Part shown: positions 1-64,000 of the stretch, piece by piece | How positions within the stretch are numbered: the first letter of the stretch is position 1 | How the letters are laid out: every line of letters starts with the position of its first letter | DNA from: Hondaea fermentalgiana | Lineage: Eukaryota; Sar; Bigyra; Thraustochytrida; Thraustochytriidae | Assembly (NCBI GenBank): GCA_014084085.1 | Contig: NPFB01000017.1 | Coordinates: 196,617 to 260,616 of the forward strand | Reading direction: 5' to 3' | Length of the DNA stretch: 64,000 bases | The notes under the pieces: generated by a model | Seen by the model: only the letters and a program-made list of their open reading frames with translations | What the model was told of the DNA's origin: nothing | The model's database searches: none | Made by a program: the position numbers and the translations under genes

Positions 1-55
1 GGGCGGGAGGGGAATTTCAAAAACCGATTCGGTCGAAATCGAGCCCCGAGGGACG

Positions 56-928
56 ATGGTCTTCGCGCAGCGGCTCGCGCATATGCACCGAGACGCGCGC
101 GCGAACGTGCAGCGCGTGCGGGAGAAACCGGAGGCGCGGTCGCTCGCGGAGCACCTCCTGGCGCCCTGGCAGAAACTCCTGGGCGGCAAGAGCAAGTCGG
201 CGAGGTCGCGTTTTCGAAAGGACCGCGAGAAGACGCGGTCGCGAAGGCTCCGCCCGAGACGAAGGTCGCGAAGGTCGCTGACGACGGGCGCGCATGGACG
301 CGGCGCGCGGACACCTGCTGTCATTGATTGGACGCAGGTCTCGCAGACGGGCATGGTGGCCGAGTTGGAGGCGGCGATTGCAGGAAAGCAAGAAGAAGCT
401 TTTGCCGACCATTTGCTTCGGGAACGCGCGCGCGCGCACGTCTCTGCAGATATGATGCGGGCCGTCACGCTTCAGAGCATTCAGAAAAATAGCGTTGTCG
501 TCCTTGAAAAAATACTGGCCAGTGGAACATGGGACGTTTCGGCGGCCGCACCAGAGGCAACTGATCTTGCCGTTGCAAATTCGCGATTTCATGCGCTACG
601 GATCTTGCTTCGCGACCCTCGAGTTCGACACGCCTATGAAAAGCCTGCGCGTGCGCCGGAGCTCGCGCGTGTCGCCTTTGCGATCGTAATTCGGCGGTGT
701 TGTCTCGTCGCTCGTTTCTCCGTGCAAGCTGGGGTCGCCTTTCGTGATAACTTCCAGGTCTCGAATGATACATTGGCACACATCTTTGCGATGGCTTTTG
801 GCGGGAAACTCATTGCAACTTCTTGGAGTCCAGACTACATTCTCGCGCGCGCACGGGCGCTTACGCTCGATCTCTTGACAAGAAAAAAAATGAATTGTGG
901 CCGGTCTGCTCTACTCAGCATGGGATAA
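56..928 (+). CDS. hypothetical protein with ankyrin-like segment, possibly 5'-partial
   Basis: I do not recognise the full protein (290 codons from the first ATG). The frame stays open to the left window edge with no stop, so the gene may begin outside the window. The N-terminal 85 residues are very Arg/Lys-rich and may be untranslated or poorly conserved. Residues about 140-200 look like one or two ankyrin-type helix pairs: a leucine-rich helix, then DLAVANSRFHALRILLRDPRV, a pattern common in protist ankyrin proteins. The C-terminal third has no motif I can name. The antisense frame is also open, as often happens in GC-rich DNA, but it shows no domain-like pattern. The gene converges on the dienoyl-CoA isomerase gene. 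Reality of the gene is moderately likely; the exact start is uncertain. Confidence 0.4.
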   Translation: MVFAQRLAHMHRDARANVQRVREKPEARSLAEHLLAPWQKLLGGKSKSARSRFRKDREKTRSRRLRPRRRSRRSLTTGAHGRGARTPAVIDWTQVSQTGMVAELEAAIAGKQEEAFADHLLRERARAHVSADMMRAVTLQSIQKNSVVVLEKILASGTWDVSAAAPEATDLAVANSRFHALRILLRDPRVRHAYEKPARAPELARVAFAIVIRRCCLVARFSVQAGVAFRDNFQVSNDTLAHIFAMAFGGKLIATSWSPDYILARARALTLDLLTRKKMNCGRSALLSMG

Positions 929-1328
929 TGACCCGCCATCACCCACTTGTACAAAGCTCACCAAACGAATTCGGGTTGAAGAGAATAAGCCTAGCAGGCG
1001 GCCTGAGCATGCCTAGCACACGGTCTAGGTCTAGCTCCCGGGCATAGTATACTTTTATTCTAGCTGTGATGAACTTAGATTTTCTTACTGGAAAGAGAGG
1101 TCGGGCAACAAGAGACAATCGTTTTGAACTTGAAGCAAGATGGAAAAAGTGGAAAGCCAAGCAACGACAATGGAAAACCTTTTTGACAATGCATGCACGC
1201 AAGAAGACACGTCGCGAAGAGCGTCTCTTTTTCACCCCTCGGGCAAGCACAAACACAAGACAATGTAAAAAAAAAAAAAAAAAAAGATGAAAAGAGAAGA
1301 CAAAGCGCACTCTCGCGTGCAGACCCAC
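929..1328. other. intergenic, tail-to-tail
   Basis: This stretch separates two converging genes. It is less GC-rich than the genes and carries an A19 run at 1267-1285, next to the stop of the minus-strand isomerase gene. No coding region or RNA gene is apparent. Confidence 0.5.
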
Positions 1329-2327
1329 TTATTCGGGTTTTTTCTTGTTCTTTGTGCGCTTGGCGGCTTGGACAGCTGCCTGCTGCAGGTCTGCTGAAAG
1401 AAGGTGCGCACCGTTCCAGCGGAGGACATACTCGAGTCCCTCATCCACAGTGTGGTCACGCGAGTAATTCATATTTGCCTTGATGCCGCGCACAGTAATC
1501 GGCGACTTGGAGGCAATCTCACGAGCAAGCTCGTCGGCACGAGTCTGCAAGCTCTCCGCGTCCTCAAGGCACTCGAGAACGAGACCGATGCGTTCGGCCT
1601 CGGGCCCTGATACGAATCGACCGGTGTACGCGAGCTCTCTGGCACGCTGTTCGCCGATCACGAGCGGAAGGCGTTGCAAGGTGCCTAGATCGGCAACGAT
1701 GGCAAGGTCGACCTCCTTGACAGTCATTCGGGCACTCTTTTCGCAAAGGCGAAGATCACAAGCCGTGATAAGATCAATGCCAGCGCCCACAACGAGACCT
1801 TTCGTGGCTGCAATGACCGGTGCATGACAGCGCTCAGGACGAGAAAAAATGGTCTGGAACCGTGACACCACCGATACGAGGTGTTCGCGCATTTGCGAGG
1901 GACACTTGACCCCACCCAAGATTTGCTGGAGCGCCATGAGCGCGCTGAGATCAAGACCTGCTGTGAATTGATCGCCGGCGCCTTGCAAAAGAACGCAATT
2001 CACTTCTTGGCGGCGACTCTCAATCTCGTCAAAGGCGAGCTCCAGGTCCCTGAACATTTGCATGTTAAAGGCATTAAGCTTCTCCGGACGCTGCAGCGTC
2101 ACGGTTGCCACACCTTGCGTGCCGATCTCGAGATCGACGGCGCCCTGGCGCGTCAAGCCGCTCGTTGCAGGCTTGAGCCCGGCCCATTCCTGCAAGATGT
2201 CCACATCGGAGTTGCCGCTCGCAGCGGCGTGCAAGCCTCGCCGAGGCAGTCCAAGGCGCTGCGCGCTGCGTGCAGTCCCCCGCGCCACCGTCCTCGCGCA
2301 GAGCGAGCTTGCGTACGTTCCGAGCAT
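1329..2327 (-). CDS. ECH1: delta3,5-delta2,4-dienoyl-CoA isomerase, mitochondrial (crotonase fold)
   Basis: This 332-residue crotonase-superfamily protein should isomerise 3,5-dienoyl-CoA to 2,4-dienoyl-CoA during beta-oxidation of unsaturated fatty acids. The oxyanion-hole segments are FTAGLDL (121-127) and GLVVGAG (177-183). The acidic residues typical of the ECH1 branch are present: Asp185 in GIDLI, Glu205 in VKEVD and Asp213 in VADLG, followed by the family string GTLQRLP. The first 35 residues are rich in Arg, Ala and Ser with no acidic residue, which suggests a mitochondrial presequence. The C-terminus ends KKKPE, so the peroxisomal SKL-type signal of the mammalian enzyme is absent. No intron is needed. 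The motifs make the family call secure; location is inferred. Confidence 0.92.
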   Translation of the reverse strand: MLGTYASSLCARTVARGTARSAQRLGLPRRGLHAAASGNSDVDILQEWAGLKPATSGLTRQGAVDLEIGTQGVATVTLQRPEKLNAFNMQMFRDLELAFDEIESRRQEVNCVLLQGAGDQFTAGLDLSALMALQQILGGVKCPSQMREHLVSVVSRFQTIFSRPERCHAPVIAATKGLVVGAGIDLITACDLRLCEKSARMTVKEVDLAIVADLGTLQRLPLVIGEQRARELAYTGRFVSGPEAERIGLVLECLEDAESLQTRADELAREIASKSPITVRGIKANMNYSRDHTVDEGLEYVLRWNGAHLLSADLQQAAVQAAKRTKNKKKPE

Positions 2328-2869
2328 CCTATCGTCTTGGGAATTCGAGTTTGTGTAATGCTCAGGGGCAGCCTTGTAACAGCGGTGAGGTCAAGCTTAG
2401 CCCCAATTCTCAAACACGAAGCCCATTACGATGATGTTCACATGTTCACAGACGCTAGCCGCCATGAGATCAGTATAGGCTCCTGAGGACATGCTAGCCG
2501 AATGTAAGCCAGTGTTCAATTTGGGCAGAGAGTGGGAAGAGTATGGTCTTTGATCGTCCTGATAGGGAGGGACAAGAAGGAACTGGAGAAAAGGTTATAC
2601 GGGTCGATACGTGCCCACAAAACGACAAGATCAAGAATGCCATGGCGGGGCCGCGTCTCATAGTGATCTCAAGTACGCTCGAATTTGCGTGCAAGATCGT
2701 CCATATATGATGCGATCGATGCGCACGGCTCGCAAGGCGAGTAGCTCGGCGGCTCAGCTCGACTATCGGTGCCCATAACGGTTATGAAAAACAGAGCACC
2801 GGGCTGTGCCAGTGGAATAGCAAAGTCCATAACGCACGCGCGAGGAGCCACAAGGGCAGAGCGCACGAC
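2328..2869. promoter_or_regulatory. head-to-head upstream region of ECH1 and TEX9-like genes
   Basis: About 540 nt lie between two divergent starts, so this must hold both promoters. No TATA box, repeat or RNA gene stands out. Short open frames here show no domain pattern. Confidence 0.35.
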
Positions 2870-4018
2870 GTGATCACGATGGACCTCGCGGCGCGTGAAG
2901 CGGAGCTGCTTGCGCTCGACGCGCAGCTGGAGGCGAAGCAGCGCGAGGCTGTTCGCGAGGCAGACGCCACGCTCGAAGCGCAAGCAGCGCGGCTCGACGC
3001 GATTCTGGGCCGTGGAGCCACCGGCGACGATCTCGGGCTCGGGCACCAGCACGAGGAGCGCGAGCGAGAGCAAGCGCAAGAGTACGGAGATAGCGGCTAC
3101 GCCGAGGACGAGTACCCCGCGTCAGCGAGGAGCCGCGAGGAAAAGTCAGACCGTAGCCCACCATCGCAACGTTTGGTGCCAGGAAAGCCTGCACGAAAAC
3201 GGCCGGGTTCCAGACGGCGTGACGGTGTGGCACTGGCGTCTCCAAAGAGCGGCGACAGCGGCGAGAACGTGCTTCGCAATGGCAACAACAACAACAACAA
3301 TAATAGTAACAGCAGTAGTGATGGCAAGATTCGTAGCACTGGGGGCCGCATGGAGGGTCGCGAACGTGAGGGTCCTCACGACGATTCTTCAGGATCGCCG
3401 CGAGAGATGGGCCCCGATGCTGTGATTCGTCTGCAGCGCGCCAAGCTCAAGGTTCTTTCTGATGACCTCAAAAAAGCCGAGGCGCGTATCAAGGTGCTCG
3501 CCAACGACAGCCTTTCGCACAAGAAAAAGGCCAAGGAAACGCTTGAGGAAAACGCGAGGCTCAAGAAACGCGTGCAGTCGCTTGAAGGCAGCAAAGACAA
3601 GGACCGCGCCGAAAGCACTAAGCTGCGCAATCGCGTTGCCGAGCTCGAGCAGCAGCTCGCAACTGTGACAAAAGAGCTTAAAGACACGGGACGTGCAGTC
3701 AAACAAGTGGAGAACGAGGGCAACTCAAAGGATGTCCGACTGAACCGCGCACTCGAGGAGATCGACCGACTGAAAGAAAAGCTGCGCGACGCCGACACTG
3801 CGCGGCGAGAGGATGTCGATGGATCTGATGCCGAGCTGAAGCGAATTCGTGGCGAAACGAAACGGCTCGAGCGGCAAAAGGCAGAGCTTCTTGCTGCCTT
3901 TAAGAAGCAGCTCAAACTTATTGACGTGCTCAAGCGGCAGAAAATTCATCTCGAGGCTGCACAAATGCTCTCCTTTACGGAGGAAGAGTTTTCTCGCACA
4001 CTCGCAGCCCATCAATAA
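2870..4018 (+). CDS. TEX9: TEX9-like coiled-coil protein
   Basis: The 382-residue product has three parts. Residues 1-50 form a charged helix (AAREAELLALDAQL). Residues 50-180 are low complexity, including an asparagine run near 140. Residues about 185-365 form a long coiled coil with leucine heptads. The C-terminus reads KRQKIHLEAAQMLSFTEEEF, which I recognise as the conserved end of TEX9 (testis-expressed 9). TEX9 occurs in ciliated eukaryotes and is associated with cilia and centriolar material, so a role in the flagellum or basal body is likely but inferred. A second in-frame ATG lies only three codons in, so the start is ambiguous by that amount. It converges on the carbonic anhydrase gene. 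Confidence 0.8.
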   Translation: MITMDLAAREAELLALDAQLEAKQREAVREADATLEAQAARLDAILGRGATGDDLGLGHQHEEREREQAQEYGDSGYAEDEYPASARSREEKSDRSPPSQRLVPGKPARKRPGSRRRDGVALASPKSGDSGENVLRNGNNNNNNNSNSSSDGKIRSTGGRMEGREREGPHDDSSGSPREMGPDAVIRLQRAKLKVLSDDLKKAEARIKVLANDSLSHKKKAKETLEENARLKKRVQSLEGSKDKDRAESTKLRNRVAELEQQLATVTKELKDTGRAVKQVENEGNSKDVRLNRALEEIDRLKEKLRDADTARREDVDGSDAELKRIRGETKRLERQKAELLAAFKKQLKLIDVLKRQKIHLEAAQMLSFTEEEFSRTLAAHQ

Positions 4019-4389
4019 TGTATCATGTATCGAGCAAGTTGGTTTTGTCGCTCAAGAAGATCAATGATGTTTCGATCGTTTGTACTGATGGGTGGCCGAG
4101 CGAATCATGCACAAAGTAGGGGACTTTATCCTTTTCCCTTTCCTTGGTATACCCCAAAACATCCGAATGGAAAAAAGAGAAGGAGGATCAGGAAGAGGAA
4201 GAGGTGAAAAATGAATATGTTTGTGTGGACTTGAAGCCGATTCCGACTTGTCCTTGGTGTCTGTCTGGCTTTGTCATCGCCCTGACTCACGGAGAGAGAG
4301 AAAATGTCTGAGAGACTCAAGTGTGTGTCGGAAGGTCCTAGTGGACTGAGGATGCGGATAGAGGCGTTTGCGAGATAAGTACACTCGAC
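4019..4389. other. intergenic, tail-to-tail
   Basis: This gap holds the 3' regions of the TEX9-like and carbonic anhydrase genes. Purine-rich stretches and short frames are present, but nothing looks like a gene or RNA. Confidence 0.5.
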
Positions 4390-5484
4390 TTAGACGTCCC
4401 GCTTCTTGCCATCCCAAAAGCCGGCCTGCTCCGGAATGGTGGCCTCCTTGTAAGACTCGCGACGCGTGATCCAGTCCGGAAGACGGTAGAGATCGTACAG
4501 CTCGCGGTAGATTTCTGTGATGCAAAAGAGTTTTTTTTGAAATATACACTGTGAGTCAACAAGAGCACAAGGACAAGTTTTTGTTTTTTCGCTGGTTTGG
4601 AGACACCAGGCAAGAGCGCTGAAAAACGTACCGACCTCCTTTTTGAAATCAAGCGGGAGCTTCTTGAGAATTCCGTTTGCCGGGTCGAAGACGAGACCAT
4701 GGATGCGCGGCAGCGCAAAAGAAAAGTGGTTCTCCGTGTAAGTCTTGACGCGGCGGCGCTGGACAGGACCGAGCTTGTAGAGGTTCAGGCACTGCTCGAC
4801 AACGTTGAGCTCAACGAGACGACGCTGGCGCGCTTCGCCATCATCGATCTCCTGGAGCTCTTCGCGGTGCAGGCGAGCGACGTCGCGAATGCTGCGCAGC
4901 CAGTTCTCTACGAGACCGAGACCACCGTCCTCGGGGCGCGCGATGGAGCCACGCACGGCGCCGCAGTCGTAGTGACCGCAGACGACAATATGCGGAACGT
5001 GAAGGTGGTTGACGGCAAAATCAACAACCGTAAGGACGTTGAGGTCAGAGCTGGACACCTGGTTGCCCACGTTGCGATGAACAAAAAGCTTGCCGTAGTC
5101 GAGACCCATGAGGCGCGAGGGATCGACGCGGGCATCGGAGCAGCCAATGTAGAGGTAGCGGGGCTTTTGCTTGCCGCCCACACGCTTGAAGAACTCCGGG
5201 TCCTCCTTGTTCATGCGATCGACCCAGGCCTTGTTGGCGGCGAGCACGTCGGCAAGCTCCGGGTGTGAGCCCATAAGCTCCGGGTACTCGTTCATCATGT
5301 TCTCATCCTCCTTGGAGATGTACTCGTCAATCTTCTCCGCGAGGATCGAGTTCGGCTCGTCGTGGTGGCCATTGCACTTCGCCACCGTCGGGCTGGCGTG
5401 GATGGCGCGGAGCCCGGTCGCGCGCAGCGGCTGCTGCGTCGCGAGCAGCGTGCTCGAGGCACGGCGCAGCATGTTCTGCAGCAT
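4390..5484 (-). CDS. beta-class carbonic anhydrase, mitochondrial, two exons
   Basis: The enzyme interconverts CO2 and bicarbonate. Zinc ligands and the catalytic dyad are clear: CSDAR at 115-119 (Cys115, Asp117, Arg119) and GHYDCG at 170-175 (His171, Cys174), as in beta-class enzymes. Residues 1-35 are rich in Arg, Ser, Ala and Leu and contain RAIHASP, which suggests a mitochondrial presequence. The frame reads through as 364 codons, but 4515-4631 is almost certainly an intron: it starts GTACGT, ends CACAG, is 117 nt (a multiple of three) and has no stop. Without it, KKEV joins directly to EIYREL, the usual C-terminal helix, giving 325 residues. Exons are 5484-4632 and 4514-4390. It is divergent from the START-domain gene. 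Confidence 0.93.
   Translation of the reverse strand: MLQNMLRRASSTLLATQQPLRATGLRAIHASPTVAKCNGHHDEPNSILAEKIDEYISKEDENMMNEYPELMGSHPELADVLAANKAWVDRMNKEDPEFFKRVGGKQKPRYLYIGCSDARVDPSRLMGLDYGKLFVHRNVGNQVSSSDLNVLTVVDFAVNHLHVPHIVVCGHYDCGAVRGSIARPEDGGLGLVENWLRSIRDVARLHREELQEIDDGEARQRRLVELNVVEQCLNLYKLGPVQRRRVKTYTENHFSFALPRIHGLVFDPANGILKKLPLDFKKEVGTFFSALAWCLQTSEKTKTCPCALVDSQCIFQKKLFCITEIYRELYDLYRLPDWITRRESYKEATIPEQAGFWDGKKRDV
4515..4631 (-). other. in-frame intron of the carbonic anhydrase gene
   Basis: On the minus strand this 117-nt segment has donor GTACGTTTTTC and acceptor TTTTGCATCACAG. Its translation is Cys/Thr/Ser-rich and interrupts the conserved C-terminal helix. Removal restores the expected protein in phase 1. 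Confidence 0.85.
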
Positions 5485-5533
5485 CCTGATTCGACCTCTC
5501 GTCGGTGGTTTGCGAGTTTGCTGGTCCTCCCTT

Positions 5534-5560
5534 TTCTTTCTTTCTTTCTTTCTTTCTTTG
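5534..5560. repeat. TTTC tetranucleotide microsatellite
   Basis: A run of TTTC units lies just upstream of the carbonic anhydrase start. On the minus (sense) strand it is a purine-rich GAAA tract. Confidence 0.9.
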
Positions 5561-6428
5561 CCTCTCCTTTGTCTCCCTCCCTACGCCTCTTGCGCAATGC
5601 CACGTATGTATCTGAACCACGAACGAGTAGTCGTCACACCACGCACAACATTCCATCCCAAAGCGAGCGTGCGTGCATCGATCCAGCGATCGATCAGTCG
5701 ATCAGCCACCAATGAAGTGCGCATCGTCACCACCCGTATCGGTCAGTGCGCGAGCGGTGGGGTCAGCAGCCCGTAGTAACAGCAACAAAAGAAGATGTCC
5801 GTCAGTCCTCCGTCCAGGTCCACCACCTCGCGTCCTCCATCTGCCATCTCCTCCAGGCCTCATCTGCCCTGCTTCCTCGGGCTCGGTCCCCTTCCCCACA
5901 ACAGACATCCCCGCCTCCATCCATCCACCATCACCGACCGAGCTAGCGATCGATCGACGATCGACGATCGCAGCAGACGTCGCGCCGCACGGGTCTCGCC
6001 GCCATCCAAGCGAGCGAGCAGCAGGCGGAGCTCGCTCGCTTTCTGGCAGGGCTCCCGGTGCCGCTCCAGGCTCCTCCGCTTCCTCCCAGACCAGCAGGGG
6101 CGGCGCAAAGTCCGCGCTGCTCTGCGCAGCTGCCACTGCTTGCTGTGCTTCTCCCATTCCGAGACCCGCTGGCCTGGGAGAAGAAAGGAAGAAAGAGGAG
6201 CGAGGGCCTCGTCCGCCGCCGCGCGACGGCGCTCCCGGCCGCCGGACTGGGCTCGCTCGGAGCGGAGCGGAGGCCCGTCCGCGGCGCAGCGGCGTCCTCG
6301 TGCGCGCGCGAGGTCCGGCGGCAGCAGGCCCCGCGAAGCCAGGCCAGGCCAGGCCAAGCCAAGCCGCGTGAGTCGAGCCGAGCGGCAGCGAAGCGAAGCG
6401 AGCGCTGATTGTTCCTCTCCCAGCTCGT

Positions 6429-6450
6429 ATCCATCCATCCATCCATCCAT
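6429..6450. repeat. ATCC tetranucleotide microsatellite
   Basis: Five to six perfect ATCC units in the long divergent upstream region. Confidence 0.9.
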
Positions 6451-7084
6451 GCATTAATCGTGCCTCCCTCCGCGTACGCCGGCGAGCGTCTCCGCCGCGG
6501 CGCGCCCTGCCGCGGGGCCTCGCGGCCCTCCCTCCTCCCGGTCGCACGCACCTGCGCCGCGCCGTTGCGGGTCTGCTGCCGCCGCGGCGTGCCCTGGCGA
6601 TTCTCGCGCCCAGTGCAATCAGTGCGCGCCTCCTTTTTGCACGTTGCGCACGCGGGGGACTCGGCAGGAACCGTGAGGCGGCGCCTGCGATGTGTTCCGC
6701 GGCGCGCGGCTCGCGCCCGGTCCTGGCCGCGCCGGCGCCGGCGGAGAACGACTCGCAGAAGGCTGGGACGGGCTGGGCTTAGCTTGGCTTGGCTTGGCTT
6801 GGAGGCCGGCTTGGGGGCGCGGCAGGGAGAAGATGCAGAAAGGTCGAAGGGTGCACACCGGGGTGCGCGCGAGGACGAGAGAAGCTGAGGGCACATCAGT
6901 CTTCGCGAGGCGGATTTTTGAGGACAGATCTGAAGGGCGCGCGCTCGCGAGGCCTCGTGGGCGCCAGGAAAGAGTCAGAGAAGCGGCGACGCGGGGGCGA
7001 GAGTCTGCGACAGAACCGACTCTGCTGGCTGGCTGGCTGGCTGCGCACGCGCGCGTGGACGGTCGGACGAGCAAGCAAGCGGCG

Positions 7085-8044
7085 ATGGAGGCGCAGCGAG
7101 CACTCGTCGAAGCCTGGGGAAGCCCGCTGCTGCCCGAGGGCAAGGAGGACGTCGTGCAAAAGGAGATTGACGCGCTCGATGAACTCGACCCCGAGAGTCC
7201 AGCCTGGCGCAAGGTCGGCGAAATAGGAGGCTTCAAGTACTATGTGCCGCGAAAGAGTACAGATCTCGCCGAGCTTCAGTGCTGGGCCGAAGGCGTCTTT
7301 GACTTCTCGCTCACCACGCTCGTTGATTTACTTGCTGACAAGTCCATTGCCAAACGCCTCGACCCCAACATTGACGCGGTGCGCACCCTCGAGGAAATTG
7401 ACAACCACAATCGTGTCGCCCACGTGCTCATGAAACCCATGTACTTTACCGCCCCGCGCGACTCCGTCTCGCACGAGCATTGGCAAACCACGAGCGACGG
7501 CGTCATGTACCGCATCAGCTTCCCCGTAGACCATCCCGCCGAACCCCAGAGCCAGGACGTCTCGAAACGTGTCCGAGCATTGGCTCGAAGTTGCGCCCGC
7601 ATCCAGCCAGACCCCCTCGACCCCAACAAAACGTACTATCGCATCAATGTTTCCATCGATGTCCGTCTAGATATGGTACCCAAATGGATCCAGCGTACCT
7701 TTGGCTCCCAGGCACAAAAGATGAACGCGCAAAATTTTGCAAGTAATCTTGACAAGCTCAACAAGATTGGCCGCGCCAAAATTCGTGGGAAACCTCCATC
7801 TCCAGTCTCGCACATCGTACTCAACGAGGGTGGCATGCTTTCCTTTGAAGCCCAAGCAATGCTCGCCCAAGAGAGAATAATCAAGAAGAAGCGACATCAA
7901 ACGCAAACGCCGCACGACGACGACATTGAGCCGTGGTCTGACCTTCGTCCATTAGATATCTTCATTGCTATCTCGGTTGCCTCTACCTATTGCGCCGCGC
8001 TCTTTCTGCAGCAGCATACGTACGCTTCAGGAGAGCTTCTCTGA
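7085..8044 (+). CDS. START-domain lipid-binding protein with C-terminal membrane segment
   Basis: From the ATG at 7085 the product has 319 residues. Residues about 35-245 have a START-like layout (KVGEIGGFKYYVPRK, then a Trp/Phe-rich helix and alternating strands such as VAHVLMKPMYFTAP). This fold binds one lipid or sterol in a tunnel. Near the C-terminus, LDIFIAISVASTYCAALFL is long and hydrophobic enough for one membrane anchor, which suggests lipid exchange at a membrane contact. The frame is open for another 131 codons upstream to 6692, but that part is Gly/Arg-rich and unlike a START domain, so I chose the internal start. Lipid specificity cannot be read from sequence. Confidence 0.75.
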   Translation: MEAQRALVEAWGSPLLPEGKEDVVQKEIDALDELDPESPAWRKVGEIGGFKYYVPRKSTDLAELQCWAEGVFDFSLTTLVDLLADKSIAKRLDPNIDAVRTLEEIDNHNRVAHVLMKPMYFTAPRDSVSHEHWQTTSDGVMYRISFPVDHPAEPQSQDVSKRVRALARSCARIQPDPLDPNKTYYRINVSIDVRLDMVPKWIQRTFGSQAQKMNAQNFASNLDKLNKIGRAKIRGKPPSPVSHIVLNEGGMLSFEAQAMLAQERIIKKKRHQTQTPHDDDIEPWSDLRPLDIFIAISVASTYCAALFLQQHTYASGELL

Positions 8045-8236
8045 CACAATTGAAAATTGTCAATGCGAAAGGAAAGTCTGTAGTCAAAAGCTCAATTTAT
8101 AACCCAAAAATGTTTGTTCACTCATCCGACTTGTGTCCCAAAGAAATCTGCTTTGGTCTAATTTTGAGACTGTGCAAGGTTCGAATCTCTTGCCTCGCCT
8201 CACTAAGGGAAAAAGAGCTGTTCAAATAGATTACTG

Positions 8237-11200
8237 TTAATTTGTCACGGGGTCCAGTCGAGTATGACGCCTTGCGTCAAGAATTGAATGACTGAAGTCG
8301 CCATTTGATCTTAATACAGTAGCACCAGGCGCTCCACTCCCGAAACGGCAACTTATGCACTGGACACGTGAAGGGATCGGTCTCACGCAGAAAATGTACA
8401 GTCCCCTCTCGTCTTCCGCCACACGAAGGAACCTATTCAGTTTCCTTTTTCTCATGCGTGCCCGTGACTTTCGTTTATGGATTGGTGCGTCTGAGGGTAA
8501 AAGAACGCAATCGATAGGAACCTTTTCGGGAGCGATAGGCTCGCCGTTCTCATCCAATGGCCATGTTATAGCAGGCTCTTTACACGTGTGGCATCTTTTA
8601 TTTTCTTCCATCTGGGCCTCTCGAAGATATCTTGCAGCTTCCTCGTTTTCTGAGAGAACTTCCTCAAGTTCTTCGATATCACATGCTTCATCGAGACAGA
8701 GTAGACACGTGAGCAAAGGGTCCTTCTTTACCTTGTCCAGCGCAAGAAATTCACTTTGGGAATCCTCCCAACTTTCTTCGTTCTGTATTTTGCGGGTAAA
8801 GTGTATTCTTTTCACTCTAAGTTGCGCCCTGTCAATCTCGAATTTCTCGACTTCGATACAAGCTTCTGATCTCGCTCTCAGATCATTGGCGCGTTCGTAG
8901 CTGCTTTTGTCTCCGAATTCGTATTCGATATCGATCTGACTAAGAGGAACGCAGGGCCTCTTGCAAACGCGACACTTTCCCAAATCAAATTTCATGGTCT
9001 TGTCAATACCCTGACTAGTCCTTGTTGCATCGTTGACACGCCACCTAGAATCATTCTCGTCGCCACCTTCAGATTCGAGATCGTCCTGCTCCGGATAGAT
9101 TGTGTGAGCGTTTTCATTTGGGATAGCATGAGGCAGCTGATTCTCCAGTTCCTCATTCTCACTGTTGCTGCTGCTGCTGCCGCCGCCGCTGCTGCCGCCG
9201 CTGCTGCCGCTGCTGTTGCCGCTGCTGCTGCTGCTGCTGCTAATATGATAAGTCGCCGACACGTTGTCGACATGCCTTCGTAAATCCTCTTCGCCACCTT
9301 CGGATTCGAGATCATTGCTCTCCGGATACTCCGTGCGAGCGTTTTCATATTGGTCAGCATGGAGCAGCTGCCTCTCCGATACCTCAGTACCACTGCTGCT
9401 GCAGCGGCTGCTGCCGCCGCTGCTAGTGTGCACCCTGCGCTGGCTCTCATTCGAAGTCAAATCATCTTGAAGCTCGACTTCCTCACGGAAGATCCGACCC
9501 GAATGAGCCCCCCCACGTGTGCTCGTGCTTGAGGATCCATCAAGACTTGCTCTGCCATCAAGGTGGCCTCCATTGTCGTCCTCCTCGTCATCGTTGCTGT
9601 GCTCCTCCTCTTCACTCTCCCCTTTTCCCTCATGTTCCTGATTGTTTCCACTGCCGGTTTCGTTGTATTGGAGTTTAATGTCGCTGCTGACATCGCTGTC
9701 ATCTTTGTCTTCATCGCCATCGTTATCTTCATCATCGTCGTCGTCTTCGTCTTCATCGTCTTCGTTATCTTCATCATCGTCGTCTTCGTCGCCGTCTTCG
9801 CCCTCCCCGTCGTCGTCGTCGTCGTAGGTCTCGTTGTTAGCCTTGATGGTAGCCTCGTTGTTGGCTTCGTCGTCGGTCTCATCGTCAGCTTTTATCTCCA
9901 TGTCGACCTCGTCAGTGTCCTCATCGCAAGTCCTTAAATCCAGCTTGGGCCGAGTCCGATGCTCGACACCTCCATGCGCTGCAGGGCGTGAACTCATGGC
10001 TCGCTTTGTCCCACGCGAGCTAGTAGAAGACCTAATGGACGCATTGGAGTGCTCGCTTGAATTGCTGACTGATCTCGACCGGACTGTTGGCAGACCATTC
10101 GTAGTATCGTCAAAACAACTTGCATAAGATGGTAGAGATTTGCCAATCTTGTCTTTCTCGCACTTCTTGCACTCTCGGGATACATCCGTACTGGTACCTT
10201 CACCTCTATGAATGGCAGACGGACGACCGCATTTTGCACAGGTGATGAACTCAGGCACCTGCAGAGACTTTTTAATTAGACCAAGACACAATCCACTTGT
10301 AAAAAGCGACTGCGCCGCTTTAATAATCTGCTCGTCGGAATCGGGGAGCACAAAAAATTTCGCAAACCTGCGTCCTTCAATGCCCGTCCCAACGAGATAG
10401 TCTTCTTCAATCATCCTGATTGCATCGTTCACGGTACAGTCCAACCTTCTCTCCGAGCGAAGGCGCTGCAAGATTGGAATAAAGGATTCAGCCCTTGATA
10501 TGTTTCGCGTGACTCGGCCAACAGCTTGGGTAAGAGTCGTTTCTTTCACACGATCGTTTCGAATTACTACCATCGTCTGCAAAATTGGTAGATTGAGCCC
10601 ACGAAGGTTTTTCTGAACGACGATCAGAAGATTTGCGTGTCCGTCATTAAAAAGGCTCTCGACAGTGTCATTTGTGTTCACAAATTCTCCTCCATCATCA
10701 CTGGCTGTCCAGATAAGTTTTCTGCCGTCAAGATCGATAAGCGGTATGATCTTCTGTTTTCGCAAAGGTTGATGCCTGTCTTCAAGCCTCACGTACTCCT
10801 CAGATTGACCTCCATCTGTCGGCTCAATTCCTTGACCATCTTCATCGCGATATTGTCTGACACCTGTACATAATCCATCTCCTTTGCTGTTGATCCAGTG
10901 ATAATATTCCAGAAGAGCAGGATCGGTTGGCACAGAATCCCTACATGCTAATTTTTTAAACCACACCATGAAGTCCTTAGCATCCTCGCAAGTCGGAAAG
11001 GAACACATGAAGCATAGGGGCACAATGTTGGCCAGTGCTGCGTGATGCCGTCTGCAACGATCGTCTGCTTCTGAGGGTTGATTTGAAAGTGATTCGAGTT
11101 TTCCTGCACGAAGAAGAATTTCTCGGCATACGACCGAGAAGCCTGCTAAGAACTGAAATGTGGGTGCGGGTACTCTGTCACTCTGGTTCACTCCCTTATA

Positions 11201-12733
11201 TAACAGGAACGATGGGATAGACGCGGAAGGAGATGGCTCTCTACTAGATTGGCCTAGACTGATGCCGTGAGGATGTCTCGCCCCGAAAACGTTTCTTGCT
11301 ATTCGGGAAGGTGAGCTTCGGATGTCCAAAGTCGCACTAAGATAGAAGCTTGTCGGGATCCGAGGTAAGACGTTTTCAGAAAGGAACTTTTCTGTTTTTC
11401 CATCCATATTACTAGCCATATCGGCTTCGTCACGAATAAACTTTCCCCATTGAACATTCTTCAGCCAAATTTTTTGACCGTTTCGAAGACTCGGGGCTGT
11501 ACCGATGAGAACAACTGCCCTGGCAGCGTGTTTTGACGTAGGTTGATCGCTGGCGCAAGTTTTATCCTCGTAGGATTCAAGCGGCAATAGGGTTCGCCAA
11601 CTTTTCCTACCGTCTTTGAGGGTAGCAGTGCGACCCAAAAACCACGCGAAGGGTGTATAGAATCGTCCGTTTACAAGTAAAGTCTTGTAAAGTGCTGGTG
11701 CGAACTCGCCCAGAATCGATTTCCTCTCGCCTGAGTTGATAGCAATCGGTTGGTCCTCATAACCGGGGCTATCAGCAACGAATGCAAGCTTATTGTATAG
11801 CTCAGCTTGAAGTTGATAGATAGACACAATGCCACACCTCTTCACAGCAATCGCTCCAGTAATCAAGGTCTCGAGAACAAACGACCTAGCGTTGTTGAAT
11901 CCGCGCTCGATCATGTCATGACTGATTTCAAGACCGTGTTTCTGCGCGAGCCGCTTGATGATGTCAAGCGCCCTCGTGACCTTTGCGATCTCCTTCTCAA
12001 TGGATGTGAAGTCCGGAAGTTCCTGAAGGATAGTTTCCGCAGGCTGCTTTTGGTATCCAAGGAATACGGAGCTCATGAAAAGCCGTTGCGTGTTCTCCTT
12101 CCCAGGCAGTGTGTAGCCAGCAATCGCTTCATTATCACGCCTGATGCACTCGAGAATCTTTTTTTCATCTTCATCTTCATCAGGGTCGCTTGGACGTACA
12201 TTCTCCTCTACAACGGCGTACAGAAGCTCAGCCAGGGTCTCTGGTATCTTTTCGTCTGGCCAGCTGCAATGTTGTAAGCCGTCACATTTTAATGGCATGC
12301 TGCCCGGGTCGAACAAATACGAAAGAATCAGGCTGATAAGCGTTTTGCCTGTGCCCGTCGCAAGACGGAGTAGGAGGCCGGACGAAGTTACAGCCAATGG
12401 ACCTAAGTCGCGTTCCACAATCTCTCCAGGTTGTAATTGATGCTCGACTCTTCCTTTCCCAAGTACGTCAAAGAATAGTTGTTGCGGTTCCCGGAGGAAC
12501 TCCCTATATCTCGCGGCTGACTCGTCTACGACAAATCTGGCAATGGCAATGTGCTCTTCGTTTTTAACGGCGTCCGAAGGTCCCACTTCAGTCTTCGATG
12601 CAGAAGGGCCCCCCCAGACTTGGATGGGTCCCTCGATTTTTGACTCCAATATAGATATATTCTGCTCTGCGGCCGCGGCAATCACTTCTGGGTCCTTCAT
12701 CGAGAGGAGTGCGATTGAATCTTCGCCCTGCAT
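8237..12733 (-). CDS. HelA: large SF2 DEAD-type helicase-like protein with zinc knuckles
   Basis: Numbering is from the upstream Met at 12811 (1524 residues). I prefer Met27 at 12733, because it matches the N-terminal length of the paralogue HelB. Motif I ATGTGKT is at 151-157, DEAD at 461-464, SAT at 492-494, a motif V-like GLNLP at 738-742 and motif VI QAVGRVTR at 762-769, so ATPase activity is expected. About 300 residues lie between motifs I and II, far more than usual. A zinc ribbon (Cys858, 861, 881, 884) follows the core. Then come a very acidic Asp/Glu region, Ser/Gly tracts with a duplicated 77-codon unit, and four CxxC pairs near 1280, 1369, 1407 and 1485. No named family is recognised. 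Base composition is lower in GC than the neighbours. It is divergent from its homologue HelB. Confidence 0.85.
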   Translation of the reverse strand: MQGEDSIALLSMKDPEVIAAAAEQNISILESKIEGPIQVWGGPSASKTEVGPSDAVKNEEHIAIARFVVDESAARYREFLREPQQLFFDVLGKGRVEHQLQPGEIVERDLGPLAVTSSGLLLRLATGTGKTLISLILSYLFDPGSMPLKCDGLQHCSWPDEKIPETLAELLYAVVEENVRPSDPDEDEDEKKILECIRRDNEAIAGYTLPGKENTQRLFMSSVFLGYQKQPAETILQELPDFTSIEKEIAKVTRALDIIKRLAQKHGLEISHDMIERGFNNARSFVLETLITGAIAVKRCGIVSIYQLQAELYNKLAFVADSPGYEDQPIAINSGERKSILGEFAPALYKTLLVNGRFYTPFAWFLGRTATLKDGRKSWRTLLPLESYEDKTCASDQPTSKHAARAVVLIGTAPSLRNGQKIWLKNVQWGKFIRDEADMASNMDGKTEKFLSENVLPRIPTSFYLSATLDIRSSPSRIARNVFGARHPHGISLGQSSREPSPSASIPSFLLYKGVNQSDRVPAPTFQFLAGFSVVCREILLRAGKLESLSNQPSEADDRCRRHHAALANIVPLCFMCSFPTCEDAKDFMVWFKKLACRDSVPTDPALLEYYHWINSKGDGLCTGVRQYRDEDGQGIEPTDGGQSEEYVRLEDRHQPLRKQKIIPLIDLDGRKLIWTASDDGGEFVNTNDTVESLFNDGHANLLIVVQKNLRGLNLPILQTMVVIRNDRVKETTLTQAVGRVTRNISRAESFIPILQRLRSERRLDCTVNDAIRMIEEDYLVGTGIEGRRFAKFFVLPDSDEQIIKAAQSLFTSGLCLGLIKKSLQVPEFITCAKCGRPSAIHRGEGTSTDVSRECKKCEKDKIGKSLPSYASCFDDTTNGLPTVRSRSVSNSSEHSNASIRSSTSSRGTKRAMSSRPAAHGGVEHRTRPKLDLRTCDEDTDEVDMEIKADDETDDEANNEATIKANNETYDDDDDGEGEDGDEDDDDEDNEDDEDEDDDDDEDNDGDEDKDDSDVSSDIKLQYNETGSGNNQEHEGKGESEEEEHSNDDEEDDNGGHLDGRASLDGSSSTSTRGGAHSGRIFREEVELQDDLTSNESQRRVHTSSGGSSRCSSSGTEVSERQLLHADQYENARTEYPESNDLESEGGEEDLRRHVDNVSATYHISSSSSSSGNSSGSSGGSSGGGSSSSNSENEELENQLPHAIPNENAHTIYPEQDDLESEGGDENDSRWRVNDATRTSQGIDKTMKFDLGKCRVCKRPCVPLSQIDIEYEFGDKSSYERANDLRARSEACIEVEKFEIDRAQLRVKRIHFTRKIQNEESWEDSQSEFLALDKVKKDPLLTCLLCLDEACDIEELEEVLSENEEAARYLREAQMEENKRCHTCKEPAITWPLDENGEPIAPEKVPIDCVLLPSDAPIHKRKSRARMRKRKLNRFLRVAEDERGLYIFCVRPIPSRVQCISCRFGSGAPGATVLRSNGDFSHSILDARRHTRLDPVTN
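9061..9450 (-). repeat. in-frame tandem duplication inside HelA (231-bp period)
   Basis: The segment beginning CGCCACCTTCAGATTCGAGA at 9061 recurs with few changes at 9292, exactly 231 bp (77 codons) later. Similarity continues through the GCAGCTG at about 9135 and 9366 and into CTG/CCG tracts. Both copies encode a YPE..DLESEGG motif. The high nucleotide similarity suggests a fairly recent duplication. Confidence 0.8.
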
Positions 12734-13297
12734 GGTGGCAAGGCTGAAAAGTGACGCAAAGAACGGGCGTGAGAAAAGTGGCTCAAATCGTTTTCTGTAG
12801 TTTCTGCACAAAAGAGAATTGCTGCCGCCAGGCCGCTGTTGGTGGAGCGTTCTGGTAGTGCTCGTCCTGCGCGCAAGTCGCAGCTGCAGACGGCCTACTT
12901 CGCGTACGCCAGTCAGAAAAAGGGGGGAAAGGCACTGTTAAGGCTGTGGTGGCGGATGTAGTGGTAGCGAAGAAAAGAGGCTGCAGGCGTGCGTCCTTTG
13001 CTGTTTCGCGGACGAGTGGACAGCTGCTGGCTGTCCTCACCATCGTCCGACAAAGCGTTCATGCAAAGCGATTCGGACGTGCGTGAATGAGGTCTCTATT
13101 GCGTACCCTCTGCCGTGGCTACAGACGCACTGCTGCCAGTGCGGAAGGCTCCCGACTCCGACCCCTCAAGTTCCGCGCGAGAGAGTTCGCCATTATAAGG
13201 GATTCGCAGCGGTTGCGAAAGCGGCTGCGGCAGCTGCACTACTGCTGCTACTGCCATTTGCGCAGATGAGCGCTTACTCACACTCTGACGGACATAC

Positions 13298-13302
<5 letters not shown>

Positions 13303-13357
<55 letters not shown>

Positions 13358-13386
13358 TGTCAGACAGACAGACAGACAGTCAGACA
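13303..13386. repeat. CAGA (GACA) tetranucleotide microsatellite
   Basis: About 20 GACA units, with one short CTGT interruption near 13357-13360 and another near the end. Confidence 0.95.
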
Positions 13387-14036
13387 AATCGGCCGAGTTA
13401 GACAAGTCAGACAAGTCCGAGAGTCGGCCAGAACGGCTCGGGACGCGTTCTCGCAGCCATTACTGAGTCCGCGGCCGCTGCTTCGCAGGCTGCTCCTGCG
13501 TCGTGGCTACGTCCACAACTGCCAATGGCAGCGGTACGAAGACTGCTGCAGTGGCAGCAGCGCGGACACCATGCGGCTAGTAATCAGTCCGCGGGAAGAA
13601 CTGTGGTGGGCGAGGAAAAGTCTTCGCATCTTCCTCGTCGCAGCAGCAGCTGCAGCAGCTGCAGCTACAAACTACAGTCTACTGCTTTGAGCTGCGCTGA
13701 AGCTGGCAGTGGCAGTGGTGGGCGGCCGTCCCTTCCTACCTTCCCTGCAGTTCAGGCCGCGCACAGGTCCCAGTGCAGCTTTTGTTGATACCGCAGAAGT
13801 TCGTATCGTTCTCCGGCTGGTGGCTGGCGCTCCACTGCCAGGAGCAAAAGGTGCCTACGACAGCGGCCGCGCCGGCTGCGGACCCCTTGTCGCTGCTGGC
13901 AGCGCAGGCGGCGGAACTTTCTGGTAGCGCCGCGCCGAGCCGCGCCGCGCCGCGCAGCGCAGCGCAAGCACAGCACTGCGTACAGCACTGCGCAGCGCAA
14001 GCATATAACGCTGCGCAGCACGTGACGCCAACGCCT

Positions 14037-14037
<1 letters not shown>

Positions 14038-14086
<49 letters not shown>

Positions 14087-14186
14087 NNNNNNNNNNNNNN
14101 NNNNNNNNNNNNNNNNNNNNNNNNNNNNNNNNNNNNNNNNNNNNNNNNNNNNNNNNNNNNNNNNNNNNNNNNNNNNNNNNNNNNNN

Positions 14187-14238
<52 letters not shown>
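14038..14238. repeat. long CAG trinucleotide tract, interrupted by the assembly gap
   Basis: Perfect CAG runs flank the gap on both sides (14038-14086 and 14187-14238). The same unit on both sides shows that the tract itself caused the assembly break, so its true length is unknown. Confidence 0.95.
14087..14186. other. assembly gap (100 N)
   Basis: Exactly 100 N, the conventional placeholder for a gap of unknown size. Open frames crossing it are artefacts. Confidence 0.99.
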
Positions 14239-14240
<2 letters not shown>

Positions 14241-14663
14241 GCGGCTGCAGCTGGCAGCGGCTGCAGCTGGCAGCGGCCATGGTGTCTGCTGCTGGCGGTG
14301 CAGGACGCACGGCAGTGTGGCCGGCGTCTCTGTTGGACATCTGGCTGGCTGCGAGGACGGGGCGGGACCGTCACCCCTTCGACTTGGCCAACAAGACAAC
14401 CTTCGGGAGTCTCTTCCCTTTTGAAGCTGCCAGAGGCGATCACGGTGCCTCCGAGCTGCAGGAAGCGCTGCCTGTCTCAGCGCGCCTACCAGTCCGCCTG
14501 CCTGCTTGCCCTGGTCGGCTGGCTGGCGTGAAGCAGTCCGTCTATTGACGTCTCGACGCGAGAGAATCAGGCTAGGCACTCAGTTTACTTTTAATTAAGG
14601 CGTGGCTCTGCTGCAGCAAAAGTTAGTCAACGTAGCTCTTGGCCGAAGCAGAAAGGCGGTACA

Positions 14664-17600
14664 ATGCAGGTCCTTACCGGCAGCCATCATAAAGTATTGA
14701 AGGCCGCGCGGCGCAGCGGCTTCGAGGAGCTCAACGTGAGGACCGTGGACGCGAATTCCATCAGAGGAGGTCCTCTATCTAAAGGGGTTGGTGACAGCGA
14801 TGATCTCAGGGCAGAATTAGTCAAGAACGAACAGCATGTAGCACTTACCGAGTACCTGGCTGTGAATAAGGCCAGCTGTATCTTCAATGAACTGGAAAGT
14901 AACCCAAGCCTTTATCCTTCTCAGCAGCTCCTTTTAAAGTGCCTCGTGAATGGCAGCATCATGCATCAAACGAACAACAACGACAACCCAGTGCAACGCG
15001 ATCTCGGTCCGTTGGCCGTGACGCAGCCCGGCCTCCTCCAATGCGTTCCAAGTGGCGAAGGCCGTAAACTCACCTCTCTTGTCGTTGCACTCTTGTGGGT
15101 TCAGGGCAATATGCCGGTCACGCTCAAGTGGGCCCAAAATACCACCTGGCGGGTACAGCGACAAGGTGAATCTTGCACGCCAAAGGTGAAGACCTCAGAT
15201 CCGAAGAATCTGGCCGAGTTAATATACGCTGTCATGTTTGAAGGGGCTTCGTCCACTACTAAGGAAGTGCAAAGAGTTATTGAATGCATTCGAAACGATA
15301 ACCAAGGCGTTATCTGCTACAAGACGTCGGATGGGGAAACTCGTACAATGTCGAACTCGATTTTTTTTGGGCCTCACGCGCAATCCGGGAAACGACTTCT
15401 TCGGGAACTCCCTGACCTTGTCCCGCTCTGTGATGACGATGATCAGCGCAAGAAGGCTCTCGAGGCCATACGCAAGCTCGTGCGGGACAAATATGGACAC
15501 AGGATCGATGTGAAAGGAAACGAGAAACTTTTTCTTTTCGAAACGATGCTACGAGGTGCAGTTGTCCTTCAGGAGAAGGAAGATGTGCGGATTTATGTGC
15601 TTGGCATGGAACTTTATAAGAGGGTTTTCCGGAGGGTTGGGCTGTTTTCTACCTTTTCAGAGAGCATGTTCAACACTATCCTGATTGGCGAAAAGCTCTA
15701 CACCCCCTTTTCATGGCTTCTCTCTCGTACAGTCCGCTTCCTCGGAGATGGCGTGAGTGGTGGATGGAGAACACTTATTCCTCTCAATTATTACGAAGAC
15801 GAGAGTTGCTGTTGTCCGCAAGACGCTCGCTTTTCAGTACTGATCGTCACCAAGTGGCGCACTCTCAAAAAATTGCATGGTGAGTGGCTTGCCGGAATGC
15901 ACTTCGGAAAGCTTCTTCACGATGAAGTAGACATCGGAAGCAATCCAACGAGTGAAACCGAACGTTTGCTCAAGACCCATTTCGAACCTTACTCTGTCGT
16001 GTCTTTGCGCATCGGAACAACAGTCGACATTTGGAGCTCGCAAATCAGGCTCGCAAGAAACATTTACGGTGAAAAATACCCGCATGGATATGGTCTGGTG
16101 CAAGGCGTCTCCGATCCGTCCCCCAGATCTTCGAATGTTTCAATCGTGCAATTTTCGGACCAAGTAGAAGGCTCGAGCATTTCAAACAAAGCTTTGCACC
16201 GCAGCGAGCATATTTTTGCAGCTTTATCCAGTGTAAAACATCGAATGCTCATTCAAGCTGACATTATCAAAGGGCAGAAACAAGAGATATCCATGGATCC
16301 AAGAGTCCAGGCTCGCCACAAAAACTACTTCCAGACGGTCGTCAGGTACTTTCCTTTCGGGGGCAAGTGCTCCTTATCCAGTTCTCCTGAGATGGAGGAG
16401 TTTAAGCGTTTCATGCGGCAAATTGGGGACCCGAAGTACAAACCTGATTCTGTCTGTTCGGCAGCAACACTTGAGGCTTTCGATGTGTTCAATATAAATG
16501 GCAAGGGGTTTTATGCTGGTCACAGAGTATGGGAAGAGGGAAAAGAGAAATATATATCCTTCGATGATAAATCCCTGCCTATTCTAGAGCAAAGAATAGT
16601 GCCGCTTATCGATACAGGAAAAGAGACTTTACTTTGGGACCCTCGAAGCGGAGATTTTCGCGAGTGTGGAGCTTCTGATGTGGGCAACCTGCTTCGAAAA
16701 GGCGTCGCTAATCTTTTGGTGGTGCTTTCAAAGAATCTCTCTCGGCCACACCTGCGTCACCAGTACTTCATGATGCTTTCCCGGGCTATGACAGCTTGTC
16801 CTCGTACTTTGATACATGCTGTGAGCTGCATATCGCGCAATGTTTGCGAGTCTGATTTGAAAGGAATCCGGAGAATACTCGAGTCGTACGAGCAGAGGAA
16901 GCAGCTTCGATGCTCTGCAGACGAGGCCCTCTCGCACATTCGAGATGACTTTCTACCCGGGATAAACCTCTACCAACAACAATCCAAATTCCTTGTTATC
17001 AGAGGTGGCCGTGAACAGAAACTTCAAGCTGCGCGAGGACTTTCTCGAATGGGATTTGTCAAAGATAAAATCCGAATGCTTCTTCAGGTCGAATTCAGCT
17101 CATGCTCGAATTGTGGCCTCCCATTGGCCGTCGAACGGAAACGACAGTCATGGCGGCTTTGCAGGGATGGGTGCTTTAGCAAGTTCCCGCCAAAACACTA
17201 TGCAGATTGCTTTTTGCTTGCTGGAGGTGCAAATGATCGTAGCGTTGACGAGAGGGATATCTTCGGCGCACCTATTGCTGCCAGGAAACGAAAAGCTAGC
17301 GAAAATATTCTGGACTCTGACTCTCGTCGCCGAGTCAAGCCCCGACGTTCCCCAAACGCAGTGACAAGTAGCATCCATCAAAGCGGAAACATTATTGATA
17401 TCGGCCATCGCACGTTTGATGAGGAGGCACGCAAGGCAGAGGAAGAAACTTACGAGAAGATCGAAGGTGACAAACACGGACTTGATGAACTGGATGAATG
17501 TAAGCCGAAACCTTGGCGCATGTGCTCTGCGTGCAAGCGTCGACTTTCCTTCGAAAACAGAGACACCAAACGTGAGAAACCGCTTTCTTTTGCTCATGAA

Positions 17601-18815
17601 CTGAACAAGAGAAAAGACGCGCTGGTTTTAGCATCGCACATAAGAAGTTCTACAAGGGGCCAAATCAGATATCGAGCACTGCCTTCAAGTGCAAATTGGC
17701 ACTCACAGCCAGACCAACGCAGCGCTAAAAGAAACGGCCGACAATGCCACGCAAGCAAGCGGAGTTTGTCGCGGAGCTCTCGATCGCTTGAATTTCGTCC
17801 CTTTGACGCAAAGCACAAAACGCAGCTAATGTGCACTTTGTGTAGTCAACCAACGATTACGGAAGAAAGATTTCTCTATTACGTCAAAGACATTGAGAAA
17901 TCGCAGTGTAGTTCAAGTCGCCATCATTTGGAGGTCGGCAAAAATTGCAGCGACTGCCAACAGCCGTTGTTGTGGTGGTATTTCCGGGAAAATCTCTGGC
18001 CCGTGGATGGCTGCCCTTCTGGGTACGTTCCAACGCCTTCCTGGGATTCCCTTGGAACGAGGCAATCCAGAGACGAGCCGAACAGATTTCTTCGGATCGG
18101 AAATGGTGACTCAGGCCTGTACATCTTCAGCACTTTTCGTTTCGCCAGCCATGTTTCCATACGCTGCGCTGGCTGCCAGCTGAAGAAAGACGCCAGTCCA
18201 GGGGTGACAAGGATTCAAGAGAGCGCAAGCTGCGAGTCGACTGACATGAACCTCTACGTTTCGACATGGGGCCACAAGGGCGACGTGACGACTCTTGCGC
18301 GTGAGGCAGCCCGGCAAGAGCAGCGGAAAACCTTGTGCCGCGCTCCCGCGTGCGAAGCTCAGCTGGGGCAAGTCTCGAATTTGAGATTTTGCGAGGACCA
18401 CTGCAAGACTTTTTTCTGGTGCGTGATCTGCCAGAGCTCTCTGCAGAATGAAGCCATGAGACTATTATCGTACAGACAAAACGAACAGACATCGAGCGAC
18501 CCATTGAAAGTGTGCAAAGAATGTGCTCTGTCTCCTGACCTTTCAGAGAAGGAGCGCTTGCTTATTGCCACCCTAGGATGCAAATTATCAAGCTCTGGCG
18601 ACGATGATATCAATTCAAGCCTGAAAGCAGCAGTGCTGGAGGAGTATAGACAGAGACCGCAGGAAGGAGGAGTTGGTTTGATTGACAGGCTCTGCAACAG
18701 GTTGGCTAAGTTTTTTCCTTCTGAAAGAGTCGAAACCGCTCGAGACATTGTGAGGAAAAGTTATGAAATATTTACTCGGCGGTTGCAAGGCTTGGGAACC
18801 TCTTTCAAAAACTAG
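14664..18815 (+). CDS. HelB: degenerate SF2 helicase-like paralogue of HelA with zinc knuckles
   Basis: This 1383-residue protein is collinear with HelA. Shared anchors include RDLGPLAVT before motif I, LAEL(I/L)YAV, ECIR.DN, YTPF.W and WRTL(I/L)PL..YED. The catalytic motifs have decayed: ATGTGKT is PSGEGRK at 129-135 (P-loop Lys to Arg, Thr to Lys), SAT is GTT at 451-453, and QAVGRVTR is HAVSCISR at 718-725. Motif II is DEVD (420-423), still of DExD type. The zinc ribbon (Cys814, 817, 833, 837) and four CxxC pairs (954, 1057, 1095, 1168) persist, and a further Cys-rich segment with a helical tail is unique to HelB. The uninterrupted frame argues for selection on a non-catalytic role, for example a partner or regulator of HelA. 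This is inferred. It converges on the PH-Sec14 gene. Confidence 0.85.
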   Translation: MQVLTGSHHKVLKAARRSGFEELNVRTVDANSIRGGPLSKGVGDSDDLRAELVKNEQHVALTEYLAVNKASCIFNELESNPSLYPSQQLLLKCLVNGSIMHQTNNNDNPVQRDLGPLAVTQPGLLQCVPSGEGRKLTSLVVALLWVQGNMPVTLKWAQNTTWRVQRQGESCTPKVKTSDPKNLAELIYAVMFEGASSTTKEVQRVIECIRNDNQGVICYKTSDGETRTMSNSIFFGPHAQSGKRLLRELPDLVPLCDDDDQRKKALEAIRKLVRDKYGHRIDVKGNEKLFLFETMLRGAVVLQEKEDVRIYVLGMELYKRVFRRVGLFSTFSESMFNTILIGEKLYTPFSWLLSRTVRFLGDGVSGGWRTLIPLNYYEDESCCCPQDARFSVLIVTKWRTLKKLHGEWLAGMHFGKLLHDEVDIGSNPTSETERLLKTHFEPYSVVSLRIGTTVDIWSSQIRLARNIYGEKYPHGYGLVQGVSDPSPRSSNVSIVQFSDQVEGSSISNKALHRSEHIFAALSSVKHRMLIQADIIKGQKQEISMDPRVQARHKNYFQTVVRYFPFGGKCSLSSSPEMEEFKRFMRQIGDPKYKPDSVCSAATLEAFDVFNINGKGFYAGHRVWEEGKEKYISFDDKSLPILEQRIVPLIDTGKETLLWDPRSGDFRECGASDVGNLLRKGVANLLVVLSKNLSRPHLRHQYFMMLSRAMTACPRTLIHAVSCISRNVCESDLKGIRRILESYEQRKQLRCSADEALSHIRDDFLPGINLYQQQSKFLVIRGGREQKLQAARGLSRMGFVKDKIRMLLQVEFSSCSNCGLPLAVERKRQSWRLCRDGCFSKFPPKHYADCFLLAGGANDRSVDERDIFGAPIAARKRKASENILDSDSRRRVKPRRSPNAVTSSIHQSGNIIDIGHRTFDEEARKAEEETYEKIEGDKHGLDELDECKPKPWRMCSACKRRLSFENRDTKREKPLSFAHELNKRKDALVLASHIRSSTRGQIRYRALPSSANWHSQPDQRSAKRNGRQCHASKRSLSRSSRSLEFRPFDAKHKTQLMCTLCSQPTITEERFLYYVKDIEKSQCSSSRHHLEVGKNCSDCQQPLLWWYFRENLWPVDGCPSGYVPTPSWDSLGTRQSRDEPNRFLRIGNGDSGLYIFSTFRFASHVSIRCAGCQLKKDASPGVTRIQESASCESTDMNLYVSTWGHKGDVTTLAREAARQEQRKTLCRAPACEAQLGQVSNLRFCEDHCKTFFWCVICQSSLQNEAMRLLSYRQNEQTSSDPLKVCKECALSPDLSEKERLLIATLGCKLSSSGDDDINSSLKAAVLEEYRQRPQEGGVGLIDRLCNRLAKFFPSERVETARDIVRKSYEIFTRRLQGLGTSFKN

Positions 18816-19641
18816 AAAACCTGAGTGAAGAAAGGATAAGCTTTTTTTCCTCTTTTCTTCGTTACGGGTAGTTCGTTATGGGATTCTCCTTTCTCTTTTG
18901 AACGTTGCCCCGTCGAGTGCAGATTCTCATTCCTTCACAAATACGTCCCAAATTTCTCAAATGTACTGATGTCTTGTAGTTGGTTTCTTTGAAATGCCGT
19001 AAAGCAAGTCTGTATGGCTATGATGTTATAATCAGCCTCGGCTCCTCGAGAATAGTTTGATATGTGACGCTTGAGTTGCTTTCATACGTTCTTTTTCTAC
19101 CACAAGCAACTTACTGGTCACTCTCAGGCTGACGTTGGAAAGAAACTCATCGATTCAAAAAGGAAGGAGAGAAAACAGCGGGTTTCTTTGTGGTGCTGAA
19201 GACTTCGCAACCTAAAATTGTTTCTGGCACGGAAGACGAAGTGAGAAAAAGGGAAAAAGAGAAGAAAATTCTGCACGAGGGAGGAGACCGAAGCAAAGGT
19301 ATTCTCGCGGCCTTCAGCAGGAGTATTTCCGATAATGTCAAGATCTTTTCCGTCATGTCTAGCCGCCAAAGACAGTCTCCATTTTGGCTCTAGCATCTCG
19401 CTTCGACCGCCGCGTGCAACTAGAGAAAGGTTCGCAACAGACGTGGAGGATGTCTTCACTTCATACTTTGCTAAACTCCACACCTCATGCCAGGGGAATT
19501 CTCAGAGGAGAAGAGGCAATGCCGAGCCTTCGCTCTCGACAATTCTATATAGAGATGAGTATTTGCAAAGGTTGGGCGGCCATAGTGAAAGAATAAAATA
19601 ATGCTGAGCACTGGCTCGGCCTGTAGAGAGAAAATAAAGGC
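18816..19641. other. intergenic, tail-to-tail, AT-richer
   Basis: About 0.8 kb between the HelB stop and the PH-Sec14 stop. It is pyrimidine- and AT-rich, like the helicase genes. Short frames on both strands have no recognisable pattern. I see no terminal inverted repeat here, judging by eye. Confidence 0.5.
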
Positions 19642-21819
19642 CTATCTGGAGAGAAGTGAGGCACCTTCATCGTCGAGAAAGGGACCTTGGCAAGGTACTC
19701 TTGATGGGCAGTAGATGTCGCCATCTTCCTTGACATTGCCGCCGTAGGCAGCTGGGGTCTGGTCCGGCCCGTGAATCGAGCGGATCTGTTTCTGGCAGGC
19801 TCTGACGTTGGAGCCTCCAATCCAGATTTTATTGAGCACGCGCTCAGGAAAGAAAGGTTGGAAAAGGGTCCAGAGCGAATTAAAGAGCCAGGGCGCGTTC
19901 ACCACAGTGACATGCGCGAGAACTTCGGGGTAGCCGTCGAGAAGTTTGCCGACGTAACGACGCGCAAGAGAGAGCGCAGTATTCACGGGCAGCTGTTTGC
20001 TCATCGAAAAGCCTTCGAGATCCATGACAATCGAGATTTGCGCGGGAATTGTACGTCCAGAAGATTCAAAGTGCGCCTCAAGATCCTTGAGAATCATCTC
20101 GAACAGCCAGACCCCCGCGCGAAAGAGCATCTCACCGTCGTTGTTGAGTTTCTTGAACATGAGGCGGTGATTGAGCCGGCCAACCCGCAAGAAAACGGCA
20201 AGACGGCCATCCTCGTCATGAAAGTACCAGGGCAACCGATCGCTTCTGTCGAGAATGCGATCGATGATGTCAGGACTTCCAAAGTACTCTAGCATCCAAC
20301 GAGGCAAGTCGAACTCTTCGTGAATTTCTGCAGCCCGATATTCGATGCGCCAGGCGAGAGAAGTGCGCAAAAGTTTTTCCGCCTTGCGTAAATTGAGGTT
20401 GCGGGCGCGTAAAAATCGAACGAGGCGAAAGTTCTCGTCAATGTAGCGCTTGTAGATTTCCAACGCATACGGGTCTCGAGTGATTCTGGGGTTTGTCAGG
20501 TCCGACACGCGCTCGCGAAGCTCCTTGATGAGAGTCTTTTCCACAAGCGTGAACTCGATGCCATCGCCGACATCCTCCGCCGATACTTTGTCAAAGCCCT
20601 CGTCCTCGTCGTCGTCGTCGTCATCGTCCTCGTCGCTGGCGTCGCCTCGAGCGATACTCTTGCCCCGATGCACGCTTTTGCGAGATTTTCCACCGTGCTT
20701 GGAATCCTGGCCATGATTACGCTGTGCCAAAAGGTCGATTGCCAACGCCTCTTGCATGGGAATGACGGCAACGTGTTCTAAAATTGTGGCATGACGCGTC
20801 TCGCGAAGAGCAATGAGGAGCACGGCAATGTGCAAAACGCTCGAGACGAGAATACCAGGTGCGATCCCCATGAAAACCATGAGTGCCAGAGAAAGCGCGA
20901 GAGAAACCGCTGCAAGGAAGCCAACAGCGATGGCATCGAGCTCGTTGCGCAGGGGATAAAAAGGATCGCGGCGCAAGACGACGAGGACGCCATCTTGCAT
21001 CATGTCTGGATCGAGGAGGGCAATGCGAAATGCGCCGTCTGAGTTTTGCGAATAGGATGAGATTGGTCTGGATGTAAGCGTGCCAACGGGACGCCCGATG
21101 CGTGTCATCTCAATTTGCACCCGCGCGGAAGGCGGAATATTACCAAGACCAATACGTGTGCCGTAAAGTCGTTTTGTTTCAAAGAGCGGTTTGCGCGTAG
21201 ATTTGCGCGAGCGCGTGATGCGCAGCCTCTGAACGCCAAGACCAGGGTCTCGCAGCGAGTCGCCGGCCTCGCTCTCGAGAACCCTCGCGTCTTTCCAGCC
21301 ATCGGAAATGGAAAGTCCCGTGATTGATGATCCCTCGCCGTCAAAGGCTTGCTGTGCCTGGCCGTCAAAGGGGCCTGCGTACATGCCTTGAACCCAGCGC
21401 TGCGCGGTATCGGCATCATTGGCGCGCAGAATGATTTCATTCTTCACGATGGCACTATAGGCTCGCGCAACCCAAGTCGGAGAGCGGACGATGGTCTCGG
21501 CATCTTCGGACCGCTTGCGATCGCCCATGTTGATGATGATGTCGCGGCCGTTCACCTCGACTTCATTGACAGACCACAAATTGATGGAGCTCTGTACGAG
21601 CTCTTGAAATTCGGCCTGCGAACGGGGCTTTCGCTTCATGCTCGAGAGGTACCTGTCGTGCAGGATGAACCATTTCTTGGTCCACGACCTCGCGGACTTT
21701 TGCAAAAGGTATCCCTGGACAGCCGTTCTTGGGTCAAAGGTCGCGGCGAACTCGAGTTTCTTTCGCGTTGACTTGCTCACGCGCCGTTTATTTGTGGTGG
21801 TGCGCGCCACCGCAGACAT
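19642..21819 (-). CDS. PH - membrane - Sec14 (CRAL-TRIO) lipid-transfer protein
   Basis: The 725-residue product begins with a PH domain (about 32-152; GYLLQK...WTKKWFIL, ending in the usual helix ADTAQRWVQGMY), which commonly binds phosphoinositides. A strand-rich segment follows, then two hydrophobic helices at about 286-345, likely a membrane hairpin. A linker with an Asp/Glu run near 395-410 leads to the Sec14 module: CRAL-TRIO N-helix (FRLVRFLRARNLNLRKAEKLL) near 465 and the lipid-binding core about 495-700 (PWYFHDEDGRLAVFLRVGRL; YPEVLAHVTVVNAPWLFNSLW). A role in moving phosphatidylinositol or related lipids between membranes is inferred. A membrane hairpin between PH and Sec14 is an unusual arrangement. 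Transcribed in the same direction as the VOC gene, 684 nt apart. Confidence 0.88.
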   Translation of the reverse strand: MSAVARTTTNKRRVSKSTRKKLEFAATFDPRTAVQGYLLQKSARSWTKKWFILHDRYLSSMKRKPRSQAEFQELVQSSINLWSVNEVEVNGRDIIINMGDRKRSEDAETIVRSPTWVARAYSAIVKNEIILRANDADTAQRWVQGMYAGPFDGQAQQAFDGEGSSITGLSISDGWKDARVLESEAGDSLRDPGLGVQRLRITRSRKSTRKPLFETKRLYGTRIGLGNIPPSARVQIEMTRIGRPVGTLTSRPISSYSQNSDGAFRIALLDPDMMQDGVLVVLRRDPFYPLRNELDAIAVGFLAAVSLALSLALMVFMGIAPGILVSSVLHIAVLLIALRETRHATILEHVAVIPMQEALAIDLLAQRNHGQDSKHGGKSRKSVHRGKSIARGDASDEDDDDDDDEDEGFDKVSAEDVGDGIEFTLVEKTLIKELRERVSDLTNPRITRDPYALEIYKRYIDENFRLVRFLRARNLNLRKAEKLLRTSLAWRIEYRAAEIHEEFDLPRWMLEYFGSPDIIDRILDRSDRLPWYFHDEDGRLAVFLRVGRLNHRLMFKKLNNDGEMLFRAGVWLFEMILKDLEAHFESSGRTIPAQISIVMDLEGFSMSKQLPVNTALSLARRYVGKLLDGYPEVLAHVTVVNAPWLFNSLWTLFQPFFPERVLNKIWIGGSNVRACQKQIRSIHGPDQTPAAYGGNVKEDGDIYCPSRVPCQGPFLDDEGASLLSR

Positions 21820-22503
21820 GTTGTACTGTTACGTTGCGAGGCGCAGGCGAGTGCGGTCGGTATGCGACGCGTCGAGACACTGCAGACGTCCAAGAGTGCT
21901 GCAGCGATGCAGCTTTGCAGTCGACGGCACGCTTCCTTGCACAGTGTAGACTGCGCGATGGGTAAACGATAGATCGAACCCTAGCAAGCAAGCCAGCCAG
22001 CCAGTACGAGGAGCCCTTTTGGTTGGCGCAATGCGACGTTCGATGGGATGGATGTGTTTTGCACTGCACGTGCTGCCGTCCGTCTGTGTACTTCTCCGTC
22101 TTGCCGACGCAACGACTGACTAAGAGGGGGACACAGGGCAGGAGCGGCTCACGCAGCTGGACAGGGCTTGGCCTTGACTCCGTGAGGCTCGCGCCCTTGG
22201 CGCACTGCAAAAGCAGCGCCTGCAAAAATGCGCGCGTGTCCAGCTGCAGCATGTGTCCAGCGCGAGACACTGGCACTGGAAGTAAAAGGGACAAAAAATA
22301 TTTTTAGGGCGACAGGAACATCAAGGTAGGTCTCGGAAAGTAGGACCTTGTGCAAGAACACGACCTACACACCAGGAATAGCAAAAAAGAAACACCTTAA
22401 GACAAAGAAATGAGTTGGTCGACAAATTCATAAATGTCTGGTGAGACGGAGACTGGGATAGTCACAGCGTACGGCCGGAACTTGGGGACTGGGCACCAAA
22501 TTT
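21820..22503. other. intergenic between two minus-strand genes
   Basis: This 684-nt stretch holds the PH-Sec14 promoter and the 3' region of the VOC gene. A GCCA repeat occurs near 21990-22002. No convincing gene or RNA is present. Confidence 0.45.
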
Positions 22504-24291
22504 TCAAGCTTGCTTGGCCTTCTTCGCAGAGCGTTCTGCTGCGATGTCGAGAATGACACAGCCAGTATCTTGGACAATGTCAAGCTCAAGAACACCGCAA
22601 ATGCGGAGAATGAGCTTGTCCGACGCACGTTCGACAATTGCGACGTCCTCGCGTACAGAAGCCAGAGTTGCCACTTGGTCGAGCTTGTTGCCAACAAAGA
22701 CAACCAGTTTCGTCACCTGGTCCTCGGTTGTCCCTTTGCCGCGAGTCACAATCAGCGCCGCATGGCCGATGCGCATGTGTGCACGAGTTGTGCCCGCGGT
22801 GTCTTTCCAGATTGCAAATGGGACGGCGCCAAGAATGTCTTCGAGAGGGTCGAAAAGACTCTCTAGTCCACTCGCGAGCTCAATCCGCGCCGTGACGCCA
22901 TAGGCGAAGCCACGCGCGCGAAAGTGCGCATACAAAGGTTCATTGCCTTGGTGGTTCGTCTCGGGGACGCAATCGTCGACACCATTGCGTTGCTCGAGGT
23001 CCCACAAGTTCCCAGCGGGATCCTTGAAGCGAGCAGCTAGAGCGCCCTGAGCCTGGTGCACCTCAGAGACGACCTCAGCTCCTGCGGCAGTAGCCTTGTC
23101 CAGCAACCAGCGTGCGTCCGGAGTAAAGACGCAAAGATGGGTCTTTTCTGCTGCATCCGCACGCTTTCTCAGAGACACGGCGCCGTCGGCATGCTGAAGC
23201 CAGATAGGGCTGTCCGGAAACGAAGGGCGTTGGACAAGGTCCGCGCCGAGAGCCTCGGTCAGAAAGCCGGTCGCAAAAGACTCTGGTTCGTCGCAAAAGA
23301 GGCAAGGGACGAGAGTCTGGCCAGCCGGGACGCGCGAGCAACCTTGCTCTCCAGATCCGCCATTCTTGGCAGGAAGCCAGCCCGTGCGAGGTGCAGGGTG
23401 TGTGGCGAAGCGGAAGTAGGACATGTCACCTTGTTTGGCCTTCACATCACCCTTAAAGTTGCCTGTAAATTGCGCCACATACCAATCTACGCCAAAGGCA
23501 TCTTTAAAGCCAAAAGAAGTCTCGCCGTAGTCGTGGTCCATTGATGGATAGATCATTTTGCAATCCTGCATTTCCTTGACCTTGGCCTCGACAGCCTTAA
23601 CATCCGGGACGTAAATGTGAACGGCGCCAAGCACCGCCTCGGCCCTTTCAGCGACTTCAAGCACAGAGTCCTCGCTGAGACGCAAGAGGCCGTAAAAGTT
23701 CTTGCCATCGTTCCACTCCATGCTAATTTCTTTTGTGGCGCCAAAGATATTTTGAATTTGGTCGAAAAGCTTGCTCGCTCCAGTGACGCAGAGAAAAGGG
23801 GTCACGGTGCTCATCTCTTTAGGCACGTACGGTCTGCCAGGCGTGGGAAGGCTGTGTTGCTCCTTGGGAATTGCTTGGTCATTGTATTTGCCGGTAAAAG
23901 TTGAGACAAAGAAGAGGTTGCCAAACTCGTCCTTGAACCTGCAGCCGCGCTCTCCAAACGGGTAGTCTTGCACGGGCTCGACTTCCGCTGCACCTCGCGC
24001 CAAGGCACGCTTCATGGTCTCGTCCACGTCTGGAACGTAGACATGGACGCAGGTCGTGTTCGCGCTGTCGGCAGGAACCTGCCCAATGGCGACGACGTCC
24101 CCGTTGATGTCGATGAGCGCGTGTTTAAAGTTGTCCTTGTCTTCACCATCAAGTTCCGAATACTTGAATTTCGCGCCAAAGGTCGATTGCAGAAACTCGA
24201 AGAGCTTCCACCCGGATGCGGCGCACATGTACGCCGTCGCGCTTCGCAGGCCGCTCGGGGCTGCACGCGTCGCGGGTGCCCTCATGGCCAT
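22504..24291 (-). CDS. multi-module VOC (glyoxalase/bleomycin-resistance fold) protein
   Basis: The 595-residue protein contains consecutive VOC-type modules. Module 1 (about 20-135) and module 2 (about 158-278) both have the PhnB-like ending FGERG..FKDEFGNLFFV or YGETSFGFKDAFGVDWYV and a VHVYVPDV or VHIYVPDV strand. Module 3 (about 325-438) ends ARFKDPAGNLWDLEQRNG. Module 4 (about 465-578) keeps the length and strand rhythm but lacks the Gly-Asn-Leu signature. VOC enzymes use paired modules to hold a metal; substrates range from methylglyoxal adducts to antibiotics, so the reaction cannot be named. The N-terminus MAMRAPATRAAPSGLRSAT could be a weak organelle leader. No intron is needed. Confidence 0.75.
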   Translation of the reverse strand: MAMRAPATRAAPSGLRSATAYMCAASGWKLFEFLQSTFGAKFKYSELDGEDKDNFKHALIDINGDVVAIGQVPADSANTTCVHVYVPDVDETMKRALARGAAEVEPVQDYPFGERGCRFKDEFGNLFFVSTFTGKYNDQAIPKEQHSLPTPGRPYVPKEMSTVTPFLCVTGASKLFDQIQNIFGATKEISMEWNDGKNFYGLLRLSEDSVLEVAERAEAVLGAVHIYVPDVKAVEAKVKEMQDCKMIYPSMDHDYGETSFGFKDAFGVDWYVAQFTGNFKGDVKAKQGDMSYFRFATHPAPRTGWLPAKNGGSGEQGCSRVPAGQTLVPCLFCDEPESFATGFLTEALGADLVQRPSFPDSPIWLQHADGAVSLRKRADAAEKTHLCVFTPDARWLLDKATAAGAEVVSEVHQAQGALAARFKDPAGNLWDLEQRNGVDDCVPETNHQGNEPLYAHFRARGFAYGVTARIELASGLESLFDPLEDILGAVPFAIWKDTAGTTRAHMRIGHAALIVTRGKGTTEDQVTKLVVFVGNKLDQVATLASVREDVAIVERASDKLILRICGVLELDIVQDTGCVILDIAAERSAKKAKQA

Positions 24292-24532
24292 GTTGCCCTG
24301 CTGAATCTCGACGAGTCTCGATCTTCTGTGCCTTTACGCGTCTGCTGCAGCTGCTGCCACGCAGCGCGGTTCGTTGCAGTGCATTGCTTTGCTTTGCAGC
24401 CTTTGGTCAAGGCAGCGACGATGCATGTTCCTTGTTCGAATCCCGCGCCGTCGTCCGTGTTCGTTGTTCGACGGGAGGATGATCGAGGCGAAAGACGGGG
24501 CCGGAGGGGTGTTTTGAATGAAATTAGGGAGA

Positions 24533-24553
24533 GGGGGGGGGGGGGGGGGGGGG
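24533..24553. repeat. homopolymer G run (21 nt)
   Basis: Twenty-one consecutive G in the upstream region of the VOC gene. It could form a quadruplex, and its length is prone to sequencing error. Confidence 0.9.
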
Positions 24554-24845
24554 CTAGTTTGCTTCGAAGTTTTTGAGACTTTTTATTGCTGCTTGCTGAT
24601 TGCCTAACCACCGCGTCCAGCTGACCGCGGTGTGCGAAACCCAATCTGACGAACTATGACTGTCTGTCTTACATAGGGTAAACTCTAGGCGATAGTTAGG
24701 TGTCTACAGCCAGCAGCAAGTAAAGTGTTGAGGGCCCTCGGCCGTCACGGTATAGACCTGTTCGCGTTATGCGCGTCCTCTCGCGCCGGCCTCTGGCCTG
24801 GCCTCGCGCCGCCGCCACCACTTCTTCGCCACCGCCCCCTCATCA

Positions 24846-24846
<1 letters not shown>

Positions 24847-24886
<40 letters not shown>
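24847..24886. repeat. GGCA tetranucleotide microsatellite (10 units)
   Basis: Ten perfect GGCA copies in the divergent upstream region. Confidence 0.95.
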
Positions 24887-24888
<2 letters not shown>

Positions 24889-25608
24889 TGATCTCGCAAA
24901 CGCGAACCGGAGCGGGGACCTGGCGGGCGTGCACGTGCACGGACGGACTTCTACTTCGGCCCTGCAAATTTACCACACACTGTGTGTGTCGGCCAAACCT
25001 GCGATTCGCAGCCAGTGGCCGGTGCGGTTTGCAGGCGCGCGCTCCCCCGGCCAGCGCTGTGATATGTTTCCAGGTCGCGTGACCATGATGCCTGGCAAAG
25101 GAAAAGGGCACGACGGTGAGCATCTCGTCTGGCTGCCCGCGGTCGGCGGTGGCGGACGCGACGGCGTTCATGATCAGCAGCAGCTGCAGCTAGAGGAAAG
25201 AACGTAGTAAAGATCAAGCCCGAGGCCCCGTGACGGGACGAGGACCGCCCAATTCATAAAAAAAAATTGGTGGTTAAGGAGGGAAAAAAGATCCGGAGAC
25301 ACCCTGTTTGAGGTGGTTGGTAGTATTGGCATTTTCACTTTGCTCGTTTTTTTTTGGAGAGAGTTGGGACGTTCGTACGGCTGCCATGGCTGGTGGCTTG
25401 CGGAGGCTGCTGCTGCAATCGCGCGGCCGCCAACCAGGGCGTTCTCCGCAACCCTTTTCGAGCTCACGTGGTTTGCGGGCTCGCTTCGATGTCCGCACGG
25501 GCATCGCCTCGGCCGCGCGGCAGAGCTCCAATTCCTGAGCGCGAGCGCGAGCGCGAGAAAGGGAAGAAGGGAAGAAGAGAGGACGAGCCCATCGAACCGA
25601 CACCCGCG

Positions 25609-26037
25609 ATGGTCGATCCGGCGGCGCGGCATCGTGGCATCCTGCAGAAGCGGCGCGAGGAGGACGAGCAGGAAAAGCAGAAGGCCAGCGCGGAAAAGGC
25701 CAAGAGACGTGGCCGCGTGACGGAATTTTTCGCCCGCCGCAACAGGCAAAGGGCGGAGAGGCAGCGCGAGGAGGCGGAACAAGCAGCCGCTTCGGCCGAG
25801 CGACGCCGCCAGCCGGGCTGGGGCGGGAGGGATTCGAGAGGCGTCTGGTATCGCCGGAGGAGCGGACCCCCTCCGCTCTGGCAGCGGCTCTCGATACGTT
25901 TCAGCGTCAATCGAAGCCGCCGCGGAGAGCCCATCGCCATGCCTCGACTCACAGGCGTGCATGACCAGCTCGCCTCCTTTCAAGCGCCGGAAAACCTCGA
26001 GCGATTTACGCACATGAACAAGCACTTGCAGCGTTAA
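25609..26037 (+). CDS. small basic hypothetical protein
   Basis: From ATG 25609 the product has 142 residues. I do not recognise it. Residues 8-70 form a strongly charged helix rich in Arg, Lys, Glu and Ala (QKRREEDEQEKQK; RNRQRAERQREEAEQAAA), typical of a coiled coil or nucleic-acid-binding helix. The middle is Arg/Gly/Trp-rich and the end (PRLTGVHDQLASFQAPENLE) is more protein-like. The frame is open upstream to 25354, with another ATG at 25492, so a longer N-terminus is possible. AATAAA signals occur at 26096 and 26158, downstream of the stop, which supports a real transcript on this strand. Confidence 0.5.
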   Translation: MVDPAARHRGILQKRREEDEQEKQKASAEKAKRRGRVTEFFARRNRQRAERQREEAEQAAASAERRRQPGWGGRDSRGVWYRRRSGPPPLWQRLSIRFSVNRSRRGEPIAMPRLTGVHDQLASFQAPENLERFTHMNKHLQR

Positions 26038-26095
26038 ACTCCGATTGAAGAATGCAGACCGAATAGCATTCCCTTCTCGCAAAAAAAATGAGAAG

Positions 26096-26101
26096 AATAA
26101 A
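26096..26101 (+). terminator. candidate polyadenylation signal AATAAA
   Basis: It lies 59 nt after the stop of the basic hypothetical protein; a second AATAAA follows at 26158. Whether this organism uses AATAAA is unknown. Confidence 0.3.
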
Positions 26102-26369
26102 ATATATATGTCATCGTGCGCACGACGGTCTCTTCTTGCATGAGAATGCCATGCCCAAATAAATGAAATCAATCACCATAATGTCTAAATTCATATCACC
26201 TTCCTCTTCCATGGGCTCACCTGTTGAAGACCAGAAAAGCAAACGCAGGCTCGGATGATCGCAATACCGAGACAGGCTAGTAATCAAGACAAGAAAAGAT
26301 TCCGAGACATCCTCCCCTCCTCGTCATCTCGTCATCATCATCATCATCATCATCAAATTTTACGAATCA

Positions 26370-27476
26370 TTATCTTCGCCCTCCTCGCGAGCGCGGTCGG
26401 CCCTGTGGCATGCGCCGCCCGCGACCAGGAGACCTCGAGCGACGCGGGGACCTCGAACGGGCCTCGCTTCGACTCGAAGGCATCTCGCTGTAGCCCGAGG
26501 GAGACCGCGAGCGTTCGTCATTCCGCACAGAGGATCGACTCATAGAAGCGTCACGGTCTCGTGGAGGCGGCGGACCCCGGGAAGGTGCCGCCGTCGGGCT
26601 TCGACCAGGCGGAGCAGGAGCGCGCCCTCGCGCTACAGCCTCAAAATATTCTGCGTAAATATCGCCATATGTTCGATCCTTGTATTTTTTACGTTGTGGC
26701 CTCGAATCAGAATTCGTTGGGCTCTTGTTTCCGCTCGTGTTGCTTGGATTTACGTTTGGGGCAGGCGCGTTTGACTTTTTGTGACGCTTAATTTCCACGC
26801 GTTTGCCAAGGAGGTTTTGCATTGTCTGCTCGCTTGCCTTCTCAACGCCCTCGAGGGTCTCAAAAGTAACAAAGGCAAATCCACGGCTGCGCCGGGACTC
26901 GTCATACTTGATGACGGCCTCTTTGACATCACCGTACTGGGAAAAATGGTTCACCAGGTCCTCCTCTTTGGTTTCTGGCAAAAGTCCGCCGACAAAAATC
27001 TTTTTCTCAGGATCGTTGAACTGGGCACCAGCGCGATCCTCGGGTCGATCCTTCGCGGCACCTGTGCCGCTGGCGGAGGCGGAGGCGCCGCCAGCAGCAG
27101 CTGCTGTACCCGTGCCGCCTTCGCTTGGGCCCAGAGGTCTCTCCTTGCGAAAAGCAACCTTGACCTCGACCTCTTTGCCATCGATCTGGTGCATGTGCTG
27201 TTTGCACGCCACATCGAGGCCGTCCTCGGTGGCAAACGAGACGAATCCAAAGCAACGCGATTGGCCGGTGAAGCGATCACGCATCACCTCGGCGGCAACA
27301 ATCTCGCCAAACTGTCCAAAGTAAAGCTCGAGACCTTCGTCTGTGGTTTCCCAACTTAGCCCGCCCACGAAAGCCTTAAAGTCCCCGGGCGCCGCCGCCG
27401 CCACGGGCTCGTCGCCTTCGCCACGTTCACGACCATCGTTTTCCGCCGCAGCTGTCGTTGGCTCTCCTGCCGCCAT
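26370..27476 (-). CDS. two-RRM RNA-binding protein with RS-rich tail (hnRNP A/B or DAZAP1/Musashi type)
   Basis: From Met at 27476 the protein has 368 residues (383 from the upstream Met at 27521). RRM1 has RNP2 KAFVGGLSW and RNP1 RCFGFVSF; RRM2 has RNP2 KIFVGGL and RNP1 SRGFAFVTF. The spacing and the GGL(S/L) strings match the hnRNP A/B, DAZAP1 and Musashi group. An Ala/Gly/Ser-rich linker joins the RRMs. The tail contains YGDIYAEYF, a Pro-rich stretch and many RS/SR dipeptides (RSRSPRRSRSPGRGRR), as in splicing or mRNP factors. Nuclear mRNA processing or shuttling is likely; the targets are unknown. I prefer the second Met because the first 15 codons are Arg/Thr-rich and unconserved-looking. 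Confidence 0.85.
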   Translation of the reverse strand: MAAGEPTTAAAENDGRERGEGDEPVAAAAPGDFKAFVGGLSWETTDEGLELYFGQFGEIVAAEVMRDRFTGQSRCFGFVSFATEDGLDVACKQHMHQIDGKEVEVKVAFRKERPLGPSEGGTGTAAAAGGASASASGTGAAKDRPEDRAGAQFNDPEKKIFVGGLLPETKEEDLVNHFSQYGDVKEAVIKYDESRRSRGFAFVTFETLEGVEKASEQTMQNLLGKRVEIKRHKKSNAPAPNVNPSNTSGNKSPTNSDSRPQRKKYKDRTYGDIYAEYFEAVARGRAPAPPGRSPTAAPSRGPPPPRDRDASMSRSSVRNDERSRSPSGYSEMPSSRSEARSRSPRRSRSPGRGRRMPQGRPRSRGGRR

Positions 27477-27884
27477 CCTAGATTTGCGTCGGGTCGTCAG
27501 CAGTGCTCGAGGCCGCCGCACAGCGAGCGGTTCTGGGCCCGCGACGCTCGCCGCTGCCGCCGCCGCCGCCGCCGCCGCCTGGCCACTCTCCTCCCCGTCT
27601 CACCGGCTGTCGCACAACGCGATACTCTTTTGCTGTGAGACAGCGTGAGACAGGTCGATCGATTAGCTCCTTATGCACAGAGCGGCAGAGAGTTCGCTAG
27701 GATCGATCGAAGAGGATCGATGCGAAGAGGAGCAAGGGTCGGAGGACTTGGCTTGCGAATCAAGGCGATCCTTCTTGCAAGGTGAAAACGTAGTGGTATA
27801 TATAATATATGCTTGCTGGCGTGTGTCGTCAAAAGTACGATTCTTTCCTTCTTCTCTTCTTAAGGGCTGCTGCTTCAACCAGAT
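27477..27884. other. intergenic between two minus-strand genes
   Basis: It contains a GCC-rich run near 27550-27580, GATCGATCGA-type palindromic strings near 27655-27720 and a TATATAATATAT stretch near 27797-27808, which could be a TATA-like element of the RRM gene. No gene is seen. Confidence 0.4.
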
Positions 27885-29117
27885 TTAGATCCACTCGAAG
27901 TCCTCGACATGATCCACATCCTCCGTGCCGAGACTCGGAACTGTGAGCGTCTTTCGACTGCGCGGACTCGGGGACACGGTAGCCCATTCATGCAGGTCCG
28001 CATCGTCCACGGAGGCCACGGAAAAGCCATCTGTTTCAGCACCGTCCGAGGTATCGCCCGCGGCGACATTGGGTTCGACGTCACAGTCCTTGAGCTTGTC
28101 CTCGGGAGCAGGGAAGAGATTCGAGTCCGCACTTGCCTCAAAGCGACCTCGCTTGGCGTCACTCTTCTTGCTCGAGGCCAGAGATGCGGTGGGTGCAGTA
28201 GCCGAAGACGCAGTGCCCGTCGTGGGCGGTTTCGTTGCATCGTTTGCTGGCGTGGTGGCAGAAGCAGAAGAAGCTCGTTCGTCCATGGCCTCGATGAATT
28301 GCTCGGCAAACTGAAAGGTGCGTCGCGCGCCGTTGAACAAAAGCCTCGAAACAATAGCAATGTCGCCTGCGATGTCACTATTGTTATCCATGCTGTCCTC
28401 GCGTTCCCGCTTCATGCCCTTGCTCAGGTCCTCTGGCGTGACGACTTCTTCCTTGGCCTCGGAGCGCGAGCCTCGCGCAGGGGCAAGGCGAGACGAAGGG
28501 CGGGTCAATGTGGAGTACGCAGATTCGTCGCTCGGGTCAGCGTCGTACTCTTCACCTTTCGAAGCCCCGACACAATGCTTTTCCCAGATGAGCGTAAAGT
28601 AGACCTCCCAGAAGCGGTTGTCCGGCATGTACGAGGGCGCTAGCGTGAAGCGAAGCTTGTCGAATTCCGGAATGGCCTGAATGATGCTGCGCGCGTGCTG
28701 GTTCTGCTCCTTGGTCATCGAAAACTTGGCTGTCGTGGGTCTCCGCGCGAGAATCTTGTCGTAAGAGAAAAAGAGTTTCTTGGCGCTCGCTGGGTCTTGC
28801 ATCAGTGTTTGGATGAAGCCATACGTTTCGTGCGATACGCTGGGGTCCAGCATGCCGCTCGATGCCATTCTCGCACGACTTTGCGCTTTCATCTTTTCTC
28901 CAGTGCCAGTGCGTCCCGGTTCTTGGTCCGTACGGAACGTTCGCGTCGACGGACCAGCGGCGGCGCGGGAGGCCCCGGACAATCGCTGCGACGAATGGCG
29001 CGACGCGGGGCCCTCGCCGGGACCCCTCGCCTCCGCTCCTTCATCGACGATGGTTTGCAGCAGCTCCTCCACTGACCCTCGAGCACTCTCCATCATCGAG
29101 CTTATCCTGCCCAGCAT
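27885..29117 (-). CDS. BSD-domain protein
   Basis: The 410-residue protein has one recognisable unit. At about 150-182, LRFTLAPSYMPDNRFWEVYFTLIWEKH shows the aromatic Phe-Trp signature and helix spacing of a BSD domain, found in BTF2-like transcription factors, synapse-associated proteins and DOS2-like proteins. Upstream, SHETYGFIQTLMQDPASAKKLF forms a preceding helix. The rest is low complexity: Ala/Thr/Ser-rich at 265-300, acidic near 340-380, ending DHVEDFEWI. The isolated C-terminal acidic EDFEWI resembles the tail of DOS2/BSD-type proteins. Function is not predictable beyond the domain. The gene precedes the RRM gene on the same strand. Confidence 0.78.
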   Translation of the reverse strand: MLGRISSMMESARGSVEELLQTIVDEGAEARGPGEGPASRHSSQRLSGASRAAAGPSTRTFRTDQEPGRTGTGEKMKAQSRARMASSGMLDPSVSHETYGFIQTLMQDPASAKKLFFSYDKILARRPTTAKFSMTKEQNQHARSIIQAIPEFDKLRFTLAPSYMPDNRFWEVYFTLIWEKHCVGASKGEEYDADPSDESAYSTLTRPSSRLAPARGSRSEAKEEVVTPEDLSKGMKREREDSMDNNSDIAGDIAIVSRLLFNGARRTFQFAEQFIEAMDERASSASATTPANDATKPPTTGTASSATAPTASLASSKKSDAKRGRFEASADSNLFPAPEDKLKDCDVEPNVAAGDTSDGAETDGFSVASVDDADLHEWATVSPSPRSRKTLTVPSLGTEDVDHVEDFEWI

Positions 29118-31003
29118 CTTTCTTGGCTGGCGGCGTCTCTGGGCCCGCGCTCACAATCGACAATACCCGGCCGACCAACCAACACCCCGCCTCGCGGTCG
29201 CGCAGCAGCAGCAGACGCCGTGGACGATCTTCTCCTTCGCGCCGCTGTGCCTCCGCGCTATCCTATCCCAATGGGTCTGGATGGATGAATGAATGAATGA
29301 ATGGATGAATAAAAGTCTGCGCGAGCCAAGAACGCCAAAACCCGGCCCGGGCGACTTCGAGGCTTTCTTCTCCCGCCCCCTTTTCTCGCCCAGTGGGACG
29401 TACACGGACCAAGCAAGCAGGCGAGAAAGCAGGCAAGAAGGCAGGCAGGAGCGGACCCGCGTCTGCGTCGCGCTCGCGGCGGGCACGTCTACGTGCCTCT
29501 GCCCGACCGACCGACCGATGGGCCGCGCGCGCGCGCGCCTCGCCTCGTCTTGCTGATCCGGGTCCGGGCGGGGCGACCGGGGCGACCGGGGCGGGCGGGC
29601 GAAGGCGCGAGCGAGCCTGCGTTTGGTTTTGATTTGGTTTGATTGATTTTGAATTCGAATTTGATTGTCATCGATTTGAATGGCGATTCTTTATAGTTGC
29701 ATTGGATTTGACTGTGAATGGAATTTGAACTCGAGCCGCCTTTTTCTTTCTTTTGCTCCTTTCTTTCTTTTCTTCTTCCTTTCTTTCCCGCGGCCGTCTC
29801 TGGGCGCGCCGCCCTCCGGCTGCCTCTGGCGCGCCGCCCTCTGCGCCGCGCTTGCGTCGCGGCGCCCCGCGCGGCCCCCGCTCCCCCTCCGCCCTCTGCG
29901 GCGCCGCCGCGGTCGGGGTTCCGCACTCTGCGCGGGGGCGTGCGCGGGTTCGCCGCGCGGCCGCCACCGCAACAGTCACAGCCCCTCTGCCCCCGGGCCG
30001 CGCAGAGGGCCGCAGAGGGCGGCGGGGGGCGGGAGATTTCTTCTTGCGCGGGGGGGAGGGCACCTACTATACATACCACCGTGCGAGCGCGATCTTCGCG
30101 AGGCGCGAGACGCTGCAGCTCTCGCAGGCGCCATGGAAATGGTCGCAGGCCGCACCGGTCGGAGAAACAGACGCGCAATCAATCAGCGCTGGCGCTCGCG
30201 CTCCCGGAGACCGTCCGCGGCGGCGGCGGCACGCGACCCGAGCGCGCGTAGCGGCGAGTCTCTCTCTGGAGGAGGCGAGCGAGCTGGAAAGGCGTTCGTT
30301 CTCGCGCAGCTTCACGCTCGAGCTCGAGCTCGAGCTTGGGCTACAAAAAGGGAAGGCCTTAGCGGCACCGGCAGCAGGAGAGCCGTGCCTTGCAAGTTGT
30401 CTCGTCTTGTCTTGTCTTGTCTCGTCGATTTGGTCTTGCAAAGGCGACAAAGATGATGTCCACATCCACCAGCCTGACAGTGAGTGTTCATCGAGGGGGC
30501 GGGCGTCGAGGGGCGAGCGAAGGTCGGTTGGCGGCCAGGCGCGCGAGCGTGGCGTGGCATTGACGTATAGCATTGTAGCATGGCATGGCGCGCCGTGGCA
30601 GTTTCGCCTCTGGGACTTGGGATCAAAACCTTGCGGGTCGAAGATGGACGCTCCCTCCGCGCGCAACGGACGAGACCTGACGTGTGGGGGACCCGTGCGG
30701 TTGACGGAATGGATGGCTGGATGGATCGATGAATGATTACGTTGTTGGACGTTGCTCTTATTGGAAAATGGCATGTTGGGGAGAGAAAGAGAAGGAGAAG
30801 TAGAAGGTGTAATGGCGACCGACGTTCTGGCTGACGTTGTTGGCAACTTGAAAACCAAGACCAAAAAAATGAGAAACGAAAACAAGACCAGATTTGAGAA
30901 AAAAAAAAGCTGCTCATTACATATCATATACCGCGCCAGCCAGACATTGAGCCAAATTTTCCAAAAAGAAAGAAAGAAAGGAAGGAAGAAAAGAAAAAAG
31001 GGA
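29118..31003. other. long intergenic region, extremely GC-rich core
   Basis: About 1.9 kb between the LSG1 stop and the BSD-gene start, both minus strand. It has a GAAT repeat (29285-29310), a T/A-rich TTTGATT-type block at 29630-29735 and a very GC-rich core at 29790-30060. Several long frames are open on both strands there, but they are Arg/Ala/Pro/Gly runs without domain pattern. I see no supportable gene. Confidence 0.45.
29285..29310. repeat. GAAT tetranucleotide microsatellite
   Basis: Imperfect GAAT units upstream of the BSD-domain gene. A similar repeat is at 42357-42374. Confidence 0.85.
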
Positions 31004-32944
31004 TCACTTGGACGCACTAGGCGCGATGCCCTTGTGCTCGACGCGGGTAAAGGTCTTGCCTTGATTGTTCTTGCCAGCCTGCTTGGCCGCAAAAAAGGTC
31101 CCGCCTCCATATGGATCCGGGTCCCGAGCCTTGCGGTGCTTGCGCCCATGGCGACGCTTGGTGCGCGACTTGAGTGCGGTAGGATCCGACTTGGTCGTCT
31201 CGTCGTAAATGAGCTGATCGTCAGCATCAGTGCCTGCAAGCTCGAGCATCTCCAGCTGCGCCTCGAGACTCTCGTCAAGAATCGTGGCATCCACACCGCT
31301 ACCAACGGCAAAATCCGCGCCATCGTTGTCGTCGTCGTCGTCGACCTCAAGATCCTCGCGATTCGCGCCAGTATCAGACCCAACGGGCGGCACAGGAGCC
31401 CGACCCGCTAGCGTCGCCGATGCTGGCACGTCGAGCGAAGGGGGTGGGCAGCAATAGCAAAGCTTGCCGCGCACGAAATCCTTGAGCATGATACGAGCAC
31501 CGTACGCCTCATTGTATCGGTCGTGACCGCTTCCCATGTAGCCTCGCTTTTTGCAGAATTCCTCAATCAGCATCTCAGCAGGAACGCGCGTAATCGTCGG
31601 TGCGAGCGGAAACTCCATCGCATACGTGCGCTCAAAGGTCTCGCGGTTCAGGCACGAACTCACCACCTGCACGGCGGGAACGAAATCGCGACCGCGAATC
31701 TCGTCAATCGGCAAGATACCATTGCAAAGCAAATCCGCCTTGGTCTTCATAAAGGTGGGGAACACCAAACCGGGACAATCACAGAGAATGGTCTTGTCAG
31801 AAAGATGGAGCGTCTGAAAGTGCTTCGTGTGGCCTGGCGTCGCCGCGACCGACACTCGCGTCGTCGAGTGGTCCGTCGCCGTCACGCCAACGATGACGTT
31901 AATCACAGAGCTCTTGCCTACGTTCGGGTAACCAATCATACCCAGTGTCGCCTTGCCCTCGGCGTCCGCTGGGCGCATCTCGGCCGCAAGTGTCTCCAGC
32001 AAATGCAAGAGCTCCATGCGGTGAAGCATGCGAGGCGTACTATGCGTAACAGCCCCACCATTGCTGCTGCCCTCGCTCTTGTCCGTCGCTTCCGCATTGG
32101 GCGCGCTTTGCTCCTCTTCTCGGCGATCCGATCCCGCCGACTTGGCCTTATCCAAGACTGCCTGCTCTTGCTTCGCCGAGAAAAACACAAATCGAATGCC
32201 CTTTGCCTTGAAGTATGTACACCAAGCGTCGCGCAGCTCATCTGAGAGAAAATCAGCCTTGTTGACCAGAAGAAGATTGCTCTTGTGCACGCTCAAATCG
32301 CGCGCAAAGCTTTCCACGTCCGCGCAACGGAACAGCAATGGGTTTCGCGCATCGACAACTTGGACGACGAGATCGCTGCGCTCCACCACGCGCCAAAGTT
32401 GGCGCCAGTAGTCAAGGTTCTTTTCGAACGGAGTCACTTGGAGCCGCTCGTTCGAGGCCTCCAGGGCTGCGATCGAACGTCGCCACACGAGAAAGGACTC
32501 GCGTTCCTTCTCAGCCAGCTCCTTGGCCGTCATCTCTCGCGTCCACTTTGGTCGTCTCGGAATCGGGAGACTGCGAAAGTCAAACGTGCCAAGTTCAGAA
32601 GCGCCACCAGCACCTGATCTGTTGCCGCCGGCGCCGCCTGCGCCATCCTCCTCGGCCTCCTCGTCCATGTCAATGATACGTGAGGCCCGCTGGGCCTCAA
32701 AAGTTCTCCCGGAGAGGATGGCATCAGCAAGAAAAGCTTCGAGCTGTCCAGTTTCCGTGACGGACTTGGTCGTCTTGGCCACGCTCTCAAAGCCGAGCGC
32801 GGCGATCGTCTCCGCCTCGGCGTCGTCGTCGCCGGCCAGTCGTGCCGCGCGTTTCTGCTGTCTGGATCGCTTCTTCCCGTTCACGAGGGCCGCGCCCAGA
32901 GCGGCGCCGCCGCGCCTCGCCCCGCGGCTCTTGCCCTTGCCCAT
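31004..32944 (-). CDS. LSG1: LSG1-type circularly permuted GTPase, 60S ribosome biogenesis
   Basis: The 646-residue protein has the permuted GTPase order of the YlqF/nucleostemin/LSG1 family: DARNPLLFR (198-206), G4 NKAD (228-231), then G1 GYPNVGKSS (338-346), TPGHTKHFQT (369-378) and G3 DCPG (389-392). The Lys/Arg-rich start MGKGKSRGARRGG and the YWRQLWRV segment are characteristic of LSG1, which in yeast acts in the cytoplasm to release NMD3 from pre-60S subunits. An acidic run (DLEVDDDDDNDG) near 535 and a basic C-terminus (KSRTKRRHGRKHRKARDPDPYGG) match the family. An acidic/Ser linker at 265-305 is inserted before G1. Family call is secure. Confidence 0.95.
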   Translation of the reverse strand: MGKGKSRGARRGGAALGAALVNGKKRSRQQKRAARLAGDDDAEAETIAALGFESVAKTTKSVTETGQLEAFLADAILSGRTFEAQRASRIIDMDEEAEEDGAGGAGGNRSGAGGASELGTFDFRSLPIPRRPKWTREMTAKELAEKERESFLVWRRSIAALEASNERLQVTPFEKNLDYWRQLWRVVERSDLVVQVVDARNPLLFRCADVESFARDLSVHKSNLLLVNKADFLSDELRDAWCTYFKAKGIRFVFFSAKQEQAVLDKAKSAGSDRREEEQSAPNAEATDKSEGSSNGGAVTHSTPRMLHRMELLHLLETLAAEMRPADAEGKATLGMIGYPNVGKSSVINVIVGVTATDHSTTRVSVAATPGHTKHFQTLHLSDKTILCDCPGLVFPTFMKTKADLLCNGILPIDEIRGRDFVPAVQVVSSCLNRETFERTYAMEFPLAPTITRVPAEMLIEEFCKKRGYMGSGHDRYNEAYGARIMLKDFVRGKLCYCCPPPSLDVPASATLAGRAPVPPVGSDTGANREDLEVDDDDDNDGADFAVGSGVDATILDESLEAQLEMLELAGTDADDQLIYDETTKSDPTALKSRTKRRHGRKHRKARDPDPYGGGTFFAAKQAGKNNQGKTFTRVEHKGIAPSASK

Positions 32945-33225
32945 TTTCCTGCCTTCGCGACCTCCGTAGTCTCTGCGCGCGCGCGTGCGCTCGCGCCTTT
33001 CCGAGAGAGAGAGAGAGTTCTGCCGCCTCGCTCGAGTTTTTACGCGCGCTCTCGGTCGGTGGCCACCTCGGAGCCAATGCTCTTTGGGGCACTTATCCTC
33101 TTCCTTTAGGTCTCTTTCATTTTCTTTATTTTTTTATTTTTTTTATTATCTTTGGCCAAAACAAGCATGGAACCATTCAGTCTGGGATGCGATGAATCAT
33201 TTGTTGCCTTCTGACTCTCGAGTAG

Positions 33226-33226
<1 letters not shown>

Positions 33227-33268
<42 letters not shown>
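33227..33268. repeat. CAG trinucleotide repeat (14 units)
   Basis: Fourteen perfect CAG units in non-coding sequence between LSG1 and the phosphoglucomutase gene. Confidence 0.95.
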
Positions 33269-33269
<1 letters not shown>

Positions 33270-34040
33270 TGCAGGTGATCTGCTGGTTGCTGTGGCTGGT
33301 GTGAAGTAGCAATGTAAAAGTGCGAGCGAAAGAAAGAGTCTCTGCTTTCTCAAGCGAACACAGTCTGGCGCTCGAATGTGACGTGAGTGAAGACACGAGT
33401 GTGGGCTCGTTGACGAGCGCAAATTGGAAATGCACATCAACTCTATCCCCTCCTCAAAAGGGAATGGAGAACCAAAGCTCGCGGCAAATCAGGGCTGTGA
33501 GTCTTGGTGGAAGGTCGATCTCGATTCAATCCAGGTGAGCTGCAAGACGCACGCTGCTGCTGCGGTTCGCAGCTGCTTTCTCTTAGACAACTGGGAACAA
33601 AGAGAGGTCGGAGATGACTCTGCTTGCATTGTTGATGATGCGTGATCCGGCAGCGGATGTACCCCAGTCGCCGCTAGTGAATCTTCGGAACGCCGAGCAG
33701 CTGCTGCAGCTGCTGCAAGAAAGCTAGCTCCTCAAAGCGCAATCCTCCAGTCTTCGTCACCGCCAGCGCTACGTCCGAGGATTCTGGGCTCTTTGCACAG
33801 TAGGCAGGTCACATCTGTAGGACTCCTCGCAAGACCCAACTCCACAAACATGAAAGAGCTGCAGCAGCTTCGCCACGCACACGGCACAGGGACAGTTTGA
33901 TGGTGTCTTCCGAGGGCGAAGTTCCGCCCTGCGGCGAGCTGGCCCAGGGACCAGCGGCGGCAGCGGCGCGCGCGCGCGTGGGAGAAGCAGCTAGCTGCTG
34001 GCTGCTGGCGGCAGGCGGAACTTGGCATGGGCGGAGCATT

Positions 34041-34076
<36 letters not shown>
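34041..34076. repeat. TGGC tetranucleotide microsatellite (9 units)
   Basis: Nine perfect TGGC units in the divergent upstream region. Confidence 0.95.
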
Positions 34077-34078
<2 letters not shown>

Positions 34079-34471
34079 TCTGCAGTCTGGCTGGGCTGGC
34101 AGAGGAGTGAGTTCCTTGCGGGGAGGGGAGGGAGAGGGCGGCGGTCCGCTGCAGCTTGGACGAAGCAGGATGGAAGTCCAGCCAGACATACCTATAGCTA
34201 TACAAAGAGTGGCACTTGTCAACTTTCTTCAACCATGGCAAGACACTATAGTTCACTTGTAGCAGCCAGCAGGTCAAAGCAGCGTTCAAGTGCTGGTGGT
34301 CGTTCGTTCTCGTGATTCAAATTCAAATTCAAACTCAAATTGCAAAAATCCAAAAGCAAATTTGAAATCGAGGAGGACAAGAAGAACAAGAAGGAAGAAG
34401 GAGAAGCGCAGGGCGAGACGCGGCGACGTGGAGCGCGACGAAGCGAGGACACGGAGAAGAAAAGAAGCACG

Positions 34472-36298
34472 ATGGTGCAGAGTGCAGAGGATGCTCGCGC
34501 GGCAGCCGTGCAGTGGGTGAGCTGGGACCCGAACGAGGAAACCCGCGCGGCCGTGGAGAGGCTCATTGCGGAAAACGACGAGGCCGGCCTCATGGAGGCG
34601 TTCGGGTCCCGCGTCGCCTTCGGCACCGCTGGCCTCCGCGGCGAAATGGGTCCCGGCACGGCGCGCGTCAATGACCTCGTGGCACTCCAGACCGTCCAGG
34701 GCCTCATCAAGTACCTTGAAAAGACGCTCGGCGAAGACAAGGTCAAGGAACGCGGAATCGTCATTGGATTTGATCACCGCCGCCGCGGCACCCTCACTTC
34801 CAAGGGCTTCGCCGCCATCATGGCTGCTGCTTGCCAGCTCCGCGGCATCAAGGTATACTTTCTGCGCGAAATCGTCGCGACACCTTTTGTACCCTTTGCC
34901 GTCGCCAAGTATGGCGCGGCCGCAGGTATCATGGAAACCTGCAGCCACAACCCGCGCCCGGACGGAGGCATCAAGATTTACTGGGAAAACGCTGTCCAGC
35001 TTCTCTCCCCTCACGACGTCGGCATCGCCGAATCCATTGCGGACAACCTTGAGCCCTGGAGCCCCGAAGTGGGCAAGGCGACCATGGAGTCCATCCTGGA
35101 AAAGGGGGCCCACGACGTCCTCGACGAAGTCGCAGACGCCTACTACGAGAGCCTCGCTGCCAAGCTCTGCCGCTACAAGGAAGACAACGCAGCTTCCGAC
35201 CTCAAGGTGGCCTATTCTGCCATGCATGGTGTAGGTCACGAGTGGGCCAAGCGCAGTTTCAAAACCTTTGGTCACCCGGCCTTTACTCCAGTCGACTCCC
35301 AGGTCGAACCGGACCCGGAGTTCCCGACCGTACCTTTCCCCAACCCGGAGGAGAAGGGCGCTCTCGACCCGGCCATTGAGGCTGCTGACAGCGCGGGATG
35401 CACGCTCATTCTCGCCAACGACCCGGACGCAGACCGCCTCGCCGTGGCCGAAAAGCTCGCTGACGGCTCTGGCTGGAAGGTGTTCACGGGCAATGAAATC
35501 GGAGCCCTGCTCGGGTTCTGGGAGTGGACCAACTACCAACGCCACAAGCAGCCCAAGGAGAACGACGACGCAAAACGCCAGCGGCCCAGCAAGGGCGCTG
35601 CCATGGTCGCTTCGACAGTTTCGTCCAAGATGCTCAAGGCGGTTGGCGACGCCGAGGGATTCCGCTTTGATGAATGCCTCACGGGCTTCAAGTGGATCGG
35701 TAACCGGTCCCTCGAGCTTCGCGACGAGGGCTACGATGTCATTTTCGGCTTTGAGGAAGCCATTGGCTTTTGCATCGGAGACATGGTCCCCGACAAGGAC
35801 GGCATTAGCGCCATGTCTGTCTTTACTGAGATGGCCGCTCAGCTCAAGAAGGAGGGCAAGACCTGCGCAGAGCACCTTGTCTCCCTCCAGGAAAAGTACG
35901 GCTACTTTTTGACCAACAACGGTTACGTGCTCAGCCGCGACGTCAAGGCCAACAAGCGCGTTTTTGCGGCTCTTGGTGGCAATGGCAAGTATGTTGAGAC
36001 CTGCGGAAAGTACAAGGTCAAAGACGTCCGCGATCTTCTCGCCCCAGGTTTTGATTCGTCGCAGCCCAACAAAATGCCCATCCTTCCGGTGTCATCGTCC
36101 AGCAGCATGCTCACTTTCACATTCGAGAACGGCTGCGTCGTCACCCTTCGCATGAGCGGTACTGAACCCAAGCTCAAGTACTATTGCGAAATGGGTGGCG
36201 AGGATCCGGAAAAGGTCCGCGCGGAACTCGACGATCTCGTCGAAAATGGAATTCGTGGTGACTGGCTCAAGGATCTCATCGCCAGCGATGAGCCTTAA
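34472..36298 (+). CDS. PGM2: phosphoglucomutase / phosphopentomutase (PGM2 type)
   Basis: From ATG 34472 the enzyme has 608 residues and belongs to the alpha-D-phosphohexomutase superfamily. It should move phosphate between C1 and C6 of glucose or C1 and C5 of ribose. Visible signatures are GTAGLRGEMGPG (51-62), the phosphoserine loop CSHNP (Ser158; usually TASHNP), the metal loop DPDADR (317-322), the sugar-binding GFEEAIG (426-432) and the phosphate-binding RMSGTEPKLKYY near the C-terminus. The early GTAGLR string and overall length fit the PGM2/PGM2L1 subgroup rather than PGM1. Codon choice is strongly biased to C-ending codons, as in highly expressed genes. The frame is open to 34340, but those residues are Lys/Arg-rich 5' UTR. 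Confidence 0.94.
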   Translation: MVQSAEDARAAAVQWVSWDPNEETRAAVERLIAENDEAGLMEAFGSRVAFGTAGLRGEMGPGTARVNDLVALQTVQGLIKYLEKTLGEDKVKERGIVIGFDHRRRGTLTSKGFAAIMAAACQLRGIKVYFLREIVATPFVPFAVAKYGAAAGIMETCSHNPRPDGGIKIYWENAVQLLSPHDVGIAESIADNLEPWSPEVGKATMESILEKGAHDVLDEVADAYYESLAAKLCRYKEDNAASDLKVAYSAMHGVGHEWAKRSFKTFGHPAFTPVDSQVEPDPEFPTVPFPNPEEKGALDPAIEAADSAGCTLILANDPDADRLAVAEKLADGSGWKVFTGNEIGALLGFWEWTNYQRHKQPKENDDAKRQRPSKGAAMVASTVSSKMLKAVGDAEGFRFDECLTGFKWIGNRSLELRDEGYDVIFGFEEAIGFCIGDMVPDKDGISAMSVFTEMAAQLKKEGKTCAEHLVSLQEKYGYFLTNNGYVLSRDVKANKRVFAALGGNGKYVETCGKYKVKDVRDLLAPGFDSSQPNKMPILPVSSSSSMLTFTFENGCVVTLRMSGTEPKLKYYCEMGGEDPEKVRAELDDLVENGIRGDWLKDLIASDEP

Positions 36299-36494
36299 GT
36301 TGAGCCGGGACTTTCCGCAAGCCCTTCAATGATGCGCCAACTTCGCCACACCGGCAGAATTCTGCGAAAAAAGAAAAAGAAAAGAAAAGACGTTGGCTCA
36401 TGATTATGAAACAAACAAGCGAACAAACAAGCAAACAAAATTCTTTCCTCCTTTGTCTCCACATCAATTTCTTACCACCCTCGCCATCAATGTC

Positions 36495-36780
36495 ATGAAA
36501 GTGAGCTTCCTTGTCTCGCTGCGTCTTGAGATGGCTGAGCTCTGGAACGATCAGGCCAAAGAGGCCACGCCGATCGACCTTCTGCGCAACTACTATGCCT
36601 TTTACATCAAAGACCGCCCCCTTGCTTTCGGCCATTAGCGACCTTCTCGAATAGTTTCAGGCCAACGAAATCAAAAAGGAGCGTATGAAGTTGACAGAGC
36701 AGCTTTTGCGTCTCGATGTCCACGGCCGCTTCCTCTGAAACGACAACTTCTAGCGGTACAAGGACAATCACTCGTTTTAA
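36495..36780 (+). pseudogene. decayed coding remnant of unknown family
   Basis: Two adjacent frames read like parts of one helical protein. The first (ATG 36495) encodes MAELWNDQAKEATPIDLLRN and stops at 36636. The +1-shifted second frame continues with SAISDLLE, a TAG at 36652, then ANEIKKERMKLTEQLLRLDV, a TGA at 36736, a TAG at 36751 and a final TAA at 36778. Codon choice is C/G-ending and gene-like on both sides of the breaks. No GT donor lies suitably between the frames to explain this by splicing. I interpret it as a pseudogene with one frameshift and three in-frame stops. The parent family is unknown. Confidence 0.4.
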
Positions 36781-36784
36781 GTGT

Positions 36785-36808
36785 GTCGTCGTCGTCGACG
36801 ACGACGAC
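36785..36808. repeat. perfect 24-bp palindrome, four GTC then four GAC
   Basis: Four GTC units are followed by GAC units, so 36785-36808 equals its own reverse complement; GAC/GAT units then continue to about 36845. It can form a hairpin in DNA or RNA. It lies 3' of the minus-strand SPOC gene. Confidence 0.9.
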
Positions 36809-36933
36809 GACGACGATGATGATGGTGACGACGATGATGACGATAATGCAAGCCAGACAATCAGCGGCTTGAAGATTAATAATAATAAAAAATGAGCTAG
36901 CTAGCCTCAGCTAGCCAGGACATCAGCTGATCA

Positions 36934-39900
36934 TCATCGCCAATGACCGTGATGCTGATGCTGATGCTGGTGCTGCTGCTGGTGCTGCTGATGCGAAAAT
37001 GACGGCGGCGGTCTGTTTTGCGAAGCGTAATACTGCAGATCCTGCAAAAAGAGCCCATGGTCCGGGTGATCATGACGAGCAAACGGATACTCTGCAAGCC
37101 GATGTGCAAGCAAATTATAAGCGCTTGGTCCGTCATAGGCATGATTTTGAGCACAATACGAGGCAGTTTGACCAATAAAATCCCTCTCGGCTTGCGTTGG
37201 ATCAGACCTTTGCTCAAACCCATAATGTCCATGTGCATGCGGGTCCAAGCGCTGCTCGATAGAACCAATCCCGGAACCAGGTCCTCTTGGTTCGTTCCCT
37301 GCAGCTGCTGCCGCGGCTGACTTCTTGGCTTCGCTCGACCGACGAATCGAACTCAGCAAGCCCTGCAATCCGCCTCCACCACCTCCGGTCCCGCTGGCGC
37401 TTGTCGGCCGCGATCCACTCAAGGCACTCGTTTCGCCTGCAGGGACACTGGAGCCGCCTCGCAATATCGCTTGAACGGTACCAGATATGGGTCTGCTGCT
37501 ACCTAGCGCAGCGGCACTTGAGTTTGACTGCTGCAAATCTTCCTGCGTATGTGCTGCCGGAGTGGTAATTGGCGCTGCAGCGTACTCGCTCGTTGGCGCC
37601 TCGTTTTCCAAGGGTTTACACTGAAGCAGAGCTCGGAGATTGGGCAATGCGGTCGGTTTCGCCACGAGAATTGCAGCACCTAGCTTTGTACTGCGTACGT
37701 GCGAGCGAGCCTGCGGGAATCGCATCACTGTTCGCGGTGGTACCAAGTACAGTTGCAGTCCACTACCAAATTCCACAATGCCCACACGATCAATCTTGAC
37801 TAAATCCTTCCACGCAGCTGTAGCATCATCGCGCGACGCGCCAAGTTGCACCTCGGCGACTACAAATTGCCGAGAAGATTGAGCGTGCGTTGCCACAGTC
37901 TGCAAATATGACAATGCCTTATCAGGGTTCATGTGTCCATTCAGCCGCAAAGTCTGACCCTGCCGCCCCACAAGCCCCAATTGCACGCTAGGGAGAATCC
38001 GCTTCTTGACAGCAATGCCCGGACCGTAAACAATTGATGCGGGACGCAACGTCAAAATTACCTTTTCGTGCCGATACTTTCCCTGCCAGGTCCGTCGTTG
38101 AAGCTTATCGCCAGCCTCTTGGGATTCTTTTCCTTTTTCTTCCCTTTCGTCGTTTCTGTCGCCGCCGCCGCGGTCACCCTCGATGTCTTCGTTTGCGTCA
38201 CGAAGCACGTCTCGCAGCGACGGCAACAGCGCCGCTTCTTGCTCCGAGCTCGCCGATGGCGCTCGCGACATGGAGCCACGCGGGCTTTTCTCCTCGCTAC
38301 CCTTGAGACCCAGGACCTTTTGCGCCTTGGCCTGACTTTCGGCGATCTTTGCATCGATTGGATGGATCGCCGTAGTTTTGCTGGAGCCCGCGCCGTTGCC
38401 TCCTTGCGCATCATTCGAGGTCTTGGAACCCTTGACGCTATTGTCATTGCCACCTTCGTCAGACAAATGATCCGGTCCCTTCGATAGGCTGTCACCCTTT
38501 TGCTGCCCAACTTGACTCGCGGCCACATCTGTAGGTATAAGCACGGTGGACTCGCGAACCTCCCGAAGTTCACGTTCAATCTTTTGCTTCACCGAATCTC
38601 CTGCTAAATCAGCAGTCTCCATATGTGCGAGTTTATGAGGAGATACCTCACGATCAATCACATCCTGCAAGAGCTTTTTGTTTTCCTTGAGGTTCGTGCA
38701 AATGGTGCGAACGGATTGCCCGTACTCAATCTTCGCTCCTTCGCGACGTCGCCATCGCGAGGCGCCTTCGTCCCAGTAAAAGAATCTGCACTTGGCAAAG
38801 ATCGCTTTTTCTAGGTCTCGTGCCAAAAGACTCACCAAAACCTCAACTCCGGCCACCTGTGGGCCCGTCGTGCCACTCTCAAAAATTTTCCGAATCACCT
38901 TGCGCGCAAGCTTTCGCCTTTTCACAAGTACGTCATCTTGCGCGGCGGGGTCTCCAGCTCGAGGCACGAGAGCGAGCCAGTCTGCGGCAGTCTCCACCTT
39001 TCCGCCCTTGCTGCCACCACCAGAAGGTTTCCGCTTGATAATGTGACGGCCCCCGCTCTTAGTTTTGGGCTTCTTGTCCCCGCTCTTGTCCTTTTTGTGC
39101 TTGTGTTTTCTTTTCGATTTGCGCTTATCCTTCTTGTCCTTTTTGGCTTTTTTGGCCTTCTTCTTGGCCTTCTTACGCGCTCGCTTCTGGCTCGCTGTTT
39201 CTGATGCAGACTCTCGGCGCTTTCGCTTGCCAGACGCTGGATCCTCGTAATCCGCATCGGCCTTTGTCCGCGCGTCCTCCAGACCCGGCTCGTCGCTGTC
39301 GTCGTCGTCGTCGTCGTCGTCGCTGTGGTCTTCATCGCTGTCGTACGCAGAGCTCGCATCGTCGAGTGCCGGAATGGGATCGTTCTCGTCAATGGGAAAC
39401 GCTTCTGCTGTGTTGATCCAGGAAAAGGTCTCGGATCCGTCCTTCGAACGCGCCGAGCCATCCTCGTTCAGCTGCATGTACTCTGAATTTCCGTCCTTGT
39501 ACAACACGCAGTGTAGCCCATGCGAGGCCTCAAACTTGCGCACGTTGCCCAGCCAATACTCGCCTGCGCCCCACTCCACCTTGATGAAGTCACCTACAAT
39601 GAGGGTTTGAAAAGACTTGCCGTCGGCGTCGGCTCTGTCGCCATCGTCCCGGTCTTCGTCTTCTTCAGCGTTCTGGCGACGGACGTCGGACCCGGCGTCG
39701 CTTTCGCGATCAAACTCGAGATCGCGCTGTCCCTCAGCCTGCTTTTGTCCACGCTTGCGATACTTTGCGCGCGCACGGTCGAGCTCCCGCGTCATGTTAC
39801 GAATCCGCTTCTGAAATTCCTTCTCCAGCGTTGCCGAAACATTGAACACGCGGTCTGCAGGGGCCTCTCGCCAAGCAATGCGGTCTTCGCCATCCATAGA

Positions 39901-42072
39901 GAGCGCCTCCCCATCCCACTTGAAGAGAACAGCCTCCACCTCGCCGGTATCATACGTGATAAAGTGCAGTTTGTCCAAGTTTTTGTAAGCCGCGACACGG
40001 GCAAGATACCAGTCGCCTGCCTCCCATTCTACCTCCACGACGCGCCCTACCAAGGTCCGACGCCAACGTTCTACTTCTGAAGCAAGCTTGGTATCCACCC
40101 TATTCCACAGCGCCTTTGCTTCATGATACTCCTTCACTATGCACTCTGCGCATGATCGTGCGGCAGCAAGAGCGTCCTCATCGTGCTCAAAGTTGCCCCG
40201 CGCTTCCTTGCTCGAAGTTCCTGCGCTAGAGTTTGCATCGTCAATGCCTGCCTCCCGACCCTCCCGCAGCACCGTATCCAGCTGCTCGAGCGCCTCGCCG
40301 ACCTCGCGCCGCGGGGTGCTCTGACGCGCACTTTCTTGCAAGCACTCGTGCAACACGGGTTGAATCGCCTCGAGCACGGTGTGGGATGCCTTGTGCCATT
40401 TGCAAAAACCCAAGAGCGCCTGCGCTTGGCCCACTTCAGGAATCCAAACGTCATTGGCATCATCGGTTCTCTCGTGAGGCGGGCCGCCTGGCTGTTGTTC
40501 CTGAGACGGCGTCTCGCTCTGCGACGTTAACAAGGATTCCAGCGAGCTAATAACCGTCTCCGCAGTTTGGTCCATCGGTTCTTTAGACACCGTGGGTTGG
40601 GATGCAAAACTAGTGGTTGCGCGAGCAAAAACGTTCTTGAAACGCGCCCGTGCTGCATCAGCATTTTGCAGAAGCAAACGTATGCGCGCGGCCAACAAAC
40701 GCTCCTCCTTACACTCACTTTTGGTCGCAGAGGCAGTTTTTGAATCGTCACTTTGCGGCTCTGAAGCGATCTCAAGACCCGGAACGCCGCACTCCATTCC
40801 AGAGTTGCGGAGCTCCTGCAAATCTTCATACGTCAAGTCCGATGGATCAGTCCACGCGAGTTTTGCAATGACAGCATCTTCGTCAGCCCCTTCGTCTAGC
40901 GAGGAGATGGGCACTCTGGAATTTGCGTGCAGCAACAGTCGGCGCGCTTGCTGGCGCCAAAGCCGCATATCACGCAGGTGGAACAAGTCCATGGCACCCG
41001 GCAGCAGAACCGGAATATCGTCAATAGCAATACATTTTTCTTCCACCTCCTGATAATGTTGTTCCAATACGCGTGAACTTGGTCTGGACGGACCAGCTCC
41101 TCCAGAGCGCTCGACGACGTCGAGCAGCGCCTCGGGCAGCCCCTTGGTGAGGAGCTCCAGAGAACGGAGGTTTTGCAAGTGGTCGCTTTCAAGCAGCGGA
41201 AAATCTGATTTCGGCGCTTCGCGCATGGTTTGAAAGGACTTCCACGCCATGCGCTTTGATGCTGGCAGACGCATTGTGGACTTGCTGCGGCGTCCGCTGC
41301 GGCCTGAGCGCATGAAAGGCAGAAAGTATGCATATTTGTGAATCCAATCTTGATACGCAGACACTTGGGTACGCAGCCGATCCATTTCGGGGACGAAGGA
41401 AAGAGGAAACTTGTTGGCTCGCTCATCTTGCAAAAACATTTGGACGAGTGACGCAGCATCCTGCGCCGGTACCCCGCCTTTCGCCATTGCGTTTTCCGTG
41501 AGCCCGGCTCCCCGCAAACGCCATCGCAGGACGCCATCAGCGTACGCTTCAGTCTCCGCGAGCGTGGCCTTGTCTTCCTCGGAACCTGCTTCTTGCAGCT
41601 GCTTGATGCTCTCTTCGAGAAAGGCCGATGCCTTGTTGAGCGTGTCCAGCTTGCTTACAGAGTCTTCGGCAGAGACATCAGCCTTGCGCAAGGCTTCGCG
41701 GCCTGAATCTGGAATTCTTGATGTAGTGTTGACGCGCGCGTCGTCGACGCCGACATCAATGGCCGTGACGGGCTCAAGCTCGGCATCCTTGGCGTTGTAA
41801 TCTCTGTTTTGCAATGCGCTGTCTGAAGCAATCGGCTCGCTTTCGTCTGCATGCTTGCTTTCCTCTCCATCGACATCACTCAAGACGCCTGAAAATCCCA
41901 GAGGCTGCGCGTTGTCAAATGCGGAATGATGAAGACGGTTGGGGTCAGAATGGTCCAGATTGACATCGTCGAAAGTCAGACGAAAGACGTCATCGTCAGC
42001 CTCCACGGCCTCCAACAGCTGGAGCTCCTCCTCGTCAATCGGCTGAAAGTCCATCTCCTCCTCGTCGGCCAT
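36934..42072 (-). CDS. Tudor-like / TFIIS-central / SPOC domain transcription protein
   Basis: This 1712-residue protein has an acidic N-terminus, then two Tudor-like repeats (about 674-745, VVEVEWEAGDWYLARVAAY; about 824-895, FIKVEWGAGEYWLGNVRKF). An Asp run near 920 and a Lys-rich block near 965-1010 follow. A TFIIS central domain spans about 1024-1175 (RTICTNLKENKKLLQDVI, then SPHKLAHMETADLAGDSVKQ). A SPOC domain spans about 1325-1450 (WQGKYRHEKV...LQLYLVPP). The tail is Ser/Gly/Ala-rich and ends in Gln/His repeats. TFIIS-central plus SPOC is the BYE1/DIDO/PHF3 architecture, whose members bind elongating RNA polymerase II. The PHD finger usual in those proteins is not seen; Tudor repeats may replace it as a chromatin reader. 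That substitution is inferred. Confidence 0.82.
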   Translation of the reverse strand: MADEEEMDFQPIDEEELQLLEAVEADDDVFRLTFDDVNLDHSDPNRLHHSAFDNAQPLGFSGVLSDVDGEESKHADESEPIASDSALQNRDYNAKDAELEPVTAIDVGVDDARVNTTSRIPDSGREALRKADVSAEDSVSKLDTLNKASAFLEESIKQLQEAGSEEDKATLAETEAYADGVLRWRLRGAGLTENAMAKGGVPAQDAASLVQMFLQDERANKFPLSFVPEMDRLRTQVSAYQDWIHKYAYFLPFMRSGRSGRRSKSTMRLPASKRMAWKSFQTMREAPKSDFPLLESDHLQNLRSLELLTKGLPEALLDVVERSGGAGPSRPSSRVLEQHYQEVEEKCIAIDDIPVLLPGAMDLFHLRDMRLWRQQARRLLLHANSRVPISSLDEGADEDAVIAKLAWTDPSDLTYEDLQELRNSGMECGVPGLEIASEPQSDDSKTASATKSECKEERLLAARIRLLLQNADAARARFKNVFARATTSFASQPTVSKEPMDQTAETVISSLESLLTSQSETPSQEQQPGGPPHERTDDANDVWIPEVGQAQALLGFCKWHKASHTVLEAIQPVLHECLQESARQSTPRREVGEALEQLDTVLREGREAGIDDANSSAGTSSKEARGNFEHDEDALAAARSCAECIVKEYHEAKALWNRVDTKLASEVERWRRTLVGRVVEVEWEAGDWYLARVAAYKNLDKLHFITYDTGEVEAVLFKWDGEALSMDGEDRIAWREAPADRVFNVSATLEKEFQKRIRNMTRELDRARAKYRKRGQKQAEGQRDLEFDRESDAGSDVRRQNAEEDEDRDDGDRADADGKSFQTLIVGDFIKVEWGAGEYWLGNVRKFEASHGLHCVLYKDGNSEYMQLNEDGSARSKDGSETFSWINTAEAFPIDENDPIPALDDASSAYDSDEDHSDDDDDDDDSDEPGLEDARTKADADYEDPASGKRKRRESASETASQKRARKKAKKKAKKAKKDKKDKRKSKRKHKHKKDKSGDKKPKTKSGGRHIIKRKPSGGGSKGGKVETAADWLALVPRAGDPAAQDDVLVKRRKLARKVIRKIFESGTTGPQVAGVEVLVSLLARDLEKAIFAKCRFFYWDEGASRWRRREGAKIEYGQSVRTICTNLKENKKLLQDVIDREVSPHKLAHMETADLAGDSVKQKIERELREVRESTVLIPTDVAASQVGQQKGDSLSKGPDHLSDEGGNDNSVKGSKTSNDAQGGNGAGSSKTTAIHPIDAKIAESQAKAQKVLGLKGSEEKSPRGSMSRAPSASSEQEAALLPSLRDVLRDANEDIEGDRGGGDRNDEREEKGKESQEAGDKLQRRTWQGKYRHEKVILTLRPASIVYGPGIAVKKRILPSVQLGLVGRQGQTLRLNGHMNPDKALSYLQTVATHAQSSRQFVVAEVQLGASRDDATAAWKDLVKIDRVGIVEFGSGLQLYLVPPRTVMRFPQARSHVRSTKLGAAILVAKPTALPNLRALLQCKPLENEAPTSEYAAAPITTPAAHTQEDLQQSNSSAAALGSSRPISGTVQAILRGGSSVPAGETSALSGSRPTSASGTGGGGGGLQGLLSSIRRSSEAKKSAAAAAAGNEPRGPGSGIGSIEQRLDPHAHGHYGFEQRSDPTQAERDFIGQTASYCAQNHAYDGPSAYNLLAHRLAEYPFARHDHPDHGLFLQDLQYYASQNRPPPSFSHQQHQQQHQHQHQHHGHWR

Positions 42073-42995
42073 CCTGGCTCACCCTACGTCCGCGTTCCCG
42101 CGCGCACGTGCTGCGGCTGCTTTTGCTGTCGTTGTTGCTTGGAATCGGTCGTCGTCCTTTTGCGTGTCTCCGCCTCCCGACACCTTCGCGACTGGCCCTT
42201 GTTTCCCAGACTCGCGCCGAGCTCCCGCCGCCGCCGCTGCCGCCGCCGCCGCCCGCGTGCGTGCGCGCGCGAGGGGGAGCCACTTGCCGCCGCTCCCTGA
42301 CTCGGGCCGGCTGGTGGTTGGGGCCCTGCTTTCCTCGACGAGTGATGGACAGCTGTGAATGAATGAATGAATGACTGAACGAAAGAATGAATGTCATGTC
42401 ACACCTGAACCAAGCAAGGCGAAAGGCACAGCAAGAACGGAGACCCGTCTCCAAGATCTTGCGACCAGCCTGCCGACCAGCAATCAACATTCACCTCCAG
42501 CTCAGCTGTCCACACCAGCCGCTTCGCGACGGACGGCGGACATGCACAAGATAATACGCGGCTCTCGACCCGCCGGCGCCTCGCTCCTCGACCTTGACGA
42601 GGTAGAGATGAGATGTGGCCCGCTTGTTTGTTTGTTTGCTTGGTTGCTTGTTTGTTTGTTTGTTGCTTGTTTGTTTGTTTGTTTGCTTGGTTACTACTTG
42701 TTTGTTTGTTTGCTTGTTTGTTTGTTTGCTTGTTTTCTTGAAAGAGGCTTGGTCGAGCCTGGTAGTAAAAATCCGGGCAGGCAGACCTCGAACTCGACGG
42801 AAAGAATCTGATCAAGCTTGGTACGTGCAGCGGCGCGGGGCGAAGACCGGCGCGGCGGAGCGGTGGAGGCGGCGACGACGTCAACGGACAGTGGAACTAA
42901 CGCGCGCACGCGAGGCAGCAAGAATTCGCCGACAGCAGCATTCGCTCGGGTCGCGCAGAAGCAGACAGGAAAAGGCAAAAGATAAGATACGGCAG
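42073..42995. promoter_or_regulatory. head-to-head region with TTTG repeat
   Basis: About 0.9 kb between the divergent SPOC and secreted-protein genes. It holds a GAAT repeat (42357-42374) and a roughly 110-nt TTTG/CTTG tract (about 42622-42735). The tract is open in the frame of the downstream gene, but its translation is an artificial-looking Leu/Phe/Val/Cys repeat. Confidence 0.5.
42622..42735. repeat. degenerate TTTG tetranucleotide tract
   Basis: About 28 TTTG-type units with CTTG and GGTTG variants, in the 5' region of the secreted cysteine-rich protein gene. Confidence 0.9.
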
Positions 42996-43721
42996 ATGAA
43001 GCTCTCTGTGGCACTGCTCGTGGTGGCAGGCCTGGCGGCCGGTTCCGAGGCGTCCGAGACATTTGTCTGGGTCCCCACGGAGGCGTGCGACTCGCCGGTC
43101 AAGCTGTGCTACGAGGGCCCCGAAGATGAGGTGCGCAGAGTTGCCCAGGTGGACCCGATGAACCCGTGCCGTAAATCGTCCGAGGTTTTTCGCGGAAATT
43201 GCCTCGACCAGGGTTATGAGCGCCACCTCGGCAACGACCCGATCTTCGACAAGCTTGACCTCTACATCAAGTTTGGCAATGAGCTTGCTTTCAACGAGGT
43301 CGAAGCGCGGTCCACCGTGGTGGGTCACGCCCTCGACAGTCTCGAGTCCCTTGGCAGCTACAAGGGTGTTTGCTGGCGCACCCTCCACGAGCGCGTCAAG
43401 GGAATGCATGCTGCCCCCTGCGATGCGACTACTGAGGACGACCAGCTCGGCATTTGCTACCCCAAGTGCGCAACTGGCGGCGAGGGTGTTGGACCCATTT
43501 GCCTCGGCGGATGCGGTGGCTCCCACCCGATCGCTGTTGGTGCGATCTGCTGCGACACGCAAGACTCCTGCAACAGAATGATCCAGGATCTCGGCGTCAA
43601 GCTCGCCTACGACATTGGCAAGGTGGCCATGGATCACGCGAGTACCGCTGCTCTTCTGGAGGATCTCCGCAAACTGGCCATTGACGCCCGGGGACTCGTC
43701 CTTCCCGAGTGCAAAATGTAG
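42996..43721 (+). CDS. secreted cysteine-rich protein, unknown family
   Basis: From ATG 42996 the product has 241 residues. The start MKLSVALLVVAGLAAGSEA is a clear signal peptide, with likely cleavage after SEA. The mature part has 14 cysteines, an even number that suits disulfide bonding. They cluster in GVCWRTLHERVKG, GICYPKCATGGEG and GPICLGGCGGSHPIAVGAICC, followed by a helical, Cys-poor region and a final PECKM. There is no membrane segment or obvious anchor. I cannot assign a family. Strong C-ending codon bias suggests good expression. The start choice rests on the signal peptide; upstream in-frame sequence is repeat-derived. Confidence 0.75.
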   Translation: MKLSVALLVVAGLAAGSEASETFVWVPTEACDSPVKLCYEGPEDEVRRVAQVDPMNPCRKSSEVFRGNCLDQGYERHLGNDPIFDKLDLYIKFGNELAFNEVEARSTVVGHALDSLESLGSYKGVCWRTLHERVKGMHAAPCDATTEDDQLGICYPKCATGGEGVGPICLGGCGGSHPIAVGAICCDTQDSCNRMIQDLGVKLAYDIGKVAMDHASTAALLEDLRKLAIDARGLVLPECKM

Positions 43722-43933
43722 ATTCATGCAATGCACAAATCAATCCACATGTGCCTCCCAATCCTCTCCACTCAGCCTTATATCAATTCATTAGAACTTT
43801 CAAGAGGTGAACCGCATGATCACGTAGAATAAGCTAACGAACAATGGTCTTTTTATTCTTTCCTTACTTTACAACCAGCTCTAGGCCTATGCCGTAGGTC
43901 GAGGCGTTAAGCCTCGGCCTCGGCTGGAGTCTG

Positions 43934-46900
43934 TTATTGAACTTTACTGGCTTCTTCGGCGCCGGTCTCACTTCTCTCCGAGACCTCGTGCTCGCTGCTT
44001 TCTTTTTCGTTGCGGCGCATTCGCCTCCGCTGCTGTTTTTGATGCGCGTGCAAGCGTTGCTGCGCGCGTTCAATGTTGCGTTGGTCCGCAAGCTCCTGGC
44101 GATATTGCTCTTCAATTTCGGCCGTGAGCCGCTTCGAAACGGCCAAGGCGTCGGAAAATGTGCACGTCCCGTCAAAAGTTTGATCTTCAGCAGGCTGCTG
44201 CACGTATGCTCCGAGAAATTTGTGCATAAAGTTGAAGCTACGCTGCAGCTGAATCGCTGCCTGCGCGGCATCCCTTTCAATGCTCACCGCGCCCACAACA
44301 CCTGCTGAAAGACTATCTGCAAGCTCGAAAGCTGTCCCCTTTGCACATCGCAAATCGTAGCTAATCCCGTGACGACGACATGCGTTGAAAAAGTGCGAAT
44401 AGGTCATACTGGAGAGATTGGGGTGGTGCAGGGGCGAGACGGCTGCAAACGCCCGCGTCTGAAGTTCCTTTTGAACGCAACGGGTACTTCCCTCGCGAGG
44501 CGTCCCTTGGCTTTCTTGATTGCTGCCAAGGCCACCGCTCTCGAGCGACGAAGAGGGTAGAGCACCCGACTCAGAAATGACAGATATCTTGTACTCGCCA
44601 GAGTTGTCCTCGATGTGGCCACCCAAAAGAAAGTCAAAGAACCGAAAGGTACTGAGGGCCTGCGTCATGCGCAGGTCCAAACCCAGTGCCCACAGTCGAA
44701 GCGATTGCACATTAGGATCCATTAGCGCCGCGAAGTCAACCGAAACGTGACCAATGACCCCCCGTGCGAAAAGGATCTTGGCGACAGCATATGCAGCACT
44801 GCGCAGGGCAACGTGCGGGACTGCCGTTTGCGGAAACACGAAGCCCACCGTCCGAAAAGGCCACTGTCGAGAAGAAATCTTGTCTTGCGTGCACAGCAAA
44901 CGCGTGAAGCCGTCAGGATCGATCGCAAGGCACACAGACACGCTGCTCAAGAGTGAGTCCGGCAATGCCTCCACCACGCCTCCGACATTGGTAAACGCCA
45001 CAATAAAGTCTGCCCATGTGGGGTAGACGGAGGGGCACTGCAGATCGATGCGATGGCGAACCTCTTTGCGAAACCCTTCTTCCAACTTTTGACGTGCGCG
45101 CTCTTGCACATCGCTGCGACTCCAATAAGCCTTGCCGAGGTGGCTTTTTGCAGTCTGCCTGGCGCGGTCCACGCGTGCCATTTGTACAAAACGGAACTTG
45201 GACATGTCAAGTACTGCAATGCCGCGACCTGCGAATTCGTCGTCGATTTTGAGAACCCATCGATCGACGTCGAGATTGGCTGCTACCAATTTGGCTAGCA
45301 TACGATACAGCTCGTCCTCCTCGAAGATGTCATAAGCTCCAATGGGAACATTGACCTCGGCCTCGGCGAAAATCTCCTTGGCACCGGACTTGGTACTATA
45401 CAACGAAACAATGTCCGGTTCCGGGGCGAACAAGGGCACCCGCAGAGCCAAAGCAAGCATGCGGTCCTCTTCACCGACCTGGTTTGGCATAATGAATGCG
45501 GCTTTCCCGCACACCAGGCCACGGATTCTCTCGAGAGCCTTTGGCGAGTAAGAGAGAGTCGTCGCCAGAGATGCGTGCTCCGGAAATCGATGTGCATTCT
45601 CCGGGACAACAATGTGAAGACGCCCTGCAGCGTTGACGATTCCTCGAAGCTGCAATAGCTTTTCGTAGTAAGTTCGTACCTCGTGGACGAGAGCCATGGG
45701 TGCAACATAAACGACCTCAACGTCGCGGTGCGCCAAGTCGCACAGACGGCTCAGCTGCATATTCTGCAGAATTCCAAACCTGTCAATCGGAAGCCGTAAG
45801 TGTTCTCCAAATGAGAGCGAAGGCACGTGTACGATTACTCGTTTTCCTGCAGAGGTGGATTTCCACTCGTCCTTGAATTTGCGCTGCAGCGCCTGGAAGG
45901 CTGCGTTTTCCTCGGCGCGCTTGCGCACGAGCTGACGAGCAAGTCTTGCCTGTAGAGCACTCACGCGCACTGCATCCGTGATAACTCGAGCAGCACGATG
46001 CTCCTGTCGAAGAGCATGATAGTCTTGGCGTTGACGCCCCCCGCGGAATCGAGCCTGGATAGCCGCAGCCGCAAGATCCTCGGAATCTTCAGTCCCTGTG
46101 GTAAATGCGCGTCCCGGAAGCTGCACTGTGCTTCTCACCTGGTCTTCATTGCATACACATCGAAGAATATCACTTTCCGAGTGCCGCGATAGCTGATCTC
46201 GAGCGAGCTCGGCAACCTTTCCACCGTCCATGTAAGCCACCTCGACATCATATTTCACCATGACTGTCTCAACCTTGGTGATGAGACGGCTTATTGCGCC
46301 CCATTCGGCTTCAAAAGCGCGCTTGAACGCGATAAAACCTGACGATCGTGTCAGCGTTACTCCCTTGTGGACCATGAAGACGTATAGTCCCTGAGCGCGC
46401 ATCTTGGTCTCGTATTCATAGATGCGCAGGACGCTGTCGCCCAGTGACTCTTCCTTTGATGTTGTTTCGGCCGCCTTTTTGGCCCGCGGACTTGATGAAG
46501 AGCTTGCAGCGGCGACAGAATCCTTGAGTGTTTCTTCCCCAAGATTGACTGCTGCTGCCACGCGCGGGTCGCGACGATTGCGTCCTGAGGACTTCTCTTT
46601 GGTTGTCGTCGTTGTTTGCATTGAAGATGGATTCAAATCAAGCTTGACGTTGGCATGGAGACGCTCTGTCTCGCATGCCATGGATACCTTTGCTTTAGCC
46701 TCCATGTGCTGCTGCGACCATGGATGAAGCTGCACACTGTCATTTTGGATTGCGCCCTGGAATTTACCTGGAGCTACGTCCGCTTGTTTTGCTTTAGTGT
46801 TTTCTTCAATGATCTTCTTGCGTCGCACGAGACTTGATCCGATTGCTTTTTGATGAATTTCTACACTGCCTCTTCCCCCTCGCTGACGGCCGCGCTGTCC

Positions 46901-47410
46901 TTGGCCAGCGGCAAGTGAGTCCCCTGGTGCAGCTAGTTGCTGCTGCTGCTGTTGCTTGCGAAAGTCATTGAGTAATTGGGAGACCTGGTCAGGCTTTGAA
47001 CTTCTTTGCGGTTTATTGATCCTCACTTGCCCTGGAGATGGAGTCGCGTCGGTGCTCTGCGCTCTTGGAGATTTTCGAACTCGTCCTTGCCGAAACCCAG
47101 ATCCCGACACGCTTGAGCCATTTTGATTTGGTAGAGCTGGAACATGCGCAACTTTCGAATCGAGTGTGCTTGAAAGAAGAAGATCTGCCTTTTGGCGAAG
47201 CTCGTGCTCGGCCTTTCGAATGATTTCGTCCAGCTCGTCTGACGCATGTTGCCCATCTCCTTGCGCTTGGGCCAAAGATCTGCGCAGGTTGTCTCGAAGA
47301 CTGCCGAACTCGGCCTCCACGTCAAGAAGTATACGCCCGACATCATGAACATGACGCACCTGCATCGCCTGGTCGATTTCGTTGCGCGTTGGGCGGCCAG
47401 CTGTTGCCAT
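43934..47410 (-). CDS. IQCH: IQCH-like protein (IQ motif, ATP-grasp-like region), ciliary
   Basis: From Met at 47410 the protein has 1158 residues; an upstream Met at 47524 would give 1196. The N-terminal helix HVHDVGRILLDVEAEF resembles the start of IQCH, which supports the shorter form. A disordered, Gln/Ser-rich part follows, with a poly-Gln run encoded near 46940. An IQ motif (AAAIQARFRGGRQRQDY) sits near the middle. The long C-terminal half (GILQNMQLSRLCDLAHRDV; RWVLKIDDEFAGRGIAVLDM; LRLWALGLDLRMTQALSTF) has the order of strands and the Lys-Asp/Glu-Gly region of the ATP-grasp-like part of IQCH. IQCH binds calmodulin and acts in sperm flagella in animals, so a flagellar role is inferred here. 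Confidence 0.78.
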   Translation of the reverse strand: MATAGRPTRNEIDQAMQVRHVHDVGRILLDVEAEFGSLRDNLRRSLAQAQGDGQHASDELDEIIRKAEHELRQKADLLLSSTLDSKVAHVPALPNQNGSSVSGSGFRQGRVRKSPRAQSTDATPSPGQVRINKPQRSSKPDQVSQLLNDFRKQQQQQQLAAPGDSLAAGQGQRGRQRGGRGSVEIHQKAIGSSLVRRKKIIEENTKAKQADVAPGKFQGAIQNDSVQLHPWSQQHMEAKAKVSMACETERLHANVKLDLNPSSMQTTTTTKEKSSGRNRRDPRVAAAVNLGEETLKDSVAAASSSSSPRAKKAAETTSKEESLGDSVLRIYEYETKMRAQGLYVFMVHKGVTLTRSSGFIAFKRAFEAEWGAISRLITKVETVMVKYDVEVAYMDGGKVAELARDQLSRHSESDILRCVCNEDQVRSTVQLPGRAFTTGTEDSEDLAAAAIQARFRGGRQRQDYHALRQEHRAARVITDAVRVSALQARLARQLVRKRAEENAAFQALQRKFKDEWKSTSAGKRVIVHVPSLSFGEHLRLPIDRFGILQNMQLSRLCDLAHRDVEVVYVAPMALVHEVRTYYEKLLQLRGIVNAAGRLHIVVPENAHRFPEHASLATTLSYSPKALERIRGLVCGKAAFIMPNQVGEEDRMLALALRVPLFAPEPDIVSLYSTKSGAKEIFAEAEVNVPIGAYDIFEEDELYRMLAKLVAANLDVDRWVLKIDDEFAGRGIAVLDMSKFRFVQMARVDRARQTAKSHLGKAYWSRSDVQERARQKLEEGFRKEVRHRIDLQCPSVYPTWADFIVAFTNVGGVVEALPDSLLSSVSVCLAIDPDGFTRLLCTQDKISSRQWPFRTVGFVFPQTAVPHVALRSAAYAVAKILFARGVIGHVSVDFAALMDPNVQSLRLWALGLDLRMTQALSTFRFFDFLLGGHIEDNSGEYKISVISESGALPSSSLESGGLGSNQESQGTPREGSTRCVQKELQTRAFAAVSPLHHPNLSSMTYSHFFNACRRHGISYDLRCAKGTAFELADSLSAGVVGAVSIERDAAQAAIQLQRSFNFMHKFLGAYVQQPAEDQTFDGTCTFSDALAVSKRLTAEIEEQYRQELADQRNIERAQQRLHAHQKQQRRRMRRNEKESSEHEVSERSETGAEEASKVQ

Positions 47411-48137
47411 CTTCCTTTGGGCGCGCTGAGAGGCGTCTCTTGTAGCGACCGTCGCGCACTTCAACGCACGACGGCCAGTTACGTGTTCCGCACGCGAGCG
47501 AAGCTTTAAGCTTGCAGCAACCACGCACTGGGTCCAGCGAGCAGAACAAGCGAGAGAGAGAGAAGAGGAGACGAATCCTGATCAATGCTTGTGCCGAGAA
47601 GAACTTTTAGTGCATGTCTCGACTCGAACTCCTTCAAGCAGTCGCTCACGATAATAAAAATACGCCAAGTGCCGCTCGTCAGCGTGTTATTGTGTCTCAG
47701 AAGCTTGTGCAGCCGCTGGACCGCGGGAACTCTGTAGCCTGTATCGACACCAACTTCGAAGAAAGGTCGTGACGAAATCAGAGGGCGGAACTAAGACTTC
47801 GACTCTATGCGCGAACTTGGTTCTCATAACATCAGGTTTACAAAAACATACATACACAGGTCGCCTTCGTGTTGTCAACTAAGTCACGGCAGAGGAAGGC
47901 TACAATCCTTTTGGACAATACAGTCGGTCTTCTCCCGCTTATTCATTGGCTGGCACAGTCTTGGCAGCCAGAATTAGACTCGGCTGAGAATGGGAGACGC
48001 ATCGTCCGTAACGGACATTATTGGGAATCGAGGGAACGCTTCCGACCGGCAAACCGTCGAGCCCAGAAGACCGAGCAGGCAAACAAACTCGTGCGGACGC
48101 GCAGGGGCGCGCGCGCGCAGCGGGCGGGCAGGCCGCG
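47411..48137. promoter_or_regulatory. head-to-head region of IQCH-like and CH-module genes
   Basis: About 0.7 kb separate two divergent starts. A short GAGA run is near 47550-47565. Frames are open but unstructured. Co-regulation of the two genes is possible because both could serve the cytoskeleton or flagellum. Confidence 0.4.
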
Positions 48138-51100
48138 ATGAAGTTGGCAGGGGAAGCTGATGGGACGCGGCCAGCGTCCGCGGCGGTCTTGGTCCACTGG
48201 CTGAACAGCAGTGTTGGGGAGGCCCTGCCGGAGGCACTTCTCGTGGACCAGGTGGAAGACCTTGACGACGGTGTCTTGCTGTGCAAGCTCGCGTGCCTCG
48301 CAAAGCCTGGTATTAGCATTCAGATCATTCAAGATGTTTTCAACGAACAGGAAGCCATCAAAAATCTTAGCACCGCGATGCGAGTGGCAGCCTCTTTGGA
48401 CTCAAAGATTGCCCGTGCCTGCGAAGGCTGCAGAAACCCCGAACGAATCGCACTCACCGCTTTTGGCGGTGACACACGAAAACTGGTGATTGCACTCCTG
48501 CGCGTCTTTCGTGATCATCTCCACCAGCCCAAAAAGAGGCGGAGCTCGATGGCTCGAGGCTCGAAATCAAAGACTTCCGCGCGGTCCTTTGCGCAGTCAA
48601 AGACAGAAGCAAGGCAGAAAACGCACGATAGCAGTCGAATGTTTGCTCGTTCTAGACCATCTTCTCTTCCAATGCGCTCGCCTGATAAGAGTGCCAAGCT
48701 TTTACGTGAGCGACCACAATGGAATGGATCTGTGGCCCTATCTCCATCCGCCTCGGCCAAGGATGCCAAGCTTCAACCAAAAGTTCACAACGACAAAAGT
48801 ACCGAGGTCTCATCAGTTCGTTTTGTGGCTAATGGAGAGCTAGCGAGTGCTCGTAGTAATAACTCCAAATCGAGCGCGTGCGCAGCTGACGGTCTTAGTC
48901 CCGTAAATGCTGGTCTGGTGCTCTCCGCACTTCGTCGACTGCGTCAGAGTACGTCGGGAGTCACCGCAAGTTACCTCGCATCATTTGATTGGCTGCTGCA
49001 CGCAGACCACTTGCCACGAATTCTCCGCCGACTCGAGCAGGTCGACGTGCCTATTTATGCACCAGCGTCGAGCCCGCCCACGGTATCCGCAATTGACTAC
49101 GTTGCAGCTGTATTGAGTGATGGAATTCTCCTTTCAGAGCTAGCGCGAATGAGTGAACCGCGTCTCGGGACAACCGCGGTTGGAGGAAAGCGGAAGCAGC
49201 CTGTTATTGAGAAACTCTTTGTGAGACCTGACGGCGCCACGGAGAAACTTCTCTTTTATAGAGGCGTGAGTCTCGATCCCCGAACGACAGCTGCCCGCAT
49301 GAAAAATGTTACAGTCGCACTTGAAAGTTTTCGTGACCGTGCGCGGATGAATCATCGACATCTGTATGCGGCAGATGGGATTGTGAAAAAGCAACCGCCG
49401 GCTATCGTCTGGGAACTCATTGAGGATTTGCGTCAGAGTTTACCTCCCGTGGTCGCACGACAGAGCCCGGCAAAACAAAATGTCCATCAACGGAACGCTG
49501 CTAAAGTGTCCGTGCCCGACCAGAATCTGCAGCAGAGTCGCCCTCGGTCCGCGTCCTTGGATATAGGCAGCGTGGACATTGCAGCAGATCACGATCGTCG
49601 TGTACGCACCTTTTCATTTCAAACCACCGGGCAAGCGAATGGTGATGCTTTGAGCTGCACCGAGCCGCAGGGTTCCTTGCGGAAGCAGCGTCACTCCCAC
49701 ACATCCCAGACAATGAGACAGCTGCCAGCTTGGTCTCCTCCGCCTCCACCTCAATTGCAAATGCCATCGAGCCCAGTTCATGCAGCGCCACCGGGCACGC
49801 TGGGCTCTGAGGAAATTGCAGCGCTTGCCTCATGGCTTCGCGATCTCGGCCTCCACGTGCCCGACGACACGCACGATTGCCCTTTACTCGAAGACGTGCG
49901 CTTCAATGGGAAGCTGCTTTTGACCCTATTCTCCACGCTCAGCGAGGATGCAAAGGCTGCCTATTCCCAATCTGGGTCCCTCCGTCGTCTTCAAGGGGCG
50001 AAAGTGACTTCTGTTCAGCAGGCAGTAGACTTGGTTCGAGAAGCGCTTGGCGAGATGCGGACTGCTGTGGCCAAGACGCAACCACGACCAACCTCTTCTC
50101 GCGCAGCGCTTATGCAGGCTCTTAAAGCGGATCCTACGGAAATAGCCCGTGGTCGCGAGCAAGCCTTTTGGCAACTTATCAAGGCAGTGCATAGGGCATT
50201 CTCCAAGATCAAGTGCTCTGCCGATGTTGAACGCAGACGCGCAAAAGTTGCGCTCCTTGAAACGCGGGAACACGGAGAAGAGGACGTACATATGGAAACA
50301 CGCACAGAACGTCTCGATCGCACTTACAAACAAACGCGTGACATTGTCCCCAACATTCCAATGACAAGGAACGGTCCTCCAAATCCAAAGGTATCCCTGC
50401 GTGATGAGCCACGCTTGGCGGAAGGGGGCCTTCTTCCGTATACCTTGGCGCAGCTAGGTCAGCTCGAGGCCTCGTTGCTAGGGTGGCTTCGTCGCCGCGG
50501 CATCTTGGAAGAGATTTGTGGGTCAGATGGGTCTTTCAATTCAATTCTGGGGCCACCACTTTTGCGCAGAGCCTGGGTTGATGGCTCGCTTCTTTTGCGC
50601 ATCATTGCAACAATTTGCAGCGATAAACCTCTACGAGGGCTCGTACTTCCCGCTCACACACCCCAGGTCGAAAAGGCAAATCTAGAAAAGGCGCTCGAGT
50701 ATCTCCGGCGACACTCGTCAATGGGACGAAGATTCCTCTTCTCGAGAGATGCATTGTGGGAGTGCGACCGCATGGTTGTCCTCGGGCTCCTCGAAGACTT
50801 GCATCGACTCGACGCGGGACTGTTGCCGAGACCATCTCGTGTCGTTCCTGGTGAGAGTCCTTTTCTTGGCACCAAGCCGCCGCGCTCGAAAAGAGAACAA
50901 CCTTCCAAGCAAGGGTCAGAGCAAGAGCTCGCAAATGTCGCCCCTGAACTGACGGCGACACCAACGACGTCGGGATCTCGAGGCCGACGACATCCAGATG
51001 CTGACATCTGGCCTTCTCCCTTCTCCAGCGATGATGTCCTCCTGTACTCGCGTCGGCGTCTCGGGTCATCTGCAAGCTGCGTGTCCATCGCCCCCGAAGA

Positions 51101-51626
51101 GGATTGCGCATCACCGTGGAAGTCTCTGGTGGCAACGCCGCGCAGCGACATTGTACCGCGACCACGAACTTCGAGTGACTTCAAGAGGAAAAGTGAACAT
51201 GACGCAAAATCGAGCGCGCCATGGGCCTCGAAAGTCATCCCGCAAGAACCTGCGCACGCCTTCTCTGAGCTCTCAGCGAGACAGATTGATTCTCTTATTG
51301 ACTGGGTGAAGCGCACAAGTCCTAAACCTGTGCGAGGTCTCGACCAACTTCACCAAGGAGAGGCACGAATTCTTGCTTTGAGTGATGGGACCGTGCTCGC
51401 AGGCATGGTTGAGAAACTGGAACGCATCCGAGGGGGTCTCGGTGGCATCCAGCACAAGCCAAAAACTGTTGCAGCGATGCTTGGTAATTTGCGACTTGCG
51501 CTGGGCAGACTTCAGAAAAACAAGAGAATGAAGCCTGACCTCTTGTGGTCTGAGAGAGAACTTGCAGCGGGCAACACGCGAACGTGGCTTGCCCTTCTCG
51601 CGGACATGCATCGCGCTTATGTGTGA
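48138..51626 (+). CDS. protein with about five divergent calponin-homology-like modules
   Basis: From ATG 48138 the protein has 1162 residues. Approximate modules are 16-130, 275-435, 556-690, 770-890 and 1046-1162, separated by basic, Ser/Pro-rich linkers. Each begins with a Trp-Leu helix (LVHWLNSSVG, ASWLRDLGL, LLGWLRRRG, LIDWVKRTS). Each has an internal DG(V/I/T)LL or similar string (DLDDGVLLCKLA, LSDGILLSELA, FNGKLLLTLF, VDGSLLLRII, LSDGTVLAGMV). Each ends in a helix of the WxLIxDxH type (WELIEDLR, FWQLIKAVHRAF, LGLLEDLHRL, WLALLADMHRAY). This is the layout of CH domains, which bind actin or microtubules. The start was chosen at MKLAGEADG because the preceding 39 codons are Arg/Ala-rich. 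The family is not recognised. Confidence 0.7.
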   Translation: MKLAGEADGTRPASAAVLVHWLNSSVGEALPEALLVDQVEDLDDGVLLCKLACLAKPGISIQIIQDVFNEQEAIKNLSTAMRVAASLDSKIARACEGCRNPERIALTAFGGDTRKLVIALLRVFRDHLHQPKKRRSSMARGSKSKTSARSFAQSKTEARQKTHDSSRMFARSRPSSLPMRSPDKSAKLLRERPQWNGSVALSPSASAKDAKLQPKVHNDKSTEVSSVRFVANGELASARSNNSKSSACAADGLSPVNAGLVLSALRRLRQSTSGVTASYLASFDWLLHADHLPRILRRLEQVDVPIYAPASSPPTVSAIDYVAAVLSDGILLSELARMSEPRLGTTAVGGKRKQPVIEKLFVRPDGATEKLLFYRGVSLDPRTTAARMKNVTVALESFRDRARMNHRHLYAADGIVKKQPPAIVWELIEDLRQSLPPVVARQSPAKQNVHQRNAAKVSVPDQNLQQSRPRSASLDIGSVDIAADHDRRVRTFSFQTTGQANGDALSCTEPQGSLRKQRHSHTSQTMRQLPAWSPPPPPQLQMPSSPVHAAPPGTLGSEEIAALASWLRDLGLHVPDDTHDCPLLEDVRFNGKLLLTLFSTLSEDAKAAYSQSGSLRRLQGAKVTSVQQAVDLVREALGEMRTAVAKTQPRPTSSRAALMQALKADPTEIARGREQAFWQLIKAVHRAFSKIKCSADVERRRAKVALLETREHGEEDVHMETRTERLDRTYKQTRDIVPNIPMTRNGPPNPKVSLRDEPRLAEGGLLPYTLAQLGQLEASLLGWLRRRGILEEICGSDGSFNSILGPPLLRRAWVDGSLLLRIIATICSDKPLRGLVLPAHTPQVEKANLEKALEYLRRHSSMGRRFLFSRDALWECDRMVVLGLLEDLHRLDAGLLPRPSRVVPGESPFLGTKPPRSKREQPSKQGSEQELANVAPELTATPTTSGSRGRRHPDADIWPSPFSSDDVLLYSRRRLGSSASCVSIAPEEDCASPWKSLVATPRSDIVPRPRTSSDFKRKSEHDAKSSAPWASKVIPQEPAHAFSELSARQIDSLIDWVKRTSPKPVRGLDQLHQGEARILALSDGTVLAGMVEKLERIRGGLGGIQHKPKTVAAMLGNLRLALGRLQKNKRMKPDLLWSERELAAGNTRTWLALLADMHRAYV

Positions 51627-51773
51627 CGGGGCTTTCTCCGTCACGAATCGATGAAGATCGAATAGGAAAAAAAATAATAATAAGGTAAACCTTTTCGCCA
51701 AGTATTGGTCTCTGGAATGGAAGATTGCCCCGAGTTGGTGCGCTCAGCTGGTAATGCTGGGACTTGCGATTCT
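51627..51773. other. short tail-to-tail gap
   Basis: A 147-nt gap between converging stops, with an A/AATAATAAT-rich stretch at 51664-51683 that could serve 3'-end formation. Confidence 0.5.
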
Positions 51774-53212
51774 TCATTCACCGTGAAAGAGCTTGACGAG
51801 TCTAGCGGCCTCAGCATCATCCTTGCCAAGAACATTTCGGAGGATCTCCTCTGTATGTTCGCCGTAGTGGGGCGGAGCTGAAAATGTGCGGCCCGCCGCG
51901 TCAAGGCCCTCATTGCCAGCACCCTTCCAAACAGCCTGGCGAAGCCCGACGGGCTGGTTGCCCCCAAACTGCTGCAAGTGGTCCTTCTTGGCAAGCTCGT
52001 TCTCCGTTGCTGGCCTCGTCACAACAACCTCTCGCGCCTCGGGCGCATCAAAGGCGGCTGCCATGTCGTTGACGCCGCCAGAGGGTACCTTGCGATCAAG
52101 CAGCGCGTCAAGAAGCTCCCTACGATCCCACTTGCTCATCTCTTCGCGCAAAAGCGCATTGAGTTCAACTCGATTCGCGCAGCGTTGAGGGTTCGTTGCA
52201 AAGCGCTCATCATCAGCCCACGCGGCTTGGCCCAGAACCTCGCACAGAGCGCGGAACTGCGAATTGGTACCAACACCAAGCGTGAGCAGCTCCTCCTCGT
52301 TTCGCGTTGGGTATAAAGTACCGTATGGCGCAATAGAAGGATGATCGCTGCCCATGCGTTGCGGAACAACGCCTTCTTTGAGATAGTTCATGGCTTGGTT
52401 GGAGAGGCCTGACACTGCCGATGACATGAGCGAAACGTTGACAGCACCGCCTTTGCCGGTCCTCTCACGCCGCCAGAGCTGCAAAAGGATGGCCTGTTTG
52501 AGCTGATGTGCCGTCATCACATCGACCAAGGCCACTGGCATTTTGACGGGCTCACTCTCTGGCGTGCCGTTCATGTATTGGAATCCAGACTCTGCCTGAA
52601 TGACGGCATCATATCCTGCACGGGGATTGTCGAGTCCGTAGCCTGTAATTTGAGCGTAGACAAGTCGATCATTCAGAGCGCAGAGCGTCTCGGGATCGAC
52701 CCCAAGCTTCTCCGCATCGCCTGGTTTGAAGCTCGCGAGAAAGCAGTCCGCGGATTGCGCGAGCTCACGCAAGACCTTGCGACCGTCTTCGTTGCCAAGG
52801 TCGACCACAATACTCTTTTTCCCAAGATTGCACGTGGAAAAATACGCCGTCACATCCTCTTCGAGAGCTTCTCGTCCAAGTCGCCAGGTGCGTGTCACGT
52901 CTCCCTTGGTCCGTGGAGATTCTACTTTGATGACTTCTGCGCCAAGCTCGGCAAGAAATTGGCCAACGCTAGGGCCTGCAAGTACGTTTGCAACCTGAAA
53001 GAGAAGGGGAGGGAGGGGGTGTGTGTGTGTGTGTTTGGAACCCTCGCATCGTGAGTCTCTGCACCTCATCTTCTACAAAATACATCCCATACATTTCGCA
53101 GGTCCTGCAAAAGAGGGGATAGATAATGCATGCAAAAGATTGAAACTTACCTCCACTACACGCATGCCCTCCATCATGAGCGGCTCATGCTGCTGCGTGC
53201 CAAAGTGCCGGC

Positions 53213-53244
<32 letters not shown>

Positions 53245-53375
53245 AGAGGGCCTTGACGGATAGCCGCGCCAGTGCTAGTGCTCTCGAGGTGGCCCGACAT
53301 CACGCAAGCTGTCACAGCCTGCGGCCGCGCCTTGAGTGCGGAACTCCGCGTATAGCGCAGAGCAGTCCCTAACAT
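51774..53375 (-). CDS. SUGCT: class III (CaiB/BaiF) CoA-transferase, two exons, mitochondrial
   Basis: Exon 1 is 53375-53151 (75 codons) and exon 2 is 52994-51774, giving 481 residues. The join produces EGMRVVE followed by VANVLAGPSVGQFLAELGAE, the conserved start of class III CoA-transferases. The catalytic Asp lies in AGYDAVIQAESG. Other family strings are NLGKKSIVVDL and RMGSDHPSIAPYGTLYPT. The closest animal relative is succinate-hydroxymethylglutarate CoA-transferase, so transfer of CoA between dicarboxylates is likely but not proven. Exon 1 encodes an Arg/Ala/Ser-rich leader with ten consecutive glutamines, then SRHFGTQQ, suggesting a mitochondrial presequence. The family call is strong; the symbol is tentative. 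Confidence 0.9.
52995..53150 (-). other. intron of the CoA-transferase gene
   Basis: Phase-0 intron of 156 nt with donor GTAAGT and acceptor TTCTCTTTCAG. It includes an (AC)8 tract (GT on the plus strand, 53019-53034) close to the acceptor. An alternative open frame begins inside it but lacks the conserved start. Confidence 0.9.
53214..53243 (-). repeat. CAG repeat encoding ten glutamines in CoA-transferase exon 1
   Basis: Ten CTG units on the plus strand, read as CAG on the coding strand, placed in the presumed targeting leader. Confidence 0.9.
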
Positions 53376-53870
53376 CCTCCCCTGCTCTGTGTCCCGAGCG
53401 GTCTAGCCCCGAACGACTCGCGCGTGCGGACGTCGTCGATGGCGATCGCGATCGTGGTCTGCTTTCTGCTTTGATCTGACCCCTCCCTATCTTACCGCGG
53501 TCTCAGTGTCTGCGCAACCCATTTCAAAGTCCGATCACGTTGATGCGAGTCCGAACCACGATTTAGCACATCGGAGCGACCCCGACTCCAGCGCAGACGA
53601 ACAAGGAGAAGATCGAGAGCAAGACCAAGGCGAAGGACATCAAAAGAAAGGCGATGACAGACAGCGAGCAATGCTCGAAAGAGAGTGTTGCTGCGTGCGT
53701 GGCCAGTTGGAAAAAGGCACACGTGCTTGAGCAGAGCCTCCGTAGGGCGGCGGCGCGGACCCGTTGAACGGATACTACACTTTGGCATTGTGCGCCTGCA
53801 AGTGGGAAAAAAAATAAAGCAAAGGTTCGCATCGCAGGCTGCGGCACGTGCAGACGCAGAACGAAGAAAG
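53376..53870. promoter_or_regulatory. head-to-head upstream region
   Basis: About 0.5 kb between the divergent CoA-transferase gene and the Tudor/polyproline protein gene. No repeat, RNA or further gene is seen. The downstream frame is open from 53685 but not protein-like before 53871. Confidence 0.4.
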
Positions 53871-55775
53871 ATGGCGATGCGAGCGCGGAGCTTGCGGTCA
53901 TGGGCGCAGGACTACAGCATCGAGGTCCTGCCGAGCCCGCAGGCGCGAGACAAGGAGAGCGCACAAAGGCGCGAGAGTAAATTTAATCTGCGCCGGTCGT
54001 CTTCTTCGCGAGGGAGCAGCATTAAAGGAGGTGGCGCGGGCGCAAAGCCCGAGTCCAAGGAAGAGAGCTTGGTGACGCGATTTTGCGTGGGTGATGCTGT
54101 CGAGACGCGGCAGGGTCTCACGCGATGGCAGCCTGCCAAAGTTCAGCGCGTGAACGCAGATGGGAAAGTCTACGACATACGTCTTGACTCCGGCGATGTC
54201 CAATTTGCCGTCGCAGCAGATATGCTACGAAGACCTTGCTCTAGCCAAGACAAGACAGAGACGCTCATCCAGGCGCTCAGCACGTGCGCGAGAAAACACT
54301 TTGCAGACTTCACCGATACAGAACAGCGCGCAATTCTCGCGCACCTGTCGCACCTCGGTGCGGCCGTATTCAAAGATCGGAAACCAAAGCTCAAGAAACC
54401 CCCTCCACCGCCCCCGGGCCCCCCACCAGCCGGCAATGTCAAGAAGGACCGCCCCCCACCACAAGGGCGACCCAAAGTTCTTGGGAAACCGCCTCCAGCC
54501 CGGAAACCGCAAATCGAGCCAAACGACAACGAACGAGAGGAGTCCGGTAAGCGCCAGAGCTTTACAGTTCGTAAAAGCGATGTTGACTCGGGTGCATGGC
54601 TGCATCTCGAAATATGCCTCTCATCCTGTGTAGCTGCTGCAATACCAAATCTCCCGCTACATCTTGTCGATGGAGTAACCAGCAAGTCCTCTGTAAAGAT
54701 TCTCCGGGACATATCGGTGCCAGCATCGTGGCAAATTCTTGTCCCCAAGCAAACGTCTTCAAAATCCAATTTATTCCATCTCCGGGCTGGGCACACACGG
54801 GGTCCGATTATTGCACGGGGAGAGACTGATCCAGGCCGTGCTGAATGCGAATTTGACTTGCCAAGCGCTCACATCATATGCGCGGAGATCGACATTGACA
54901 AGCTCAGAGTTTTCTCACGAACAATGTCGCGAGCAGGGGTGCACGTAACATATTGCAGACTTTTTGACGATTGTTGTCGTCAATCTATGCGACAAGCAGG
55001 CGTCGTTGTCATTGTATTATCGGCTCTCAGCGAATCAGATATGCATCTCTCGCAGCAAGTCGACTTCGCCCTGCGCGAATTTCCAGCAAAAGTCCACGTT
55101 TGGGTCGAGGAATCCGCGCCACCTTGCGCACTGACGACCAAACTGAAGGCGTCCCTGAGCGATGAGCGCTTTGAAAGCGTTAACGCGCCGGCGGGCCCCT
55201 TTGCCCGACCACTCGCATGTGACTCACTGCAAAGTCTGGATGACGACTTGCTTTTACTTGTTTTACCAAGTGTAGAAGTGCCAGCATCATTTCAGCATCG
55301 CGACATTGGTGCTCTTCTTCGACAAGGAGAGATTGCCCGTCGCAAGTGGCAGCAGGACCAGGAGCAGGAAGAAAACAAGGAAAAGCTTCCCTGTACAGTA
55401 GCGTTACTACAAAAGAAGGCACCCTTTTCGCCCTGCCGAGCAAGCTGGATTCGGCAGGTGAACCCGCGAGCTTTCGTCGAGACCGTGCTACCAGCGCAGA
55501 GGCTCTTGCTCGATTTGCTGCAAAGTATCGCCCGAGAAGACACCGCGCAAAAGTGGAGTCACAAGCGGACTCCACAGCGTTGTAGTTGGCCAGGGAGCCA
55601 ACACTTGACATGCGAGGAGGCAGTGCTCGTGGGTCAGGCGTGTCTGCTTGACATTGCAGAGCCAGCGCCCGTGGAAGATGTAGTGCACGAAGGACCACAG
55701 CACGTTGCACTTGCGTGGATGACCAGCACACTGCAAGCGAGCGCCTCCATTCTCAAGCGCCCAGGTGATCCCTGA
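53871..55775 (+). CDS. Tudor-like, polyproline protein with possible TIR-like region
   Basis: From ATG 53871 the protein has 634 residues. I do not recognise the family. Residues about 70-115 (VGDAVETRQGLTRWQPAKV, then ADGKVYDIRLDSGDV) look like a Tudor/SH3-like barrel. A polyproline stretch (KKPPPPPPGPPPAG) near 180 could bind SH3, WW or profilin. Residues about 345-415 have an alternating strand-helix pattern (LRVFSRTMSRAGVHVTYC; QAGVVVIVLSALSESDMHLS; AKVHVWVEES) reminiscent of TIR or flavodoxin-like folds, with Ser at the usual loop. The TIR idea is weak. The C-terminal 150 residues are helical. Upstream in-frame codons to 53685 look non-coding. Confidence 0.62.
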   Translation: MAMRARSLRSWAQDYSIEVLPSPQARDKESAQRRESKFNLRRSSSSRGSSIKGGGAGAKPESKEESLVTRFCVGDAVETRQGLTRWQPAKVQRVNADGKVYDIRLDSGDVQFAVAADMLRRPCSSQDKTETLIQALSTCARKHFADFTDTEQRAILAHLSHLGAAVFKDRKPKLKKPPPPPPGPPPAGNVKKDRPPPQGRPKVLGKPPPARKPQIEPNDNEREESGKRQSFTVRKSDVDSGAWLHLEICLSSCVAAAIPNLPLHLVDGVTSKSSVKILRDISVPASWQILVPKQTSSKSNLFHLRAGHTRGPIIARGETDPGRAECEFDLPSAHIICAEIDIDKLRVFSRTMSRAGVHVTYCRLFDDCCRQSMRQAGVVVIVLSALSESDMHLSQQVDFALREFPAKVHVWVEESAPPCALTTKLKASLSDERFESVNAPAGPFARPLACDSLQSLDDDLLLLVLPSVEVPASFQHRDIGALLRQGEIARRKWQQDQEQEENKEKLPCTVALLQKKAPFSPCRASWIRQVNPRAFVETVLPAQRLLLDLLQSIAREDTAQKWSHKRTPQRCSWPGSQHLTCEEAVLVGQACLLDIAEPAPVEDVVHEGPQHVALAWMTSTLQASASILKRPGDP

Positions 55776-55923
55776 AGTGGTGAGACCATCGTAGCAGTAT
55801 TCCTTCGGCGTAGAGCTCTTTCTTCAAGAAAAGATTGTGGGCATCGTAGTAGCTGTAGTCTAACCAACATAAATCGTCCCGGATTGAAGAAAAGAAAAGC
55901 AGAAGCAATGTGGAGGGAGTAGG
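55776..55923. other. short tail-to-tail gap
   Basis: 148 nt between converging genes; nothing notable. Confidence 0.5.
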
Positions 55924-56340
55924 TCACCCTTCTGCAGGCTCGTTGTCCTCGTCTTCCACGACAGTGGTCATGGAAGGGGCCGTGACGCAGGGGCCGAGAT
56001 GAGCCTGGAGTTTCCGGAGCGCCGCAGACTTGTCGACGAGGATTGCCTCGGCTTCGGCCGCGTCATCGAGGCGCTTTTCGGCCGCTACCGCGTAGAGGGC
56101 TGCCGACTCTTCTTGCGGCGGCTGGGGCACGATACGAAGTCTGCCCAAAAGTCTGCCGATCTCTGCTGCCTTCACGAAGGCCGGCCCAAAGCCGCTGTCG
56201 AAGGCCTCCTCGACGGCCTTGGAAGCGGCCTCGCTGGCGTCCTCCGCCGCGCGAGACTCCGCCGCGATACCCTCCTGGACACCGATCGCGCGAAGTCGCC
56301 GCTCCAGCGCGGCGAGGTCGCGCGTCTCTGCCTCCGCCAT
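55924..56340 (-). CDS. short helical protein, possibly Yae1-like
   Basis: From Met at 56340 the product has 138 residues; the frame is open to 56463. It is Ala/Glu-rich and helical. The segment EEAFDSGFGPAFVKAAEIGRL, continuing LGRLR, resembles the spaced small-residue pattern of the Yae1/LTO1 family, which helps deliver an iron-sulfur cluster to the ribosome-recycling ATPase ABCE1. Most of the repeated glycines are alanines here, so the match is tentative. The C-terminus is acidic (VVEDEDNEPAEG). It is divergent from CPSF2. Confidence 0.5.
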   Translation of the reverse strand: MAEAETRDLAALERRLRAIGVQEGIAAESRAAEDASEAASKAVEEAFDSGFGPAFVKAAEIGRLLGRLRIVPQPPQEESAALYAVAAEKRLDDAAEAEAILVDKSAALRKLQAHLGPCVTAPSMTTVVEDEDNEPAEG

Positions 56341-56764
56341 CCTCTCCCTCGCCGCGCGCGCGCGGATCTTCTGCGCGCCCGCGATGTCGATTTGGCTGGC
56401 CGCCCCGCGCCGCTGGCCGCGCCGCGCTTGCGCCCCCTTCGCGAGGAACTGTTCCACTTGCACGCCGGCTATAACCCACTTGCGCGACGGCTATAACCCA
56501 CTTGCGGGGCACCGTGAGGCAGCTAGATGGATGAATGAATCGACGACGGATGATCAGGATCAGGACAGAGCCCGTTGCAGGCGCGGCAGCGCTCGCGGCG
56601 GCGCAGCGCGGAGCGGAGAGCAGAGCGGCCCGGGGAGAGCGCAGGCGGAGAGCAGCGTGCTCGCGCGAGGTCTGCGCAGCTTCGCTCGCCGTGCAGCACG
56701 CACGAAGGGAAGGACCGAAAGCCACCCGCCTCGCTTTGGACTTGGCTTGACCGGGCCGAGGGAG
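56341..56764. promoter_or_regulatory. head-to-head upstream region of Yae1-like and CPSF2 genes
   Basis: A 424-nt divergent region. It contains a direct repeat of the string GGCTATAACCCACTTGCG (about 56467 and 56490), 23 bp apart. Its GC-rich open frames do not look coding. Confidence 0.4.
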
Positions 56765-59602
56765 ATGGCGAGCGAGACGGCCGAGGCGCGCGGCGCGCTC
56801 GCAGGCGCGACGATGGCAGGCGGGGGAGAGGTGCAGCGGGAGCAAGAGCAGGATCCGAGCTCGATGGACGAGCGCGTGCTGTTCACGCCGTTGTGCGGGG
56901 CGCACAACGAGGACCCGCTCGCATACCTTTTGCAGATCGATGACACAAGGATCTTGCTGGACTGCGGATGGAACGACAACTTCGATCCAGCCATGCTCGA
57001 ACCGCTGCGCGCAGTCGTGCCTACCGTGAACCTAGTTCTTGTGAGCTTTGCCGACCTCGAACACATGGGCGCTCTGCCCTATGTGCTCAAGGAGTTCAAA
57101 ATGAATGAGTCGGCAGTGATTTACATGACGAGGGCCACCAAGCAGCTTGGAGTGCAGTTCCTATATGACGCTTACATCTCACGCGCGCGCGAGAAGCCCT
57201 TTGACCTTTTCGATCTTGATGACGTCGACAGGATGGAGTCGCGCATCAAGGATATTGGTTATGAATTTCCCATCACCGTCCGCGGCAAGTCCGTGAGCCC
57301 AATCGAGATCGACGCCCTGGCTGCAGGGCGAATTCTGGGAGGTGCAATGTGGCGCATTCGCCGTGAGCCCGATGTTATACTCTACGCTGTGGACTTTAAT
57401 CATGCGCGTGACAGCCATCTCGACGGCATGTTCTCCAAAATTGATCGACTCAAGCCAACGCTGATGATCACGGACGCATATAACTTTCGGCGGTCTACCC
57501 GCGATGTAAACCGACGCCGCGATGACCTTTGGCGCAAGGTGCTTGCGGTTCTTCGACGCAACCGTAATGTGCTCATGCCCGTGGACAGCGGCGGTCGTTT
57601 GCTTGAGCTTCTCTACGTCTTGGATTCGTACTTTACCAAGAACAAACTCACGTACCCAATCGTGCTGGTCACTTCGGTGCCCTCCGTGCTTGGTTACGCT
57701 CGCACAAATATTGAGTACATGCACAAAGATATCGGTGCCGAGTTTGAGAAAACACGGCGCAATCCCTTTGAGCTGAGCCACGTACAGGTTGTGGCGAGCG
57801 TGGAGCAGGTCCACAGCATTCGCGATCCCAAGGTTGTCCTCGCGTCTTCGAGCTCTCTGGAGAGTGGCGCGGCGCGGGAGCTCCTTGCCCGATACGGCTC
57901 GACCGAGGGCCATATGGTGCTTTTGACGGATCGCTCGATGGTGCCCGGGTCCCTGGCGCGTCAATTCGTGGATCACCTTCAGTCTCAGCGCACTGACCAT
58001 TTGCAGGTCGCGAACCTGCGGTTCGAATTGAAAACGTCGCGATGGGAATACAAGACGGGCCAGGAGCTCGTGCGCTGGCGCATGGAACAGCGCGAGAGGG
58101 TTCAGGCGGAGATGCGGCGCAAACATCGCGAGGAGGAGGCCAAGGCTTTGCGCGACGACATGGCCATGGATGGCATGGAGGAGGATTTGGACATTGACCG
58201 CATGATTGAGGTCGAAGGCGGAAGGGCCGGAGGTCCGGCCGATGATGATGCTCCGGTGGGCACGGACTATCCAGGTGCTCGTGGTACAGGTCTGGCCAAT
58301 GGCGACGGGGCAGGGCCTAACGCGGGCCCCGGCACCCTTGCGCGACAGCAGTCGCTGCAGATGGCAGGCGATGATGCGGCGAGAACAGGTGGCGGACTTT
58401 TTGCTGTCTTTGCCAGCAGTTCTACGGATGCAAGTCGCAGTATGTTTAGCGCATACGAGCCTGAGAGAACGAAGCGCTGGGACGAATATGGTGAGGTAAT
58501 TCGCGACGAGGACTACATGATTGGTGGCGGCGGCACAGGTGGACTCGAGGGCGGGGGCGCTGAAGGCAAGGACGGCGTGGACGGTTCTGGACTAGATGAG
58601 GACGACGATGACCTCGAGGATGACTTTGAGGATGAGGCCGAGGATGCCGCGGGCGAGACATCAGGCGCCGCGACTGGTGAAGATGGTGGACCGGAAGGCG
58701 CTCTCGTGCCCACAGGCGAGGATGGCGCAGCAGAGCCTGTTCGGAAGCGGCGTAAACGGCGACGGGAGATGGGTAATACTCTCATGGACGCCATACTTCC
58801 GCGGGAACGACGACAAAACTTGCCGCGCACATGTGTGACTGAAGACGTCCCCTTGTATTTGCGGTGCTCTTTGGCGTACGTTGACATGGAGGGTCGCGCA
58901 AGTGGCTTGGATATCATGCATGTCATTGGCCTTCTGAAACCGACGGGGCTTCGCAAGGTCGTTGTTGTGCATGGTACAGAGGAAGACACCAAGGCGATGG
59001 TGCAACGATGCTTGGACAGCGCCATTCAGACTGCAGTGGGCCCAGTTGTGAGTGAGACTGTCGACGTTTCGTCAGATGTGGGCATGTGGCGCGTTGAGCT
59101 GGACCGCGGGCTCTTCGACCCAACGTACCCGTTGTTCAGCGCCCCGCGTGCGTTGACCATTGGCGACTCCAAGCGGGCACGTCGAAATCGCGCCGCGACC
59201 AGCGCCGGTCCTACACGTATTGGAATTCGTTATGTCGAGGGCGTCGTGGAGCCTCTGGACGAAACTTCGGGAGTGGACGGCGGAGCTGGGGCCTCTGCGG
59301 TAGCTGCGCTCCATGCTGGTCGGGGCCGGATGCCAGTGATTCGTCCTCTTGCGGAGCCCAAGGCGCGCTACGAGGAGCCGCAGTTCATTTTCACTTCGGT
59401 CTCCAAGTATGAGGTCTTCAAAAAACTACAGCAATTCGAGGACGAACTACAGCCTCGCATGGTTGACAACTATATTGTTTGCAAAGATGCCGTCACGGTG
59501 CTGCTGGAGAATGGTGGGCAGCAGGTGCTCGTGGAAGGCCCCGTGTCCGCCACGTACTTTAGGGTACGCGATGTTGTGTACGGTTCTTACATTCAAGTCT
59601 AG
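56765..59602 (+). CDS. CPSF2: cleavage and polyadenylation specificity factor subunit 2 (CPSF-100)
   Basis: From ATG 56765 the protein has 945 residues, near the size of CPSF-100/Ydh1. An N-terminal metallo-beta-lactamase domain (about 30-250) starts FTPLCGAHNEDPLAYLLQID and has LLDCGWND. At the metal site the family string SHxDxxHxGALPY reads SFADLEHMGALPY, so the first His is Phe, as expected for the non-catalytic subunit. A beta-CASP region follows (DAYNFRRSTRDVNRRRDD; VLMPVDSGGRLLELLYVLD). A long Gly/Asp-rich insert (about 475-660) precedes the C-terminal domain (LYLRCSLAYVDMEGRASG; LKPTGLRKVVVVHG), which ends VYGSYIQV. It partners CPSF-73 in pre-mRNA 3'-end cleavage. The upstream open frame to 56219 is not conserved-looking. 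Confidence 0.94.
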   Translation: MASETAEARGALAGATMAGGGEVQREQEQDPSSMDERVLFTPLCGAHNEDPLAYLLQIDDTRILLDCGWNDNFDPAMLEPLRAVVPTVNLVLVSFADLEHMGALPYVLKEFKMNESAVIYMTRATKQLGVQFLYDAYISRAREKPFDLFDLDDVDRMESRIKDIGYEFPITVRGKSVSPIEIDALAAGRILGGAMWRIRREPDVILYAVDFNHARDSHLDGMFSKIDRLKPTLMITDAYNFRRSTRDVNRRRDDLWRKVLAVLRRNRNVLMPVDSGGRLLELLYVLDSYFTKNKLTYPIVLVTSVPSVLGYARTNIEYMHKDIGAEFEKTRRNPFELSHVQVVASVEQVHSIRDPKVVLASSSSLESGAARELLARYGSTEGHMVLLTDRSMVPGSLARQFVDHLQSQRTDHLQVANLRFELKTSRWEYKTGQELVRWRMEQRERVQAEMRRKHREEEAKALRDDMAMDGMEEDLDIDRMIEVEGGRAGGPADDDAPVGTDYPGARGTGLANGDGAGPNAGPGTLARQQSLQMAGDDAARTGGGLFAVFASSSTDASRSMFSAYEPERTKRWDEYGEVIRDEDYMIGGGGTGGLEGGGAEGKDGVDGSGLDEDDDDLEDDFEDEAEDAAGETSGAATGEDGGPEGALVPTGEDGAAEPVRKRRKRRREMGNTLMDAILPRERRQNLPRTCVTEDVPLYLRCSLAYVDMEGRASGLDIMHVIGLLKPTGLRKVVVVHGTEEDTKAMVQRCLDSAIQTAVGPVVSETVDVSSDVGMWRVELDRGLFDPTYPLFSAPRALTIGDSKRARRNRAATSAGPTRIGIRYVEGVVEPLDETSGVDGGAGASAVAALHAGRGRMPVIRPLAEPKARYEEPQFIFTSVSKYEVFKKLQQFEDELQPRMVDNYIVCKDAVTVLLENGGQQVLVEGPVSATYFRVRDVVYGSYIQV

Positions 59603-59805
59603 ACAATCAATGCACGGTCGCCGGAAGTTTCCGTTGCGTATCGTCCGCGCTTTCCAACAAAACCAACAACAATACCCAGCAAAGAACAATTTTCACAAAC
59701 TAGGCCTACTTTACATTCCAAAAAAATATAATCCCTGTTCAAAGGGGAGCGGCACACCCGCTTTTCTTTGTATTACAACTTCCGAAGAGACAGTTCGCCC
59801 GCTCG
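59603..59805. other. short tail-to-tail gap
   Basis: About 200 nt between CPSF2 and the TFIIA-gamma-like gene, with an A-rich stretch near 59635-59730. Nothing else seen. Confidence 0.5.
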
Positions 59806-60351
59806 CTATTTACCAGTCCAAAGACGCGGCGCACCAGGTTTGCTCAGCGACACGGAGGCAGCTGTCAAACCAGCCTGCGAGCATTGAAATGCACCGTGAT
59901 ATCTTGTTGCAAGACGCAAATCGCGCAAGTCAAAGGCAACATCATCGCCAAGAATTCGAAAGGCATGAACTTGCGCGGTAAGGTGACCTGCAGGCTTTGC
60001 CTTGCGCCGATGACCAGCAGGAGCCACGCGCAACTTGCCAGTGCGGCGTCGCCTTCGTTTCCGCGGTCTAACGCCCTCGGCTGCGCTGGTCTCGCGGTCT
60101 TGAGCCAGGATGTCTTCGTGTATTGCCTGCGAGGCGGCTGCCTGTGCAGAAGCCTCGAACTGCGCCTCGCAGAGCGCGCGTGCTTCGGCAGAGAGGTTCT
60201 CTTGCTCCGTCAGCTCTGCGAGGGCCTGTCTGAGCGCAGCGCCCGCCACATTCCAAGCAAAGGGTCCGGCTTCTTCCGCTGAGACCGAGGTCTCGGGCTG
60301 CTGTTGCTGTTGCTGCATCTTTCGCACGTGACGTAACGTTCTTGCATCCAA
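59806..60351 (-). CDS. TFIIA small-subunit-like protein
   Basis: The 181-residue protein has a short Gln run (QQQQQQ) near residue 13, then a helix pair NVAGAALRQALAELTEQENL / SAEARALCEAQFEASAQAAA that mirrors the N-terminal four-helix part of TFIIA-gamma. A Lys/Arg-rich linker (PRKRRRRRTGK) is inserted, and HAFRILGDDVAFDLRD resembles the beta-barrel strand YRFCDNVWTFVLNDVEF of the family. TFIIA stabilises TBP on promoter DNA. The basic insertion and longer tail (181 versus about 110 residues) are unusual, so the assignment is moderate. It could instead be another small nuclear protein of the same fold. Confidence 0.5.
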   Translation of the reverse strand: MDARTLRHVRKMQQQQQQPETSVSAEEAGPFAWNVAGAALRQALAELTEQENLSAEARALCEAQFEASAQAAASQAIHEDILAQDRETSAAEGVRPRKRRRRRTGKLRVAPAGHRRKAKPAGHLTAQVHAFRILGDDVAFDLRDLRLATRYHGAFQCSQAGLTAASVSLSKPGAPRLWTGK

Positions 60352-61824
60352 TCAAAACCACAGCTTTGCAAGCGAGCGATTCGCGGCCGCGGCCGCTGCG
60401 CATGTTTCACTCGCCCGCCGTCTTCGTCCATCCATCATCAAGCTTGACCCTGAGAGAGCCACGCGGCCCTATCTGTAACGGTAACCGACGCTTCAGCGAC
60501 GTTACGGCTTCGTGCGGTTTCGCTCAAATCGAATCTAGTTGCACTTCCAAAATGCAGCGCACCACCACGGCAGCGGTGCGGCAGCTGCTGCTGCAGAGGT
60601 CGGTCGGTGGCCCGGGCCAGCAGTCTAGGGTTGACGCAACGCGCGAGCACCACCCGCTTCGCTTCGGCGGCCCCCGCCACGACCGTCTCGCTTTCAGCCA
60701 AGGCACTGCAGCCTGGCTCATTCGGGTCAGGTCCGCGCTGCATTTCGCTCGTGATATTTTTTCCCAAGGCAGTTAGTTGGTCGCTGTCAGTCAGCAACAG
60801 CTGGCTGCGGCCATGATTAGACCTTCCGTGCAGAGAATCTGGCACAAGGCAGCTGCCTACAAAGCCCCCGCCGTGCACGCAGCTGCAGCAGCTGCAGCTG
60901 GCAGCAGACACATTCCTTCTCGCGCCCAAGCCACAGCCAGCCAGCCAGCCATCCAGCCAGCCATTCTTTCTGCGGATTCGTCTGCAGGCCAGGCGCCTCT
61001 TGTCACAATGGAGAGCAGCGCTGATAATTCTGCTGCCGAAAAGGTGCGCGCGACGGTGGGGTGACGCTGCCGCGCATCTCCGCCCGCACCGCACGGGACC
61101 CGCACGCCGCGTCCGCCCGTGCGTCCGCGCGCCGCCGCGCGTGCGTGCATTCCTCGCCACCAGGCATGCAAGCAGCTGCAGGCCGTGCCGCAGGGCGAGC
61201 GGGCGGCCCCTCTCACAGCCCGCGCCGGGCTCGAGTCTCGACCGGACCAGGGCGACGACACGGACGGCCACGGGCGCGCTCACACCGCAGAAAGCAGCCG
61301 CCGCCGCCGCCAAGATGGTCGGTCCGCGCATTTGCTGCGCTGGCGGGCTCGCTTCGCCTGCCGACGCTGACCGCGGTGGGTCCCGTCTGGGCAGCGCGGG
61401 TCGAGCTGCGGCGTGTTTGTTTGTCGTAGGGCCCACCTTGGCTTGGGCCGTGCGTGCGTGCGTGCGAGCGAGGCGAGGGATGCCGCTGCGTGGGGGGGAG
61501 GGGGCGCGCGCCTAGCAAGTGGAGAATGGGGGCGGGCAAGTGGACAAACAGCCGGCGGAAAGGCAAACAAACAGCCAGCCAGGCAGCCTCCCCGACCATG
61601 CCGAATGCCAGGCAGCCGAGGCAGCCGGGCTGAGCGGGGCGGCAAACCAAGATTGCAGAGCCGCACGCACGCGCGCAGAGCGGGGCAGAGCGCGGCAGAG
61701 CGCGGCAGAGCGCGGCAGAGGCGCGCACGCTCCGGGTCGAGAGCGCCGGCGACAAGGGCGCGAGCGCGCGGCGAGGCGAGGCGAGGCGAGGCGAGGCGAG
61801 CTCGCGCGCACGCGGACAGGCACG
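60352..61824. promoter_or_regulatory. head-to-head region, very GC-rich
   Basis: About 1.5 kb between the TFIIA-like and polyphosphate polymerase genes. It contains GCAGCTGCAGC-type repeats near 60880-60905, CCAG repeats near 60940-60960, GCAGAGCGCG repeats near 61675-61722 and GGCGA repeats near 61770-61800. Long frames on both strands are Arg/Ala/Pro-rich and unsupported. Confidence 0.45.
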
Positions 61825-64000
61825 ATGAAGTTCGGGCAGTACCTGGAGGCGCAGCGCGTGGAGGGCTGGGAGGCGCACTACCTGGACTACCGCAAGCTCA
61901 AGTCAATGATCAAGGCGCTGGCAGAGGTGGAGTCTACCGGCATGGACGTGGACGTGGGCAAGTCCGGCTACGGCGAACGTGTGACCTCGCTGAGCACCGT
62001 CCCCAACCAGCAGGCGCACGGCAAGTTTGAGGGCAAAGACATCTCTGAAGCCGACTTCTTTACGGAGCTCGAGGCGGAGATGAAAAAAATCGACGACTTC
62101 ACCCACGGTGAGCTCCAGGGCATCAAGAAGAAGACCGACACGCTCGAGTCCCGCGTCGGCGTCGACTCAGACCTCTCGAAACTCAGCGATACTGATCGCA
62201 AGGAATGCCTCGAGCTGGCGCGCACCCTCGGTGACGACTTTTTGCGCATCGAAAAATTTGCTAACCTCAACTTCCTCGGCTTCCACAAGATCTTGAAAAA
62301 GCACGACAAGCAGCTGCCCACGCCGTGCCGGAGGTTCTACCTGACGCGCCTTCACAACCAGCGGTGGGTCAAGCACGATTACAGCAAGGTCTTTGTCTTT
62401 CTGAGCCAAATTCACGCGCGTCTGCGCGGAGACCAGTCCGGCAAGAACGAGGGCACCACGGCGCAGAACTTTGTTCGCAGCACCACAAAGTATTGGGTCC
62501 GCACGGAGGACATCTCCAAGGTTAAGCATATTGTCCTGCAGCACCTTCCCGTCTTCCAGCACAACCTCGACGACCTCCAGGGTGACTCCCAATTCTGCTC
62601 GTCCGTCTACTTTGACAACACGCAACTCGAGCTCTACCACGGCCGTCTCGACAAAACACCCAACGCCATTGCCATTCGCTTCCGCTGGTACGCGACCCCG
62701 GAACCCGACCTCGTCTTTGTGGAGCGCAAGACCCACCGCGACTCGTGGACCGGCGATGTCTCCGTGAAGGAGCGCTTCACCTTGCGCGAGCACGAGGTCA
62801 TGCCCTTTTTGCGTGGCGAGTTCACCGTCGACGACAAGATGGCCCAGATGCGCGCCAAGAACTCTTCGGAGGCCGACATGGCGAATGTCCGCCGTCTCTT
62901 CACCGAAATCTACCAGCAGATCGACTCCAAGCAGCTGCGCCCTACCATGCGCACCGTCTACAACCGTGTTGCCTACCAGATTCCCTTTGACGCCACGGTC
63001 CGCATCTCGCTCGACACGAACCTTACCATGATCAGCGAAAACCCCAAGGTGGGCCCTGACTGTGCCACCGAGAAGCGTTGGTACCGCAACCCCAACCTCG
63101 TGCTCCCGCCGACTGAGTACACTGTCTTCCCGCACTCTGTTCTCGAGGTCAAGCTCTCCCTCAAGGAGGGCGAGGAGGCACCCGCCTGGGTCTCGGACCT
63201 CATCGAGTCCGGTCTCTGCACCCGCGTTGCCAAGTTCTCCAAGTTCGTGCATGGTGTTGCCACCCTTCTTTCCGAGGAGGTCCAAGCTGTGCCTTACTGG
63301 GTCGACGATGAGTCGATTCGCCCCTCCATGCTTCGTTCCCAGCCTGTGCAGAAGCGCCGCAGTCTGCTCGATGAGGGCCATGGTGGCTCCTCCTCGGCCA
63401 AGTACCCGTTCGCCTTTGGCCCGGCCGCGCCCATTCAGCTGATGGAGCGCAAGGCATCAGTCATCGGCAAGTCACAAAAGGGCTATGGAACGCTCAACCC
63501 ATCAGAACACCATCCTCTCAGCGGTCGTGGCGAGCCCGACGATGATTTTGTCTTTGTCCCGCACCGCCCGGATGGCTTCATTTCGTGGATCCTTAGCCCT
63601 TGCTTCGGCTCTTCGAACTCTGCGAATACGTCCAAGCCACGCAAGCTTCCCACCAAGGTTGAGCCCAAGGTCTTCTTTGCCAACGAGCGCACCCTCCTCA
63701 ACTGGCTCTCTATGGCTATTACTATGGGCTCGATTAGCGCTGCTCTTCTTGGCTTTGGAGGTGGTTCCACCTCGGCCCCGCCAGGCGCTGACACGAACTC
63801 GATTGGTCACGAAGGCTCTCGCATCATTGGCATGCTTCTCCTTCCTGTCGCTATCGTCTTCATCGCCTACGCGCTCGCCACCTATTACTGGCGCGGCAAG
63901 AACCTGCATGCTCGCCAGGGTGAGTTTCACGACGAAGTTGGCCCGTTCCTTCTCGGCATTGTGCTCATGATCTCCCTCTCGACCATCTTCTTCCTTTACC
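61825..64000 (+). CDS. VTC4-type SPX polyphosphate polymerase, 3'-partial
   Basis: The frame is open from ATG 61825 to the window end (725 codons). Residues 1-150 form an SPX domain (MKFGQYLEAQRVEGWEAHY at the start; the Lys cluster HKILKKHDK), which senses inositol pyrophosphates. A VTC tunnel domain follows (about 225-470): SSVYFDNTQLELYHGRL, IAIRFRWY with two tunnel Arg, VFVERKTHRD, SVKERF and later VRISLDTNLTMI. Intact basic residues suggest an active polymerase making polyphosphate from ATP. A Ser/Gly linker leads to DUF202 membrane helices starting PKVFFANERTLLNWLSMAI near 615. This is the VTC4 order, normally in a vacuolar or acidocalcisome membrane complex. The stop lies beyond the right edge. 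Confidence 0.94.
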   Translation, partial: MKFGQYLEAQRVEGWEAHYLDYRKLKSMIKALAEVESTGMDVDVGKSGYGERVTSLSTVPNQQAHGKFEGKDISEADFFTELEAEMKKIDDFTHGELQGIKKKTDTLESRVGVDSDLSKLSDTDRKECLELARTLGDDFLRIEKFANLNFLGFHKILKKHDKQLPTPCRRFYLTRLHNQRWVKHDYSKVFVFLSQIHARLRGDQSGKNEGTTAQNFVRSTTKYWVRTEDISKVKHIVLQHLPVFQHNLDDLQGDSQFCSSVYFDNTQLELYHGRLDKTPNAIAIRFRWYATPEPDLVFVERKTHRDSWTGDVSVKERFTLREHEVMPFLRGEFTVDDKMAQMRAKNSSEADMANVRRLFTEIYQQIDSKQLRPTMRTVYNRVAYQIPFDATVRISLDTNLTMISENPKVGPDCATEKRWYRNPNLVLPPTEYTVFPHSVLEVKLSLKEGEEAPAWVSDLIESGLCTRVAKFSKFVHGVATLLSEEVQAVPYWVDDESIRPSMLRSQPVQKRRSLLDEGHGGSSSAKYPFAFGPAAPIQLMERKASVIGKSQKGYGTLNPSEHHPLSGRGEPDDDFVFVPHRPDGFISWILSPCFGSSNSANTSKPRKLPTKVEPKVFFANERTLLNWLSMAITMGSISAALLGFGGGSTSAPPGADTNSIGHEGSRIIGMLLLPVAIVFIAYALATYYWRGKNLHARQGEFHDEVGPFLLGIVLMISLSTIFFLY

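Follow-up and report, generated by a model that had tools for sequence, protein, structure and literature searches.

Two long open reading frames of Hondaea fermentalgiana, HelA and HelB, lie head to head on opposite strands within the window, the 64,000-nucleotide stretch of DNA that we analyzed, and are separated by a repeat-bearing spacer (Table 1). As listed, the HelA frame begins with TTG, and its first ATG is residue 27, at window position 12733. From base composition, the chance of open frames this long is ~1e-35 for HelA and ~1e-30 for HelB. The neighboring genes encode an enoyl-CoA hydratase, a carbonic anhydrase, START, CRAL-TRIO and RRM proteins, and a phosphoglucomutase.

Table 1. 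Positions of HelA, HelB, and their parts in the window
Feature	Position	Strand	Residues	Remarks
HelA	8237..12811	minus		1524 codons; intact SF2-like motifs, predicted zinc ribbon, acidic/serine linker, C-terminal CxxC array
HelA motif I (Walker A) LATGTGKTL	12338..12364	minus	150-158	
HelA motif II RDEAD	11420..11434	minus	460-464	~300 residues after motif I
HelA motif III LSATLD	11324..11341	minus	491-496	
HelA motif V KNLRGLNLP	10586..10612	minus	734-742	
HelA motif VI QAVGRVTRN	10502..10528	minus	762-770	
HelA Cys4 ribbon CAKC...CKKC	10160..10240	minus	858-884	behind motif VI/RecA2
HelA acidic/serine-rich linker	8987..10099	minus	~905-1275	~370 residues
HelA C-terminal array	8348..8974	minus	1280-1488	four CxxC pairs
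HelA-HelB inter-frame spacer	12812..14663			no strand; (ACAG)n and (CAG)n repeats; 100-N run 14087-14186
HelB	14664..18815	plus		1383 codons; paralogue with degenerate motor motifs, conserved CxxC modules
HelB degenerate motif I VPSGEGRKL	15045..15071	plus	128-136	
HelB motif II HDEVD	15918..15932	plus	419-423	D-E kept
HelB motif III position IGTTVD	16011..16028	plus	450-455	
HelB degenerate motif V KNLSRPHLR	16731..16757	plus	690-698	
HelB degenerate motif VI HAVSCISRN	16815..16841	plus	718-726	
HelB predicted zinc ribbon CSNC...CRDGC	17103..17174	plus	814-837	
HelB C-terminal array	17523..18524	plus	954-1287	six CxxC pairs

The first-pass annotation described HelA and HelB as a homologous pair, and BLASTP bears this out, with an alignment of 343 bits (E 5e-101, 29% identity, 911 columns, HelA 33-900) and a second block at HelA 1354-1498 (E 1e-10); the cores are 31% identical. 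All of the shared blocks that it quoted were located in both proteins: RDLGPLAVT, LAEL(L/I)YAV, ECIR.DN, YTPF.W, and WRTL(L/I)PL..YED. Its claim that the two align over their whole length does not hold, since the acidic/serine linker of HelA, which contains a 141-nt direct repeat (78%), has no counterpart of equal length in HelB, and the last ~200 residues of HelB are absent from HelA and common to a further paralogue, HelC. The head-to-head order had also been taken as the sign of a functional unit. It is an ordinary arrangement in this window: with 19 long frames taken as genes, 6 of 18 neighboring pairs are divergent. Because divergent pairs are common and none of the other five has a spacer as long as that between HelA and HelB (1930 bases), the order argues only weakly for such a unit.

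Motor motifs and cysteine pairs of HelA and HelB

HelA possesses the complete SF2 set (motifs I, II, III, V, and VI), including a Walker A GTGKT, a DEAD motif II, and a motif VI of the form QxxGRxxR, and the roles of these motifs in SF2 enzymes suggest that it hydrolyzes ATP and moves on nucleic acid. An SF2 core and a QxxGRxxR-like motif VI had been attributed to both proteins; the attribution is right for HelA and fails for HelB, in which Walker A is broken (GTGKT replaced by GEGRK, which does not fit GxGK[ST]) and motifs V and VI are lost, while the DEVD of motif II retains DExx. HelB motif VI does not fit QxxGRxxR, and HelB is therefore classed as a putative dead-motor paralogue rather than a helicase; by the same motif roles, it would be unable to hydrolyze ATP or to translocate.

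The loss is concentrated in the motor. Among 34 motif columns that are fixed in HelC and a fourth family member, HelD, 26 are retained by HelA and 12 by HelB, the discordant columns dividing 15 versus 1 (p 5e-4), whereas the remaining 373 columns are retained equally (189 by each protein). Because only the motifs have been lost and the other columns are kept to the same extent, HelB looks like a constrained pseudohelicase and not a product of decay. That it might instead be a recently dead pseudogene is suggested by the missing catalytic motifs, but 1383 open codons, this equal conservation outside the motifs, and the preserved CxxC pairs make such an origin highly improbable.

CxxC pairs occur in HelA at residue 600 in the core, at 858 and 881 in the ribbon, and at 1280, 1369, 1407, and 1485. 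A ribbon followed by four pairs, reported earlier for both proteins, thus describes HelA once the core pair is added; in HelB the ribbon at 814 has CxxxC as its second half, and six further pairs follow at 954, 1057, 1095, 1168, 1253, and 1284. The roles of such motifs lead us to predict that these pairs bind zinc.

A four-member family and its relation to known SF2 proteins

Four members of the family are known in H. fermentalgiana: the HelA/HelB cluster and, on another contig (C113), a HelC/HelD cluster. One other gene separates HelC from HelD; both sit close to the contig end, and each stands in divergent orientation to a gene X copy. HelC and HelD have intact motifs (Walker A GEGKT, motif II DEAD, motif VI QxxGRxxR). 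In an IQ-TREE analysis of the four sequences, HelA and HelB are split from HelC and HelD with a bootstrap of 100, which agrees with the earlier view of divergent duplicates. A telomeric connection for HelC and HelD was considered from their position near the contig end; four exact TTAGGG units are absent assembly-wide, which is no evidence either way.

Protein searches with HelA 1-900, a three-member profile, and HelC 1-860 returned only HelC and HelD. Each search scored only the ~8,000 candidates with the most shared words and could have overlooked relatives that are distant or lack annotation; it is within this limited reach that the family appears confined to H. fermentalgiana. A bacterial and archaeal contig collection, which carries no information on protists, yielded no relatives. 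Among the listed titles on H. fermentalgiana, FCC1311, and thraustochytrid helicases, none concerned the HelA-HelD genes.

The earlier statement that the proteins match no nameable family stands: searches of Pfam, NCBIfam, PADLOC, and PHROGs gave no match to a named family above cut-off. Pfam and NCBIfam produced no model at cut-off and only subthreshold SF2 traces, the PADLOC antiphage defense models did not match HelA or HelB at E <= 1, and PHROGs returned a single unnamed family (E 0.029). In a PDB sequence search with family profiles, matches had E values of 0.7 or worse and none was named a helicase; structures predicted in two runs were poor, and Foldseek gave no match at E <= 0.001. The best NCBIfam score of HelA was with the type I restriction motor HsdR (TIGR00348; 19.7 bits versus a cut-off of 284.55, E 2.4e-4), a similarity far below cut-off and limited to residues 714-770, and a nuclease domain is absent among the Pfam matches of HelA. 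A SecA-like identity, suggested by GEGKT and by a subthreshold SecA_DEAD score for HelD (16.5 bits versus a cut-off of 24.6; HelA and HelB unmatched at E <= 1), was rejected because motifs II and III of the family are only ~30 residues apart, where SecA has a large insert.

The nearest known kind may be RadD/ResIII-like SF2 proteins, to which sequence comparison points weakly. HelA scored 11.6 bits against ResIII (cut-off 22.5), and no HelA-HelD protein matched the RadD model at E <= 1. RadD is absent from the VIA list, an absence that excludes nothing. The genome contains 34 ResIII matches at E <= 1e-5, none of them on contigs C69 or C113. When a set of eight RadD-like proteins was compared with the family profile, motifs V-VI aligned over ~60 columns (probability 25, E 7.6e-4; probability 13.8, E 0.002 when HelB was left out of the profile). 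The phage Phosso helicase alone aligned over 154 columns, ribbon included (probability 83, E 8.6e-6), whereas the other seven proteins taken singly were far weaker (E 0.0067 to 0.28), some aligning at motif I. Controls comprised 12 loci with ResIII matches elsewhere in this genome, taken as one-sequence open segments (5 under 300 residues), with hhalign E values of at least 0.028, and five shuffled sequences, with E 0.09 or worse. HelA resembles these proteins in its Cys4 ribbon behind RecA2 (CxxC 858/881), the four such cysteines being invariant in the eight RadD-like proteins; E. coli RadD is reported to carry a zinc ribbon (PMC9049331). The distance from motif I to motif II differs, at ~300 residues in HelA versus ~105 in Phosso. 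Among the processes that HelA and HelB might serve (DNA repair/recombination, chromatin, or RNA), the faint RadD likeness favors DNA.

Possible roles of the pair and comparable systems

We consider it somewhat probable (roughly 0.6) that HelA is an ATP-driven nucleic-acid translocase or remodeler and that HelB, zinc-bearing but devoid of ATPase activity, acts as a subunit for regulation, targeting, or scaffolding. An ancient duplication in a four-gene SF2-like family would have produced the two neighbors. HelA would have remained a working motor, with its long I-II stretch, its ribbon, and a linker to the CxxC array; HelB has kept the scaffold and CxxC modules and has specifically lost the residues for ATP binding and hydrolysis. 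Less certainly, HelB may serve HelA or another family member in this capacity, and the HelA-HelB partnership is itself an inference. The stronger proposal, that active HelA and motor-dead HelB form an obligatory heterodimer, with HelC and HelD as a second branch of the toolkit of a lineage-restricted SF2 family, is rather unlikely.

HelA and HelB could also be functionally unrelated, HelB having a motor-free job of its own, such as nucleic-acid binding through its zinc array. HelC and HelD are local neighbors too, albeit with a gene between them, so adjacency is the expected remnant of local duplication; the frequency of divergent neighbors, the long spacer, and the C-terminal region that HelB shares with HelC and not with HelA also fit separate functions. 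However, the two genes are still adjacent at 31% core identity, which points to a pairing of long duration, and we regard separate functions as a possible but lesser alternative. Capture from a mobile element such as a large DNA virus, followed by retention in the protist, is a good deal less plausible. It would suit a family seen in one species, and in both GC (0.495 and 0.496) and GC3 (0.501 and 0.525) HelA and HelB rank lowest among 21 long frames of the window; literature mentioning both mirusvirus and Aurantiochytrium also exists. Yet their GC3 is barely under that of the next gene (0.532), HelC has a GC of 0.548, and the neighbors are ordinary cellular genes. Moreover, of 57 pairs of inverted repeats that surround the locus the longest 25 belong without exception to the CAG type, two pattern scans of IMG/VR found no relative, and phage records gave no match to HelA at 1e-5 and one partial match to HelD.

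If HelB is indeed a motor-dead partner, the pair offers a test case for the recycling of a motor into a regulator, with loss limited to the motor beside an active paralogue. The family would add to the SF2-like proteins a group with an unexplained ~300-residue I-II stretch, unrecognized by the model libraries searched, in thraustochytrids, marine protists of biotechnological interest.

In being motor-dead, HelB differs from the RadD/ResIII-type (SSL2-like) SF2 DNA repair proteins and their phage relatives, and it has parallels among pseudohelicases. Utp25/Def of the SSU processome is reported as a retained scaffold whose catalytic motifs are gone and whose gene is kept (PMC9539457). HelB would be like it in all three respects, although Utp25 resembles DEAD-box helicases and HelB comes from a family without an assigned kind and adjoins an active paralogue. 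The Ski2-like Brr2 is reported to combine active and inactive helicase cassettes (PMC8220420), and by description HelA and HelB are likewise an active motor together with an inactive copy; the cassettes of Brr2 reside in a single chain, whereas HelA and HelB are two separate, divergent genes.

Four homologous helicase-like genes

The head-to-head genes HelA and HelB are a real pair: both open frames were found where the first-pass annotation had placed them, and the chance of frames this long staying open is about 1e-35 for HelA and 1e-30 for HelB. The two proteins are homologues beyond doubt, aligning at 343 bits (E 5e-101) across HelA 33-900 and again in a second block close to the C terminus (E 1e-10). 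The alignment stops a little short of full length, since the acidic, serine-rich linker of HelA has no HelB counterpart of equal size and ~200 C-terminal residues common to HelB and the paralogue HelC are missing from HelA.

Features of the Hel genes and their surroundings (L009 and L010 are loci on contig C113)
Feature	Location	Strand	Description
HelA	window 8237-12811	minus	1524 codons, opening with TTG; earliest ATG is residue 27 (window 12733)
HelB	window 14664-18815	plus	1383 codons
Direct repeat	window 9053-9193 and 9284-9424		141 nt, 78% identical, within the HelA serine-rich linker
Spacer repeats	window 13280-13403 and 14037-14240		(ACAG)n and (CAG)n, the latter stretch broken by a 100-N run
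TFIIS-domain protein	window 36934-42072	minus	1712 residues; TFIIS central domain (2.9e-12); Tudor-like stretch just under cut-off
IQCH-like protein	window 43934-47524	minus	1196 residues; IQCH-like ATP-grasp domain (E 9.3e-67)
X1	L009:7277-8455	minus	serine-rich, divergent to a Hel gene
X2	L010:5756-7336	minus	serine-rich, divergent to a Hel gene
HelC	L010:290-5146		public model (P0003) omits stretches open in frame
HelD	L010:8422-8703		annotated C terminus of the public model (P0007) diverges from the family past the ribbon

HelA, HelB and HelC were recovered by searching the 36 Mb eukaryotic assembly of the organism's own genome, in which the window belongs to contig C69. HelC, on contig C113, has a frame of 1618 codons from its ATG and corresponds to FCC1311_003342 of Hondaea fermentalgiana (100% identity over residues 1-1147 of that entry), which assigns the genome to this thraustochytrid or a very close relative. 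The fourth member, HelD, starts at the contig end and is represented by FCC1311_003362 (928 residues, 50% identity to HelC). The HelD model also lacks two DNA-encoded residues near its start, and the HelC and HelD gene models may contain false introns. A tree of the four sequences (LG+G4) grouped HelA with HelB and HelC with HelD with a bootstrap of 100. Beyond HelC and HelD, protein searches of limited sensitivity listed no relatives, and none was detected by pattern scans of IMG/VR or by tblastn of HelA against phage records.

HelC and HelD are also neighbors, in the order X1(-) HelC(+) X2(-) HelD(+). X1 is homologous to X2 (32% across some 180 residues); neither matched Pfam, and a genome search with X2 returned only the X1 and X2 places. 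X2 ends in FIDLTED and X1 contains VTIDLSGS, both of which we take to resemble SUMO-interacting motifs, and the TLDSFW of X2 bears what we regard as a faint likeness to a PCNA-binding box.

Affinity to known SF2 helicases

As the first-pass annotation had supposed, the Hel family is unrecognised by the libraries searched, no Pfam or NCBIfam model reaching its cut-off. Full-length HelA gave sub-cut-off matches to HsdR (2.4e-4), DEAD (0.011), Helicase_C (0.034) and ResIII (0.26), and HelD to SecA_DEAD (0.0051) and Helicase_C (0.18); for full-length HelB and HelC, Pfam returned nothing of SF2 type at E <= 1. With HelD, tblastn against phage records found one helicase, that of Sinorhizobium phage Phosso (3e-3), matching part of HelD. 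The Phosso protein is a ResIII protein (3.4e-20). In NCBIfam it scored best, though still below cut-off, against a DND-system restriction enzyme (8.3e-20) and RadD (7e-19).

A Hel family profile matched the Phosso helicase with probability 83 (E 8.6e-6) across motif V, motif VI and a Cys4 ribbon. The match to eight RadD-like proteins was weaker (probability 25, E 7.6e-4), covering motifs V-VI only, and fell to 13.8 (E 0.002) when HelB was left out of the profile. This set, in which all eight proteins carry four invariant cysteines behind RecA2, includes the product of the gene lying between rsuA and rplY in one E. coli record, which we take to be RadD from gene order. As a control, 12 SF2 loci of the same genome gave E values of 0.028 or worse, and the 34 listed ResIII matches of the genome all fall on contigs other than those of the Hel genes. 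The spacing of motifs I and II is far larger in HelA, about 300 residues (153 and 460), than the ~105 residues separating the invariant GK (38-39) and DE (144-145) of the Phosso RadD-like protein. Taken together, the Hel family would work like an SF2 motor, and its second lobe inclines toward RadD/ResIII, short of demonstrated membership.

Motor motifs in HelA and HelB

HelA, HelC and HelD share GTGKT or GEGKT, DEAD, SAT or SGT, RG(L/F)N(L/F)P and QxxGRVTRN, which are SF2 motifs I, II, III, V and VI, respectively. The SF2 core first ascribed to both genes holds for HelA only, because HelB has a degenerate Walker A (GEGRK), motif V (KNLSRPHLR) and motif VI (HAVSCISRN). The cysteines of the ribbon survive in HelB, as do six additional CxxC pairs.

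Conservation was counted at 407 positions where HelC equals HelD and all four sequences carry letters, 34 of them within the five motifs. HelA kept 26/34 motif columns and HelB 12/34, with 15 kept by HelA alone and 1 by HelB alone (p 5e-4), whereas each kept 189 of the 373 other columns, 68 being kept by one alone on each side. Blocks of equal length placed at random reached this difference in 2/20,000 trials, and without the gap filter the counts were 26/34 and 12/34 in motifs and 189 (HelA) and 193 (HelB) of 424 elsewhere. HelB has specifically lost the motor, a statement that rests on the contrast with HelA because Fisher tests of HelB alone, motif versus elsewhere, gave p 0.051 (columns fixed in HelA, HelC and HelD) and 0.28 (columns fixed in HelC and HelD). 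Such a pattern is that expected of a constrained pseudohelicase, not of a decaying gene, and from its motifs HelB is predicted not to hydrolyze ATP.

Genomic setting and possible roles

Among 19 long frames taken as genes, 6/18 neighbor pairs are divergent. Of these six, HelA and HelB have the longest spacer, 1930 bases counted from the HelA ATG, a length left uncertain by the 100-N run that interrupts one of its simple repeats. Head-to-head order by itself is no argument for co-regulation. Where a neighboring gene matched Pfam, it was of an ordinary cellular kind. IQCH, which the ATP-grasp domain encoded at window 43934-47524 resembles, is a sperm-associated animal gene.

In the best-supported reading, HelA would be an ATP-driven nucleic-acid translocase or remodeller with zinc modules for targeting, and HelB its motor-dead paralogue, serving as a regulator, adaptor or scaffold. 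We infer that the two proteins associate; that they have separate functions is a serious rival. The split into an active and a dead member is of more interest than the head-to-head order. Precedents for such a principle are Utp25, a pseudohelicase (PMC9539457), and Brr2, in which one cassette is active and the other inactive (PMC8220420).
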